Part shown: positions 1-64,000 of the stretch, piece by piece
Layout of the letters: each line of letters opens with the position of its first letter
Numbering within the stretch: position 1 is the stretch's first letter
Source of the DNA: Stenotrophomonas sp. Marseille-Q4652
Lineage (GTDB): Bacteria; Pseudomonadota; Gammaproteobacteria; Xanthomonadales; Xanthomonadaceae
Assembly (NCBI RefSeq): GCF_916618915.1
Contig: NZ_CAKAKE010000001.1
Coordinates: 930,001-994,000, forward strand
Direction: 5' to 3'
DNA: 64,000 bases
Made by a program: the position numbers and the translations under genes
The notes under the pieces: model-generated
Database searches by the model: none
The model's input: only the letters and a program-made list of their open reading frames with translations
Told to the model about the DNA's origin: nothing

Positions 1-3000
1 TCCCGTCGAGACAACCGCCACGGCCAAACGCGCTCTTCGGTGTCACGACCGAGGAACTTGCGCTCCAGGTGCAGGTGGGTGCTCTCGGCACCGTGCTTCC
101 AGTCCGGCTGCCTGACGGCCCACTGCCGTCGCTTGATGGCCTTCAACGCCTCCGAGTTCGGGCTGACCTCGGCTTCCGATGCCTGCCACGTCAGCGCATG
201 ACGGTCGGCGCATTGCCAGAACAGGACCCAGGCCGCATACGCCTCTTCGCGGACTTCCAACCGCCAGTACTCCCGCCACCAGTGCCGCGCGCATGCTTCG
301 TGGTGGCGCAACCGCGCCGAGCGACGCGCCACGTCTTCGGCCCAAGACGTCGACGGCCCTTCGGCCCACGCGTCAGCCACGGGCAATTGGTTGTCGCTCC
401 GGAACCCGGCTAGCGTCGCGCCCCGCTGCTGCCGCCACGGCAACGGCGAGGCGGCGTCGCGCGCAATGTGATCTTCAAGCCAAGCCCGGTGACCATTGAT
501 CTGAGCCACCAGCGCGATCTCGTAGAGCTCGGCGTCGGTGTTGGCTTCTTCCAGCGATAGCAACGCGTCGCGAGCCGCGACGACGGCCGGTGACTCGGGC
601 GCCCGGAAAAGCACGTGCACCAACTGCGGCACGCCGGCACGCCCCACGATCCGGGTGAACATGGCGCGGGTCAGGGCGTTTCGCAGGCTGACGCCGCGGG
701 GCGGGTCCAGCTCCAGCAAGCCTTCGCACACGGCCAGGAACAAGCCTTCGGCCTGCTGCACGCGAAGCCGAAAATCGTTGCTGAGACTCTCGTGGCCTTC
801 GATCCAGCGGCGAACCACCTCCGGCGCATGCCGGCACAGCGCCAAGCCGTCCTCACGGGTTACGAACTGCAGGTAGAGGCTCGCGCCTTCCTTGCGGGCC
901 TGCTTGATGGCCTTCTCCGCCTGTTCACTAGCCCGCTCCTGCGCTGCCGCCTGGGCGTCGCTGTCGAAGATGTCTCGGAAGGCTTCGGGTGAATGCGGAT
1001 CCGGCGGCGCCGGTGGTCGGACCGAAAGCCAAGGCGGAGCGGTCGTGTCGTTATCGCGCTCGACGGTTAGGCGAGCGCCGACCTCGAACACGCCCGACGG
1101 TCCCTTCGCAAGAATCGCGTCCAGGTGCTCGGCAGCCACCCGCACTTCAGAGGTATCACCGCCGCGTGCTCGCACCGCTTCCAGCAGGCGCCACGGGGCC
1201 AATCGACCGGCTACCCGATCAAACGCATGCGACTTGGTGACCTCCATTAGTGCGCCGGTGGCGGCATGCGCCGCCATGGCATCCGTCCCGGGCACGAAGC
1301 TCCAGCCTCGGCGCTCGAGGTCCTGACCGAGCCGCTTGGCGTCCGCGCTCTCCAAGACCATGAAAGCGAGCCGGACATCCATGGGGTCGTCCGACGTGGT
1401 GAATTGACCGACCCACGCCCACGCGGCGTCGCTGAGCACCGGCGGGGCCGTGACCAGGACGACCACCAGATCGCGCTGCTGCTTCTGACTGCCGTTGCCG
1501 AAGCGTCCGATCAGCTCATCGACCTGCTGCGTCGTGAGCGGCAACAGGTTGTCTGTGATCGACAGAGGAATGCGCAGCAAGTCCGCCTCGATGACCAGAC
1601 TGGCCTGAGCGAGAGCGTCCAGGTCCAGCAGTTCGGCCTGAATCCATTCCGACCCTGCTAGGGTCTCGTCACCCTCATGGGATTCGCGGCCGACCTCGCG
1701 CATGGCGCGCGCCGCGGCCACTTCCTCCGGCCCGTACAAGAGCAACGCCCGGTTGATTTCCCAGGATCGGGGCGCGCGCAGGTTCGCAGCCGCAGGGGTT
1801 CGGGCGAGTCGGCGACGTAGCGCGGCCAGGGCGCGCGGCGCGCAGCGCGCCATGACCGCCTGCAGCTGCCGGAAATCGTTGTCTTGCGCGGTCAGGTTAC
1901 GCCCGGTGAACAAGCTGACAGCGTCAATCGCCTCGACCGCGTCGGCGATTTCCTCGCAGAAGGCCGGGGGCGGTACGAAGCTCGGATCAGTCCACATCGC
2001 TTCGCAGCGTCGGGCGCGCACGCGCAGCGGCAACGACTTGTCGTTGAGTACGTCCAGCGCATGCCGGCGCTCGAGGCTGAAGATGCTGCGTACCGGGTCG
2101 GCGAGATAGTCGTCGTCGTAGTTGAAGCTGCGGCCCAATGACACCTTCATGGCGTTGGCAGCCTCGTCATCCTTGCGCTCGCCAGAAAGGTGCAGCAGCA
2201 GCTCGGCCACGCGGCGATTGAGCTGTTCGGCGATCCCGGGCTCCGGCACCCGTTGCAGCATATCGGCCGCCGCGGCCCGAACGGCGGTCGCGACGGCCTC
2301 GGGATCCACCGGGTTGAGCAAGCAGGCCCAACGCAACTGGTTCCACCCGGTGTGATTGAAGGAGGTGGAGGCTGCAACGGCCGCCACGCGGAAGACCGGC
2401 AGCGCCTGCGCGAGGGGATAGCCCTCCAGCAGCGCTGGCACGTGCTCGCTCCACCGCCCTTCGTCCCGGTCGACCACGCGCATGGCCTCGCCCAGCACCG
2501 TCAGCTCGCCCGCGGCATCCACGCCTAGCCGACTGAGCATGCGCTCTCGTCGGTGTCGTTCGGCTTGCGGCTCGGCCTTCTGGCGAATGTCGAGGTCGCG
2601 CGAGATCAGCCGAAGCCAGTCATGCGCCCGCGCCAGCACGGCCTGTCGCACGCGAACGTTGGCGCGATCCACCCCACGCAATGCGGCCACGGCGATCTGC
2701 CGGCAATAGCCATGCGTGTAGCGATTGGACAGCTCGATCGCGTCGAGCAGGTCCTCCGGCATTTCCGGTGCCAGCGCCTGGGCGTCGCGCACGTGGGTCT
2801 CGGCGAGGTTCTGCGTTTGCAACCACGCTGCGACCAGGACGCCCAGGAGGGGGGCGGCGTACTGCGACTGCAAGGCGATGGCGACGGCGGCCTGCAGGAT
2901 GTCGGCCCGCTGATCCAGTCCGGAAATGGGGTCGAGCCACTTATCCAGTTGGGACTGCAGCGATTGACGGTCCGCGGTCTGCGCCGTCGCCAACAGGAAA

Positions 3001-4652
3001 ACGACCGTCGTGCCCAAGGCGTGCGCCATGAGCTCTGCCGTCAGCTCCACCTTGTGATCGACCCGAGGCAGGACCAACGGCGATCCCATCACCGCGCTCA
3101 AGCGTCGATATTTCGCCGGGCTGTCCAGCGTGTCATCGGCGGCCAGCGCGCTCAGTTCCTGCACGGTGAACACCCGTTGACCGGACCGGATCTTCTCGCC
3201 CGCCGCCACGAGCCACTGTTCCCACTGCGCGGCGGAGAACTCGCGGCTCATGGACACCCCGGCCGTGTCGCGTCCGTACTCCCACAGCAACCGATGGGTC
3301 GTGACGGCGCCGCCGTCCACCAACTTGTCCCGGAATCGGACGACCAACGCGAATAACCGAGGATTGCGGGCCAACGCATGGAGTTCGGGGTGGAGATCAC
3401 TTCGGGTGAGCCCGTGCTTCGCGAGAATCTGATCGAACTCCCCGCCGTCGCGGTCGTCGTAATCCTTGACTGGAATCGACACCGCGCGGTCTTGCAATCC
3501 CGCTAGCCGGTGCAGATGCGTTTCGAAATGATGCGTCCTGGTGGTGGCGATCGCGCGGATCCGACCTCGGAACTGCTCCGATTGCAGTTGGGCGAACAGT
3601 TCCACCCACTGCACGCTCGCCTGCTGGTTCAGGCCGTCAAACACGACCAGCAGCGCACTGCCCTCCTCGGCCGGACGCTCCAGCATGCGTTCCAGACGGG
3701 CGCGCCAGTGCGTGCGGTCGCGGACCTGCGTCAACTCTTGGAGGCGATCGGCGAGGAAGTCCTTGGCGGCTGAGATCGATCCCATGGCCTGCCCGGCGCC
3801 GGGAACAGCGGAGGCAGGGATGAGCAGGACCGGCGGCAACACGTCGGTTCGCTGGATCAGCCAGTCGGCGACGGCCCACGTCTTGCCCACGCCGAACTGA
3901 CCGCACAGGCAAACGGGCGAACCTGCTGCTGGCGGCGACGCCCACCATGCCTCCAGTGCATGCAGGACCTGCATGCGATGCACCAACGGGTTCTTCCCGC
4001 CGGTGACCACCTGGCCGAAGTGCGCACGCGATTCGTAGGGGTCGGTCCAGATCGCGGTCAATCGCTCCCGCGACAGGCGTCGCAGCGTCTCCGTGCCGAT
4101 CTGCCACGCCGCCATGTCGCGCCGCAGGCGCTCGAGTGTGGGATCGATCGCCGGACGCAGTCGACGCGCGATCTGTCCCGCCTCGGCGCCGAGGTATTGG
4201 GTTACCGTGTCGGGGTTCACGGCGAACAAGGCGGCGAGCAGCGGGGTCTCGTGCGCCTTCCAATCGATCACGAGCACCGGCACGCCGAGGCGGTGCGCCT
4301 TCGCGAAGAGCGACGCCTCCAACTGCTCGGGTACGTCGCGGGTCACCGCCAGGACCCACACTTCCAGCCCGGGATCGCTGGCAATCGCGTCGTCGAGTTC
4401 GCCCTGGAGCTCTCGCGCGCTCAGCGCGGTGGTGTCCTTGTACCGCTTGCACTCGATGCGCAGCGCTCGCTGCTGCCGTCCGCTCGTACCGGCGTCGCCA
4501 CCGCTCTGGAAGCCCGATTTGGCGACCGCGACGCTCGTACCGAGCAACTCGCCTATCAGCGAAGCAACCAGGTGTTCGAACTTAGTAGGCGGGTCGACCC
4601 CTTGTGCCAACGCCCGGAGGCGTTCGAGATCTTGCGGGTCGATCGATGCCAT
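1..4652 (-). CDS. Avs-like STAND NTPase with N-terminal PD-(D/E)xK nuclease domain (C-terminus outside window)
   Basis: This minus-strand frame is open from the ATG at 4652 to the left edge, about 1550 codons; I checked it codon by codon and found no stop. Residues ~20-130 look like an Mrr-type restriction-endonuclease fold, with GFQSGGDAG (D53) and RIECKRYKD (E67, K69) giving a D-x13-E-x-K site. A P-loop GQFGVGKT lies at ~251-258. A Walker B of the NACHT type, LLVVFDGLNQ, has its Asp at ~339. A motif NPRLFALVVRFRDKL follows at ~420, typical of STAND helical domains. The distal part is rich in Trp and Arg and contains AYAAWVLFWQCADRHALTW, resembling sensor repeats. By family knowledge, nuclease-STAND fusions (Avs) detect phage proteins, oligomerise and cut DNA. 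The antiviral role is inferred. The other strand shows only shadow frames. Confidence 0.85.
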   Translation of the reverse strand, partial: MASIDPQDLERLRALAQGVDPPTKFEHLVASLIGELLGTSVAVAKSGFQSGGDAGTSGRQQRALRIECKRYKDTTALSARELQGELDDAIASDPGLEVWVLAVTRDVPEQLEASLFAKAHRLGVPVLVIDWKAHETPLLAALFAVNPDTVTQYLGAEAGQIARRLRPAIDPTLERLRRDMAAWQIGTETLRRLSRERLTAIWTDPYESRAHFGQVVTGGKNPLVHRMQVLHALEAWWASPPAAGSPVCLCGQFGVGKTWAVADWLIQRTDVLPPVLLIPASAVPGAGQAMGSISAAKDFLADRLQELTQVRDRTHWRARLERMLERPAEEGSALLVVFDGLNQQASVQWVELFAQLQSEQFRGRIRAIATTRTHHFETHLHRLAGLQDRAVSIPVKDYDDRDGGEFDQILAKHGLTRSDLHPELHALARNPRLFALVVRFRDKLVDGGAVTTHRLLWEYGRDTAGVSMSREFSAAQWEQWLVAAGEKIRSGQRVFTVQELSALAADDTLDSPAKYRRLSAVMGSPLVLPRVDHKVELTAELMAHALGTTVVFLLATAQTADRQSLQSQLDKWLDPISGLDQRADILQAAVAIALQSQYAAPLLGVLVAAWLQTQNLAETHVRDAQALAPEMPEDLLDAIELSNRYTHGYCRQIAVAALRGVDRANVRVRQAVLARAHDWLRLISRDLDIRQKAEPQAERHRRERMLSRLGVDAAGELTVLGEAMRVVDRDEGRWSEHVPALLEGYPLAQALPVFRVAAVAASTSFNHTGWNQLRWACLLNPVDPEAVATAVRAAAADMLQRVPEPGIAEQLNRRVAELLLHLSGERKDDEAANAMKVSLGRSFNYDDDYLADPVRSIFSLERRHALDVLNDKSLPLRVRARRCEAMWTDPSFVPPPAFCEEIADAVEAIDAVSLFTGRNLTAQDNDFRQLQAVMARCAPRALAALRRRLARTPAAANLRAPRSWEINRALLLYGPEEVAAARAMREVGRESHEGDETLAGSEWIQAELLDLDALAQASLVIEADLLRIPLSITDNLLPLTTQQVDELIGRFGNGSQKQQRDLVVVLVTAPPVLSDAAWAWVGQFTTSDDPMDVRLAFMVLESADAKRLGQDLERRGWSFVPGTDAMAAHAATGALMEVTKSHAFDRVAGRLAPWRLLEAVRARGGDTSEVRVAAEHLDAILAKGPSGVFEVGARLTVERDNDTTAPPWLSVRPPAPPDPHSPEAFRDIFDSDAQAAAQERASEQAEKAIKQARKEGASLYLQFVTREDGLALCRHAPEVVRRWIEGHESLSNDFRLRVQQAEGLFLAVCEGLLELDPPRGVSLRNALTRAMFTRIVGRAGVPQLVHVLFRAPESPAVVAARDALLSLEEANTDAELYEIALVAQINGHRAWLEDHIARDAASPLPWRQQRGATLAGFRSDNQLPVADAWAEGPSTSWAEDVARRSARLRHHEACARHWWREYWRLEVREEAYAAWVLFWQCADRHALTWQASEAEVSPNSEALKAIKRRQWAVRQPDWKHGAESTHLHLERKFLGRDTEERVWPWRLSRR

Positions 4653-4722
4653 CGATGGGTCTCCGGCTCGCCACAAAGGACGGTCCGCCGCCGACCATCG
4701 CCAGCGGACCGCGGATGCGTTA

Positions 4723-5358
4723 CTAGGGATTGCGCTTGTTTGGCACGAATTTTACCAAAGTTGGCGGCGCGTTCCGGCCAATCTCCTTTTTGCGCCAGCC
4801 CCCTTGTGAACTATTTCCGGTCGGCCGCCGGGATCGCCCCTCCCCCGGGGTTCCTCCTCGTGCGGAGTCCTCGCCAAATGCTTCCGACAGTAGCTCCGCC
4901 AGCACTCGCACCTTTCGCGCGGGATGCCGACTGGGCGAGCGAATCACGTAGAGCCCTGCTTCCGCGGGTGGGAAGCGCGTCATGATCGGAATCAAAGCGC
5001 CGCTGTCGAGATGCGGTTGGCTCAGGAAGTCGGGCAAATACGCGATGCCCACGCCGGCCACGGCGGCCGCCGCGAGTGCGGCGCAACTGTCGGCTTTGAA
5101 GCGACCTTGTGGGCGGATGGTGACTGTCGTCGCCTAGTCCTGAAACTGCCAGGCCTCGGTGCCGAGCATGAGTGCCTCGTGTGCCAGAATTTCATCGGGC
5201 GTTTCTGGCGCGCCGTGACGCCGCATGTATTCGGGACTGGCGACCAGCTTGCCGTAGATCGGGCCGATGCGTTTTGCGATCAGGCTCGTGTCTCGTACCA
5301 GCAGTACCTCGTTACCGGCGCTTGCAGCCGAGTACGACTCGACGACCCTAAATGTCAT
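4723..5358 (-). pseudogene. LysR-family regulator remnant (effector domain only, in-frame stop)
   Basis: Two minus-strand pieces lie in one frame. 5358-5134 encodes SLIAKRIGPIYGKLVASPEY and PETPDEILAHEALML; 5131-4723 continues with RFKADSCAALAAAAVAGVGIAYLPDFL. A TAG codon at 5134-5136 separates them (WQFQD-stop-ATTVTIRPQG). Both match the substrate-binding domain of LysR-type transcription factors, but the winged-helix N-terminus and the first third of the effector domain are absent upstream, so the gene is truncated as well as interrupted. The C-terminal tail after SEAFGED runs on in low-complexity basic sequence toward the STAND gene. It is a relic of the locus that received the island and cannot make a functional regulator. 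Confidence 0.8.
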
Positions 5359-5817
5359 TATCGAGAAATCCCTTTGATGTCGTTAGCGCGCCGGTCACGT
5401 CGGTGTCCCGCCGCGAAGCCGATCCTACTCCAACCATACCGACGCGTCCGCCCGTTCCGCTTGGGCTGCTGCCTGGCTTCGCGTACTCGCGATAAATCGA
5501 TCTAATCCCCTGCCCTATCGATGTTCGCTTCCGGCCAAAGCGGCCTACGATCACGGCGCCGGTATCGTTTACTCGGCGCCCCAACGGCTAGCTGTTGCTG
5601 AGCGATTTCAGGTCAGCGACGAACTGCTCGGGATGCGGTGGGTGTGGTAGACCATGACCAACGGGGGCATCCTCCGCCGCGCGAGGAAATCGCTCGGCGC
5701 GCGCCGCAATGACAACGTGTACGTACGGGCCACGTGGAGATTCCGGGCGACCCTGGTGATCGTGAGGCGACAGGCTTCGGCTGGCCGGACCCGCGCGCAC
5801 AGCAGACAATGGTCGCC
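5359..5817. other. gene-free stretch
   Basis: Between the LysR remnant and the transporter remnant I see no frame with a recognisable family and no clear start site. Short minus-strand frames here are Arg/Ser-rich and look non-coding. It probably holds decayed sequence plus the 5' flank of the CDF gene. Confidence 0.5.
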
Positions 5818-6737
5818 ATGAAACCCCGCGACGGACCGGCCGAAGCCACGCCGGACCTGAAGAAATACGCCTGGCTGGCCATCGTGACCGCGGTGCTGAC
5901 GGTGCTGCTCAAGGGCAGCGCCTGGGCGATCACCGGCTCGGTGGGCCTGCTGTCGGACGCCGCCGAATCGATGGTCAACCTGGTGGCCGCCATCGTCGCC
6001 CTGGTCTCGCTGACCATCGCCGCCCGGCCGGCCGACGACGACCACCACTTCGGCCACAGCAAGGCGGAGTATTTCTCCGCCGCGCTGAAGGGATCATGAT
6101 CTTCGTCTCCGCGGCCTCGATCATCTACCTGGGCATCGATCGCCTGCTCAACCCCCGGCCGCTGGGATCGCTCGGCATCGGCCTCGCCGTTTCGATCATG
6201 GCCGCCGTCCTCAACGGCATCGTCGGGCGGATCCTGATCAAGGTCGGCACGCGCCACCGCTCCATCACCCTGCGCGCCGACGGCAAGCACCTGATGGCCG
6301 ACGTGTACACCTCGGTCGGGGTCGTGGTGGGCCTGGGGTTGGCGTGGCTGACAGGCTGGAACTGGCTGGATCCGGTGATCGCGATCCTGGTGGGCGTGAA
6401 CATCCTGGTTGTCGGCTACCGGCTGATGTCCGAATCCGCCTCCGGCCTGATGGACGCGACCCTGTCCCCCGAGGACAACGCCCGAATCCAGGCCATCCTG
6501 GACGCGCACGCCGAACCGGGCCGGATCGAATTCCACGCCGTGCGCACGCGCGAGTCCGGGGCCCGCCAGTTCATGGAGATGCACATGCTGGTGCCCGGCG
6601 ACTGGAAGGTGCTGCGCGGGCATGACGCCATGGAAGACCTGGTGGAGAAGATCGTGGCGGAGTTTCCCGCCATGCGCGTGACCGGGCACCTGGAACCGGT
6701 CTCCGATCCCCGCAGCTACGAAGACATGGCCCTGTAG
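5818..6737 (+). pseudogene. FieF/YiiP-like cation diffusion facilitator, single-base frameshift
   Basis: The first frame (ATG 5818, or ATG 5809 in the same frame) encodes TGSVGLLSDAAESMVNLVAA and DDDHHFGHSKAEYFSAAL, the TM2 and loop signatures of Zn/Fe-exporting CDF proteins. It then stops after KGS at 6099. The second frame continues at once with MIFVSAASIIYLGIDRLLN and reaches a cytoplasmic C-terminal domain (RIEFHAVRTRESG, MEMHMLVPGDW) ending at 6737. Restoring one G at about 6085-6090 (CTG-GAA-GGG-ATC-ATG) would join them into a normal ~305-residue transporter. It is either a real recent mutation or a base-call error. Function if intact: proton-coupled export of divalent metal across the inner membrane. 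Confidence 0.85.
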
Positions 6738-6852
6738 CCGAAAAGCGGGAGGCGACGTTGGGTCAGGCAGGCGACGAAGACCCGCGGCTCGATCCCCCGT
6801 GCGTTGTCACTGTATTCATCCGGAGTTTATATCCGCACGTATACTAAGGCGC

Positions 6853-7269
6853 ATGACTTTCCGCGCGCTCCTGATGCGATTGTTCCTGGTCGTTGCCTTG
6901 CTCGCCAACGGTCCGGGCATCGCTGGCGCGTCCATGCACATGGAGCACGTGCGCGACTCCGCCGGTGACGTCACCTCGGCACCGACAGCAGCCGAGGCCA
7001 TGGCGGCCTGCCATGGAGGAGCAGCGGCTGCTACGGGGGCCAATGAACACCATCACCCCCAGGCCACTGACGAGGCCGGAGCGGTATCGCCGTGGGACGA
7101 CTGCTGTGAGACGGACAGTTGCTGTGCGTGCATGCACCATTGCTTCGCGGCCTTCGCAGGGTCGGCGTCTCCCGTCGTGGAAGTTCTTTACCGGCAGATC
7201 GCTGAACCGTTTCTGTCGGTGCACGCGTCCGCGGCCCTGACCAATCACTTCCGACCTCCGATCGGCTAA
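6853..7269 (+). CDS. copL: CopL-like copper regulatory/metal-binding secreted protein
   Basis: 138 residues from ATG 6853; the frame is open further upstream, but this start places the signal peptide (RALLMRLFLVVALLANGPG) correctly. The mature part is rich in His, Met and Cys: MHMEHV, ANEHHHPQ and a cluster CCETDSCCACMHHCF. It ends with a conserved-looking HFRPPIG tail. In Xanthomonas, CopL precedes copAB and is required for copper-induced expression; the same order holds here, with copA starting about 100 bp downstream. The identification rests on position, size and composition. A similar FRPPI tail occurs in the czcI-like gene of this window. Confidence 0.8.
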   Translation: MTFRALLMRLFLVVALLANGPGIAGASMHMEHVRDSAGDVTSAPTAAEAMAACHGGAAAATGANEHHHPQATDEAGAVSPWDDCCETDSCCACMHHCFAAFAGSASPVVEVLYRQIAEPFLSVHASAALTNHFRPPIG

Positions 7270-7372
7270 GTGTCGCTGAGCGCCTTTGAGGCGCCGATGG
7301 ACCCTGTCCGCGTTGTCCGCACCGACAGGGTCACGCTCGCTTCGCGAGCCCTCGACCTTTCCCGGAGTTCCC

Positions 7373-9259
7373 ATGTCATCCGATTCTTTCGGCCGTGCCG
7401 GAGGGCTGTCTTCCCCGTCGCGCCGCCTCTTTGTTCAAGGACTTGCCGCCGGAGGCGCCGCCGCGGCGCTTGGCTTCTGGCCGCGCACCAGCTGGGCCGT
7501 CAAGGCTGAAGGCGTGCCCAACGTACTTTCTGGCACCGAGTTCGACCTGACCATCGGCGAGACGCCGATGAACTTCACCGGCGCCACGCGTCCTGCCATC
7601 ACGGTCAACGGCTCGATTCCTGCACCGCTGCTGCGCTGGCGCGAGGGCACTACCGTCAACCTGCGGGTCCGCAATGCCTTGCCGCCAGGCTCCATCCATG
7701 GCCACCAGGCATCGATCCACTGGCACGGCATCCTGCTGCCAGCCAACATGGACGGCGTGCCGGGACTCAGCTTCGACGGCATCGACCGCGGCGAGACTTA
7801 CCAGTACCGCTTCAACGTCGTACAGGGCGGCACCTACTGGTACCACAGCCACTCCGGTTTCCAGGAGCAGGCCGGCCTCTACGGGCCGCTGGTGATCGAG
7901 CCACTCGAGCCCGAGCCCTTCGCCTATGACCGCGATTACGTGGTCATGCTCAGCGACTGGACCGACCTGGATCCGCAGCGTCTGTTCGCCCGGCTCAAGA
8001 AGCGGTCGGATTTCGACAACTTCTCCAAGCAGACCGTGGGCGACTTCTTCGCCGACGTGAAACAGCACGGCCTGGCCGCCACGGTCGAAGATCGCAAGAT
8101 GTGGGGCCAGATGCGGATGACACCGACCGACCTGTCGGACGTCAACGGCAACACCTACACCTACCTGTTGAACGGCACGACCTCGCTCGGCAACTGGACC
8201 GGACTGTTCCGGTCCGGCGAGAAGGTACGCCTGCGCTTCATCAACGGGTCCGCGATGACCTACTTCGACGTGCGCATCCCGGGCCTGAAGATGACCGTGG
8301 TCGCAGCCGATGGCCAGTACGTGCATCCGGTCACGGTCGACGAATTCCGCATCGCCACCGCCGAGACCTTCGACGTCATTGTCGAACCGACCGGGCAGGA
8401 TGCGTTCACCATCTTTGCCCAGGACAGTGGCCGTACCGGCTACATCAGCGGCACGCTCGCCGTCAGGCAAGGGCTGCGGGCTCCCGTGCCCAACGTCGAT
8501 CCCAAGCCGATTCTCACCATGGACGACATGGGCCACGGCGGAATGGGTGGCGGCGGCCATGACATGTCTTCGATGTCTCACAGCGCAATGGCCGGTGGTG
8601 CAACCGGCGGCATGAATCACAGCGGTCACGACATGTCGGCGATGGCTGGAGGCGCAATGGCCGGCGGAAGCATGGCCGACATGGATCATGGCACCGGCGG
8701 GAGCATGGCCGGGATGGACCACGGTGCCGGCGGCATGCAGGAACACCCTGCCACCGAAACCGGCAACCCCCTGGTCGACATGCAGACGATGGCGCCCGCG
8801 CCCAGGCTGGATGACCCGGGCATCGGCTTACGCGACAACGGCCGCCGCGTGCTGACCTACTCCGACCTGCGCAGCACGTTCAGCGACCCGGACGGGCGTG
8901 AGCCCGGTCGCACGGTCGAGCTGCACCTGACCGGGCACATGGAGCGTTTCGCCTGGTCGTTCAACGGAGTGAAGTTCGCTGACGCCGAACCCCTGCGTCT
9001 GAAGTACGGCGAGCGCATGCGAGTCGTCTTGGTCAACGACACGATGATGTCGCACCCGATCCATCTGCACGGCATGTGGAGCGACCTCGAGGACGAGTCC
9101 GGCAACTTCATGGTGCGCAAGCACACCATCGACATGCCGCCTGGTACGAAGCGGGCCTTTCGCGTGCGCGCCGACGCGCTGGGTCGCTGGGCGTTCCATT
9201 GCCACCTGCTTTACCACATGGAAGCCGGCATGTTCCGCGAAGTGCGGGTGGAGGAATGA
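7373..9259 (+). CDS. copA: CopA multicopper oxidase, Tat-exported periplasmic copper resistance protein
   Basis: 628 residues. I chose ATG 7373 because it precedes the twin-arginine signal SRRLFVQGLAAGGAAAALGF. Copper sites are visible: SIHWHGILLP, YWYHSHSGF near the N-terminus, and HPIHLHGMWS and FHCHLLYHMEAGM near the C-terminus, so type 1, 2 and 3 ligands are all present. A Met/His-rich insert (DMGHGGMGGGGHDMSSMSH and several MDHG repeats, roughly residues 385-460) is the copper-loading segment of the CopA class. Role: oxidises and sequesters Cu(I) in the periplasm. Its stop overlaps the copB start (ATGA). No defects seen. Confidence 0.95.
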   Translation: MSSDSFGRAGGLSSPSRRLFVQGLAAGGAAAALGFWPRTSWAVKAEGVPNVLSGTEFDLTIGETPMNFTGATRPAITVNGSIPAPLLRWREGTTVNLRVRNALPPGSIHGHQASIHWHGILLPANMDGVPGLSFDGIDRGETYQYRFNVVQGGTYWYHSHSGFQEQAGLYGPLVIEPLEPEPFAYDRDYVVMLSDWTDLDPQRLFARLKKRSDFDNFSKQTVGDFFADVKQHGLAATVEDRKMWGQMRMTPTDLSDVNGNTYTYLLNGTTSLGNWTGLFRSGEKVRLRFINGSAMTYFDVRIPGLKMTVVAADGQYVHPVTVDEFRIATAETFDVIVEPTGQDAFTIFAQDSGRTGYISGTLAVRQGLRAPVPNVDPKPILTMDDMGHGGMGGGGHDMSSMSHSAMAGGATGGMNHSGHDMSAMAGGAMAGGSMADMDHGTGGSMAGMDHGAGGMQEHPATETGNPLVDMQTMAPAPRLDDPGIGLRDNGRRVLTYSDLRSTFSDPDGREPGRTVELHLTGHMERFAWSFNGVKFADAEPLRLKYGERMRVVLVNDTMMSHPIHLHGMWSDLEDESGNFMVRKHTIDMPPGTKRAFRVRADALGRWAFHCHLLYHMEAGMFREVRVEE

Positions 9260-10473
9260 ACGCCATGAGCCGTTCCAATCGTCACTCCCTAGCCATCGGC
9301 CTGACGTCCGTACTCGTTCTTGCAACTGGTTGCGCCCCGGCGTGGGCGCAGGAGACGGACCACGCCGCACACCATCCGGCAGCCAAGCCGGCTGCGTCAC
9401 CATCGTCGCCAAGGCCCGCGGATTCGCACGCCGGCCATCTACCGACTTCACCGGACAAGAGTTCCGACGATCACGGGACGATGAACCACGGGAACATGCG
9501 GCACGGAGCTGCGAATCCTGCCGACAGCGAACACACCGGGATGGACCACTCCACGATGGACCACTCCACGATGGATCACTCCACGATGGATCACTCCACG
9601 ATGGATCACTCCACGATGGATCACTCCGGGATGGATCACTCCGGGATGGATCACTCCGGGATGGATCACTCCGGCATGGATCACTCGGGCATGGATCACG
9701 CTTCCATGGGCCATCAACCTGGTGTCAGCGAGGACCTGCCGCCGACGGCCGAGCCGCGCGAGCCAATCCCGGTTGTCACGCCGACAGATCGGGCTGCGGC
9801 GTTCCCGGACCTCGACGAGCACCTGATGCATGGTGAATCGATCAATTCCTACTGGGCGCTTGACCGGCTAGAGGCGTGGGACGCGGACGAGGACGGCACC
9901 GGCATGGCCTGGGAAGCACAAGGCTGGGTGGGTTCCGACTTGAACCGGCTCTGGCTGCGCAGCGAGGGCGAGCGTGCAGGTGGATCCACCGAGTCGGCGG
10001 ATGTGGAAGTGCTGTACGGCCGAGCGATCGCCCGATGGTGGGACGCAGTCGCCGGTGTCCGCCATGACTTCGCCTTCGGCGGCGGGCCGTCGCGCACCTA
10101 TGCCGCGCTCGGTGTGATCGGTCTTGCGCCGTACAAATTCGAAGTCTCCGCGACGGCCTACCTAGGCGAGTCCGGTCAGCTCGGGGTAGGTGCGGAAGCC
10201 GAATACGAAATGCTGTTCACCAACCGGCTGATCGGCCAGTGGCTGGTCGAAGGCGAGGCCTGGAGCAAGGACGATCCGGCGGTGGGAATCGGCAGTGGGC
10301 TGAGCAAGGTCGAAGCCGGTTTCCGCTTGCGCTACGAGTTCCATCGACAGTTCGCGCCCTATGTCGGCGTGGTCTGGGAGCGTGCTTACGGCGGAACCGC
10401 AGACCTCCGTCGCGCAGCATCAGGCGATGTTGACGACACCCGGATTGTGGCGGGCGTCCGCATCTGGTTCTGA
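9256..10473 (+). CDS. copB: CopB outer-membrane copper resistance protein with expanded MDHS repeats
   Basis: 405 residues starting at ATG 9256, overlapping the copA stop by four bases. A signal peptide (SLAIGLTSVLVLATGC) is followed by a low-complexity His/Met region with 11 tandem pentapeptides (MDHS-T/G, 9541-9705). The C-terminal ~230 residues form the CopB domain: LDRLEAWDADEDGTG, WVGSDLNRLWLRSEGER, AVAGVRHDFAFGGGPSR, ending RIVAGVRIWF, an aromatic-terminated beta-barrel pattern. By family knowledge CopB sits in the outer membrane and works with CopA to bind or export copper. The repeat copies are nearly identical in DNA, which indicates recent length change. Confidence 0.93.
   Translation: MNAMSRSNRHSLAIGLTSVLVLATGCAPAWAQETDHAAHHPAAKPAASPSSPRPADSHAGHLPTSPDKSSDDHGTMNHGNMRHGAANPADSEHTGMDHSTMDHSTMDHSTMDHSTMDHSTMDHSGMDHSGMDHSGMDHSGMDHSGMDHASMGHQPGVSEDLPPTAEPREPIPVVTPTDRAAAFPDLDEHLMHGESINSYWALDRLEAWDADEDGTGMAWEAQGWVGSDLNRLWLRSEGERAGGSTESADVEVLYGRAIARWWDAVAGVRHDFAFGGGPSRTYAALGVIGLAPYKFEVSATAYLGESGQLGVGAEAEYEMLFTNRLIGQWLVEGEAWSKDDPAVGIGSGLSKVEAGFRLRYEFHRQFAPYVGVVWERAYGGTADLRRAASGDVDDTRIVAGVRIWF
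9541..9705 (+). repeat. 11 x 15-bp in-frame tandem repeat in copB
   Basis: Eleven consecutive 15-bp units of the form ATGGAYCACTCCRSG run without interruption. Units 1-5 end in ACG (Thr) and units 6-9 in GGG or GGC (Gly); units 10-11 are more diverged. The block pattern (a run of one variant, then a run of another) suggests expansion by slippage. Each unit adds one Met and one His, potential copper ligands. Confidence 0.95.
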
Positions 10474-10557
10474 CAGGAACTGGCATTGAGCCAGCGTACG
10501 CAAGGCTGGCTGAAGTTTCTTCAGCGACACACACACCACTGATTTCGGAGTTCACGC

Positions 10558-11067
10558 ATGAACGTAACACCCGTCGCCCTCGCCCTCGCACTGGCATTTG
10601 CCGTTGTGTCGCCCGCTATGGCGCAGACAACCCAGGCGCATGCACATCACCCCGCCACTGCGGCAGCGGCGAACGTGGATGTTCCTGCCGCCGCCACGGC
10701 CGCCGTCGCCGTGGTAGAGCGGTTCAACACCGCACTGTCCAGCGAAGACCTGGCAACGGTCGGATCCCTGCTCGCTCCTGACGTCCTCATCCTCGAGTCC
10801 GGTGGTGCCGAGCACAGCCGCGAGGAATATCTGGGCCACCACGCCATCAGCGACGCGGCGTTCCTCAAGGACGCCCATCGCCAACTCCTGCGCCAGCGCG
10901 CACGAACCGCTGGTGAGTTCGCATGGGTGGGAACCGAAAGCGAGCTGCACGCCCAGAAGGACGGCAAGCCCCTGACCGTTCTGAGCACCGAGACAATGGT
11001 GCTGAAGCAGACCGCCGACGGCTGGCGGATCGTCCACATCCACTGGTCCTCGCGGACCAAGCGCTGA
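10558..11067 (+). CDS. secreted SnoaL-like (DUF4440/NTF2-fold) protein
   Basis: 169 residues with a clear signal peptide (ALALALAFAVVSPAMAQ) and a His-containing linker AHAHHP. The rest follows the NTF2-like pattern: VVERFNTALSSEDLATVGSLL, DVLILESGGAEHSREEY, a central barrel, and STETMVLKQTADGWRIVHIHW at the end, typical of DUF4440/SnoaL. The biochemical role is unknown. Its place between copB and the DUF411 gene, on the same strand with short gaps, suggests a periplasmic accessory in copper resistance; that is inference from context only. Confidence 0.75.
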   Translation: MNVTPVALALALAFAVVSPAMAQTTQAHAHHPATAAAANVDVPAAATAAVAVVERFNTALSSEDLATVGSLLAPDVLILESGGAEHSREEYLGHHAISDAAFLKDAHRQLLRQRARTAGEFAWVGTESELHAQKDGKPLTVLSTETMVLKQTADGWRIVHIHWSSRTKR

Positions 11068-11080
11068 GCGCAGAACCGAC

Positions 11081-11605
11081 ATGAATGCTTACGGATTGAA
11101 CCGACTGACGTGGGTGGTTTTCGCGGTCGCCGGCCTGGGTGCTTGCACGCAGGCCAGTACGCCTGCGCAATCCACCACCGCGCAGACAGCACAGGTCGTC
11201 CCGGGAACACCCGCCGTGACTCCAGCAGCCCTGCCACGCATGACCGTCCATAAAACCCCGACCTGCGGATGTTGCGGTGCCTGGATCGAGCACATGAAGA
11301 AAGCGGGCTTCGCGCTGGACGTGCACGACATGGATGACCTGGGCCCAGTGAAGGAGCGACTGGGTGTGCCCTACGCAAAGGGGTCCTGCCACACCACCGA
11401 GATCGCCGGATACGTGATCGAAGGCCATGTTCCAGCCGCCGACATCAAGCGCCTCCTTGAGGAAAGGCCGGACGCACGGGGCCTGGTCCTGCCCGGAATG
11501 CCGCTCGGGTCGCCGGGCATGGAAGTCCCGGATGGGCGCCAGCAGCCCTACACGGTCGAACTGGTCCATCACGACGGAACCACCGAACCATTCGCGCAGC
11601 ACTGA
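11081..11605 (+). CDS. DUF411 periplasmic metal-binding protein
   Basis: 174 residues with an N-terminal hydrophobic segment and a Cys in AVAGLGAC that could be lipidated. The DUF411 core is easy to see: MTVHKTPTCGCCGAWIEHMK, VPYAKGSCHTTEIAGYVIEGHVPA and GLVLPGMPLGSPGME. The CGCC motif and the conserved GSCHT cysteine are the likely copper ligands. DUF411 genes are frequent neighbours of cop and cus operons; binding of Cu(I) is a family-based expectation. It begins 13 bp after the DUF4440 stop, consistent with one transcript. Confidence 0.85.
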   Translation: MNAYGLNRLTWVVFAVAGLGACTQASTPAQSTTAQTAQVVPGTPAVTPAALPRMTVHKTPTCGCCGAWIEHMKKAGFALDVHDMDDLGPVKERLGVPYAKGSCHTTEIAGYVIEGHVPAADIKRLLEERPDARGLVLPGMPLGSPGMEVPDGRQQPYTVELVHHDGTTEPFAQH

Positions 11606-11675
11606 GCCATCGGCGAATCAGGGGGCGGTGTAGCGGGCGCGCCGATTCTCGTCCGCGATGAAGCAGGAGATCCAC

Positions 11676-12026
11676 ATGACTCACCATTCCGAAGACCACC
11701 GGTCCCAGGCCATGAACACGTGCATCGACAACTGCACGCAATGCCATGCGATCTGCCTGGAGACCATCAACTATTGCCTGACCAAGGGAGGTGCACACGC
11801 AGCACCGGAACACATCGCCCTGCTGGCGACGTGTGCCGATATCTGTGCCACCAGCGCTGACGCGATGCTGCGCGGTACGAGCGTTCATAACGTCATTTGC
11901 GGTGCCTGCGCGGAGATCTGCCGCCAGTGCGCGGATGCATGCGATGCCATGAACGACCCCGAGATGACGCGTTGCGCTGAAGCGTGTCGTCGATGCGCGG
12001 AAAGCTGCAGCGCCATGGCAGCTTGA
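11676..12026 (+). CDS. Cys-rich four-helix-bundle copper-binding protein (Csp-like)
   Basis: 116 residues from ATG 11676; this start has a good AGGAG box, whereas the in-frame ATG at 11658 does not. Sixteen cysteines sit in helical spacing: CIDNCTQCHAIC, TCADIC, CGACAEICRQCADAC and CAEACRRCAESC. This matches the copper storage (Csp) family, four-helix bundles whose core thiols bind many Cu(I) ions. No signal peptide is visible, so it is probably the cytosolic type (Csp3-like). It buffers excess Cu(I) in this model. It lies between DUF411 and copC. Confidence 0.88.
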   Translation: MTHHSEDHRSQAMNTCIDNCTQCHAICLETINYCLTKGGAHAAPEHIALLATCADICATSADAMLRGTSVHNVICGACAEICRQCADACDAMNDPEMTRCAEACRRCAESCSAMAA

Positions 12027-12035
12027 TGCATCGAG

Positions 12036-12060
12036 GGTCCCGCCTGCGATGGCGGGATCC
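12036..12060 (+). terminator. GC-rich hairpin after the Csp-like gene
   Basis: GGTCCCGCC and GGCGGGATCC flank a six-base loop nine bases after the stop codon. There is no T-run, so it may act as an mRNA stabiliser or a weak terminator rather than a classical one. Confidence 0.35.
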
Positions 12061-12128
12061 TCACCTCCGATTTCACAAGGCTCGGCGCCCACCAACGGGG
12101 CTTTGCATCAGTTCACAAAGAGGTCCAT

Positions 12129-12512
12129 ATGAAGTCTTCAAGCGTTCTTCGCTCTTTCGCGCTCGTACTCGCAATCGCGGCAGGGCAGTTTTCGCTGCAG
12201 GTCGCGCGCGCCCACGCGGCGTTACAGCAGTCCACACCGGCAGCAAATGCGGTCGTGGCCTCCCCAAGCCAGATCGATCTCGTGTTCAACGAGACGCTGA
12301 TTCCGCGCGCGTCGCGTCTCAACCTGCTCATGAAGCACGGCAGTTCCACTATGCCGATCGAGAACGTCACGACCGAGATCGTCAACAACGGCAAGACCCT
12401 GCGTGCCAAGTTGCCTCGTCCGTTGGCTCCAGGTCTCTACACGGTGGAATACCGCGCTGTTGGAGGTGACAACCACCCCATGCCGGGCAGCTTCAGCTTC
12501 ACGGTGCGTTGA
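12129..12512 (+). CDS. copC: CopC periplasmic copper-binding protein
   Basis: 127 residues. The signal peptide ends in VARAHAALQQSTPA, which leaves the N-terminal His of the Cu(II) site at the start of the mature chain. The Greek-key CopC domain shows ANAVVASPSQIDLVFNE, KTLRAKLPRPLAPGLYTVEY and AVGGDNHPMPGSFSFTV, with the conserved His in the GDNHP turn. It carries copper in the periplasm and partners with CopD, whose gene starts 10 bp downstream. The Met-rich Cu(I) loop of Pseudomonas CopC is not evident, so this is probably a Cu(II)-only type. Confidence 0.93.
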   Translation: MKSSSVLRSFALVLAIAAGQFSLQVARAHAALQQSTPAANAVVASPSQIDLVFNETLIPRASRLNLLMKHGSSTMPIENVTTEIVNNGKTLRAKLPRPLAPGLYTVEYRAVGGDNHPMPGSFSFTVR

Positions 12513-12522
12513 GGAGTCGAGG

Positions 12523-13452
12523 ATGTTCGACCTGTCGGCCTACGCACTGAGATTCCTGGAATACATGGTTCTCATGGTTCTTTTCGGGGTTCCGCTGTTC
12601 GGCTGGTATGGTTTGCGGCGACCGGCACTCGCCGACGCCCTGGCCGGATGGCCCTTCATGGGCATTCTGTTGGTGAGTGCCGCCGTCGGGCTCGTGCTCA
12701 CCGGGGCCGATGTCGTATTCAAGACCGCCGGCATCATGGGAATGCCGATTGCCGACGTTGATCGCGAATCGCTCGGCTGGTATCTGTTTGATACGTCCGC
12801 AGGCCGCGCAGCCATGGCGAGAGGCGCGCTGCTGATCGCCATGGTGTTTGTACTCGGATGGCATCGTCGTCGCGGGAAGGTGGAGGCCGCCTTCCCGTTC
12901 GCGGCGACGCTGGCGGGCGGCGCCCTCGCCTCGCTGGCATGGAACGGCCACGCCGCCGCTGGCGAGGGCGTGGCAGGCGCGGTCCGGCTCTTTGCGGGCC
13001 TCGTCCATCTTCTCGCTGCAGGCGGCTGGATCGCAGCGGTCCTGATGTTCCTGGGAATGCTCCTGCGCGGCAAGGGCGCTGCGGGCAACGGGCGTCTGCG
13101 ATCAACGCATGACTTCCTGCGTGGATTCTCGACGCTTGGAACGATTTTCGTTGCTGCGCTCATTGTGTCCGGCATCGCGCATTACGGTGATCTCACCGCG
13201 TGGTCATTGTCGACGCTGGTCCAGAGCACCTACGGAAACCTGTTGCTGTTCAAACTTGCCCTGTTCGGCGGAATGCTGGGCCTGGGAGCAATGCACCGAT
13301 GGACGCTGGTGCCGCGCCTTGAACGGGCGCTGGCCGGCGGAGATCCCTCGCAGGAGGTGCGAGCCTTGCGGCAGAGCGTTGCGGCCGAGGCTGCGCTGGC
13401 GATCCTGATCCTCATTGTCGTTTCAGTGCTCGGGACGCTCAGCCCCGCTTGA
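12523..13452 (+). CDS. copD: CopD inner-membrane copper protein
   Basis: 309 residues from ATG 12523; the frame is open upstream inside copC, but the GAGGA box precedes this ATG. About eight hydrophobic helices are apparent, with the CopD features SLAWNGHAAAGEGVAGAVRL, LVHLLAAGGWIAAVLMFLGM and SGIAHYGDLTAWSLSTLVQS. The conserved His/Trp positions in these helices are those expected for metal passage. Paired with CopC, it imports or handles copper at the inner membrane. No defect seen; the next gene lies 177 bp downstream. Confidence 0.92.
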   Translation: MFDLSAYALRFLEYMVLMVLFGVPLFGWYGLRRPALADALAGWPFMGILLVSAAVGLVLTGADVVFKTAGIMGMPIADVDRESLGWYLFDTSAGRAAMARGALLIAMVFVLGWHRRRGKVEAAFPFAATLAGGALASLAWNGHAAAGEGVAGAVRLFAGLVHLLAAGGWIAAVLMFLGMLLRGKGAAGNGRLRSTHDFLRGFSTLGTIFVAALIVSGIAHYGDLTAWSLSTLVQSTYGNLLLFKLALFGGMLGLGAMHRWTLVPRLERALAGGDPSQEVRALRQSVAAEAALAILILIVVSVLGTLSPA

Positions 13453-13628
13453 CCATACCTTTCAACGACACACACGCTGGCAGGCCTAACTGGTGCCGCC
13501 TGTACGTCTCCGACGCACCCGAGAACCAGGTGCGACCGCACACGTTGCCGTAACTGTCGCGGTGCAACGCTTTCCAGCATGGTTGACGTCGGGTGGGACA
13601 CTGTTCCGGAAACACTAGGAGAAGCAAC

Positions 13629-14120
13629 ATGGCACACGCTGTTCAAGGGACAGATCACAAGCACGCCGAGGGCAGCGGGCGTCCCTATCTGCTGTTCTGG
13701 ATCAACATGGTGCTCGGTCTCGCGGTGATGTACATCGTCATGTTTTCGATGATCGATGGTGTCCGCGACTTCCGGAACAACCTGAACATGTTCTACATGG
13801 CACTGACCATGTGGGCTCCGATGGGGATCTTCATGCTCGCCACAATGCCTGGCATGTTCCCCAAGAAGGGCCTGAACATGGCGCTTTACGCAATCTTCGC
13901 CGCAGTGACGCTCGGCTCGTTCGGCGCCACGCGCGCGCAGGTGCTTGTAGATGACCGTCAGTTCATCGACTCGATGATCCCCCATCACTCAGGTGCGATC
14001 CTCATGTGCCGGGAAGCCAGACTGCGTGACGCCGAACTGCTCGCGCTGTGTGACGACATCACCAAAGCGCAGCGCTCCGAGATCGACCAGATGGAGAGCA
14101 TCAGATCCCGTCTCGACTAG
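13629..14120 (+). CDS. membrane-anchored DUF305 protein
   Basis: 163 residues from ATG 13629, with AGGAGAAG eight bases upstream. The first ~110 residues contain three hydrophobic helices (YLLFWINMVLGLAVMYIVM, NMFYMALTMWAPMGIFMLAT, and one near ALYAIFAAVTLGSF). The C-terminus carries the DUF305 signature FIDSMIPHHSGAILMCREA followed by a helix ending QMESIRSRL. DUF305 belongs to the ferritin-like fold group, and members with this TM arrangement are common in copper islands; the function is not established. A spacer without a promoter consensus I can name precedes it. Confidence 0.8.
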   Translation: MAHAVQGTDHKHAEGSGRPYLLFWINMVLGLAVMYIVMFSMIDGVRDFRNNLNMFYMALTMWAPMGIFMLATMPGMFPKKGLNMALYAIFAAVTLGSFGATRAQVLVDDRQFIDSMIPHHSGAILMCREARLRDAELLALCDDITKAQRSEIDQMESIRSRLD

Positions 14121-14494
14121 GCCGAGGATCTGCCTCCATCTGCTGCCCGGTGTCCGAGAAAAATGCCGCCCGGCCTCGCTCCAGAACTCGCCAAACTCCG
14201 GCGCCGAGACCGGCAGCCGCATGATGGCACTCGACAATGTGCCGCCGGCGCTGTCCAACTTCGAAACGCGCGGTCCATGACGTTGATCACCGGAGCCGGT
14301 TTCGGTCGACCGATCGTCTTACAGACAGCGGTCCAGAGGCCAGCGAGCTGATTCAACAGCCGCAATCGCCATCCGCACGATGGCAGTGCATGAGCTGGCT
14401 GCGCGGTAGCGACCTGGCGAGCTGCCGGGCCTTGACCTTGCCATCGTGGGAATCTTTAAGCTGGGCTTCCCGCGCATATTCCAGGGATAGTTCC
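14121..14494. other. non-coding leader upstream of the Cu(I) ATPase
   Basis: No convincing gene. Short frames here lack homology signals and the ATPase frame merely happens to be open. The 3' part carries the MerR-type promoter listed separately. Confidence 0.6.
14432..14462 (+). promoter_or_regulatory. CueR-type promoter of the Cu(I) P-type ATPase gene
   Basis: A -35 box TTGACC (14432-14437), a 19-bp spacer, and a -10 box TAAGCT (14457-14462). The spacer carries an imperfect dyad ACCTTGCC-ATCG-TGGGAATC, resembling the CueR operator. Over-long spacers are the hallmark of promoters twisted open by MerR-family activators. cueR lies downstream at 17177. Confidence 0.7.
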
Positions 14495-17068
<2,574 letters not shown>

Positions 17069-17176
17069 TCCCAAGACACGGTGCCGCCTGACTGAACACC
17101 AAGACAGGATCGATGTGGCGGACGCCGGCCTAGCGTGTCGAACCAAGCATCCTTGGGTGACCAGGAAAAGAGAATG

Positions 17177-17656
17177 ATGAATATCGGTGAAGCAGCCAAG
17201 TTTTCAGGCGTGTCGGCGAAGATGATCCGCTACTACGAACAGATCGGCTTGATCCCCAAAGCTGCGCGCTCTGAGGCCGGCTACCGACACTACAGCACGC
17301 CTGACGCTTATAGCCTTCGCTTTATCCGTCGCGCACGAGACCTTGGCTTCTCTGTCGAACAGATCGCAGAACTGCTGGTCTTGTGGCGCGACCGTGACCG
17401 CGCAAGCGCCGACGTCAAGGCGATGGCGCTTTCCCATGCCGCCGGACTGAAGACGAGAATCGCCGAGCTGCAGGCGATGGTGCAAACGCTCGAGCATCTG
17501 GCCGACCACTGCCACGGGGATGACCGACCGGAATGCCCGATCCTTGCGGATCTGGCCGAGCCAACAGCGGCGGAGTCGCGTTCGCAGGGTCCACATAGGA
17601 CGCCTCGGTTTGGGGCCGACACGCCCGCCTCCTCGCGTAACCGCGGCGTCAGATGA
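17177..17656 (+). CDS. cueR: CueR-type copper-responsive MerR regulator
   Basis: 159 residues from ATG 17177 (an ATG three bases earlier is equally possible). N-terminal MerR helix-turn-helix: MNIGEAAKFSGVSAKMIRYY and EAGYRHYSTPDAYSLRFI. A dimerisation helix follows, then a metal loop CHGDDRPECPIL whose two Cys match CueR C112 and C120 spacing for linear Cu(I) binding. It should sense cytosolic copper and activate the 19-bp-spacer promoters before the ATPase and copZ genes. It follows the ATPase on the same strand after about 100 bp. The tail beyond the metal loop is longer than usual. Confidence 0.92.
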   Translation: MNIGEAAKFSGVSAKMIRYYEQIGLIPKAARSEAGYRHYSTPDAYSLRFIRRARDLGFSVEQIAELLVLWRDRDRASADVKAMALSHAAGLKTRIAELQAMVQTLEHLADHCHGDDRPECPILADLAEPTAAESRSQGPHRTPRFGADTPASSRNRGVR

Positions 17657-17747
17657 CTCATTCGTGGTCGGACGTGCATTCGCAAGAGTTCTCGGCGCCG
17701 TTGTCGGCCAGCCGTGAGCAGCTTGCAAACATTCTGCTGATAGCCGA

Positions 17748-17778
17748 TTGACCTTGCCACGCTGTCAAACCCCATATT
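17748..17778 (+). promoter_or_regulatory. CueR-type promoter of copZ
   Basis: TTGACC (17748-17753), 19-bp spacer, CATATT (17773-17778). The first twelve bases TTGACCTTGCCA are identical to the ATPase promoter at 14432. The right half of the operator is less symmetric, so regulation by CueR is likely but weaker evidence than for the ATPase. Confidence 0.55.
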
Positions 17779-17810
17779 GATCCGACACCACAGTCGATCA
17801 GGAGATCAAG

Positions 17811-18011
17811 ATGCTTCGTTTCCACATTCCAAACATGACATGCGGCGGCTGCGCCAAGTCCGTCAAGAAGGCACTGCTCAGTGTGGACCCCCAAGCCCGC
17901 ATCGAAACCGACCCACCGACGCGTCAGGTGAGGGTCGATAGCGACATGGACGGGGGCGCGTTCCTCTCAGCGCTCAGTGAGGCTGGGTACCCGGACGAGC
18001 GATCAGCCTGA
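17811..18011 (+). CDS. copZ: CopZ-like heavy-metal-associated (HMA) copper chaperone
   Basis: 66 residues: one ferredoxin-like HMA domain with the metal loop NMTCGGCAKSVKKAL near the N-terminus and a closing FLSALSEAGYPDERS. CxxC chaperones of this size pass Cu(I) to the HMA domains of CopA ATPases by thiol exchange. The start is the first ATG after a good AGGAGAT box. It lies about 150 bp after cueR and has its own MerR-type promoter. Confidence 0.92.
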   Translation: MLRFHIPNMTCGGCAKSVKKALLSVDPQARIETDPPTRQVRVDSDMDGGAFLSALSEAGYPDERSA

Positions 18012-18252
18012 AGCTGGTTCCGGCCGCCGCCGACGCGCTCTACTCGCGCTCGGGGATCCCGCTGAGCCCGATGGTTGCGGCGCTCGCCATGAGACTGAGC
18101 TAGGTGTCGGTTGTGGCCCGCGCGCTTCGCCTGGCCGGGTCGGTTCCGGTTTCGGCGACACCGAAAGCGGCCTACCGGTCCAGTCACCCGATCTGCCCGG
18201 GGGATTGATCTGGATCAGTTGCATCTGACCGAGCAAAAGGTAACCTCAAGCC

Positions 18253-18672
18253 ATGATCCGCCGTCGTCACCGTAGCTGGTTGCAGCGCGCCGCCCTCCTC
18301 GCGATGGCGGCGCTGCTCTGGTCCCAGTTCGCGCTGGCCGGTCATGGCGGTTGCCTGGATCTCCCGGGAGCGACCACCGCAGACGCGGCTGACGCTTACG
18401 CCCAACACGACCCCAACCACGGCTGTGACGCCGATCTTCCCTCAGCGGACACGGCGCTGTGTGCCGCACATTGCAGCGAAGGGGGCATTTCGGCTGACAG
18501 CAGTCGCATCCCCCCGGTGCCACCGCTTATTGTCGGTGCGTGGCTCTCCTGGTTCGCGGTCGCTCAGACCGCAGACGCCGGTCCCGGGGTTTCGTCTGCA
18601 TGGGTGGATGCACCACCCAGGCCCGCCTGGCACCGCCCCACCGCCCATCCAGCGGCTCTCCTGCTGATCTGA
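18253..18672 (+). CDS. hypothetical small secreted protein of the copper island
   Basis: 139 residues. The N-terminus has an Arg-rich start and a hydrophobic segment (RAALLAMAALLWSQFALAG), so it is exported or anchored. The next part has HDPNHGCDAD and TALCAAHCSEG, Cys/His pairs that could bind metal. A second hydrophobic stretch (PLIVGAWLSWFAVAQT) follows, then a Pro/His-rich tail. I do not recognise the family; the layout is like other small Cys/His-containing proteins encoded beside cop genes. An involvement in metal binding is only a guess from composition and place. Confidence 0.55.
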   Translation: MIRRRHRSWLQRAALLAMAALLWSQFALAGHGGCLDLPGATTADAADAYAQHDPNHGCDADLPSADTALCAAHCSEGGISADSSRIPPVPPLIVGAWLSWFAVAQTADAGPGVSSAWVDAPPRPAWHRPTAHPAALLLI

Positions 18673-18689
18673 TGCCCGAACGCTGACTG

Positions 18690-19016
18690 CTCCGCACGCC
18701 TCTGTGCGGCGCAGTGCTGTGCGTTCTTGCCGTGCGCGTCACGGCATGTGTTCAGGGCGTGTATGCACGCATGCGTCACCCGCAGTACGTCGCCTTCGTA
18801 CTCGTACTGACTGGTTTCCTCCTGCAGTGGCCCACGCTGCTCACGCTCGCCAGCTATCCGGTGCTGGTGTGGGCCTATGCCCGCCTCGCGCGTCGTGAGG
18901 AGAGAGATTGCCTGAGCCGCTTCGGCGAGGACTACGTGAGCTACATGCAGGAGGTGCCGGCCTTCATACCGCGACGCCGGCGCGGTCCTGTCCGATCGGC
19001 GGGGGAAGTCCGATGA
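18690..19016 (+). pseudogene. isoprenylcysteine/phospholipid methyltransferase family, N-truncated remnant
   Basis: The frame ending at 19016 encodes GVYARMRHPQYVAFVLVLTG, then LQWPTLLTLASYPVLVWAYA and RLARREERDCLSRFGEDYVS, ending near VPAFIPRRRRG. This is the SAM-binding C-terminal half of the membrane methyltransferase family (ICMT/PEMT-like), where RHPQY and the EE-FG-Y pattern are diagnostic. The usual N-terminal helices are missing, replaced by unrelated sequence before about 18740. The fragment is probably not functional. The IS3 element begins about 70 bp downstream. Confidence 0.7.
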
Positions 19017-19152
19017 AGGCCGACCGTCGTGTTCCATCCGTTTGTGCTCTCGCAGTCTCGCTGTTTCGCCTCACATCCATTCAAGGAGTTGGACCGCCCA
19101 GCCTTTTGTAGACACCCGCAGGCCATAATTCATGGCTACAGCAGAGGTGTTC

Positions 19153-19434
19153 ATGAGCAGCAAGCGATACACGGATGAGTTCAGGGCGGAGGCGGTGAAG
19201 CAGGTGCTCGAGCGGGGCTTTACGGTGGCGGATGTGGCCGCGCGGATCGGGATCCCCAAGCACACGCTGTACGACTGGGTGCAGAAGGCGAAGAAGGCCG
19301 GGAAGGCAGCCGCAGGCTCTGCGTTGGTGGGGACCGACTCGGCGGAGATACGCCGCCTCAAGGCCGAGCTCCGGCGCGTGACCGAGGAGCGCGACATTCT
19401 AAAAAAAGCCGCCGCGTACTTTGCCAAGGGGTAA
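19153..19434 (+). CDS. IS3 transposase OrfA
   Basis: 93 residues from ATG 19153. Helix-turn-helix of the IS3 OrfA type: RYTDEFRAEAVKQVLERGFT then VAARIGIPKHTLYDWVQKAK, followed by a leucine-zipper-like helix ending EERDILKKAAAYFAKG. The run AAAAAAAG at 19401-19408, near the end, is the classical site for -1 frameshifting that makes the OrfAB transposase. OrfA alone usually acts as a DNA-binding regulator of transposition. Confidence 0.93.
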   Translation: MSSKRYTDEFRAEAVKQVLERGFTVADVAARIGIPKHTLYDWVQKAKKAGKAAAGSALVGTDSAEIRRLKAELRRVTEERDILKKAAAYFAKG

Positions 19435-19451
19435 GGGCGAAGTACGCGTTC

Positions 19452-20303
19452 ATGCGTGCGCACATCGGCGAGTTCCGACTGGTCGCGATGTGCCGGGTGC
19501 TGGGCGTGCACCGCAGCGGCTACTACGCCTGGGTCCGGCAGTCGGCCAGCCTGCGTGAGCGCGAGGATCAGCGGCTGCTGGGGCTGATCAAGCACTTCTG
19601 GCTGGCCAGCGGTGGCGTGTATGGCCACCGCAAGATCACGCTTGACCTGCGCGAAGCGGGCGAGACCTGCAGCCGCCACCGCGTGCAGCGGCTGATGAAG
19701 GCCGAGGGTCTGCGGGCGCAGGTCGGCTACGGGAGCAAGCCGCGACATCGCGGTGGCCCGGTGGGTGCGGTCGACAACGTGCTCAACCGCGACTTCGCCC
19801 CCGACGCGCCGAACAAGGTCTGGGTCACCGACATCACCTACATCCGCACCTACGAGGGCTGGCTGTTCCTGGCGGCGGTGATGGACCTGTACTCGCGGCA
19901 GATCGTGGGTTGGGCCACGGCGCCGACGATGACCAGCGACCTGGTGCTGCAGGCCCTGGTGGCGGCGGCATGGCGGCGCAAGCCGGGACCGGGCGTCATG
20001 GTGCACTCCGACCAGGGCAGCCAGTTCACCAGCAGCGACTGGCAATCGTTCCTGAAGGTGCACCGGATGGTGCCGAGCATGAGCCGCCGCGGGAACTGCC
20101 ACGACAACGCGGTGGCCGAGAGCTTCTTCAGCGTCCTGAAAAAGGAGCGGATCAAGCGGCGGATCTACCCGACCAGGGCCGCGGCGGCCTCGGACGTGTT
20201 CGACTACATCGAGATGTTCTACAACCCGGTTCGTCGGCATGGTTCCGCTGGCGATGTCTCACCGGTAGAGTTCGAAAGGCGCTACGCGCAAAGCGGCCGA
20301 TGA
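19452..20303 (+). CDS. IS3 transposase OrfB (DDE integrase core)
   Basis: 283 residues in the -1 frame relative to OrfA. An HTH_21-type segment (GVYGHRKITLDLREAGETCS) is followed by the rve catalytic core: WVTDITYIRTYEGWLFLAAV (first Asp), MVHSDQGSQFTSSDWQSFL (second Asp) and GNCHDNAVAESFFSVLKKE (Glu). It is full length and without stops. It is expressed as an OrfAB fusion by frameshifting and performs copy-out/paste-in transposition. Confidence 0.93.
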   Translation: MRAHIGEFRLVAMCRVLGVHRSGYYAWVRQSASLREREDQRLLGLIKHFWLASGGVYGHRKITLDLREAGETCSRHRVQRLMKAEGLRAQVGYGSKPRHRGGPVGAVDNVLNRDFAPDAPNKVWVTDITYIRTYEGWLFLAAVMDLYSRQIVGWATAPTMTSDLVLQALVAAAWRRKPGPGVMVHSDQGSQFTSSDWQSFLKVHRMVPSMSRRGNCHDNAVAESFFSVLKKERIKRRIYPTRAAAASDVFDYIEMFYNPVRRHGSAGDVSPVEFERRYAQSGR

Positions 20304-20339
20304 GTGTCTATGAAACTCTGGGCGGTCCAAGTCCACACA

Positions 20340-20759
20340 ATGAACAACGTCACACATGCCGCCTGTTTTGCTGGCCCGCGCACCAATCCCAATCGCTGGT
20401 TCGCCGCGGTGGCGCTGGCGGGCGCCTTTGCCTTCTCCTTCGCACTGCCGGGGGCTGCTTCCGCGAGCGAAGGCGGGTTCCGCCACAACGTGTTGATGCG
20501 CGGCCAGGTTCTGGAGACGCAGGACGACACACTGGTGGTCTGCGTCGGCAAGGCCGACGGAGCCCAGGTCGACCAGGTGCTGGATGTGATCCGGCACAAG
20601 CGCCGTAACCCCGGTCCCCGGGATATCGGGCCGCGCTTTCGCCGGGAAGCCGTCGGTCAGGTGCGCATCACCGGGCTGTTCGACGACCACTACGCAGAGG
20701 CTGAAGTGATCTCCGGAAAGCCCAAGGTCAATGACATCGTCGAGCTGATTCGACCGTGA
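20340..20759 (+). CDS. hypothetical exported protein heading the salvage operon
   Basis: 139 residues from ATG 20340, just outside the IS end (an upstream GTG would lie inside the IS). A signal peptide is present (WFAAVALAGAFAFSFALPG, cleavage near ASAS). The mature part, GQVLETQDDTLVVCVGKADG and QVDQVLDVIRH then VGQVRITGLFDDHYAEAEVI, has the alternating pattern of a small beta-barrel seen in uncharacterised periplasmic proteins. I cannot assign a function. About 80 bp separate it from the beta-CASP RNase gene on the same strand, so it may be the first gene of that transcription unit. Confidence 0.65.
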   Translation: MNNVTHAACFAGPRTNPNRWFAAVALAGAFAFSFALPGAASASEGGFRHNVLMRGQVLETQDDTLVVCVGKADGAQVDQVLDVIRHKRRNPGPRDIGPRFRREAVGQVRITGLFDDHYAEAEVISGKPKVNDIVELIRP

Positions 20760-20840
20760 GCAAGCCACGCGTCCGGCGCGATCTGCGTCGGACGTGTGCC
20801 CGCTTTCCACCATCACTTCCTGCCAGAACCGGAGCTCATC

Positions 20841-22226
20841 ATGACCTCGACTTCCCGCCCGACGCTGCAGTTCCTCGGTGCCGCCGGTACCGTCACCGGA
20901 TCGCGCTACCTGGTCGAGGCCAATGGCCAGCGCGTGCTGGTCGACTGCGGCCTGTTCCAGGGCTACAAACAGCTGCGCGAGCGCAACTGGGCACCGTTTC
21001 CCGTCGACGCGGCATCAATCGATGCGGTGATCCTGACCCACGCCCACTTGGACCATTCGGGCTACCTGCCCGCACTCGTCAAGCAGGGGTTCCGCGGCCG
21101 GATCCACTGCACCCACGGCAGCGTGGCGCTGTGCGGACTGCTGCTTCCCGACAGCGGGCACCTGCTGGAAGAAGAGGCGAAGTACGCCGCGCGCAAGGGC
21201 TACTCGAAGCACAAGGAGCCGCGACCGCTCTATACGGAAGAGGACGCCCGTCGCAGCCTGAAGCAGCTGCAGGGACATGACCATGAACGCGACATCGAGG
21301 TCGCGCCCGGCTTCACGGTGCGCTTCCACCCCGCAGGCCACATCCTGGGCGCCGCCCACGTCAGCCTGGATGTCCAGGGGCAGCGCCTGCACTTCAGCGG
21401 CGACTTGGGACGGCAGCAGGAATCGCTGATGAATCCGCCGACGCCCCTGCCCGCCTGCGACGTACCGGTCTGCGAGTCCACTTACGGCAATCGCGAACAC
21501 GTCCCGATCGACCAGGAAGCGGAATTGGCCCCGATCATCCGCCGTGTTGCCGCGCGCGGGGGCGTTATCGTCATCCCCGCCTTTGCTGTCGGCCGCGCCC
21601 AGGCGCTCATGCTGCATATCGCCCGGCTGCGTGAGCGCAAGGAGATCCCTCGCGTGCCGGTGTACCTCAACAGCCCGATGGCGATCAACGCGACCCGGCA
21701 CTACCACGCCCACCATTCCGAGCACCACGTGTCCGAAGAGGACTGCCAGCGGATGTTCGACGTGGCCACCTTCGTCAACACGGTGGAAGAGTCGAAGGCG
21801 CTCAACCGCCAGCGCGGGCCGATGATCATCATCTCCGCCAGCGGGATGGCGACCGGGGGGCGCGTGCTGCACCACATCGAGGCGTTCGGCCCCGATGACC
21901 GCAATGCGATCCTGCTGGCGGGCTACCAAGCCGGCGGAACACGCGGTGCCGCGCTGGCGGCGGGAAAGCGCACGCTGCGCATGTTCGGTCGGGAGGTCCC
22001 CATCCGCGCCGAGGTGGTGCAGCTGGAAGGGTTTTCCGGTCACGCCGACGCCGAGGAGCTGCTGGACTGGATGCGCACCGCGCCGTCCGCGCCGCGCATC
22101 GTCTACCTCACCCACGGCGAGCCCGACGCAGCCGACACGCTGCGCGGGCGCGTGCAACGCGAGTTGGGTTGGCGCGCACGGGTGCCGGAGCACCTGGAGC
22201 GCGTTGGACTGGAGGATGCGCAATGA
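20841..22226 (+). CDS. metallo-beta-lactamase / beta-CASP family RNA-processing nuclease
   Basis: 461 residues from ATG 20841. MBL core motif LTHAHLDHSGYLP (H67, H69, D71, H72), then HPAGHILGAAHV, FSGDLG and ESTYGNREH. The beta-CASP insert shows FAVGRAQALMLHI, SASGMATGGRVLHHI and the motif C region GFSGHADAEELLDW. This is the CPSF73/Ysh1-like group of zinc-dependent RNases. Its coupling (ATGA overlap) to a nucleoside/nucleotide phosphorylase suggests it supplies RNA breakdown products; that link is inference. No signal peptide, so cytosolic. Confidence 0.92.
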   Translation: MTSTSRPTLQFLGAAGTVTGSRYLVEANGQRVLVDCGLFQGYKQLRERNWAPFPVDAASIDAVILTHAHLDHSGYLPALVKQGFRGRIHCTHGSVALCGLLLPDSGHLLEEEAKYAARKGYSKHKEPRPLYTEEDARRSLKQLQGHDHERDIEVAPGFTVRFHPAGHILGAAHVSLDVQGQRLHFSGDLGRQQESLMNPPTPLPACDVPVCESTYGNREHVPIDQEAELAPIIRRVAARGGVIVIPAFAVGRAQALMLHIARLRERKEIPRVPVYLNSPMAINATRHYHAHHSEHHVSEEDCQRMFDVATFVNTVEESKALNRQRGPMIIISASGMATGGRVLHHIEAFGPDDRNAILLAGYQAGGTRGAALAAGKRTLRMFGREVPIRAEVVQLEGFSGHADAEELLDWMRTAPSAPRIVYLTHGEPDAADTLRGRVQRELGWRARVPEHLERVGLEDAQ

Positions 22227-23740
22227 CCAAGCAGGTCCCCGGCCACAACCGGCTGCGCGTCACCCGTGCCGGCATCGACACCTACCAGCAGCCGGTGGTC
22301 TATATGCACCGCGACTGCGAAGTCTGTCGCTCGGAAGGCTTTGCTGCGATGACGCGCGTGAGACTGGACGTGGGCACGCGCACGCTGGTGGCGACGCTGA
22401 ACGTGGTCATCGATGATCGGCTCGGCTTGGACGAGATGGCGCTGTCGGAGGTCGCATGGAGGCTCCTCGACCCCATGCCAGAAGCCTTGGCTTGGGTCCG
22501 GCACGCGGAACCCGCGGCGTCGGCCGGTGCGCTCCGCGCCAAGGTGTTCGGTGCACGGCTGGACGACGCCCAGTACCTCGCCCTGGTGCAGGACGTGATG
22601 GAAAGCAGGTTGTCGGACCTGGAGCTTGCCGCGTTCGTTGCGGCCAGCGCGGGCGACCGCCTGGACCATGCGGAGACGACTGCACTGACGCGGGCCATGA
22701 TTGCCGTGGGCCAACGCCTGGACTGGGGCGAAGGGCCGGTGCTGGACAAACACTGCGTGGGCGGCCTGCCAGGCAATCGCACCACGCCGATCGTGGTGGC
22801 CATCGTGGCTGCGCTGGGCTACCGCATTCCGAAGACCTCATCGCGCGCAATCACGTCGCCAGCGGGCACGGCCGACACCATGGAAGTCATGGCGCCGGTG
22901 GCGCTCGACCTGGCAGCGATGCGGCGCGTGGTGGAGCGCGAGGGCGGCTGCATCGTCTGGGGCGGCAACGTGCGCCTGAGCCCGGCCGACGACATTCTGA
23001 TCCGGGTCCAGCGGCCGCTGGACTTCGACAGCGACGGCCAACTGGTCGCCAGCGTGCTGTCCAAGAAGGTCGCCGCAGGCTCGACCCACGTCCTGATCGA
23101 CATGCCGGTAGGCCCGACCGCCAAGGTGCGCAGTGAGGTCGCCGCTGACAGCCTCGGCTCGCGGCTCGCACACACCGCGGGCGCGCTTGGACTGCAGCTG
23201 GGCATCCATCGCTCCGACGGCAGCCAACCGGTGGGTCGGGGAATCGGTCCGGCGCTTGAAGCGCACGATGTGCTCAAGGTGCTGCGCAACGCCGCCGATG
23301 CACCGGCAGACCTTCGCGAACGCGCGCTTGCGCTGTCCGCGGCACTCCTGGACATGGCACCGGGCAGCAGCGCCGGCACCGGATTGGAGCGCGCGCGCAG
23401 CGTGCTGGATTCCGGAGCCGCGCTGGCCAAGTTCCTGGCGATCTGCGAGGCCCAGGGAGGTTTCCGCGAACCGCCACGGGCGGCGTTTACCGCCGACGTG
23501 CCGGCAGCCACATCGGGACGCATCTTTGAGATCGACAACCGCAAGCTGGCCAAACTGGCCAAGCTGGCCGGCGCACCGCCATCCCCCACCGCTGGCCTGG
23601 AAACCGGTCTGCGGGTCGGCGATACGGTCGAGCGCGGACAGCCTCTGCTGACCCTGCATGCGGAGTCGCGCGGAGAACTGGCCTATGCCCTGGAGCACGC
23701 CGTCACGTTGCAACCCTTTGTCCTGGGAGAGGCCCCATGA
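22223..23740 (+). CDS. thymidine phosphorylase family enzyme (AMP-phosphorylase-like)
   Basis: 505 residues from ATG 22223, overlapping the previous stop. An N-terminal ~85-residue barrel domain precedes the phosphorylase, as in archaeal AMP phosphorylases. Catalytic region: DKHCVGGLPGNRTTPIVVAI (phosphate and sugar site), KTSSRAITSPAGTADTMEVM, WGGNVRLSPADDILIRVQR and SKKVAAGSTHVLIDMPVGP. Bacterial DeoA lacks the extra N-terminal domain, so a nucleoside 5'-monophosphate is the more likely substrate, giving base plus ribose 1,5-bisphosphate; ordinary (deoxy)nucleosides remain possible. The next gene encodes a PRPP-synthetase homologue. Confidence 0.88.
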   Translation: MTKQVPGHNRLRVTRAGIDTYQQPVVYMHRDCEVCRSEGFAAMTRVRLDVGTRTLVATLNVVIDDRLGLDEMALSEVAWRLLDPMPEALAWVRHAEPAASAGALRAKVFGARLDDAQYLALVQDVMESRLSDLELAAFVAASAGDRLDHAETTALTRAMIAVGQRLDWGEGPVLDKHCVGGLPGNRTTPIVVAIVAALGYRIPKTSSRAITSPAGTADTMEVMAPVALDLAAMRRVVEREGGCIVWGGNVRLSPADDILIRVQRPLDFDSDGQLVASVLSKKVAAGSTHVLIDMPVGPTAKVRSEVAADSLGSRLAHTAGALGLQLGIHRSDGSQPVGRGIGPALEAHDVLKVLRNAADAPADLRERALALSAALLDMAPGSSAGTGLERARSVLDSGAALAKFLAICEAQGGFREPPRAAFTADVPAATSGRIFEIDNRKLAKLAKLAGAPPSPTAGLETGLRVGDTVERGQPLLTLHAESRGELAYALEHAVTLQPFVLGEAP

Positions 23741-24651
23741 CCCGTGTGCTGGTGCCGTTCCCGGCCGATGCGGCGTTGGCCAGCACCATCGCCATACCCC
23801 TGCAGGCGCGCATTGCACCCGTGGGCTGGCGGCACTTTCCCGATGGCGAGTCGCTGGTCACCCTGGACGACGCGCTGGCCGGCGCCGATGTGGCGATCCT
23901 GGCCAGCCTGCGCAACGCCGATGCCTTGGCCCTTCCGTTGCGCTTCGCCGCCCGGACGGCGCGCGAATTCGGGGCGCGCTCGGTGGGCCTGATCGCACCT
24001 TATCTGGGATACATGCGCCAGGACACCCGGTTCCATCGCGGTGAAGCGGTCAGTACGCCGTTGTTCGCGCAGTTCCTGGAGGAGTCGTTCGACTGGCTGG
24101 TGACCGTGGACCCGCACCTGCACCGCGTCGAGCGCCTGCAGTCGCTCTACCGAATGCCGGCGGCCCACGTGTCGGCGACGCCTGCGGTGGCCCGCTGGAT
24201 CGCAGAGTCAGTCCCCGACGCGGTGCTGATCGGACCCGACAGCGAGAGTGAGCAATGGGTCGCCGACATCGCGGCCCGGTCCGGCATGCCATACCAGGTG
24301 CTGGCCAAGGAACGCCATGGCGACTATGACGTGCGCGTGAGCCTGCCTGACCCGGCGGCCGTGGCCGGCCGGACCCCGGTCCTGATCGACGACATCGTGT
24401 CCTCCGGCCACACGATCCTGGAGACCCTCGTGCACCTGCGTCAGTTGTCGCTGCCGCAGCCGTTGCTGGTCGCCATCCATCCGGTGTTCGCCGGCGATGC
24501 CTATGCCCGCCTGCAGCAGGCGGGCCTCGCCCGCATCGTGAGCACCGACACCATTGCCCACCCGTCGAACGCGATCGCGCTGGGCGCGGACCTTGCCGCC
24601 GCGGCCTTGTCCCTGATGACCGCTTCGACCGATTCGCCGGAGAACCCATGA
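23737..24651 (+). CDS. ribose-phosphate pyrophosphokinase (PRPP synthetase) homologue
   Basis: 304 residues, start overlapping the upstream stop (ATGA). Features: FPDGESLVTLDDALAGADV, the ATP-binding region LIAPYLGYMRQDTRFHRGEA with TVDPHLHR, and the PRPP loop PVLIDDIVSSGHTILETL. These are the Prs landmarks. The regulatory flexible loop and the KRR segment differ (VLAKERHGDYDVRVSL), and the protein resembles the shorter archaeal/class III type. It could make or consume PRPP, or act on ribose 1,5-bisphosphate from the phosphorylase; the direction here is unknown. The chromosome will have a separate housekeeping prs. Confidence 0.88.
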   Translation: MTRVLVPFPADAALASTIAIPLQARIAPVGWRHFPDGESLVTLDDALAGADVAILASLRNADALALPLRFAARTAREFGARSVGLIAPYLGYMRQDTRFHRGEAVSTPLFAQFLEESFDWLVTVDPHLHRVERLQSLYRMPAAHVSATPAVARWIAESVPDAVLIGPDSESEQWVADIAARSGMPYQVLAKERHGDYDVRVSLPDPAAVAGRTPVLIDDIVSSGHTILETLVHLRQLSLPQPLLVAIHPVFAGDAYARLQQAGLARIVSTDTIAHPSNAIALGADLAAAALSLMTASTDSPENP

Positions 24652-27113
24652 ACCTGCATCTCAACTGCTGCACCGCCGACCAACTGTCGCCCGCCGAGCG
24701 CCAGCGGATCTCCGAATTGGCCAACGCCCACCGGCAGGCCGATCCCGCGTTCGCCCATTGGGCGGCCGGTTACGGCGTGATCCGGCACGACCCGCTCACC
24801 CAGCTTCGGGTTCGTCAGATGGTGGACGAGCTGGTGGCCCTGGGCCGCACGCCCGATGCCGGCACCGCATGGCAGCGGCTCGCCGCCGCCGACCGCGTCA
24901 CCAGCGCCGGGATGTGGCTGGTGGCGCACATGACCTACAGCCACCGGGTCCGTACCGACGGTGCGGCGCTCGAGTTTGAGGACTTCAAGACCACGCCTGA
25001 AGGCCACACCGGCGGGTCCCTCAACATGGTGCCCGCCTATGCCGGCTACCTGCTGATGGATTCCCTGGATGGCGTCACCCGCGCGTGGATGATGGGCCAA
25101 GGGCACTGCGTGGCCGCCATCGACGCGCTGAACCTGCTGGTGGGCAACATGACCGACCGCCACGCCGAACGTTACGACCGCTCCGACGCGGGGCTGAGCA
25201 GGTTCGTCGGCGACTTTTACGCCTACACCCTCAATCCGGACGGAACGCCGGCGTCGCCCCTGGGGTCGCACGTCAATGCGCACACCGCCGGCGGCGTGAT
25301 GGAAGGCGGCTATCTCGGCTTTGCCGAGCTGCAGTACGTGCATGCGCCGCTCAAGCACGAACGCCTGGTGGCGTTCCTCAGCGACGGTGCGTTCGAGGAA
25401 CAGCGTGGCAGCGACTGGGCGCCGCGCTGGTGGCGTGCCGAGGACAGCGGGCTGGTCAGCCCGATCATCATCCTCAACGGGCGGCGCATCGAACAGCGTA
25501 GTCAGATCACCCAGCAGGGTGGCGAGCGGTGGCTGGACCGGCACCTGCGCTTGAACGGCTTTGATCCGATCGCGCTGGACGGGCGTGATCCGGCCAGCAT
25601 CGCGTGGGGCATCCACGTGATGGAGTCGCGCCTGCAAGCGGGCGCCGCCGTCCCCGATGTCGACGTGCGGCTGCCCTATGGCATCGCCGAAACCGTGAAG
25701 GGCTTCGGCTTCCCCGGCGCCGGCACCAACGCCTCGCACAACCTGCCCCTGCCCGGGAATCCGGCGAAGGATGCGCAGGCGCGCACGCTCTTCAATGAAG
25801 GCGCCGCGGCGCTGTTCGTGGCCGCGGCCGAGCTCGAGGAGGCCCTGGCCGCACTCAACAGCCACGAGCTCCAGCAGCGGGTGCGCGAGCGCGATCATGC
25901 GCTGGCCGATCGCCAGGTGGACCCGCCCCGCGTGCCAGCGATCGCCGACCGCGGCGCCGGCGGCGAGAGTTCGCCAATGACCGCGCTCGACGAGCAGTTC
26001 GTCGCCATCGCTGAAGCGAACCCCGGGCTGCGCGTGCGCGTGGGCAATCCTGACGAGCTGCGCAGCAACAAGCTCGACCGCACCCTGGACGCGATGAAAC
26101 ACCGGGTGCACGAGCCCGAGCCCGGCGTCGCCGAATCGCCAACCGGCGCGGTCATCACCGCGCTCAACGAGGAAGCCGTGGTCAGCGCTGCGCTCGGCAA
26201 CAAGGGTGGGCTGAACCTGGTGGTCACTTACGAGGCGTTCGCACCGAAGATGCTCGGCGCCGTGCGCCAAGAACTGATCTTCGCCCGCCATCAGGCCCAG
26301 GCAGGGCGTCCGCCCGGCTGGTTGGGTGTGCCCCTGGTGCTGACTTCCCACACCTGGGAAAACGCGAAGAACGAGCAGTCCCATCAGGATCCGACCATGG
26401 CCGAGGCGCTCCTGGGCGAAATGGCCGATATCTCACGCGTGGTATTTCCGCCTGACGCCAACGGCGCCGCCGCAGCCCTTGCCCACGCCTACGCCCAACG
26501 CGGCACGGTCACCGCCCTGGTCGTCCCCAAACGGCCGGTGCCCCACGAGCTGACGCCGCAGCAGGCCCAGTCACTGGCCGCGACCGGCGCGATATGCCTG
26601 GCCGGCGATCCAGCGACGGCGGCGATCCTGCTGGTCGCCACTGGTGCCTACCAGTTACAGGAAGTGCGCCGCGCGCAGGTGCGTCTCGTCGAACGCGGTG
26701 TGGCGGCGGCGATCCTCTATCTCGGCGAGCCCGGCCGGTTCCGCACGCCGCGCGATCCGGAGGAGGCGCGATACGTGCACTCCGGCAGCGACGTCCATGC
26801 ACTGTTCCCGGCGGAGCGGCCGCGCGTATTCGTCACCCACACCCGACCCGAGCCTTTCCTGGGCGCGCTGCGTCGGCTCGACACCGGCCCGGCGACGACC
26901 GCGGCACTGGGCTTCGTCAACCGCGGCGGCACGCTGGACGTGCCGGGACTGTTGTTCGCCAACCGGAGCACTTGGGCGCACGTGGTCGATGCGGCCGCGG
27001 GCGTCCTCCGCTGGTCCCGTGGCAGCCTTTTGTCCGAGGTGGAACTGGCGGCAGTGGATGGCCGCGGCGATCCGGCCACCATCCTGCGTCCAGCAAGTGG
27101 GTCGACGCCGTGA
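24648..27113 (+). CDS. divergent phosphoketolase-family TPP enzyme
   Basis: 821 residues, ATG overlapping the upstream stop. The layout follows XFP phosphoketolase: MWLVAHMTYSHR and MMGQGHCVAAIDALN correspond to the catalytic His segments, GGVMEGGYLGFAEL to the usual EGGELGY signature, and a TPP/Mg motif LSDGAFEEQRGSDW ... IIILNGRRIEQRSQI stands where XFP has GDGEAE ... HLNGYKIA. The C-terminal half (LGNKGGLNLVVTYEAFAPKM, TSHTWENAKNEQSHQDPTMA) matches the XFP middle and C-terminal domains. XFP cleaves xylulose-5-P or fructose-6-P to acetyl-phosphate. The altered signature residues mean substrate or chemistry could differ. Acetate kinase is encoded in the same run. Confidence 0.82.
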   Translation: MNLHLNCCTADQLSPAERQRISELANAHRQADPAFAHWAAGYGVIRHDPLTQLRVRQMVDELVALGRTPDAGTAWQRLAAADRVTSAGMWLVAHMTYSHRVRTDGAALEFEDFKTTPEGHTGGSLNMVPAYAGYLLMDSLDGVTRAWMMGQGHCVAAIDALNLLVGNMTDRHAERYDRSDAGLSRFVGDFYAYTLNPDGTPASPLGSHVNAHTAGGVMEGGYLGFAELQYVHAPLKHERLVAFLSDGAFEEQRGSDWAPRWWRAEDSGLVSPIIILNGRRIEQRSQITQQGGERWLDRHLRLNGFDPIALDGRDPASIAWGIHVMESRLQAGAAVPDVDVRLPYGIAETVKGFGFPGAGTNASHNLPLPGNPAKDAQARTLFNEGAAALFVAAAELEEALAALNSHELQQRVRERDHALADRQVDPPRVPAIADRGAGGESSPMTALDEQFVAIAEANPGLRVRVGNPDELRSNKLDRTLDAMKHRVHEPEPGVAESPTGAVITALNEEAVVSAALGNKGGLNLVVTYEAFAPKMLGAVRQELIFARHQAQAGRPPGWLGVPLVLTSHTWENAKNEQSHQDPTMAEALLGEMADISRVVFPPDANGAAAALAHAYAQRGTVTALVVPKRPVPHELTPQQAQSLAATGAICLAGDPATAAILLVATGAYQLQEVRRAQVRLVERGVAAAILYLGEPGRFRTPRDPEEARYVHSGSDVHALFPAERPRVFVTHTRPEPFLGALRRLDTGPATTAALGFVNRGGTLDVPGLLFANRSTWAHVVDAAAGVLRWSRGSLLSEVELAAVDGRGDPATILRPASGSTP

Positions 27114-27138
27114 GTTGGCCAACCGGGAGCGCGCACTG

Positions 27139-28730
27139 ATGGCGGGCACGGTGCGGCGCGGAGGCCAGATCGCTTGGGCTGGACTGAAGCTTGGAGTCGC
27201 TGTGCTGCGCCTGCGCCGGCGCGCACCCGACCGCCTCCCCGCCTACATCAGCACGACCCTGGTGGGGCTGGGGACCACCTTCGTCAAGCTGGGCCAGGGC
27301 TTGAGCCTGCGCTGGGACCTGCTGCCAGTGCCCTATCGCGAGGCGCTGTCACGATTGCACAGCGACGTGCCAGCGTTTCCTGCGGACCAGGCCAGGCACA
27401 TGGTCGAAGAGGCGTTCGGCGCACCGGTCGACGCGCTCTTTGCCAGCTTCGATGACAAGCCGATGGCTGCAGGTTCAGTAGCCCAGATCCACCCTGCGCG
27501 CATGCATGATGGTCGCGACGTGGTCGTCAAGATCACCCGCCCCGGCATCCATGCCCAGGTGCAGGCCGACCTGCGGCTGCTCCGGCGCACGATGCGCGTG
27601 GCCCAGTGGATCTGGCCGCCCCTCAAGCGACACCGGCCGCTCGAACTCGTGGACGAACTGGGCGCCTTCATGCGCGATGAAATCGACATGCGTCACGAAG
27701 CACAGAACATGCGGCGCATGGCCAAGGTGCTTGACTCACTGCCCGGCATTACCCAGCCACACGTCGTCGAGCCCTACGCTACCCGCGACGTGCTGGTCCA
27801 GGACCGAAGCCACGGCACCCGCCTGGAGACCGCTTACGGAACCGGGGCCGCTCCCGCGCTGGCGAGCGCGCTGCTCGATGCCTACGTGCATCAGCTCTTC
27901 GGCGCCGGTGTGTTCCATGCAGATCCCCATCCGGGAAACCTGTTCTTCTTTGACGACGGTCGCCTGTGCCTGCATGACTTCGGCTCGATCGGTGTGCTCG
28001 ACCCGGCATCGCGGCTCGCGCTTGGCGGCATGGTCGAGGCCATTGCAGCCGACGACGCCGAGGGTGTCCTGGATGCGGCAATCGCCCTGGGCTTCTTCCC
28101 TCCGCAGGTCGAGCGACGCTCGCATGTGCGCGAGATCCACCTGATCCTGGCCGAGATGGCCAGCCGCCCATTGGCGGCGTGGTCCATTGCCGAGGCGATC
28201 TGGCGCGTGGCACGCATTGGCCAAGGCGCGGGCTTCCGGCTTCCTGCCCACCTGCTGTCCCTGATCCGGACGCTTTTCCTGGTCGAGAACACGTTGCGGG
28301 CACTGGATCCGGATCTGGATCTGCTGGGGACGCTGTCGGCACAGGCCGCCGAGATCGCCGAGATCGCCGATGCCAGCCGCCCCGGCGGCAACAGGCCGCT
28401 CGCCATGCGGCTGGCCCGCACCGCCCGCCAGCTGCCCCAGATCGCCACCGACCTGTTGCGGCAGGCGCAACTGAGCGACGGACGGCCCGCCCTCTCCGTA
28501 CATCACCATGGCCTGAGTTCGACGCAGGAGGCAATCGCCCGCACGGGCATCGGCTGGCATTGGCCCTGGTCACCTTGGGCCTGTATGTATGTGGTGCGCT
28601 GTTGAGCCTGCACTCCGACGGCCCGCAAGTGTTCGGTCACATGCCTTTCCTGGCTATCGTGGCTTTCGCTGCTGCGGCATTGCTCTCGCTGCGGCTGGTG
28701 ACGGCCATCGCCAGATCGGGGCACTTGTAA
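27139..28730 (+). pseudogene. ABC1/UbiB (AarF) atypical kinase, frameshifted at the C-terminal membrane anchor
   Basis: The main frame 27139-28605 (488 codons) has the UbiB landmarks: STTLVGLGTTFVKLGQGLSL (KxGQ motif), FASFDDKPMAAGSVAQIHPA, VVVKITRPGIHAQVQADLRL, FHADPHPGNLFFFDDGRLCL and HDFGSIG. After about 28545 it runs into PWSPWACMYVVRC and stops. The +1 frame instead gives HRLALALVTLGLYVCGALLS and FLAIVAFAAAALLSLRLVTA, the two C-terminal hydrophobic helices normal for the family, to a stop at 28730. One missing base near GGGCATCGG restores the full protein. The kinase-like domain is complete, so a soluble form might still act. Family role: ATP-dependent lipid or quinone handling. Confidence 0.8.
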
Positions 28731-28843
28731 GCAGCTGGAGCCCCGACCATTGGGGATCGCGATTTCAGACAGTCCCTTGCAGAATCACTGATCAATCTCC
28801 CCGCTGATGCCCAATGCATCAGTGCATCCAGGAAGGCAGACCC

Positions 28844-30919
28844 ATGACGCAACACGACCATCATCAGCACGATCATCAGGCGCATGGCGGGCAACCGCCG
28901 CATTCCCGCAAGGGTGCTGACGGCGACGTCCATGCCGGGCACGACAAGCATGCCGGCCACAGCGTGGCGAGCTTCCGCGACAAGTTCTGGCTCACGCTGC
29001 TGCTGACCATTCCCACTCTGATCTGGAGCGGGATGATCCAGCACTGGTTCGACTACACCGCACCACAGTTCCCGGGGTCGGCGTACATCCCGGCGGTGTT
29101 CGGCACGATCGTGTACTTCTACGGCGGCTCGCCGTTCGTCCGCGGCGGATACCACGAGCTGAGAAATCGCCTGCCGGGCATGATGACGCTGATCTCGCTT
29201 GCGATCACCGTCGCCTTCCTTTACAGCGCGTTGGTCACGCTCGGCGTTGTCGAGGGCTTGGACCTGTGGTGGGAGCTGGCGACGCTGGTGGCGATCATGT
29301 TGCTCGGCCACTGGATCGAGATGCGTTCGATCAACCAGGCACAGGGCGCTCTCAAGGAACTCGCGAAGCTGCTGCCTGATATGGCGGTGCGGTTGGATGA
29401 GGCCGGTACCGCGAAGGAAGTCCCTGTCGCGGAACTGAAGCGCGGCGACCTGCTGCTCATCAGGCCCGGCGCGAGCATTCCCGCCGACGGCGTCGTGAAG
29501 GAAGGGACCAGCGCCGTCAACGAAGCGATGATCACCGGCGAGTCCAAGCCGATGGACAAGTCGACGGGCGACCGGGTGATCGCCGGCACCGTCAACGGAC
29601 AGGGCTCGTTGCGTGTCGAGGTGACGGGAACCGGCGACGAGACCGCGCTCGCGGGTATCATGCGGCTCGTCGAGCAGGCCCAGACGTCGCGCTCGCGCGC
29701 CCAGGCCCTGGCGGACCGGGCGGCGTTCTACCTCACGATCATCGCCATCGTCTCCGCCGCGGTTACCGCCATTGTCTGGCCACTCCTCGGTCGACCGTGG
29801 AGCTTCACGATCGAGCGCGTAGTGACCGTGCTCGTGATCGCCTGTCCCCATGCGCTAGGTTTGGCCATCCCGCTGGTGACCGCCATCTCGACCACGATTG
29901 GCGCACGGAACGGCCTGCTCGTGCGCGATCGACGCGGCCTGGAAGAGGCCCGTTTGCTGAACACGGTCGTGTTCGACAAGACAGGCACGCTCACGCTCGG
30001 TTCGCACCGCGTCGTGAAGACCACTGCCGCCGATGGACTCACCGACGACGAGGTGCTTCGCGTGGCCGCGTCGGTCCAGCGCGACGCTGAACATCCGATC
30101 GCGCAGGCGCTGATGACCAGCGCCAAGGAACATGGCATCGACGTTCCGATGTCGCAGGACTTCGAGTCCATGCCGGGACGCGGCGTGCGCGCAGTCGTCG
30201 AGGAGCGCTCGCTTCACGTTGGCGGGCCGGGTCTGTTGAGAATGCTCGCGGTCGAACCGCCGGAGACGCTTCGGCGGGCTGCCGAATCAGCGGCAGCCGA
30301 TGGTCAATCTGCAACCTACCTGGTGGAAGGCGACCGGGTGCTCGCCGTATTTGCGATCGCGGATGCCATCCGTCCCGAATCGTTCGACGCGGTCAAGCGG
30401 CTGCACGACGAAGGACTGGAGGTTGTCCTGCTGACGGGTGATTCCACGGCGGTCGCAAACGCGGTCGCGAAGGAACTCAACATCGACACCGTCTTCGCCG
30501 AGGTATTGCCCGAGGACAAGGTGGCAAAGATCGAGGAGCTGCAGGCCCAGGGCAAGCGCGTCGCGATGGTGGGTGACGGTGTCAATGACGCTCCGGCGCT
30601 GCTCACGTCCGACGTCGGCATCGCCATCGGCACAGGGACGGACGTCGCGGTCGAGGCCGGCGACGTCGTACTCGTGCGCAGCGACCCGCGCGACGTGCCG
30701 GCGATCATTGCATTGAGCAAGGCGACCTATCGCAAGATGATCCAGAACCTGTGGTGGGCCGCCGGGTACAACATCGTCGCCATCCCGCTCGCTGCCGGCG
30801 TTCTCGCTGCATGGGGGATCATGCTGCAACCCGCGCTTGGTGCAGTGCTCATGTCGCTGAGCACCATCGTGGTGGCGATCAATGCGCAGCTGTTGCGCCG
30901 GGCGGTACGGTCCCCATGA
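28844..30919 (+). CDS. CopB-type (CPH, P1B-3) copper/silver P-type ATPase
   Basis: 691 residues from ATG 28844. The N-terminus is His-rich instead of carrying HMA domains (HDHHQHDHQAHGG, HAGHDKHAGHS). The ATPase core has TGESKPMDKSTG, the membrane motif VIACPHALGLAIP (Cys ~334), the phosphorylated DKTGTLT (Asp ~378), AEHPIAQAL and GDGVNDAPALLTSDVGIAIG. The CPH motif places it in the P1B-3 class, exporters of Cu(II), Cu(I) or Ag(I). It complements the CPC-type ATPase at 14495. It lies between the UbiB and acetate kinase genes on the same strand, an odd place for a metal pump. Confidence 0.94.
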   Translation: MTQHDHHQHDHQAHGGQPPHSRKGADGDVHAGHDKHAGHSVASFRDKFWLTLLLTIPTLIWSGMIQHWFDYTAPQFPGSAYIPAVFGTIVYFYGGSPFVRGGYHELRNRLPGMMTLISLAITVAFLYSALVTLGVVEGLDLWWELATLVAIMLLGHWIEMRSINQAQGALKELAKLLPDMAVRLDEAGTAKEVPVAELKRGDLLLIRPGASIPADGVVKEGTSAVNEAMITGESKPMDKSTGDRVIAGTVNGQGSLRVEVTGTGDETALAGIMRLVEQAQTSRSRAQALADRAAFYLTIIAIVSAAVTAIVWPLLGRPWSFTIERVVTVLVIACPHALGLAIPLVTAISTTIGARNGLLVRDRRGLEEARLLNTVVFDKTGTLTLGSHRVVKTTAADGLTDDEVLRVAASVQRDAEHPIAQALMTSAKEHGIDVPMSQDFESMPGRGVRAVVEERSLHVGGPGLLRMLAVEPPETLRRAAESAAADGQSATYLVEGDRVLAVFAIADAIRPESFDAVKRLHDEGLEVVLLTGDSTAVANAVAKELNIDTVFAEVLPEDKVAKIEELQAQGKRVAMVGDGVNDAPALLTSDVGIAIGTGTDVAVEAGDVVLVRSDPRDVPAIIALSKATYRKMIQNLWWAAGYNIVAIPLAAGVLAAWGIMLQPALGAVLMSLSTIVVAINAQLLRRAVRSP

Positions 30920-30938
30920 ACATGAACTGGCGACACCT

Positions 30939-32042
30939 ATGACCACGCGCCGGCTTCTGGCACTCAACGTTGGCTCGTCCACCCTCAAGGGCGCGTGCTA
31001 TCTGTTGCACGCTGAGGGGCCAGGCGCGCAGCCACGCGTCGTGGAGCGCTCCCGGGCCGAGATTGCCGTCGGCGCGGATGCGCAAGAGCGACTTGCCACC
31101 CTGCTCGAAATATTGTCGATACCGGCGCCCGGCCCCGACGTGGTGGTCCACCGAATCGTACATGGCGGCGACCTGCGCAACGCCAGCGAGCTCGACGAAG
31201 ATGTACTTGCGAAACTGGATGCCTTGGTGCCATTCGCACCCTTGCACCAGCCGGTCGCCCTCGCGTTCGCGCGTGCCGCGCGCCTGCGTTGGCCGCAAGC
31301 CCGCCAGGGCGTGGCCTTCGACACGGACTTCCACGTGACACTCGCACCCTGGAGCCAGCGCCTGCCCATCCCCGAAGCATGGGATGCGCTGGGCGTCCGC
31401 CGCTACGGTTTCCACGGACTCGCCTTCGCCTCTGCACTGCGAGTCGTGGCCAGCCAGGACGCCGGAATCCTGCGGAGCCGCGCCGTCTTCGCGCATCTGG
31501 GGGGTGGTTGCAGCGTCTGCGCCGTCGAGGACGGTCGGAGCCGCGACACCACCATGGCGCTCACTCCGCTGGGGGGAATCCCGAGCCCTACCCGCTCCGG
31601 GGATCTCGATCCCGGTGCGTTGCTGTACCTGCTCAGGCACGAACGGCTGGACGCGCAAGCGATTGAAGATGGTTTGTCCCGCACTGCAGGTCTTGCCGGC
31701 ATCGCCGGGCACGGCGATATGCGCGTGCTGCTTGCCGATCCTGGCCCGCAGGCCCAGCTTGCCGTGGACCTCTTCGCAGTCCGAATCGCGCAGTCCATCG
31801 CGGCCATGGCCACGGGAATCGGCGGACTCGACCATGTCGTCTTTTCCGGCGGCATCGGCCACCGCGCGCCGGGTCTGCGGGCGCGGATCATCGCGCGCTT
31901 GGGCTGGCTTGGCCTGGCGCTGGCACCTGACGACAACGATGCTGGGGCCACGCGGATCGATGCCGCGAGCGGGCCGGCCATCTGGAACGTCGCGATCGAT
32001 GAGGAACGCGAGCTGGCCGAATCAGCATTGGCCTGGCTGTAG
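30939..32042 (+). CDS. ackA: acetate kinase
   Basis: 367 residues from ATG 30939, 19 bp after the ATPase stop. AckA signatures: LALNVGSSTLKGACY (ATP/acetate domain), VVHRIVHGGDL, YGFHGLAFASAL, FAHLGGGCSVCAV and MALTPLGGIPSPTRSGDLDPG. DHVVFSGGIGHRAPGLR closes the nucleotide site. It converts acetyl-phosphate plus ADP to acetate plus ATP. It is slightly shorter than housekeeping AckA (~400 residues). In this operon it would harvest acetyl-phosphate made by the phosphoketolase homologue. Cytosolic. Confidence 0.93.
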   Translation: MTTRRLLALNVGSSTLKGACYLLHAEGPGAQPRVVERSRAEIAVGADAQERLATLLEILSIPAPGPDVVVHRIVHGGDLRNASELDEDVLAKLDALVPFAPLHQPVALAFARAARLRWPQARQGVAFDTDFHVTLAPWSQRLPIPEAWDALGVRRYGFHGLAFASALRVVASQDAGILRSRAVFAHLGGGCSVCAVEDGRSRDTTMALTPLGGIPSPTRSGDLDPGALLYLLRHERLDAQAIEDGLSRTAGLAGIAGHGDMRVLLADPGPQAQLAVDLFAVRIAQSIAAMATGIGGLDHVVFSGGIGHRAPGLRARIIARLGWLGLALAPDDNDAGATRIDAASGPAIWNVAIDEERELAESALAWL

Positions 32043-32077
32043 TCCACGGCATACCGCCAGGGCGGCCCCAGCCAGGA

Positions 32078-33379
32078 TTACTCGCCGATCAGTGGCGTCG
32101 TGAGCACCGCTGCGAATCCACCACCTGGGGTGCGCATGTTCGTAGTCTGGCCCTGATAAAGCCGGGCCGCGAACAACAGCACACCCGCCTCGGACGCGAA
32201 GCAGCGCACGTCCGCCTTGAGGGACTGGCCCCCATGCACGATCCGCATGCTCGGTGGCGCGAAGGCCTGTGCGATGTAGGTCGCCGACGCCATCGACTCC
32301 CACGTTCGCCGGGTGAGCTTGTCGCCCCGATAGCTGCCACGGCTGCCGAACCCTGCTGCAGGCTTGAAGAAGTAGCCGTTGCGCGCTGCCCACAGCGCAT
32401 CCCGGTTTCCGGGGACGACTTCAACCGTTGTCGGGATCACCTCGGCCAGCAGGGCTGTCAAACCCGCATCGACCCCAAACCCGCCGAGCAAAGCCGCGTC
32501 TCCAAGCACCGCCAGGTTGCGCTTGTCGGCGAACAGCGCGTGCGCACGCGGATGCGGGGTGAGTGCGACGTCCCCTGCGAGATAAGCCTGACGAAGGTCC
32601 GCATGCGAAGCTTCCTCAAGCGCGAAATCGGTCAACCGGTTGTAGACCATGTCGATCGGGCCGTCGGCATCTGCAAGCCCCTCCGGGCCGAACCTCAGAT
32701 CCTCGGGCGCGCGTATCACGCAGTCCACGCCGTGCTCCCGGAATGCGTCCGCGTACAGCTCGAACTCGGGGTAGAGGAACTGCTCCCGCGGGGCGCTGTC
32801 CACGATGGCCACACGGGACGGCGCGCGGCCCGACTGCTGCCGGGCATCGTCAAGCCAGGCGGCTACAGCCGCGCTATGGGCCTCCGTCGCCGTGGTCCAG
32901 GTAGTCCACGCAGCCGGCGCGCAAGATCTCACGGCATCGAGCAGCGCGGCATTGAGGAGCAGCCCGCCTGGATTGGTGTTGACCTCGATCAACCGCGGGC
33001 CGTCGACGGTCAGGTGAAAGTCCAGCCCCAGGACGCCACCCGCCGAACCCGGGTAATGGGTTGCGATGTCGGGGGCCCATTGCAGGACCCGTTGGCTATA
33101 TCCCGGGTTTCCTGCGACGTCGAAGACCGCCGCCGCGACTCGTCCCATGGCCTCCAACGCGGGCCGATCAACGAACAAGGCATAGGGTGAAAATAAGTGC
33201 GCGTGTACGGCGGGATCAGTCGTGAACTCCGGAAAGGCACCCCGGATCGACTCGTGCAGACGGAGGATGTCGACCACTTCGCATGCACACCGCTGGTTGA
33301 GCGGCGCGCTTTCCAGGGTGGCACAGTCGATCTCGCAGCCTGTCTGTCCAACTATTATCGGAGTCCGCGGTTCAACCAC
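32078..33379 (-). CDS. uncharacterised ATP-grasp family protein coupled to the mer genes
   Basis: About 433 residues if translation begins at GTG 33379, which overlaps the stop of the upstream gene by eight bases; the frame is open further to 33490 but inside that gene. Visible pieces: GGVLGLDFHLTVDGPRLIEV with NTNPGG (an ATP-grasp-like Mg/ATP region), IDMVYNRLTDFALEE, TPHPRAHALFADKRNLAVLG, and a C-terminal KPAAGFGSRGSYRGDKL with QTTNMRTPGGGFAAVL. The arrangement suggests a peptide- or amino-acid-ligase-type ATP-grasp enzyme, but I cannot name the substrate. Tight coupling to merTP raises the idea of a thiol or peptide that binds Hg(II); that is inference. Confidence 0.65.
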   Translation of the reverse strand: MVEPRTPIIVGQTGCEIDCATLESAPLNQRCACEVVDILRLHESIRGAFPEFTTDPAVHAHLFSPYALFVDRPALEAMGRVAAAVFDVAGNPGYSQRVLQWAPDIATHYPGSAGGVLGLDFHLTVDGPRLIEVNTNPGGLLLNAALLDAVRSCAPAAWTTWTTATEAHSAAVAAWLDDARQQSGRAPSRVAIVDSAPREQFLYPEFELYADAFREHGVDCVIRAPEDLRFGPEGLADADGPIDMVYNRLTDFALEEASHADLRQAYLAGDVALTPHPRAHALFADKRNLAVLGDAALLGGFGVDAGLTALLAEVIPTTVEVVPGNRDALWAARNGYFFKPAAGFGSRGSYRGDKLTRRTWESMASATYIAQAFAPPSMRIVHGGQSLKADVRCFASEAGVLLFAARLYQGQTTNMRTPGGGFAAVLTTPLIGE

Positions 33380-33584
33380 AACAGGGATTGTTCTGTTGGA
33401 TCGGTGGACATGGCACTGTTCCGAACGAGCAGAACACACAGCAGTCGCCTTGATGCGGACGCAAAACCGCTCCACAGCCCGTGCACTCATAGAAGAATTG
33501 ACACGCTGTGATGGGCATTGTCTCGGTCGCCCGATGGCCGCACTCCGGGCAGGTCAAGACGCTTTCCAGCTTGACGTCACTCAC
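33372..33584 (-). CDS. small mer-associated zinc-ribbon-like protein (GDCCVFCSFG motif)
   Basis: 70 residues from GTG 33584 (VSDVKLESVL), overlapping the merP stop. Two Cys pairs, TCPECGH and ECTGCGAVL, form a likely zinc ribbon, followed by GDCCVFCSFGTVPCPPIQ and a NNPCCG tail. Small proteins with the GDCCxxCSYG motif accompany mercury-resistance genes and are presumed to bind Hg(II) or Zn(II); none has a firm biochemical role that I know of. The tight overlap with merP and the ATP-grasp gene supports one mRNA. Confidence 0.8.
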   Translation of the reverse strand: MSDVKLESVLTCPECGHRATETMPITACQFFYECTGCGAVLRPHQGDCCVFCSFGTVPCPPIQQNNPCCG

Positions 33585-33864
33585 CGCGAGTCCGCACCTT
33601 GGCCGGGAAGCCTGCTTCCGTGACTGCACGCGCGATTCCGGCTGCATCCGTCTGGCTTGATTCGAACGTCACCGTGACTGTTTCAGCCCGGGTGTCCACC
33701 TTCACATCGGCCACGCCCGGCACCTTCTCCAGCGCCTTCCTGATGGTGATGCCGCAGGCGGGACAGGTCATGTTCTCAGCATCGAGCATCACTACGGTTG
33801 CGGGCGTCGCAAGAGCGGCACCGACCGACAGAGCAGCCACCAGGGCCAGTATCCACTTGTGCAT
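33577..33864 (-). CDS. merP: MerP periplasmic mercury-binding protein
   Basis: 95 residues from ATG 33864. The signal peptide MHKWILALVAALSVGAALA precedes one HMA domain whose metal loop is ENMTCPACGITIRKALE, followed by VPGVADVKVDTRAETVTVTF. MerP scavenges Hg(II) in the periplasm and hands it to MerT. The gene starts eight bases after merT ends. Length and motif are standard; I dropped the longer upstream frame because it runs through merT. Confidence 0.94.
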   Translation of the reverse strand: MHKWILALVAALSVGAALATPATVVMLDAENMTCPACGITIRKALEKVPGVADVKVDTRAETVTVTFESSQTDAAGIARAVTEAGFPAKVRTRGE

Positions 33865-33872
33865 CGCGCCTC

Positions 33873-34229
33873 CTACAGAATCCAGACGATGTAATAGGGA
33901 AACAGCAGCAACAGGACGATGAGGGCTGTCGCCAACCAGAGCCAACGTCGCCTGCGTCGCAGAGCGTCCGGGGCGATGCAACTGCCATCCACACCGCACC
34001 GTGCCGCCGGTCGATACAGCATCCAAAACGCCACGGCCAAGGACAGTACGGCGGCGGCGCTGAACCAGGGCCTCAAGGGATCGAGAGCTGTCAGGGTGCC
34101 GATCCAGGCGCCACTGATGCCCAGCAGGACCAGCACCAGCGGCACGACGCAGCAGACCGATGCGCCAATGGCGGCGATGCTCGCGCCAACGATGGCTGGA
34201 ACAGACGATTTGGCCGGGGTTGTTTGCAT
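33873..34229 (-). CDS. merT: MerT mercuric transport protein
   Basis: 118 residues with three hydrophobic helices. The first carries the paired cysteines in IAAIGASVCCVVPLVLVLLG; the second, SAAAVLSLAVAFWMLYRPAA, is followed by a loop RCGVDGSCIA with a second Cys pair; the third is LWLATALIVLLLLFPYYIV. It moves Hg(II) across the inner membrane, normally to a cytosolic mercuric reductase. No merA is present in the window, so uptake without reduction would be harmful unless merA lies elsewhere. Divergent from merR. Confidence 0.93.
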   Translation of the reverse strand: MQTTPAKSSVPAIVGASIAAIGASVCCVVPLVLVLLGISGAWIGTLTALDPLRPWFSAAAVLSLAVAFWMLYRPAARCGVDGSCIAPDALRRRRRWLWLATALIVLLLLFPYYIVWIL

Positions 34230-34235
34230 CAGAGT

Positions 34236-34267
34236 ATACTAGCCTCTGTACCTAGGTACGGAGTCAA
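34236..34267 (-). promoter_or_regulatory. MerR-controlled merT promoter and operator
   Basis: Reading on the minus strand: TTGACT (34267-34262), a 19-20-bp spacer, then TAGTAT or CTAGTA (near 34241-34236). A 20-bp dyad CTCtGTACCT-AGGTACgGAG spans 34244-34263 with one mismatch and lies in the spacer, the standard MerR operator geometry. merR reads away on the plus strand from the same region. Confidence 0.85.
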
Positions 34268-34270
34268 GCC

Positions 34271-34696
34271 GTGCGTCCGAACACGTTTACGATCAGCCGG
34301 CTGGCGGCGGCGGCCGATGTGCACGTCGAAACCGTGCGCTACTACCAGCGACGTAGGCTGCTGCGTCAACCCGAGCGACCCATAGGAGGCGTGCGTCGTT
34401 ACGACGAAAACGATGTCAATCGGCTTCAGTTCATCCGGCGCGCTCAGATGATGGGATTCAGCCTCGACGAGATCGCTGGCCTGCTAGAGATCACAGGCGA
34501 ACGTTCTTGCGAGCAGACCCGTCAGCTGACCGAGCGAAAGCTCGTCGATGTCCGTCTACGAATCCGCGAGCTGCGACAGCTGGAGAGGGATCTCGAACAG
34601 AAGATAGCGCGGTGCGCCCAAGTGCCGGCGGGAGAGTGCTGCCCAACCCTCGATTTTCTGGAGCGGCCAAGAAAGCCAGCTGCGACAGTCAGTTAG
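34271..34696 (+). CDS. merR: MerR mercury-responsive regulator
   Basis: 141 residues. HTH: FTISRLAAAADVHVETVRYY, then RPIGGVRRYDENDVNRLQFI. The three Hg(II)-binding cysteines are visible: GERSCEQTRQL in the dimer helix start, and RCAQVPAGECCPTL, giving the Cys-Cys-Cys site of true MerR proteins. It represses and, with Hg(II), activates the divergent merT promoter. A stop at 34694 is followed directly by an IS3 remnant. Confidence 0.94.
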   Translation: MRPNTFTISRLAAAADVHVETVRYYQRRRLLRQPERPIGGVRRYDENDVNRLQFIRRAQMMGFSLDEIAGLLEITGERSCEQTRQLTERKLVDVRLRIRELRQLERDLEQKIARCAQVPAGECCPTLDFLERPRKPAATVS

Positions 34697-34699
34697 CTC

Positions 34700-35021
34700 A
34701 CTTTCGGCCCGTTTTTACACGAATCCCTGCCGACCCTCTCATGGCTTGAACCGGCGGTCGAGCTCCGCCTGGGCAAAATACGCTGACGCCTTGCGCAGGA
34801 TCTCGTTGGCCTGGCGCAGCTCGCGTACTTCCCGCTCCAACGCCTTTATCCGCGCCTGCTCGTCGGTAGTCGGCCCGCTGCGCAAGCCGCGGTCACGCTC
34901 GGCCTGACGGACCCAGCGACGCAGCGACTCGGGCGTGCACCCTACCTTGCCTGCGATCGAGACAATCGCCGCCCACTGCGATCCGTGCTCGCCCTGATGC
35001 TCCAGCACCATCCGTACCGCG
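34700..35021 (-). mobile_element. IS3-family remnant (3' part of orfA)
   Basis: The frame 35011-34739 encodes [20 protein letters not shown], then [20 protein letters not shown] and [20 protein letters not shown], the C-terminal three-quarters of an IS3 OrfA. Its N-terminus is cut at about 35021 by the neighbouring IS, and no orfB follows toward merR. It belongs to a different IS than the neighbour and is non-functional. A stretch GCCCGTTTTTACAC at 34709-34722 may be part of an old IS end. Confidence 0.75.
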
Positions 35022-35026
35022 GGGTT

Positions 35027-35847
35027 CTACCCCGAAATCACGGACGGTTGTAAAAGAGCTGACAGCTTCCGGTCTTTCCTGGCCACCCTGCGCCGCATCC
35101 TCGGGTTGTGGAACCGCTCGATGTATTCGAACACATCAGCCCTGGCGGCATCGGGTGTCGGATACGTCATGCGGTGGACCCGCTCGCGCTTGAGCAGGCC
35201 GAAGAAGCCTTCGCACGCCGCGTTGTCACCGCAATGGCCCACCGCGCTCATCGAGCACACCAGTTCGTTGGCCGCCAGGTAACGCTGGTAGTCGCCGCTC
35301 CGGAACTGGCTGCCGCGATCGGAATGCAGGATCACCGGGTCGCTGCCCTGACGCTGCCAGACCGCCATCTGCACGGCCCGGATCACCATCTGCCGATCCT
35401 GCCGATGGTGCATCGACCAGCCCACCACGCGCTGGTCGAACAGGTCCAGCACGATGCACAGGCACAGCTTGCCCTGCCGGTCTTGAGTTCGGTGATGTCG
35501 GTGACCCACTTGGTCTCCGGCTCCAGCGCAGTGAAGTCCCGTTCGAGCAGGTTGCGCACGCCCGGCGGCGTCAGCGCGGGCCGGCCACGCTGCCCACGCC
35601 GCTTCGGCCGCGGCCAGCCCTGCAGGCCATCTTCAGCCATCAGGCGCGCCACCCGGTTCAGGCTGACGGGTTCGCCGGCATCGGCCAGATCTTCCTGCAT
35701 CCGACCGGCGCCCAGCGTGCCCCGGCTGTCTTCATGCAGCTCACGGATGCGGTCGAGCAAGCGCTCGTTGTCGAGCTGGCGGGTGCTTGGCAGGCGCTTG
35801 CTCCAGTCGTAGTAACCACTGGCCGAGACCCGCAGGCAGCGGCACAT
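35027..35847 (-). pseudogene. IS3 transposase OrfB, frameshifted
   Basis: The first frame (35847 down to ~35480) encodes [20 protein letters not shown], an HTH_21 segment and the start of the integrase core [13 protein letters not shown]. It then runs out of frame ([10 protein letters not shown]). The second frame resumes [37 protein letters not shown] and GHCGDNAACEGFFGLLKRER, ending at 35027. One missing base near GGCAGGGC (about 35475-35482) explains the break. The DDE residues are all encoded but in two frames, so the element cannot move itself. Confidence 0.85.
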
Positions 35848-35894
35848 CAGCCGAACCGGGAACTCATCGCGGCAACGTTCGATCGCCTGATACC

Positions 35895-36188
35895 TCAGGA
35901 CGATCCCTTGGCAAAGAACGTCGCCGCTTCTCTTAAAAAATCCCGCTCCTTCTTCACCCGGGCCAGCTCGCGCTTCAGGCGGGCGAGTTCCTCATCCCGG
36001 GGCGTGCCGGTGCCGCCGAAGGCCACCTTGCCTTGGCTCTGGGCCTCTCGCTTCCAGCGGGTCAGCAGCGTGTCCCGGATCCCCAGCTCCCGTGCCACCT
36101 GAGCGCAGCTGACGCCAGGCTGGCTCGCCTGCTCAAGCGCGCCACGCTTGAACTCTGCACTGAACTTCCTTCGCTTCGACATGAACAC
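35895..36188 (-). CDS. IS3 transposase OrfA
   Basis: 97 residues (the second ATG, three codons in, is equally possible). HTH region [20 protein letters not shown] and [20 protein letters not shown], then a coiled-coil helix [20 protein letters not shown] ending [12 protein letters not shown] run AAAAAA near 35935-35940 sits where IS3 elements shift frame into OrfB. Intact, but its partner orfB is not. Confidence 0.88.
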
Positions 36189-36244
36189 TCCTCATGGCCT
36201 CGATCGGCCTTCTCGTAAGTGTCCGTAAAAACGGGGGTGAACCC

Positions 36245-36405
36245 TCGGTGGCCATGTGAGCCGCGTCGGACAGCAGCGCCAAGCTGTTGGTGACGAGGCC
36301 ACCCACCACCTCGGCGACCAGGAAGGCGGCGGTGGGTCCGAAGGCCCACCACAACGGTTTCTCATGCTGGACTTCGCCCAGCCCGTGATCGTGTCCTGCA
36401 CCCAT
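36245..36405 (-). pseudogene. czcD: CzcD-like CDF transporter, 5' fragment cut by IS3
   Basis: The frame from 36405 gives GAGHDHGLGEVQHEKPLWWA, then AAFLVAEVVGGLVTNSLALL and SDAAHMATE, the first two helices of CzcD (HDHxH start, SLALLSDAAHM motif). It then enters IS sequence. Roughly 250 residues of the usual protein are missing. It was the last gene of the czc operon (43 bp after czcA) and now makes at most a short non-functional peptide. Confidence 0.88.
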
Positions 36406-36447
36406 GCCTTGTGCTCCTAAGTGGCCGCAGCCTGCATGAAGTTTCGA

Positions 36448-40602
<4,155 letters not shown>

Positions 40603-40606
<4 letters not shown>

Positions 40607-41880
40607 GGGGTGTCTCCTTGCGTCGCCCGTGTCGGTGCCGCCACGAAAGGCGCTCCGGTCAGGCGTTGGATTTCGATAAGGGCGCGCTGGGCTTCAAACG
40701 CGGCGTCGAGTTGTTGTTTGCGCGCGGCGGTGCGTTCGGACTGCAACTGCGCCCATTCCAGGTAGCTGATGGCCCCGGCGCGGTAGGCGCGCTCGGCCGC
40801 CGCTTCGGCCCTGGCGAGCTTGGGCATCACGTCGGTGCGCAGCCGATCCAGCTCCACCTGCGCCGTGAGGTAGCGCCCGTGCGCTTCGGCCAGTGTCGAA
40901 TACAGCGACAGCCCCTTGGACTCGCGTTCGATCTCCAGCGCGGTGAGTTCGGCCTCGGCCACGCGGATCTCCGGCTGCGCGCGGCGACTCGCGCCCAGCG
41001 GCATCGACACACTGCCCACGAGGGCCAAGTCGTCTGTTGACTGCAACCTGCGGATGCCGACTTCCCAATCCAGATCCGCCTTGGCATCGGCACGCGCGAG
41101 TTGCAGGCGCGCCTCACGGATACGGCGCTCACCGACGAACTGCGCAAGCTCGGGCGTCTGTTCCAGCAAGCTCGCCAGGGTGGCAAACGCAGGCACCTCG
41201 GGCAGGACCGTCGGGTCGCCAGCCACCGCGTCGAAGGTGGGTGATCGCTCGCCCCACAGGGCGGCCAGGTGCTGCCGCGCCGCCGCATGGCGTTGCTCGG
41301 CACGGGCACGATCCAACTCCGCTCGGGCCAGGGCCGCCTGCGCGGTCAGCACGACCGACTCGGGCGAAGCGCCGGCCTGCAGCCGTTGCCGCGCTCCGGC
41401 GACGGTACGTTGCCGCTGGGCAATGTCGAGCTCGGCGATCTCGCGCTGGCGTTGCGCGGCGACCATCGCCAAGTAGCGACGCGCGACTTCCGCCAGCAGG
41501 TCGAGGCGCCGGGCCTCGCGCTCGACCGCCAGGGCATCGATGCGACTTTGCGCCAGCGTGCGACGCGCATCGAGCTTGCCGCCACGCTCCAGCACCGACG
41601 CCAGGGTCAGGGTCAGCTCCGCGCCGCTCAGGCCACTCGCCTCGCCGGTGCCGAAAGCGTTCTCGACGCTGGCGCCGGCGACCAGTGGGGGGCGCAGGGT
41701 TGCGCGGCCCAGTTCGGCGGCGAGCACGTTGTGTCGCGCCCCGAGCAGGCGCAGATCGGGATGGGATTCGGCGACGCGCGCAAATGCGTCGTCCAGGGAG
41801 AGTCGATCAGCCGCGTTCGCCGGCCATGCAATGGCGGACACGGCGACCAGTGCGGCGAACGCCGCAAGTCGCACAGACAT
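40603..41880 (-). CDS. czcC: CzcC-like outer-membrane efflux protein (TolC family)
   Basis: 425 residues with a signal peptide (FAALVAVSAIAWPANA) and OEP repeats: LSLDDAFARVAESHPDLRLL opens repeat one and EIRVAEAELTALEIERESKG repeat two. Long helices rich in Ala, Glu, Gln and Arg follow, consistent with the alpha-barrel. It forms the outer-membrane channel for the CzcCBA pump. Its start lies 53 bp after the end of the czcI-like gene, which is interrupted by an IS. Confidence 0.92.
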
Positions 41881-41981
41881 GGAAACACTCCAATCGGAAA
41901 GGGCCAGAAGCCGGCATCAGCGCCGGTGGGGCGTCAGGCCGAGATCGGAGGTCGGAAGGGGGCGAGCCATCGCCCGCTAGG

Positions 41982-43009
41982 TGTGATCTCTCAGTAGGTT
42001 GTTCATCCGGGGTGATCCCGGAAGACTGGAGGTGCGAATCAGCCACCCCTCCAGGAGCCCCGGATGAACCTGCATAAACATGCCCGTCTTACGCCTCGCG
42101 GTCGAGCCTTGCTTGTGGAGCGAGTGATCAACCATGGCCTGCGGGTCGAGGAGGCAGCGCATGCCGCGGGCGTGAGCGTCAGAACCGCTTACAAGTGGCT
42201 GCGCCGCTTTCGCGAGGAAGGCTGGGCAGGCCTGGATGACCGGTCATCGCGCCCGCACCGCTGTCCGCATGCCACCCCACCATCGGTGGCCGCCGAGGTG
42301 ACCGCGCTGCGCCGTCAACGCCAGACCTACCGCCAGATCGCATTGGCCCTGCCGGTCGGCCTGAGCACCATTGCCCGACTGATGCGCCGTGCCGGGCTGC
42401 ACCGGTTGGCCGAGCTGGATCCTGCGCCCCCGGACAATCGCTACGAGTATCACCAGGCCGGGGACCTGCTGCATCTTGATATCAAGATGCTGGGTCGCTT
42501 CTGGCGCCCTGGCCATCGGGTCACGGGCGATCGCCAGGGCGCCTCCGATGGCGCAGGCTGGGAGTTCGTCCACCTCGCCATCGACGATCACTCACGAGTC
42601 GCCTTCGGCACCATCGAAGATGATGAGCGCGGATCCAGCGCCTGCCGCGCACTGCTTCAAGCCCTGCGCTACTACCGCGGCCTGGGCGTCACCTTCACCC
42701 GGGTGATGACCGACAACGGTGCCTGCTACAAGTCCCGGCGCTTCCGCCGGCTCCTGCGCCGCTTGGGCCTGCGCCATCTGCGCACGCGACCCTACACCCC
42801 GCGTACCAACGGCAAGGCCGAACGCCTGGTCCAGACCGCTTTGCGCGAATGGGCCTATGCCCGCTCCTACGACAGCTCGGAGCAGCGTCGGCACGCTCTT
42901 CCTCGCTGGCTGCACCAGTACAACTGGCACCGGCCGCACGCCAGCCTTGGCTACCAACCCCCGATCAGCCGCATCCAGCTTCCACTGAACAACGTCCTGG
43001 GTTTACACA
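41982..43009 (+). mobile_element. IS481-family insertion sequence
   Basis: 1028 bp. The left end TGTGATCTCTCAGTAGG..GTTGTTCA and the right end (minus strand) TGTGTAAACCCAGGAC..GTTGTTCA form imperfect inverted repeats. A 6-bp target duplication GCTAGG flanks it at 41976-41981 and 43010-43015. One transposase gene fills the element. Inserted in the last third of the czcI-like gene. Confidence 0.9.
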
Positions 43010-43014
43010 GCTAG
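42064..43014 (+). CDS. IS481-family transposase
   Basis: 316 residues from ATG 42064. Helix-turn-helix region: RLTPRGRALLVERVINHGLR and AAHAAGVSVRTAYKWLRRFR. Catalytic core: LLHLDIKMLGRFWRPGHRVT (first Asp), FTRVMTDNGACYKSRRFRRL (second Asp) and YTPRTNGKAERLVQTALREW (Glu). It ends NNVLGLHS. The stop codon TAG (43012-43014) lies in the duplicated target sequence, beyond the IS end, so the reading frame is closed by host DNA at this insertion site. Confidence 0.92.
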   Translation: MNLHKHARLTPRGRALLVERVINHGLRVEEAAHAAGVSVRTAYKWLRRFREEGWAGLDDRSSRPHRCPHATPPSVAAEVTALRRQRQTYRQIALALPVGLSTIARLMRRAGLHRLAELDPAPPDNRYEYHQAGDLLHLDIKMLGRFWRPGHRVTGDRQGASDGAGWEFVHLAIDDHSRVAFGTIEDDERGSSACRALLQALRYYRGLGVTFTRVMTDNGACYKSRRFRRLLRRLGLRHLRTRPYTPRTNGKAERLVQTALREWAYARSYDSSEQRRHALPRWLHQYNWHRPHASLGYQPPISRIQLPLNNVLGLHS

Positions 43015-43323
43015 GCACAAGGCGCGAGTCCGTCAGGTTCGTGGGTTCGCTGTGACTGATCCGGGGCAGCACCAGCGGTGCAGCGGGTGTAGGCACCACA
43101 TGCCCGCAGCAGTGAGCCAAGTGGTGCATGACGTGCAGCGTGCCGGCGGCATTGCCCTCTTCATCGGGCGCTCCGGTTTCGCTGATGTCGTGCACGCTCG
43201 CGGCGCCGTGCGACAGCTCGTGCAATTCGCTCACCGAGCCCAGCACCGGCTGCAGGACCACGCTCAACGCCAATGCCGCCAGCATCAGCCAGCGACAGAG
43301 GGACAGCGGGGGACGGCGCGAGG

Positions 43324-43941
43324 TCATGCAGAGGGCGATTTCGATTCGGCGCGGGCACGGCGGGCATCGCCGAGGATCTCGATGGCTTCCTTGATCACGT
43401 ACAGGCCGATCAGGGTGCCGATGACGTAATCCGGGTACGGGGTGGCGAGCCAGAGTACCAATACACCGGCCAGGATGACGCCGATGTTGGCCACCACGTC
43501 GGCGCGGGTGAACAGCCAGGTGGCACGCAGGTGGACCTCGCCCGCCTTCAGCGGGGCAAGCAGGCGCAGGACGGTGACGTTGACCGCAAGCGACAGCAGC
43601 GCGGTGCCGATCATCCAGCCGCTGAGCGGCTCGGCGCCATAGACGACGCGCCGGCCCACCTCCACCAGCACGCCGATACCGAGCACGAGCAGCACGCTGC
43701 CACTGAGCCAGGCCGCGTTCGCCTTGAAGCGGGCGGTGCGCCCAATGGCCACCAGGCCGATCGCGTAGGCGGTGGCGTCGGACAGCATGTCCAGGGCGTC
43801 GGCCAGCAGGCCGGTCGACTGGGCGATCCAGCCGGCAAGGCCGCCGATCACCGCCATGGCGGCGTTGAGCACCAGGGCGATGCGCAGTACGCGCCGCTCC
43901 TGTGCGTTCTTTGCCTCATGGTGGCAGCCGCAATCGCTCAT
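43324..43941 (-). CDS. small cation diffusion facilitator (CDF) transporter
   Basis: 205 residues from ATG 43941; the longer upstream frame overlaps the regulator gene and is rejected. The N-terminus SDCGCHHEAKNAQERRVLRI has a Cys/His motif. Six helices follow with the CDF signatures GLLADALDMLSDATAYAIGL (metal-site Asp residues) and RADVVANIGVILAGVLVLWL. It lacks the usual C-terminal cytoplasmic domain and is therefore short, like other compact CDFs found beside cadR/czc genes. It exports Zn, Cd or Co to the periplasm for CzcCBA. First gene of the operon; its promoter is under the divergent MerR regulator. Confidence 0.88.
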   Translation of the reverse strand: MSDCGCHHEAKNAQERRVLRIALVLNAAMAVIGGLAGWIAQSTGLLADALDMLSDATAYAIGLVAIGRTARFKANAAWLSGSVLLVLGIGVLVEVGRRVVYGAEPLSGWMIGTALLSLAVNVTVLRLLAPLKAGEVHLRATWLFTRADVVANIGVILAGVLVLWLATPYPDYVIGTLIGLYVIKEAIEILGDARRARAESKSPSA

Positions 43942-43996
43942 CGGGGTCCTCGTCGAACAGATGCCACCCGGCCAGGGTGGCGGCGGAATGCGGCGA

Positions 43997-44027
43997 AGGA
44001 TAAAGTCTGTAGTAGCTACGGAGTCAA
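43997..44027 (-). promoter_or_regulatory. MerR-family promoter of the CDF-czc operon
   Basis: Minus strand: TTGACT (44027-44022), 19-bp spacer, TATCCT (44002-43997). The spacer contains the perfect 8-bp palindrome GTAGCTAC (44012-44019), as in CadR/ZntR/PbrR operators. The regulator gene starts five bases away on the plus strand. Confidence 0.8.
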
Positions 44028-44031
44028 GCAC

Positions 44032-44463
44032 GTGAAGATCAGCGAAGCGGCCGCCGCCAGTGGCTGCCACCTGGAGACCATCCGCTACTACGAGCGCTCG
44101 GGCCTGGTGTCGCCGCCCAAGCGCACGCACAGCGGCTATCGCTCCTACACCCCCGCCGATGTCGACCGGCTGCGCTTCATCAGCCGAGGGCGCGAGCTGG
44201 GCTTCAGTCTGGAGGAGATCCGCAGCCTGCTGCGCTTGGACGACGACCCCACCATGTCGTGCCGCGACGTCGACGCCATGGCCCGCACCCATCTGGCCGA
44301 TATCCAGGGGCGCATCGCAGAGTTGCAGCGTATGGCGTCGGAACTGGAACGGGTCATTGCCGACTGCGCCGGCGGCGAGCGCGGAACGTGCACCATCCTG
44401 GGGGCACTGCGCCGGCCGGGCAGCGCCCAGGTTTCATGTCCGGAACCGGGGTGCCGCTCATGA
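44032..44463 (+). CDS. CadR/ZntR-like MerR regulator
   Basis: 143 residues from GTG 44032. HTH: KISEAAAASGCHLETIRYYE and THSGYRSYTPADVDRLRFIS. Metal ligands of the Cd/Zn/Pb branch are in place: MSCRDVDAMARTHL (the Cys near 79 of ZntR), DCAGGERGTCTILGAL, and a C-terminal CPEPGC that resembles the CadR tail. It should activate the divergent CDF-czc operon on Cd, Zn or Pb. Its stop overlaps the start of an integrase stub (ATGA). Confidence 0.9.
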   Translation: MKISEAAAASGCHLETIRYYERSGLVSPPKRTHSGYRSYTPADVDRLRFISRGRELGFSLEEIRSLLRLDDDPTMSCRDVDAMARTHLADIQGRIAELQRMASELERVIADCAGGERGTCTILGALRRPGSAQVSCPEPGCRS

Positions 44464-44562
44464 GCCTCGAACGGTATCTGGAGGCCGCCGGACGCAAAAA
44501 CACGCAGCGCAGGCGAACTTGTCGGCTGCTAGCCACGATAACGCCCCCTAATCGCGCATAGC
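44460..44562 (+). pseudogene. tyrosine recombinase, N-terminal stub
   Basis: Starting at ATG 44460 the peptide SLERYLEAAGRKNTQRR resembles the first residues of phage-type (tyrosine) integrases, whose SAM-like domain begins with a helix of this type followed by a SYxxAxxxF segment. Homology ends at about 44510, then RTCRLLATITPPNRA reads into unrelated DNA. The rest of the enzyme is absent. The break lies within ten bases of a TGTCGG hexamer at 44520. Confidence 0.5.
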
Positions 44563-44721
44563 TGCTTCACCTGGAAGATGGCCGATGCGCTACATCGGCC
44601 ACACCAAGCAGGCCTGCAGTTCACCGCAAGCTTGATGCGCACATCAGGTTCTTGGCTGGCCGACGGCGATGGGCGGCTGGCGGCTAGGCACGTTGCTGAT
44701 CAACAACGAATTCTGCCAGCA
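44563..44721. other. no recognisable gene
   Basis: Short stretch between the integrase stub and the first minus-strand gene of the next module. A 44578-44826 plus-strand frame looks non-coding. A short hairpin GGCCGATG..CATCGGCC sits at 44581-44601. Confidence 0.4.
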
Positions 44722-44958
44722 CTAGCCCTCGCTCAGGATCATTCCGCCATCTTGTGCCCATATGACATTCTTCAGCTCGCCATCAACGTGCTTGGCGACC
44801 TCGGACTTGACGGCGTCGATACTTGACAGCGGCTCAGTTTCGATCCGCTTGGCGCCCTTCAGGTATACCACCCCGACCCAACGGCCACCGTCTACCGGAT
44901 GCAGATGAAGCTCGTTTGCCGCATTGGACACGGAATCAGTCAGACCCTGGCTGCTCAT
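44722..44958 (-). CDS. hypothetical small protein
   Basis: 78 residues from ATG 44958. Sequence: SSQGLTDSVSNAANELHLHP and GGRWVGVVYLKGAKRIETEP, then a C-terminal ELKNVIWAQDGGMILSEG. It looks like a compact alpha/beta domain without signal peptide or Cys. I do not recognise it. It overlaps the 3' end of the next minus-strand gene by 23 bases, so the two are probably translated from one message. Confidence 0.5.
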   Translation of the reverse strand: MSSQGLTDSVSNAANELHLHPVDGGRWVGVVYLKGAKRIETEPLSSIDAVKSEVAKHVDGELKNVIWAQDGGMILSEG

Positions 44959-45355
44959 CTTCCACCTTCTCATTTCGCGGCATGGGGCCGGGCCAAAGCC
45001 CTCGCTCGAACGCAGGATTCAGGAACTGGGACAAAGCTTCGATCTGCTCGCCAGACAATGAAGCACGCACTTCCTTGGCTATGCGGGCGTGCTGCTGTTC
45101 CGGTAGTTCTTGTGGCGCACCAGCGTCGTCCGCATCCGGCTGACCGGTTCCGGCACGCTGCAGCGGCATCGCTGCGCGAGCCAGGTCGTCCAGCAGGAGA
45201 TGAAACACCTCGTCCTCTACTCGGCACTCCGCAAGGACACGTTCGCGGATGTAGTCGGCGAGTGATCGGCCTTCCATGCGGGCGGACTCGACGAGCTTGC
45301 GCTTCTCCTCGGAGGTAAAAGCGACCTTCACCGATGCGTTCCGGACGTCAGGCAT
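44936..45355 (-). CDS. ribbon-helix-helix/MobC-like protein
   Basis: 139 residues. The N-terminus NASVKVAFTSEEKRKLVESA and MEGRSLADYIRERVLAEC has the pattern of an MbeC/MobC or RHH DNA-binding domain of plasmid mobilisation accessory proteins. The remaining part is a helical tail (IAKEVRASLSGEQIEALSQF). No relaxase gene is visible nearby, so a mobilisation role is doubtful; it may be a regulator carried by the transposon. Confidence 0.55.
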   Translation of the reverse strand: MPDVRNASVKVAFTSEEKRKLVESARMEGRSLADYIRERVLAECRVEDEVFHLLLDDLARAAMPLQRAGTGQPDADDAGAPQELPEQQHARIAKEVRASLSGEQIEALSQFLNPAFERGLWPGPMPRNEKVEDEQPGSD

Positions 45356-45411
45356 TCACGTCTCCCGAGTCACCGTCCGAATGGACGGCGCGCACACCGT
45401 CAGATCGGCCG

Positions 45412-45738
45412 TTACTTGCTTGTGGCAGTTGACTGCTCGACCTGCTTCACCAGATCGCGCTTCTGCGTCTTGCTGAGATCGTTCCAGCGCAGCAGCAGCT
45501 TGGGCAGCATCTCGTCCTCGGTATACAGGAACGCGGCAGGGACATTCAAGGCTTCCGCAAGCTTCTTCGCCATCTCGGCGCGGGGCTCGTGCACGCCGCG
45601 TTCGTACTGGTTGACGCGAGGACTCGCCACTTCAGGCTCCATACCGGCCAGAACGCCAAGCTGAGCCTGGGAAAGACCCGCACGACTACGTGCTTCGGCC
45701 AGTCTCTGGGCAAAGATTGGACGCGTGGTGTCGGACAC
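45412..45738 (-). CDS. XRE-family HTH regulator
   Basis: About 108 residues from GTG 45738; a longer frame to 45774 exists but would include a 20-bp operator palindrome (45746-45765), so the later start is preferred. Core: FAQRLAEARSRAGLSQAQLG then MEPEVASPRVNQYERGVHEP and KKLAEALNVPAAFLYTEDE, a Cro/CI-type HTH. The Leu-rich tail LLLRWNDLSKTQKRDLVKQV may dimerise. Likely controls its own promoter and the divergent gene at 45841. Confidence 0.82.
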   Translation of the reverse strand: MSDTTRPIFAQRLAEARSRAGLSQAQLGVLAGMEPEVASPRVNQYERGVHEPRAEMAKKLAEALNVPAAFLYTEDEMLPKLLLRWNDLSKTQKRDLVKQVEQSTATSK

Positions 45739-45745
45739 TGTGCCC

Positions 45746-45765
45746 CCTATGGTTGGAACCATAGG
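45746..45765. promoter_or_regulatory. perfect 20-bp operator palindrome
   Basis: CCTATGGTT-GG-AACCATAGG, nine-base arms with a two-base centre, directly upstream of the XRE gene. Most likely the binding site of that regulator or of a divergent one. Confidence 0.7.
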
Positions 45766-45788
45766 ATGGCGCAAGCGTCCACGCTTTC

Positions 45789-45809
45789 ACACTAAGATAT
45801 CCTTAGTGT
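45789..45809. promoter_or_regulatory. second operator palindrome with probable divergent promoters
   Basis: ACACTAAG-ATATC-CTTAGTGT, eight-base perfect arms. It is AT-rich enough to contain a -10 element and sits between the XRE gene (minus) and the 45841 gene (plus). The sequence differs from the neighbouring palindrome, so two different repressors may act here. Confidence 0.65.
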
Positions 45810-45840
45810 CCGGTCAAGTCTTCAAGGATCCAACTGCTCC

Positions 45841-46170
45841 ATGGGCCTCTACCTGGTCGCACCTGAGCACGGCATAGCCCTCGAGGTCCCGATCTCGGAG
45901 TCGGACGAGCGCGCCCTCCTTCGTCAATGGGCCCGGTTGCGAGAGGCTGCCGCGCGCGAGCGATTCAACGTCAGGCTTGGCAAGCACTTGACCAGCGCAC
46001 TGTCTGAAGCCTTGGACTGGGATATCAAGGCACCAACTGATGCCCAGATGGCGCTGGCGGCGGTGCTCGCCCAAAAGCTAGCGACGGATGTCCCGCCCGG
46101 GGCATTGTCCTCCCGCTTGGAGATGTCACTCTTCATCGACAAAGCGTCCGCTCGCCTCCGCGACGGCTGA
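45841..46170 (+). CDS. hypothetical protein divergent from the XRE gene
   Basis: 109 residues. N-terminus GLYLVAPEHGIALEVPISES, a helical middle ERALLRQWARLREAAARERF and a segment APTDAQMALAAVLAQKLATD. Soluble, no Cys. I do not recognise the family. Its position behind a double-palindrome promoter opposite an XRE regulator is typical of an autoregulated accessory pair, but no toxin or antitoxin signature is visible. Confidence 0.55.
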   Translation: MGLYLVAPEHGIALEVPISESDERALLRQWARLREAAARERFNVRLGKHLTSALSEALDWDIKAPTDAQMALAAVLAQKLATDVPPGALSSRLEMSLFIDKASARLRDG

Positions 46171-46210
46171 CCGGTGCGCCCGCTGGTGCTTTTGTGGCTC
46201 TCGTTCCGGC

Positions 46211-47293
46211 TCATCGAATGTGGTCGGGAGGCAGGCGCACGCATTGACCGGATGCGAGTACTGAGGCACCCCAATCGCATCTCGCGTTGTTCTCTGCGAC
46301 GAAAGCGGACAGGCGCGGCTGAACCGCGTCCGATGGCATGAGCGTCCTGAGACGCGGCCCCAGGCCACACAGAAGATCAAAGCCGAAGTCGAGCTGCAGT
46401 AACCGACGCAGCTGCCGAGTATTGCCCACCAGGGAGAAACCTGGCCAACCACGCATGTGAAGGTTCAACGCTGTCCGTCTGAGCCATTCTGATTGTGACT
46501 GGAGCATATTTCGGTCCAGGTCCATCTCGAACTCCTCCCCGGCAGCCATCGGGAAGATGTATCGGATAAAGAACTCGAACAGCTCGACCGAAATGAACTT
46601 AAGCGGGCTTGCAACTGCCGCCATCAGCAAGGTTCGATGCAGTGATCGACCAATCGTGAAGGCTCTCGATCTATCGCCATTCACATAGGCGTCCTGCAAC
46701 AACACCACGGTAGCCGCCAACGACTGCAGCCCCGCTTGTCCTTGCAGGCTCCTCAACGACGTGCCCAATGCTTTTCGAAGAACGTAGCGTCCTTTTGCCA
46801 ACTCCCGCTGGTCGAACACGGCAGTCTGGATACCAGGCCCAAGGGCTCGCAGAAGGGTGTCTCCATTGCCCTTCGGTGCTTTGCTGATGTCCAGGGCACA
46901 CCAGGCGGGGCTCATAAGCGGCTCATCCGATCCGGGGAGCTTCTCCGCGCACGCCCGTACCGTTTCGGCTCCCGGGAGGTGCAGCCCACCGGCGTACTTC
47001 GCCCAGAGGTTGTTGTGGTGAAACCCGTCCTTGTAGGTCTGCGGCTGAAGCAGGCGACCGAGGCCGTATGCCGTTTCGCAACCTGATTGCGCGCGCAACT
47101 CCTCGAACCACAGGCCAACTCTGAGCACATCGAGCGCCCTGCGTGCAGAGTCCGGCTGTCCAGCATCTGCACGCCGAATCAGCTGCTTCAGACGTGTATC
47201 GCCGTAGGATTTGAAGCGATTCAATGGCTTAGGCTCGCAGGAGAGGTGGCGCAATAGAGTAACGACGGCCTTCGTCGTTCCTTGTGGGCCCAA
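46211..47293 (-). CDS. uncharacterised 360-residue transposon-borne protein
   Basis: 360 residues if TTG 47293 is used; the true start could be later because no ATG occurs in the first ~70 residues. Features: RFKSYGDTRLKQLIRRADAG, VGLWFEELRAQSGCETAYGL, a segment FHHNNLWAKYAGGLHLPGAE, and a hydrophobic helical part KFISVELFEFFIRYIFPMAA. The C-terminus has SAFVAENNARCDWGASVLA. It looks like a soluble helical protein, with no ATPase, nuclease or transposase motif I can identify. It is convergent with the 45841 gene and divergent from the small HTH-like gene at 47320; codon use looks coding throughout. Confidence 0.6.
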   Translation of the reverse strand: MGPQGTTKAVVTLLRHLSCEPKPLNRFKSYGDTRLKQLIRRADAGQPDSARRALDVLRVGLWFEELRAQSGCETAYGLGRLLQPQTYKDGFHHNNLWAKYAGGLHLPGAETVRACAEKLPGSDEPLMSPAWCALDISKAPKGNGDTLLRALGPGIQTAVFDQRELAKGRYVLRKALGTSLRSLQGQAGLQSLAATVVLLQDAYVNGDRSRAFTIGRSLHRTLLMAAVASPLKFISVELFEFFIRYIFPMAAGEEFEMDLDRNMLQSQSEWLRRTALNLHMRGWPGFSLVGNTRQLRRLLQLDFGFDLLCGLGPRLRTLMPSDAVQPRLSAFVAENNARCDWGASVLASGQCVRLPPDHIR

Positions 47294-47319
47294 ATCCTAG
47301 CAGCCGTTACGCTACGTGC

Positions 47320-47592
47320 GTGACCTGCCATGACAAGCCAGCGGATCCGCTCGCCGACGCCTTGCAGCAAGACTTGCTGCACCGGTATGGGCCTGTAATT
47401 GGTCAAGACGAGCTGCGTCAGGCGCTGGGCTACGCCTCCGGAGACGGCTTTCGCCAGGCGTTGGCACGGGGCCTGGTCCCGGTCCCTGTCTTCGCCATCC
47501 CACACCGGCGGGGGAAGTACGCGCTCACCAAGGACGTTGCCTCATGGCTTGCCGGGCTGAGGCGCCGAGCGACTCCTCCGGCGGCCGCATGA
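47320..47592 (+). CDS. small HTH-like DNA-binding protein (AlpA/PrtN-like)
   Basis: 90 residues from GTG 47320; a GTG at 47284 would overlap the divergent gene. Core: LHRYGPVIGQDELRQALGYA, GFRQALARGLVPVPVFAIPH and RRGKYALTKDVASWLAGLRR. The GPxxGxxxLRxxLGY ... KYALTxDVAxWL pattern is that of short winged-helix excisionase- or activator-like proteins found on plasmids and islands. Possible regulator or accessory factor for the transposition module; unproven. Confidence 0.6.
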   Translation: MTCHDKPADPLADALQQDLLHRYGPVIGQDELRQALGYASGDGFRQALARGLVPVPVFAIPHRRGKYALTKDVASWLAGLRRRATPPAAA

Positions 47593-48058
47593 GCCCGAAA
47601 GGAGCGCGAGCCGGACGACACGGGGCCCGCATCAGGAAGTACCGAGAGATTTCCCGGCACGAACGGACGCGTGCGGATCATCCGGGGCAAGGGAACGAAC
47701 AGAGAAGGAGCCGACGATGAGCGAGTGAGATTCCATCGCTCGAACGAACTGGGCCACGCACGCCAATGCGGGGCCCAGTAGCTGAAACGGATTCACGCCC
47801 GTTGAGGCTATGTTCCGAGCGCCCTCCTAGGAAGTCAAGTTCCCCTGCCCTGTTCAAACAGGGCGGGATGTATCTGAACGCGCCGGTTCGCCTCAAGGGG
47901 GCCGGCAGGGAGAGCTCAATGCCCATCAAGTCCTATTCCCGGCGCATGCCGGGTTCCTCAGCTATGCCGGCACGTCTGCAGAGATGCTGCGTGGGTGGCA
48001 GCAACCGCAACCACGCAAGGTCGGAGCAAGATCTCAACGTCGATCAAGGAGGTGTCGA
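47593..48058. other. tni leader region
   Basis: 466 bp without a convincing gene; frames on both strands are Arg/Pro-rich and lack start signals. It holds the inverted repeat GCCCTGTT-CA-AACAGGGC at 47847-47864 and, at its end, a strong AAGGAGG ribosome-binding site for tniA. Confidence 0.55.
47847..47864. promoter_or_regulatory. perfect 8-bp inverted repeat upstream of tniA
   Basis: GCCCTGTT-CA-AACAGGGC, about 195 bp before the tniA start. The two-base centre is too short for an RNA terminator loop, so a protein-binding operator is more likely. Confidence 0.5.
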
Positions 48059-49828
48059 ATGAGCCTCCTACTGAACCCGGGAACCGTCTGCATGGCCAAC
48101 GGGCGAGTGATCCAGATCGACGGGGCGAGTTCGATTTCGCAAGTGGATGCGCGAGACATGGGGACGGGGAAGATGATCACCGTTCCCATTGCCCAGATCG
48201 AGGCACTTCCTTCGACCGGCGCTGGTAGGGAGGCAGGAACCATCCACGAAGCGGAATGGAGGCGGTGTACCGAGCTTGCCAAGGATCTGAGTGCCCTGCT
48301 TGATTGCAGGGAGGTACCTCGAGTTGCTCTCACGAAGCTAGCCAAGCGATACGAGCTGAGTGTCCGCCAGCTGCAGCGCATCCGTGCCGCCTTTGCGAAA
48401 GATCCAAGGGCCAGCACCCTAGCCAGGAAACCAGGTGGCCGGCCGCTCGGATTCTGTCGGCTCGACCCACGGGTCGATGCATTGATCCGGCACGTCATCG
48501 CCAAGCACTACATGCGTCGCGAAAAGCCGCCCAAGGAATACGTGGTGGTCCGTGCCCAGTCGATGGCGCGCCGACTTCAGCTGCCGATGCCGTCACGCAA
48601 GGCGATCTTGCTGCGCTTGAACCAGGAGATCGGTGTCGCCTCGGACATGGCACGCGAGGGCGGGCCAGCCGCCCATCAAAAGTGGCGGCCACGAGTGGGA
48701 GGTCTGAGGGTCGAACGGCCTCTGGACCTGATCCAGATCGATCACACTCGCGCTGACGTCATGGTCCTGAGCGACGACCGTCTCGAAGTGTTGGGCCGTC
48801 CCTGGATCACCTTGGCGATCGACGTGGCGACTCGCTGCGTACTCGGCATGTACATCTCGATGGAGGCACCTTCATCGGTGTCGGTCTCGCTGTGCATCGA
48901 GCATGTCGTCCTGCCAAAGCCGGAGAACGCCACGGATCCTGGAATCTGGCCGATGTACGGCAAGCCGAGAAGGATTCTGGTCGATAACGGAAAAGACTTT
49001 CGCAGCATGGCGCTGGAGCGAGGCTGCGACGAACACCAGATCGACCTGACGTGGCGCCCGGTCAGGACACCGCACTACGGAGGTCACATCGAGCGGCTGA
49101 TCGGCACGCTCATGAAAATTGCCCATCTCCTGCCGGGCACCACTTTCAGCAACGTCCGGGAACGGGGGAACTACGACAGCGAAGGCAAGGCCCGCCTGAC
49201 CCTGGAGGAGTTCCGTCAATGGATGACGCAGAAGGTCTGCAGGTTCTATCACCAGCGCAACCATCGCGTGCTTGGCTTGCCCCCGATCGTTGCGTGGGAG
49301 CGCAGTCTCACTGATGCGGCAGGAAACATCACCAGTCCCCCATTGATTGCGCGGCCAAGGGACTTCCGGATGGATTTCCTGCCCTTCGAAACGCGCCTAG
49401 TGCGTCGCACCGGGATCGAGCTCAGGGGATCGCGCTACTGGCATGACGATCTGGTTCCCATGCTCCGCTCGGATGCGCCTGTACGGGTCCGCTATGACCC
49501 AAGAGATCCGAGCGAGGTCTGGATACGACGCTCGGACGGGGTGCTGGTGACGGCAGCCCTGATCGGCGGCCGCGCGGCGGAAGCTACTCTCGGCAGGAAG
49601 GTCGATCGGATCACGCAAGCCAGACTTCACGCCGAAACAGACAAGGGGTTCGAGGTCACCGACCGCATCGAGGCCATTGCGCAGAACGCTACCCGTGCGG
49701 CTCGCGGCGGGAAACGCCCCGACAAGCGTGGCGCGTCTTCTAGAGAGGCAAATCCCGCAGAGCCGTCGCCAATCGTAGATGTGTCGATCCCCAGCCATGC
49801 CGCCCTTCAGCTTGAAGAATGGAGCTGA
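48059..49828 (+). CDS. tniA: TniA/TnsB-like DDE transposase
   Basis: 589 residues from ATG 48059, preceded by AAGGAGG. N-terminal HTH domains include LTKLAKRYELSVRQLQRIRA. The rve catalytic core carries DLIQIDHTRADVMVLSDDRL (first Asp), PRRILVDNGKDFRSMALERG (second Asp) and TPHYGGHIERLIGTLMKIAH (Glu). The C-terminal Mu-type beta-barrel follows (RLVRRTGIELRGSRYWHDDL). Size and order with an AAA protein and a TniQ protein identify the Tn5053/Tn402/Tn7-like family. The gene end overlaps tniB by ten bases. It cuts and joins the transposon ends. Confidence 0.93.
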   Translation: MSLLLNPGTVCMANGRVIQIDGASSISQVDARDMGTGKMITVPIAQIEALPSTGAGREAGTIHEAEWRRCTELAKDLSALLDCREVPRVALTKLAKRYELSVRQLQRIRAAFAKDPRASTLARKPGGRPLGFCRLDPRVDALIRHVIAKHYMRREKPPKEYVVVRAQSMARRLQLPMPSRKAILLRLNQEIGVASDMAREGGPAAHQKWRPRVGGLRVERPLDLIQIDHTRADVMVLSDDRLEVLGRPWITLAIDVATRCVLGMYISMEAPSSVSVSLCIEHVVLPKPENATDPGIWPMYGKPRRILVDNGKDFRSMALERGCDEHQIDLTWRPVRTPHYGGHIERLIGTLMKIAHLLPGTTFSNVRERGNYDSEGKARLTLEEFRQWMTQKVCRFYHQRNHRVLGLPPIVAWERSLTDAAGNITSPPLIARPRDFRMDFLPFETRLVRRTGIELRGSRYWHDDLVPMLRSDAPVRVRYDPRDPSEVWIRRSDGVLVTAALIGGRAAEATLGRKVDRITQARLHAETDKGFEVTDRIEAIAQNATRAARGGKRPDKRGASSREANPAEPSPIVDVSIPSHAALQLEEWS

Positions 49829-50751
49829 CGGACATGAGCGATTTCAGACACCTTGACCCCTCGGCACGTGGGCAACTTGACCTGCCTGATGAAGAGCGAG
49901 CCGGCCGCATGCTCATCGAGCGATTCATCATGCACGAACGGCTGCTCCCAGTTCTTGACCACATCGAGTTCCTCATCCGAATGCCTTCCCAGACAAGGGC
50001 CAATGGGCTGGTTGTCTCCGGCAAGCCTGGTTCCGGAAAGACCATGCTGTCCCGTGCCGTCCTTCGCCGTCACCCTCCGACGCCGGCAATGGCCGGAAGG
50101 GCGGCCGGCCAACCAGTGCTGGCCATCAACATGACCAATGCCCGGGAAGCGAAAACGCTCTACAGCCGGATCCTGGTCCGGTTCGGAGTTCCTGAGCCCA
50201 GCCGCTACTCGGGAAGCGGCCGGGAGCGCATGGTGATCAAGCTCTGCCGAGCAGCGAATCTCAGGTTGCTGGTCGTCGACGAGATCCAGGACATCCTGAC
50301 GACGACAGCACGCCAGCAGCGCATCGCATTGGACACCATCAAGTTCCTCATGAACGAGTTGTCTTTGCCGATCCTCATATTGGGGACATCCCAGGCACCC
50401 GCGGCGATGCAGGTCGATGAGCACTTGAACGCGCGTTTCAAGTACCGGGAGTTGCCTATCTGGACGCGCGATGCGTACCTGAAGAACTTCCTCGATGCAT
50501 TGGAGAAGGCGCTTCCGTTGCGCAAGCCCTCCTATCTGTCTTCGCCGACGCTCTCGACGGAGTTGACGCGACTGTCGAGGGGCGTTCTGCAGACGATCGT
50601 TCAGTTGGTGACCCACGCCGCTGCCCATGCCGTCGAGTGCGGAGAAGATCGGATCACGGCGGCGCTATTGGAACGCGCCATGATCGAACCGCCGCTGGCT
50701 GCTGCGAGACAAGCGGCTCTACAGATCGAACTTCGGAGGATCGATGCTTGA
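49819..50751 (+). CDS. tniB: TniB AAA+ transposition regulator
   Basis: 310 residues (ATG 49819 or 49834). Walker A GLVVSGKPGSGKTMLSRAVL, Walker B LRLLVVDEIQDILTTTARQQ, sensor region SLPILILGTSQAPAAMQVDE and an Arg-containing box LNARFKYRELPIW. This is the TniB/TnsC type of ATPase that forms filaments on target DNA and recruits TniA. Stop overlaps the tniQ start by eight bases. Intact. Confidence 0.92.
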   Translation: MELTDMSDFRHLDPSARGQLDLPDEERAGRMLIERFIMHERLLPVLDHIEFLIRMPSQTRANGLVVSGKPGSGKTMLSRAVLRRHPPTPAMAGRAAGQPVLAINMTNAREAKTLYSRILVRFGVPEPSRYSGSGRERMVIKLCRAANLRLLVVDEIQDILTTTARQQRIALDTIKFLMNELSLPILILGTSQAPAAMQVDEHLNARFKYRELPIWTRDAYLKNFLDALEKALPLRKPSYLSSPTLSTELTRLSRGVLQTIVQLVTHAAAHAVECGEDRITAALLERAMIEPPLAAARQAALQIELRRIDA

Positions 50752-51616
50752 AGCTGAACCCGCCCGCCAGCGTTGGTGGATTCGGCCGCCGATGCCGGAC
50801 GAAACGCTGCGTTCGGTCATCAACCGCGCCGCCGCGCTATACGAGTGCCCGCCCAAGCGGCTGTGGGAATGCCTGAACTGGGACGACCCGCAACCGTACG
50901 GGGAAATCGACTCACCCGCTCTCCGCGTGCTGCGCAGGATGGCCATCGCTATGGGGCTGCCACCCTCCGACCTGTCTGCTCAGCGCCTGCCGGACGCTCC
51001 TTGGCTCCTTGCCCCACAAGCGGATGAGGTCTATTGCCCCTTGTGCTGGACAGACGACCGGCGCCGAGGTGACCCACTATGGTTCCGTCGCGGGTGGAGG
51101 CGGGTTCTTCGCACCCGGTGCGCGGTTCATGGATTCCCGCTCCTTCTCTGCCCAGAGCAGTGGACTAGCTGGCCCCAGGTCCGCGAGTTCCAACTCCCCG
51201 ACCTGACCGCACACGAGCAGCGGATTCTTGAGTTGATTGCGTCATTTGGGGAAAGCCTCGAGCGCAGCTTGTATGAGGGCGCTCCCTGGCCCGCAAACCT
51301 GGCCGGTAATCCTCATGCCGCGCGCCAGCTGCTCATCGCCGTCAGCTTCAACATGAACAAAGTCAGGGACATCCCTTTAACGAAGTGCATCCAGACCAGC
51401 GGGAACCTCGCGATGTACGTCCACGGTCCTTCGCACCACCAAGAACCGGTCAAAAAGCTGCGATGGGACGGGTACCGGGAGATCGCCGATCCGTCGATTC
51501 GGCGCGCAAGCCTTTGGATCGCGGCATGGGAACTGATGCGCGAGCGTCCAGATGAGTTGTCGCCAGGATTGAGCAGGCTCCCGCCCGTGGTCGGACCCGC
51601 TGTCTGGCGTGTTTGA
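50744..51616 (+). CDS. tniQ: TniQ target-site protein
   Basis: 290 residues. N-terminus WWIRPPMPDETLRSVINRAA is a TniQ opening. A zinc finger follows with VYCPLCWTDDRRRGD and LRTRCAVHGFPLLLCPEQW. The C-terminal half is helical without a recognisable DNA-binding fold. TniQ/TnsD proteins choose the insertion site; the element lies against the 3' end of crcB, which may be its preferred target or a random landing site. No resolvase (tniR) gene is seen after it. Confidence 0.9.
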   Translation: MLEAEPARQRWWIRPPMPDETLRSVINRAAALYECPPKRLWECLNWDDPQPYGEIDSPALRVLRRMAIAMGLPPSDLSAQRLPDAPWLLAPQADEVYCPLCWTDDRRRGDPLWFRRGWRRVLRTRCAVHGFPLLLCPEQWTSWPQVREFQLPDLTAHEQRILELIASFGESLERSLYEGAPWPANLAGNPHAARQLLIAVSFNMNKVRDIPLTKCIQTSGNLAMYVHGPSHHQEPVKKLRWDGYREIADPSIRRASLWIAAWELMRERPDELSPGLSRLPPVVGPAVWRV

Positions 51617-51805
51617 CGCATCCTTAACCCTTTGAAGGGGTGATTGATCCGTAGCCATGGCGCGCAGTCCGGTCATGGCCCTTAACCGCGTCGCTTCCCA
51701 AACGTGCAGGGGCGAGGCGCTCCTGAGATCGCACCAAAGGACCCTTACAATTCAATTGGTTACGGTGAAATGATCTTTTGCGACATGGTTAAAAGGTTAC
51801 CGACA
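51617..51805 (+). mobile_element. probable right end of the Tni transposon
   Basis: Reading inward from 51805 on the minus strand the sequence begins TGTCGGTAACCTTTTAACCA and contains TTAACCATGTCGC. A related motif TTAACCGCGTCGC stands on the plus strand at 51691-51703. TGT-starting ends with internal TniA-site repeats fit Tn5053/Tn7-like elements. Outside 51805 the DNA is chromosomal crcB. The exact terminus is an inference from sequence pattern. Confidence 0.55.
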
Positions 51806-52179
51806 CGTGCGCCCAGCCAGACCAGCAGCATTCCCCCTGCCAGGCTGATGCCCAGGTACAGCGGGATCAGCGCATTGCGGGCTTCGCGCTGGAACACCAG
51901 GGTTTCCACCATCAGCGACGAAAACGTGGTCAGGCCGCCGAGCACGCCCACGATCAGGAACGCGCGCCAGTAATTTTCGCCAGCACGGCCTTCCAGCCAC
52001 ACCAGCAGGAAGCCGGCGGCCAGTGCGCCGACCAGGTTCACCGTCAGCGTTCCCCAGGGAAAGCCGCTGCCAAGGCTGCGCAGCAGGCTCGCGCCGACCA
52101 GGAACCGCAGCACGGCGCCGAGGGCGCCACCGGCTGCAACCAGCGAGATCTGTTGCCACAGCGATGCCGACGGCGTCAT
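51760..52179 (-). CDS. crcB: CrcB/Fluc fluoride channel, C-terminus completed by transposon sequence
   Basis: 139 residues from ATG 52179. Four helices with the Fluc landmarks GALGAVLRFLVGASLL, FPWGTLTVNLVGALAAGFLL and GVLGGLTTFSSLMVETLVF (the TTFSS fluoride-binding motif). It forms a dimeric fluoride exporter in the inner membrane. The last codons GNLLTMSQKIISP, with a stop at 51760, appear to come from the transposon end that starts near 51805; the native end probably lay within a few residues of VWLGARV. The channel core is unaffected. Confidence 0.92.
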   Translation of the reverse strand: MTPSASLWQQISLVAAGGALGAVLRFLVGASLLRSLGSGFPWGTLTVNLVGALAAGFLLVWLEGRAGENYWRAFLIVGVLGGLTTFSSLMVETLVFQREARNALIPLYLGISLAGGMLLVWLGARVGNLLTMSQKIISP

Positions 52180-52282
52180 GGATTGCTTCCGTAGCGGGTC
52201 TGGGTAACGACCGCTGCGCCGCGGTAAGGGTTGGCCGCAACTCCGGCCACCAACATTGCAGTCTTGCCGGCAGTGGCCAGCA

Positions 52283-53644
52283 TCACTGGTTCTTCCCGGC
52301 CCGCGCCTGTTCGCGCATCGCCCGCAGCCGATCCAGCTTTTCCTTGAGCTTGATCTCCATGCCGCGCTCCACCGGGCGGTAGTACACGCGCTCGCCCATG
52401 GCATCCGGGAAACCGGTCTGGTCCAGTGCGATGCCGCCTTCGGCGTCGTGGTCGTACTGGTATTCCTTGCCGTAGCCGAGTTCCTTCATCAGCCTGGTCG
52501 GCGCATTGCGCAGGTGCAGCGGGACTTCCTGGGTGCCGGTCTCGCGCACTTCCTGCTTGGCCAGGTTGAAGGCCGCATAGCCGGCGTTGGACTTGGCGGT
52601 GCTGGCCAGGTACAGCACCAGCTGGGCAAATGCGAGCTCGCCCTCGGGGCTGCCCAGCCGCTCGTAGATGTCCCAGGCCTCCAGCGCCATGGTCTGCGCG
52701 CGCGGATCGGCCAGGCCGATGTCCTCGATGGCCATCCGCGTCAGCCGGCGCGCCAGATAGGACGGATCGCAGCCGCCGTCGAGCATCCGCGTCAGCCAGT
52801 ACAGCGCGGCGTCCGGGTTGGAGCTACGCACGGATTTGTGCAGGGCCGAGATCTGGTCGTAGAACTGCTCACCGCCTTTGTCGAAGCGCCGGGTACGATC
52901 GGCCAACACCTGCAGCAGGGTCTGCGGAGTGATGCGACCGCCCTCGCCCACGGCCAGTTCGGCGGCGATCTCCAGCAACGTCAGGGCCCGGCGCACGTCG
53001 CCGTCGGCGGCGCTGGCGATCTCCAGCAGCGACTCGTCGCTGACCTCGAGCCCCTCGCCTCCCAGCCCGCGCTCGCTGTCCGCCAGGGCACGCTTGAGCG
53101 CCTCGACGATGTCCTGCGGCGAGACTGCTTCGAGCACATGCACACGACAGCGCGAAAGCAGCGCCGAATTGAGTTCAAACGAGGGATTTTCGGTGGTCGC
53201 GCCGACGAACAGGATGGTGCCGCGCTCGATGTGCGGCAGGAATGCATCCTGCTGGGCCTTGTTGAAGCGGTGCACCTCGTCCACGAACAGGACAGTGCGA
53301 CGGCCCTCGGCGAAACGCTGCGCGGCTTCGGCCAGCACCTGGCGGACCTCGGGCAGGCCTGACAGCACGGCCGAGATCGCACGGAACTCGGCATCGGCGT
53401 AATGCGCCAGCAACAGCGCCAGGGTGGTCTTGCCGCAGCCCGGCGGCCCCCACAGGATCATCGAGTGCACGCGCCCGGATTCCATCGCACGGCGCAGGGC
53501 GGTGCCGGGGGCAAGCAGGCGCTTCTGCCCGACCATCTCGTCCACGTTGCGCGGACGCATGCGTTCTGCGAGCGGACGCATGCCCTCGCGGTCAACGCTC
53601 AGCAGGTCGGGAGTATCAAAGGAGGTATTTCGGGATCTGGCCAC
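52283..53644 (-). CDS. rarA: replication-associated recombination protein A (RarA/MgsA)
   Basis: 453 residues. AAA+ ATPase: GQKRLLAPGTALRRAMESGR, Walker A ILWGPPGCGKTTLALLLAHY, Walker B TVLFVDEVHRFNKAQQDAFL, sensor ENPSFELNSALLSRCRVHVL. The C-terminal MgsA domain has DPSYLARRLTRMAIEDIGLA and GYGKEYQYDHDAEGG. It acts at stalled replication forks, with clamp-loader-like structure. Separate from the lolA gene by about 40 bp and probably in one operon with it, as in other xanthomonads. Confidence 0.96.
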   Translation of the reverse strand: MARSRNTSFDTPDLLSVDREGMRPLAERMRPRNVDEMVGQKRLLAPGTALRRAMESGRVHSMILWGPPGCGKTTLALLLAHYADAEFRAISAVLSGLPEVRQVLAEAAQRFAEGRRTVLFVDEVHRFNKAQQDAFLPHIERGTILFVGATTENPSFELNSALLSRCRVHVLEAVSPQDIVEALKRALADSERGLGGEGLEVSDESLLEIASAADGDVRRALTLLEIAAELAVGEGGRITPQTLLQVLADRTRRFDKGGEQFYDQISALHKSVRSSNPDAALYWLTRMLDGGCDPSYLARRLTRMAIEDIGLADPRAQTMALEAWDIYERLGSPEGELAFAQLVLYLASTAKSNAGYAAFNLAKQEVRETGTQEVPLHLRNAPTRLMKELGYGKEYQYDHDAEGGIALDQTGFPDAMGERVYYRPVERGMEIKLKEKLDRLRAMREQARAGKNQ

Positions 53645-53686
53645 CGCGGCATTCTATCGCGGTGGCCAGTGGCAACACGTCGTGGC

Positions 53687-54328
53687 TCAGCGGTCGCCGA
53701 CCACGTCCACGTCCTTGCCCGGGATGTAACGGAAGGTGTTGGCGGCGAAGCTCGGGTTGCGCTTCCAGCCGGTGAAGTTGATCACCGTGCGCTGGCCCAC
53801 CGCATCGAGCACCTCCATGCGCCCCAGCCCCTCCTTGCCGAAGCCCAGCGCGGCGTACTGGAAGCTGGCCTCGGTGTTGACCTTGGGCGTGAGCGACAAC
53901 CACTGCATGCCGTCGCGCGGCGCGGCCTCCTCGCTGACGTCGTACTGGCGGTCCAGCAGCGCTGGATTGATCAGCGCGGTGAGCGGGCTGTTCTGCTCCT
54001 GCTCGCCCTGCTCGCGCACGGTGGCCTGCGACAGGTCGGGCTCGTAGACCCACACCTTCTTGCCGTCGGCCACGATCAGCTGCGGATGCGGGCGCACGTA
54101 TTCCCAGCGGAACAGGCGCGGCGCCGACAGCGCGACCTTGCCGCTGGAGGTTTCCTTGACCTTGCCGCGGGCGTCGAACACCTGCTGCGAGAACTGGCCT
54201 TCCAGGCCCTTGAGGCCACTGGTGAAGGCCTTGAGCTCGTCGCGGCCGCCGGCATCGGCATTGCCGGACGCAAGGCCGGCGACGGCCAGAGTGGTAGCGA
54301 TCAGGCTGTGGCGGAGGAAAGCGTGCAT
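53687..54328 (-). CDS. lolA: LolA outer-membrane lipoprotein carrier
   Basis: 213 residues from ATG 54328, with a signal peptide (RHSLIATTLAVAGLASGNAD). Mature LolA motifs: FTSGLKGLEGQFSQQVFDAR, ALSAPRLFRWEYVRPHPQLI, VADGKKVWVYEPDLSQATVR and FGKEGLGRMEVLDAVGQRTV. It shuttles lipoproteins from LolCDE to LolB through the periplasm. Standard length. The frame open beyond the start is read-through of non-coding DNA. Confidence 0.96.
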   Translation of the reverse strand: MHAFLRHSLIATTLAVAGLASGNADAGGRDELKAFTSGLKGLEGQFSQQVFDARGKVKETSSGKVALSAPRLFRWEYVRPHPQLIVADGKKVWVYEPDLSQATVREQGEQEQNSPLTALINPALLDRQYDVSEEAAPRDGMQWLSLTPKVNTEASFQYAALGFGKEGLGRMEVLDAVGQRTVINFTGWKRNPSFAANTFRYIPGKDVDVVGDR

Positions 54329-54429
54329 GGCGGACCCGGTAGTCGTTGGAACTGGGCGGCCAGTGTGCCGCGAAATAGCTGAATGGGCGATCAGGATCTG
54401 CTGCCACAACCGTCCGGGTTGCCGGTGAT

Positions 54430-56361
54430 TCAGCGCGGCTGCGCAACCCGGCCCAGATCGCCGTAGATGACCTGGCTGCGGAAGCCGCGACGCACCTGCT
54501 GGTACAGCTCCCGGAACAGCAGATAGTCCTGCGGCTGGCACAGCTGCCCTTCCCCGCGCACGGCCCGCTGTTCGAGTTCGTGCTCCGCCACCACCCGGCT
54601 GCCGTCGCGTCGCCAACGTACGCTGTAGCGCCCGGCCGCGTTGCTGAAATCGATATCGCGCGGCACCGCCACTACTGGCACGGAGTCCGGGAACTGCAGC
54701 TCGTAGCGCTCCTGCTGGCGGCTGCCGGTGCAGTGGAACGGCGACTCGATGGCTGGCGACGAGGTGCGGGCATGCAGGTCGCGGAACGAGTCGGCGCCCG
54801 GCATCTGCGGCAGCTGCAGGCCACCGGGTTCGTCGAAATCCACGTGGTCGGTGGCCTGGAAACGGTAGCCGTAGGTGAAGGGCCGGGTCAGGTCCTGCGG
54901 TGAGCCGCTGGCTTCCAGCCTGCCGCTGCCGCTGAAGCCGGACGAAGCCAGGATCGACTCTTCCACCCGGCCGCGGTTGTGGCCGGTCAGGCGCGCGAAC
55001 GAGGAGCGCATGCCCATTTCCGCCGTATCGCCGGGCAATAGACGGGTCTGCCCGGAGACATCGCCATTGCGCTCGAACACGAAGCTGGCTTCCGCGCGCC
55101 GTTCGTCGCGGCTGGCGTCGTTGGCCGGCGTGCGCGCCAGCTTGCCATCGCGGGTATGCACAACCGGCGCACCGAGGTTGGCGGCGGGCAGCTGGCCGAA
55201 CCGTGCGTAGGGGCTGGTCGCGTCCAGGTACAGGTCGAATTCGGGCAGGTAGTTGATGGCGTGGTTGAAGCGGCCCAGCACTGGCACCGGCGGCAGGGTC
55301 GGCCCGCCGCCCGCGCCGATCAGCACCGGCGTGCTGTCGATCCCCCTGGCCGCGAGGAGTGCCTGCAGCAAGGCCACGTGGTCCTTGCAGTCGCCGTAAT
55401 GGTTGCCGAGCACCTCGGTCGCGGAATTGGGCTCCAGCCCGCCATTGCCCAGGTACACCGCCACATAGCGGATGTTCTGCGCCACCCAGCGGTACAGTGC
55501 CGCGGCCTGTTCTCGGCGGTCTTCGATGCCCAGCGTCAGCCGTGTGGCCAGCGCACTGATTTCCGGCGTGACCTCCGCGGCCGGGGCCGCCTTGAGGTGG
55601 TAGGCCGTGCCCATCTGCGACCAGCCCCGGTAGGTGCTGGCCATGATGATCGGACTGAACTCCCAGGCCGCCGCGCTCCAGTTCTGCGCCTTCATCGGCG
55701 ACAGGTTGCGGTGGTGCCACTGCCAGTGCGCCTTGCCATCGCGGATCGTGGGCCTGCTGCCGCCCTCCACGTCGCGGGCGTGGATGTTCAAGGCCATGCC
55801 AGCGGGCGCGACCAGCGAGACCTGGGCGTCGTCATAGCGGGTGTACACGCTGAAGGTTTCCCACAGCCCGAAATAGCCGGGGAAGTACGGTTGGTTCTGC
55901 GAACGGCGGGTGCGGTAGACGATGCGCGTGCCCGGCGACAGGTTCGGGAACACCAGCACCCTCACCTTGCGGTCGGCATACATCGCAGCCGAGGCGCTGG
56001 AATAGCTTTCCTGGGTGTAGATGCGCTCGGGCGGAACGTCGCGGCGATGGCCGTCGGGAGTCACCGAGTACGCGGCCAGCACTTCCAGCGCTTCCATCCG
56101 CTCGCTGTAGTCCAGCCGCACCTGGCTGAACTGGTCGACGCCGGCCTTGGTGTGCAGCTGGATCTCGTATTCCTCGGTACGCACGCTGGAGGCATCGGCG
56201 CGCACCTCGTAGTCGCTGCGGTAGCGGACCACGCTGTAATGGTTGCCGGGCTCCTCGTCAGCCGCGGTGACGGGTGCGGCCTCCTGCGCAGGTGCGGTGA
56301 TCGACCACAGCGCCAGCACCGCCATCAACAACCATCGTGTCCCTGACATGCATTTCCCCAA
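54430..56361 (-). CDS. DUF3857 / transglutaminase-like periplasmic protein
   Basis: 643 residues (ATG 56361, or ATG 56349 four codons later, both before the signal peptide WLLMAVLALWSITAPAQ). The first half is a beta-rich DUF3857 domain (QLHTKAGVDQFSQVRLDYSE, LVFPNLSPGTRIVYRTRR). A transglutaminase core follows with VLGNHYGDCKDHVALLQALL (Cys), LGRFNHAINYLPEFDLYLDA (His and Asp). It may be a papain-like peptidase or an inactive binding module of the envelope. The same gene lies beside lolA/ftsK in related genomes, so it is ordinary here. Confidence 0.88.
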   Translation of the reverse strand: MGKCMSGTRWLLMAVLALWSITAPAQEAAPVTAADEEPGNHYSVVRYRSDYEVRADASSVRTEEYEIQLHTKAGVDQFSQVRLDYSERMEALEVLAAYSVTPDGHRRDVPPERIYTQESYSSASAAMYADRKVRVLVFPNLSPGTRIVYRTRRSQNQPYFPGYFGLWETFSVYTRYDDAQVSLVAPAGMALNIHARDVEGGSRPTIRDGKAHWQWHHRNLSPMKAQNWSAAAWEFSPIIMASTYRGWSQMGTAYHLKAAPAAEVTPEISALATRLTLGIEDRREQAAALYRWVAQNIRYVAVYLGNGGLEPNSATEVLGNHYGDCKDHVALLQALLAARGIDSTPVLIGAGGGPTLPPVPVLGRFNHAINYLPEFDLYLDATSPYARFGQLPAANLGAPVVHTRDGKLARTPANDASRDERRAEASFVFERNGDVSGQTRLLPGDTAEMGMRSSFARLTGHNRGRVEESILASSGFSGSGRLEASGSPQDLTRPFTYGYRFQATDHVDFDEPGGLQLPQMPGADSFRDLHARTSSPAIESPFHCTGSRQQERYELQFPDSVPVVAVPRDIDFSNAAGRYSVRWRRDGSRVVAEHELEQRAVRGEGQLCQPQDYLLFRELYQQVRRGFRSQVIYGDLGRVAQPR

Positions 56362-56391
56362 AGGCGTGTCTGTGGTGGATGGCGCCGCCGC

Positions 56392-58749
56392 TTACTTGGG
56401 CGGCGGCGGTGCAAGTACGGTGCGGTCGCCGTTGTGCTCTGGCGCGCTCACCACGCCAGCAGCTTCCATGGCCTCGATCAGGCGGGCGGCGCGGTTGTAG
56501 CCGATCTTGAGCCGGCGCTGCACGCCGGAAATCGATGCACGGCGCGTCTCGGTGACGATGCGCAGGGCCTCGTCGTACAGAGGATCGGACTCGTCCCCTC
56601 CCCCGCTGTTGCTCTCCGGCAGGCCGGTGGCGCCAACGACGGTGCCATCGCCCATCATCTGCACCTCGTCCAGCACGCCCTCGATGTAGTCGGCCGGGCC
56701 GCTGGCCTTGAGGTGCTCGACCACGCGGTGCACTTCCTCGTCGGAGACGAAGGCACCGTGCACGCGGTCGGGCATCGCGGTTCCCGGCGGCAGGTACAGC
56801 ATGTCGCCATTGCCCAGCAGTGCTTCGGCGCCGGACTGGTCGAGGATGGTGCGCGAGTCGATCTTGGAGCTGACCTGGAAGGCGATGCGGGTCGGGATAT
56901 TCGCCTTGATCAGGCCGGTGATCACGTCCACCGAGGGGCGCTGCGTGGCCAGGATCAGATGGATGCCGGCGGCACGCGCCTTCTGGGCCAGGCGGGCGAT
57001 CAGCTCCTCCACCTTCTTGCCGACGATCATCATCATGTCGGCGAATTCGTCGATGAAGATGACGATGAACGGCAGTGGCTCGAGCTGGCGCGGCGCCTCG
57101 CCCAGTTCCGGGTTCGGCTTGAACAGCGGATCCATCAGCGGCTGGCCGGCGTCGATGGCGTCGCGGACCTTCTTGTTGAAGCCGGCCAGGTTGCGCACGC
57201 CCACCGCGCTCATCAGCTTGTAGCGACGCTCCATCTCGGCCACGCACCAGCGCAGGCCGTTGGCCGCCTCCTTCATGTCGGTGACCACCGGCGCGAGCAG
57301 GTGCGGGATGCCCTGGTAAACGCTCAGCTCGAGCATCTTCGGGTCGATCATCAGCATGCGCAGGTCTTTCGGGCTGGCCTTGTACAGCAGGCTCAGCACC
57401 ATGGCGTTGACCGCCACCGACTTGCCCGAACCGGTGGTACCGGCCACCAGCAGGTGCGGCATCCGCGCCAGGTCGGCCACCGTCGGCCGGCCGGCGATGT
57501 CCTTGCCCAGCGCCAGGGTCAGCGGGCTGGCGGACTTGTCGTATTCCCGGGAGCGCAGCAGCTCGGAGAGGAAGATCATCTCGCGGCTGACGTTGGGGAT
57601 TTCCAGGCCGATCACCGACTTGCCCGGAATCACGTCGACCACGCGCACCGACTTCACCGACAGGCCGCGGGCGATGTCCTTGTCCAGCGAGGAGATCTGG
57701 CTGACCTTCACGCCGGGCGCCGGCTCGATCTCGAAGCGGGTGATCACCGGGCCTGGATAGGCGCCCACCACCTGCGCTTCGATGCGGAAATCCTTGAGCT
57801 TGAATTCGATCTGCCGCGACAGCGTTTCCAGCGTCTCTTCCGAATAGCCCTTGGCCTGCGGCTTGGGATCGTCCAGCAGCGCCAGCGGCGGCAGGTCCGA
57901 ACCATCGCCGTTCACTCCCTGGAACATCGGGATCTGGGTCTCGCGCTTGGCGCGTTCGCTCTTCTCGATGACCGGTGCCGGCGGCGGCTCGATCCGCACC
58001 GGTTCGCGCTTTGCCCGCACCACCGCATCGACCTTGCGGACTTCCTCGCGCTCCTCGCGCAGGGCGCGGGTCTGCTGCCAGGTCGCGGCCTGGTCCTTCT
58101 TCTTGTCCAGCAGCGGGCCCAGGGCCATCACCCAGCGGCCGATGGTTTCCATCACCGCGAACCACGACAGGCCGGTGGCCAGGGTGATCGAGGTCAGCAG
58201 CAGCACCAGCACGAACAGGTTGGCGCCGAGCGCGCCAAAGCCGGCGCTGAGCGAATTGCCGACCAGTTTGCCGAGAATGCCGCCGGCATCGGCGACGTCA
58301 CCGACGTACAGGCGCACGTGCAGGAAGCCGGTGGCCGCGATCACGAGCCCGACCAGCCCGACCAGGCGCAGCGCCGGATCCAGTTCACCCTCGCCGCGCC
58401 CTTCGCGCTTCAGACCGAACAGCGCCATCCAGGCGACGGCGCCCAGCACCAGCGGCAACAGGAAGGCGACGTAGCCGAACAACTGCAGCAGCACGTCGGC
58501 GATCCAGGCGCCGACGCGGCCGCCCATGTTCTGGACCGGCGCCACCACGCTGCCGGTCTGCGACCAGCCCGGATCAGTGCCCGAATAGGTGAACAGGCTG
58601 GCCAGCAGGTACAGCAGTGCCGGGGCAATGGCGATCAATGCAAGGTCCCGCCACAGCCGGTGCCGGCGCGGAGTGTCCGCCGCCGATACCCTGCCCGCCG
58701 CGGACCTGCCGCCCGGTGCCTTGCCTCGTTCGGGAACCTGTTTCGCCAC
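56392..58749 (-). CDS. ftsK: DNA translocase FtsK
   Basis: 785 residues, the short SpoIIIE-like FtsK of xanthomonads. Four or five N-terminal TM helices ([60 protein letters not shown]), then the motor domain: Walker [21 protein letters not shown], Walker [19 protein letters not shown]. The C-terminal gamma winged helix that reads KOPS sites is [20 protein letters not shown]. It moves chromosome dimers at the septum. The opposite strand carries a 781-codon shadow frame, which is not a gene. Confidence 0.96.
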
Positions 58750-58792
58750 TTTGACCAGACCTTAGAAATGCGTGGTTAGCGATTGATATTAA

Positions 58793-60019
<1,227 letters not shown>

Positions 60020-60031
60020 CCAGGCCAATGG

Positions 60032-60056
60032 ACCCGGCTCCGGCCGGGTTTTTTTT
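60032..60056 (+). terminator. rho-independent terminator of trxB
   Basis: Stem ACCCGGC-TCCG-GCCGGGT followed by a run of eight T, 13 bp after the trxB stop. Confidence 0.9.
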
Positions 60057-60113
60057 CGGAGATCGCCAACCGCGGGATCGACGCTTCCGGCATCGGTCCG
60101 TAGCATCAGTGCG

Positions 60114-61253
60114 ATGGCCGACGTCCGCTTCCTCCCTGCCCTTGCTTCCATTCCGGCCGCGGACTGGGATGGCCTGCACGATGGCAGCAACCCCTTCATC
60201 AGCCACGCCTTCCTGCACGGGCTGGAGCTGCATGGCTGCCTGCGCCCGGACTGGGGCTGGATGCCACGCCACGCCACGTTGTGGGACGACGGCCGGCTGG
60301 TGGGCGCGGTGCCGGGCTACCTGAAGGAGAACTCGCACGGCGAGTTCGTGTTCGACCACGCCTGGGCCAACGCCTATGCGCGACACGGGCTGGACTACTT
60401 CCCGAAGTGGCTGGGCGCGGTGCCCTACTCGCCCGTCACCGGCCCGCGCCTGCTTGGCCATGGCGATACGCAGCGGACGGCGCTGTTGCAGGGCATCGTC
60501 GACCACGTACGCGACACCGGGCTGTCCTCGGCCCACATCAACTTCCACCTCACCGACGAGGCGCGGTTGTTCGACGGGTCGTGGCTGCTGCGCCAGGACG
60601 TGCAGTTCCACTGGCTCCGGCAGCCGGGGTGGGAATGCTTCGACGACTTCCTGGCCGCGATGGACCACAAGCACCGCAAGAACATCCGCCAGGAGCGCGC
60701 CAAGGTGGCGCGGCAGGGCGTCAGCTTCCGCATCGTGCATGGCGATGAAGCCAGCGAGGCCGACCTGGTGGCGATGCACGGCTTCTACCTGCAGACCTTC
60801 GCCGAGTACGGCAATGCCCCGGCGCTGACGCTGCCGTTCCTGCGCCACTTGGCCAGCGCGATGCCGCGCAACCTGGTGATGTTCCTGGCCATGCTGGGCG
60901 GTGTGCGGATCGCCGGTGCGCTGTGCCTGCGCGGGCGCAACACGCTGTACGGGCGCTACTGGGGTGGGGCCACCCTGCCCGGCCTGCATTTCGAGACCTG
61001 CTACTACCAGGGCATCGAGTACTGCCTGCGCGAAGGACTGGACCATTTCGAACCCGGCGCTCAGGGCGAGCACAAGATCGCGCGCGGCTTCCTGCCGACC
61101 CTGGTGCACAGCCAGCACTGGATCGCCGATCCGGATTTCCGTCAGGCGCTTGCACGATGGTGCGCGGAGGAACGCAAGGACGTCGGCCGCTACGCACGTG
61201 CCGCTGCCGCCCATTCGCCGTACCGCACTGGCGCGCGGGATCAACTGCCATGA
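60114..61253 (+). CDS. GNAT-family (peptidoglycan-type, DUF482) acyltransferase
   Basis: 379 residues. Typical stretches: GSNPFISHAFLHGLELHGCL, LKENSHGEFVFDHAWANAYA, FDDFLAAMDHKHRKNIRQER and RGRNTLYGRYWGGATLPGLH, with EYCLREGLDHFEPGAQGEHK near the end. This is the FemX/DUF482 group, annotated as GNAT or peptidogalycan biosynthesis proteins; the substrate is unknown. Its stop overlaps the aat start (ATGA), which fits an operon conserved in this family of bacteria. Confidence 0.9.
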   Translation: MADVRFLPALASIPAADWDGLHDGSNPFISHAFLHGLELHGCLRPDWGWMPRHATLWDDGRLVGAVPGYLKENSHGEFVFDHAWANAYARHGLDYFPKWLGAVPYSPVTGPRLLGHGDTQRTALLQGIVDHVRDTGLSSAHINFHLTDEARLFDGSWLLRQDVQFHWLRQPGWECFDDFLAAMDHKHRKNIRQERAKVARQGVSFRIVHGDEASEADLVAMHGFYLQTFAEYGNAPALTLPFLRHLASAMPRNLVMFLAMLGGVRIAGALCLRGRNTLYGRYWGGATLPGLHFETCYYQGIEYCLREGLDHFEPGAQGEHKIARGFLPTLVHSQHWIADPDFRQALARWCAEERKDVGRYARAAAAHSPYRTGARDQLP

Positions 61254-61996
61254 GCCGCCATCTGCCCTTCCGCCTGGACCTGGCCCCTGATGCGCCGTTC
61301 CCGCCGGCCGAACTGGCGCTGCGCGAGCCTGACGGACTGCTTGCCGTCGGCGGCGACCTGTCGCCGGAGCGGCTGCTCAATGCCTATGCCGGCGGCATCT
61401 TTCCCTGGTACTCGCATGGCGAGCCCATCCTGTGGTGGTCGCCGGATCCGCGCATGGTGTTCGCCACCGATGGTGTGCGGCTGTCCTCGCGCTTCCGCCG
61501 CAGCCTGCGCAACAGCACCTGGACCGTTCGGGCCGATACCGCTTTCGCGCAGGTGATCGAGGCCTGTGCCAGCAGCCCGCGTCCGGGCCAGGACGGCACC
61601 TGGATCACCGAACAGATGCGGCAGGCCTACCTGGAACTGCATCGCATGGGCCACGCGCATTCGGTGGAAGTGTTCGACGGAACCGGGCTGGTCGGCGGCA
61701 TCTACGGCGTGGCGCTTGGGCGGATGTTCTTCGGCGAGAGCATGTTCAGTGCTGCCAGCGGCGGTTCCAAGGTCGCCCTGGCTGCACTGGCGCTGCGGCT
61801 GCACCAGTGGGGCTGGCCGTTGATCGACGCCCAGGTCGAGAACAGCCACCTGCTCTCGCTGGGTGCATTCCACCTGCCACGGGTGCTTTTCCTGCAGCAG
61901 GTGGACGCACTGGTCCAGATGCCGGAAGTACCCGGGACCTGGACTACGCGGTTCGGGGTGATGGACGCAAGCGAACTGGCAACTGACCCGAGCTGA
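61250..61996 (+). CDS. aat: leucyl/phenylalanyl-tRNA-protein transferase
   Basis: 248 residues from ATG 61250. Landmarks: [60 protein letters not shown] and [20 protein letters not shown]. It adds Leu or Phe to proteins with N-terminal Lys or Arg, targeting them to ClpAP, whose ClpA subunit is encoded 500 bp away on the other strand: a functional neighbourhood seen in many gamma-proteobacteria. Confidence 0.97.
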
Positions 61997-62084
61997 ATCC
62001 GTCACTTTGCATCGCCGGGCGAAGCCGCGTAAAATACCCGCCCTTAAGGCCCATGAGGCCGTTTGCAGAACTGCACAGGACTAC

Positions 62085-62303
62085 ATGTCGAAAGACGACT
62101 CCATCGAGTTCGAGGGCACCGTCAGCGAGACGCTGCCGAACACCACTTTCCGGGTACGTCTGGAAAACGGGCACGAGATCATCGCCCACATTTCCGGCCG
62201 CATGCGCAAGAACTACATCCGTATCCTGACGGGCGACCGCGTCAAGGTTGAAATGACGCCGTACGACCTGACCAAGGGCCGGATTACCTACCGCATGAAG
62301 TAA
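62085..62303 (+). CDS. infA: translation initiation factor IF-1
   Basis: 72 residues from ATG 62085: one OB-fold domain with [40 protein letters not shown] and [15 protein letters not shown]. It binds the ribosomal A site during initiation. Size and sequence are standard. An AT-richer -10-like segment GTAAAATAC at about 62029-62037 may be its promoter. Confidence 0.98.
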
Positions 62304-62327
62304 GTCGGCATCCTGCCGCGCCCAGAG

Positions 62328-62353
62328 AAGCCAGCCGCCGCGCTGGCTTTTTT
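62328..62353 (+). terminator. terminator of infA
   Basis: Stem AGCCAG..CTGGCT followed by six T, about 25 bp after the infA stop. Confidence 0.85.
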
Positions 62354-62446
62354 GCGTGGGCGAAAGCAGGGCTTCCGGCCCAACCTACTGTTCGTGAGCG
62401 CCGGAGGCAAGCCGGGCGATCCACATCTGCACGATCCCCAGAAAGC

Positions 62447-62474
62447 AAAGAGGCGGCCGAAGCCGCCTCTTTTT
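62447..62474. terminator. bidirectional terminator between infA and clpA
   Basis: AAAGAGGCGGC-CGAA-GCCGCCTCTTT, a perfect stem with A and T tracts on both sides, serving the convergent clpA and infA transcripts. Confidence 0.9.
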
Positions 62475-62496
62475 CGTTTCCCTGCTGGTCCGCTGA

Positions 62497-64000
<1,504 letters not shown>

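Follow-up and report, generated by a model that had tools for sequence, protein, structure and literature searches.

A nuclease-STAND protein family represented in Stenotrophomonas sp. Marseille-Q4652, probably of stand-alone antiphage sensors

The left end of a stretch of DNA from Stenotrophomonas sp. Marseille-Q4652 (the window, 64,000 nucleotides, contig C1 930001-994000) is occupied by one very large minus-strand gene, which raises the questions of whether its product is an antiviral sensor, whether it acts alone or together with its neighbors, and whether it belongs to one of the known Avs types. An earlier note, made from the letters of the window, had described a frame of ~1550 codons that stays open to the window edge, joins an Mrr-like nuclease to a NACHT NTPase and a Trp/Arg-rich C-terminal part, and is "Avs-like". 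On the evidence given below, the protein is probably a nuclease-STAND antiphage sensor that works as a stand-alone, single-gene system.

Gene and domain architecture

The frame was confirmed as a gene of 1551 codons (window 1..4652, minus strand), which is complete in the whole genome (L002:14997-19652) and has 1550 of its 1551 codons inside the window, while it ends at C1 929997, with the stop codon 4 bases past the edge. Extending the sequence leftwards, as the earlier note had proposed, thus recovered the end of the gene, but merely the last codon and the stop lay outside the window. The protein begins MASIDPQ from an ATG at window 4652, and a GGAG 8 nt 5' of it (4661..4664, minus strand) was read by eye as the likely ribosome-binding site; an in-frame TTG 24 bases upstream of the ATG is a possible alternative start, and a promoter scan of L002:19400-20000 found nothing. 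The frame is not a chance one, as a full-protein search returned 124 proteins at E <= 0.001, and among the 120 of them that were listed (34-94% identity) most match end to end, over at least 96% of the query, and measure about 1450-1600 aa; one of the 120 carries a precomputed Pfam label (DUF433). The motifs D53-x13-E67-x-K69, GQFGVGKT (251-258) and LLVVFDGLNQ (334-343) all lie at the positions that had been given for them.

Residues 1-150 (4203..4652, minus strand) form a domain with a profile match to Mrr_cat and the lowest mean entropy among the protein regions compared in a 29-row alignment, in which the window protein is joined by 28 of the 120 homologs listed. In the motif D53 ... E67-C-K69 (4446..4496, minus strand), D, E and K are identical in 29/29 rows, and likewise in 22/22 rows of a nuclease-only alignment. 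The latter matched the Mrr_cat set at 90.7% (hhalign, E 1.2e-6), against 0.4% for the valid negative control; a second alignment, A3, gave 51.6% in its nuclease part and is void as a control, since its full-length rows include the nuclease. In this match the FE motif and the (E/Q)-C-K are aligned, and D53 falls on the first of the two Asp residues in GDGGID. The catalytic Asp of the Mrr GDGGID motif is usually taken to be the last one, hence the register of D53 is uncertain; in the AlphaFold2 model the loop just before the catalytic motif (46-51) has a pLDDT under 50. The Pfam Mrr model (PF04471) matched weakly in one of the 29 members (E 0.038), and PDB sequence searches with the nuclease profile and with the family profile gave nothing relevant. 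The domain thus resembles the Mrr endonuclease domain (PF04471) in fold order, in the FE motif and in a (E/Q)-C-K in register, but differs from it in being fused to a STAND switch and in having D53 on the first Asp. The profile falls within the PD-(D/E)xK/Mrr group rather than outside that fold, which bears out the Mrr-type assignment: the N-terminal domain is likely an Mrr-like PD-(D/E)xK nuclease, for which DNA cleavage is predicted.

Residues 186-560 (2973..4097, minus strand) are modeled by AlphaFold2 as an NTPase with a helical and winged-helix-like part. Walker A (GQFGVGKT, residues 251-258; 3879..3902, minus strand) has G256 and K257 in 29/29 rows, and the Walker B region (LLVVFDGLNQ, residues 334-343; 3624..3653, minus strand) has D339, G340 and Q343 in 29/29 rows, so that both Walker motifs and a predicted NTPase-helical-winged-helix fold stand between effector and sensor, as is the hallmark of STAND proteins. 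Foldseek matched the NTPase-containing model to NLRC4, NOD2, Avs4 and CED-4 in the PDB, in agreement with the proposed STAND/NLR-type NTPase, while a viral structure library returned general AAA folds alone. These structural matches favor NACHT-type NLRs, and "NACHT" is a fair name by predicted structure, but the window protein has no match to the Pfam NACHT model (PF05729), which is matched by 4/29 members (best E 1.7e-4). A transcription regulator, the identity that the earlier note had set against a STAND protein, was not significantly matched in the 29 members, which gave AraC_N once (E 0.17) and sigma-70 once (E 0.35), both at chance level.

The remainder, residues 561-1550 (3..2972, minus strand), is predicted to be an irregular alpha-solenoid of ~990 residues and is the presumed sensor. 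The model of residues 560-1550 is a confident one (pLDDT 94.2, pTM 0.92), and its nearest solved folds in Foldseek are HEAT/ARM proteins, none of them strong; its best 50 Foldseek matches include no Avs chain. Pfam, the predicted model and Foldseek agree with the earlier impression that the sensor is no clear TPR array, while the description as Trp/Arg-rich holds for the last 152 residues (8.6% W, 13.8% R) but not for 561-1551 as a whole (2.9% W).

Distribution, mobility and neighbors of the gene

The family is widespread but patchy. A scan of genome contigs with the family alignment found at least 44 loci, a lower bound as the scan requires conserved peptides, and a tree of 41 rows, 40 of them different, spans seven phyla (Pseudomonadota, Myxococcota, Spirochaetota, Chloroflexota, Nitrospinota, Latescibacterota and a group labeled Thermodesulfobacteriota), many of the non-proteobacterial rows coming from metagenome bins. 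The gene is carried by 6/297 genomes of the bacterial family; among 101 near relatives, eight have a match at E <= 0.001, five of these full-length. Copies within the genus range from 42% to 92% identity to the window's protein, and that of the same-genus genome G038 (L062) shares 87% identity with the Xanthomonas euroxanthea copy (L013), which together speak for horizontal transfer. The copies of genome G024 (L061) and Stenotrophomonas sp. Iso1 (L019) are identical. Plasmid matches comprise 11 records, with a full-length relative in Azospirillum (NZ_CP054617.1) and ten partial ones of about 25%; phage carriage was not found, either among 97 pattern matches in viral contigs, of which 0 encode a relative, or in 50,697 phage records (no match at E <= 1e-5). 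The copy of genome G054 (L008/L064) has two in-frame stops and hence looks decayed.

A comparison within the genus delimits what moves. In genome G348, the gene and about 240 bp upstream of it (window 1..4895, minus strand) recur at 92% DNA identity (L097:9514-14416; 4907 columns), from just past the stop to ~240 bp before the start, and nothing else in that 20 kb matches window 1-20000 or the 30 kb left of it at E <= 1e-20. The gene can thus move as a single gene. A sensor-only profile and one limited to nuclease and NTPase recovered 31 and 48 shorter proteins, under length limits that leave out most full-length members, and of these 79 matches four were already among the full-protein search matches, while the 75 that were mapped are all colinear pieces of the family protein, some with inner gaps, the longest unmatched end being 148 residues. 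No swap of effector or sensor was seen in these 75, for which detection needs shared 5-residue words.

The gene had been described as sitting alone, which is wrong, since a defense-type gene cluster that begins with the nuclease-STAND gene adjoins the left window edge. Starting 15 nt after that gene and on the same strand is a gene for a fusion of a caspase (EACC1 type) and a Hel308-like SF2 helicase (998 aa; L002:11985-14981, C1:926985-929981, minus strand), which was found in 4/297 genomes of the bacterial family, in one of them matching at 32% and in the helicase part alone, and which might be a defense gene of its own. It is followed by a 1069-aa protein (L002:8655-11864, minus strand) that matches nothing significantly in Pfam, PADLOC or NCBIfam and whose N-terminus (FSAKRTW) looks nuclease-like by eye; a protein of 722 aa that includes a NERD-like nuclease segment (L002:6490-8658, plus strand; PADLOC NERD, E 3.4e-10); an OsmC protein; a CHAT protein of 1265 aa (L002:1790-5587, minus strand), 9.4 kb downstream of the nuclease-STAND gene; and, at the end of the cluster, a tyrosine integrase. 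The integrase and a piece of a KfrA-type gene are common to this genome and Stenotrophomonas Iso1 at 75% and 65% identity (L002:1-1459 and L003:14289-14999 against L061; KfrA_N was identified in the Iso1 copy), from which the nuclease-STAND gene can be said to ride on an integrase-bearing island. Iso1 likewise has the family gene, and from sequence the integrase/KfrA-type site is likely an integration hotspot for defense cargo. On the other side of the gene, at window 5734-6737 (plus strand), a CDF-like cation-efflux gene was recognized by eye; it is split over overlapping frames at 5734-6099 and 6096-6737 and is possibly disrupted.

Such a setting could mean that the nuclease-STAND protein is a subunit of a multi-gene system with its left neighbors, its partner being the 1069-aa protein, the caspase-helicase or the CHAT protein, the protease of which would act once infection has been sensed. 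The 15-nt spacing to the caspase-helicase gene fits this idea, as does the CHAT protein, which follows the family gene directly in X. euroxanthea (L013) and G038 (L062), with 146 nt between the open frames, and whose close form (53% or more) occurs in 2/297 genomes, both with the family gene; more distant CHAT forms (29-30%) occur in 4/297 genomes, all without it. However, among the four genomes with the caspase-helicase, the window's own is the only one with the family gene, G348 lacks a match to both the caspase-helicase and the CHAT protein at E <= 1e-30 and has none of left-cluster genes 2-7 within the 20 kb around its 92%-identical copy, and left-cluster genes 2-5 have no phmmer match at E <= 1e-3 in loci L005-L056. 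An operon with the caspase-helicase was accordingly rejected as a general rule, the partner genes being absent from G348 and other loci, and we regard membership in a multi-gene system as improbable.

Nor does another partner recur across the family. Within 3 kb, with ORFs down to 35 codons, no protein family occurs in more than three of the 44 loci, some of which stop early at contig ends, and when the flanks are widened to at most 10 kb (ORFs of at least 150 codons) recurrence does not exceed four loci, one member being an alcohol dehydrogenase. The three-locus neighbors are, in Nitrosomonas, a short-chain dehydrogenase with the frames that overlap there, and a second large nSTAND-type family of 1726-1760 aa (L015:12826-18003, L017:4592-9808, L019:14692-19971), which occurs in three hosts and three arrangements. 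Enrichment of defense genes among neighbors was discarded as a test of function: at E <= 1e-8, the 80 nearest ORFs hit 289 PADLOC models and 80 of the 176 distant ones (five or more genes away) hit 296, so that this signal belongs to the island and not to the gene. Block transfer between unmatched flanks in G348 and the lack of a recurrent neighbor family make a single-gene system the simplest reading, possibly aided in one branch by the CHAT protein, as the family gene may not act alone where the CHAT protein lies directly downstream (L013, L062).

Conservation of the sensor and a proposed mode of action

Compared with the most distant rows, identity is about 35-42% in the sensor, about 40-45% in the NTPase and about 47-54% in the nuclease. 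Rates of divergence were compared in 15 disjoint homolog pairs of 76-97% identity, in which the nuclease has 0.77 and the linker 1.44 of the mean difference density, and the pair L018/L029 has its largest differences in nuclease and linker. These pairs do not show a hypervariable sensor, their solenoid blocks lying at 0.75-1.25 of the mean. The slowest parts between close pairs are the nuclease core 41-80 (0.33-0.46 of the mean), ~431-480 and ~571-610; the fastest of the solenoid, ~891-1060 and ~1201-1250, reach up to 1.4-1.6 times the mean and are, as a guess, first candidates for the recognition surface.

By analogy, the nuclease-STAND protein most likely works like Avs1-4 and bNACHT25/32, and its putative defense role, oligomerization, DNA degradation and cell death are modeled on Avs1-4 and bNACHT25. 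In the resting state, the ADP-bound protein would be kept inactive by its C-terminal alpha-solenoid. Once a phage molecule, or a host factor altered by infection, binds to the solenoid, the NTPase would exchange nucleotide and assemble, which would bring the N-terminal Mrr-like domains together; once paired, these would cut phage and host DNA, so that the infection is halted and the cell lost.

What the solenoid binds bears on a further alternative, namely that the protein guards a host process, or responds to stress or incoming plasmids, with the solenoid binding a conserved host factor instead of a phage protein. The conservation of the sensor over distant hosts (about 35-42%) and the even pace of its blocks in the close pairs (0.75-1.25) would suit a guard, and a guard-type example has been published in bNACHT25, for which DnaJ is required (PMC12169576). 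Yet a sensor of a conserved phage fold, as recognized by Avs1-4 according to PMC12931631, would look equally conserved, and the present data single out no host partner, hence we think a guard rather unlikely and retain the antiphage sensor as the preferred reading.

Relation to Avs, bNACHT and other NLR-like proteins

Whether the family is a known Avs type was examined with curated models, profiles and structures. NCBIfam cut-offs are 1500 bits for Avs4 (NF041815) and 1000 bits for Avs2 (NF041813), and neither model was among the NCBIfam matches of the 29 members at E <= 1; Avs4 NF041815 had no match at E <= 0.001 in the window's own genome, and the Avs2 model matched in none of 41 genus genomes, its own included. 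The 29 members gave no Avs model whatever in PADLOC or NCBIfam, their PADLOC matches being GajB in two (best E 0.026) and PDC-S01 in one (E 0.054) and nothing else; the window protein had no PADLOC (2023) match at E <= 1 and lies below every PADLOC, NCBIfam and Pfam cut-off. A search of the PMC literature turned up no paper recognized as naming the family, which may overlap with the further PD-(D/E)xK and P-loop systems found in a 2026 E. coli screen (PMC13092281).

The family could still be a very divergent Avs4, or another Avs type, that escapes the curated models because these are drawn too narrowly. Avs4 (PDB 8dgf) is the top solved match of residues 1-720, aligned by Foldseek from the nuclease into the NTPase, and length and domain order are alike (1551 vs 1587 aa). 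This match is a remote one, however, with 12% identity and a TM-score of 0.36 over the model, BLASTP against Avs4 gave no match (best E 0.24), and hhalign gave 0.2-2.2% for Avs4 (full Avs4 1.1%) and 0.1% for the Avs4-type sensor, a single sequence being a weak target in both cases. With HEAT/ARM proteins as the nearest folds of the solenoid and no Avs model among the NCBIfam matches of the 29 members, we give this possibility little weight. By every test run here, with Avs2 and Avs4 tested by curated models, the family appears separate from the Avs types; "Avs-like" is thus apt for the probable mode of action but not as membership of Avs2 or Avs4, whose curated models are not matched.

Taken further, and held tentatively as something that may well prove wrong, the family could be a new nuclease-NLR type apart from Avs1-5, one indivisible unit of effector, switch and sensor in at least seven phyla, whose HEAT-like sensor would recognize a conserved partner other than those known to trigger Avs proteins (terminase, portal, Ksap1, JADA), perhaps a host factor that it guards. 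To the few bacterial nuclease-STAND sensors is added a family of wide distribution, for which the copies of PADLOC, NCBIfam and Pfam used here have no model, and its single-gene mobility and confidently modeled, conserved sensor make it a clean object for learning what a STAND sensor outside Avs1-5 recognizes. Effectors vary among Avs-type proteins, which raises the question of why no swapping of effector or sensor is seen here.

Of the known systems, Avs4 (AVAST type 4) is alike in length and in the order of an Mrr-like nuclease, a STAND NTPase and a long C-terminal sensor, but no significant sequence or profile similarity to it was found, and the sensor profiles gave no match of note (hhalign, single-sequence target). 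Avs1-Avs3 and Avs5 are likewise STAND NTPase antiphage sensors. PMC12931631 describes Avs1-4 as STAND sensors with nuclease effectors that detect phage packaging proteins or Ksap1, and the effector of Avs5 as Sir2, in contrast to the nuclease of the window protein. NLRC4, NOD2, NLRP3 and CED-4 (NLR/AP-ATPases) have other effector and sensor domains. bNACHT25 and bNACHT32 (clade 6) match the predicted make-up of the window protein in a PD-(D/E)xK nuclease, a NACHT and a C-terminal helical part, and degrade DNA on activation, but have NCH1, according to PMC12169576, where the window protein has a sensor of about 990 residues; an NCH-type Pfam match was absent from the 29 members at E <= 1, in a Pfam copy that may lack NCH1.
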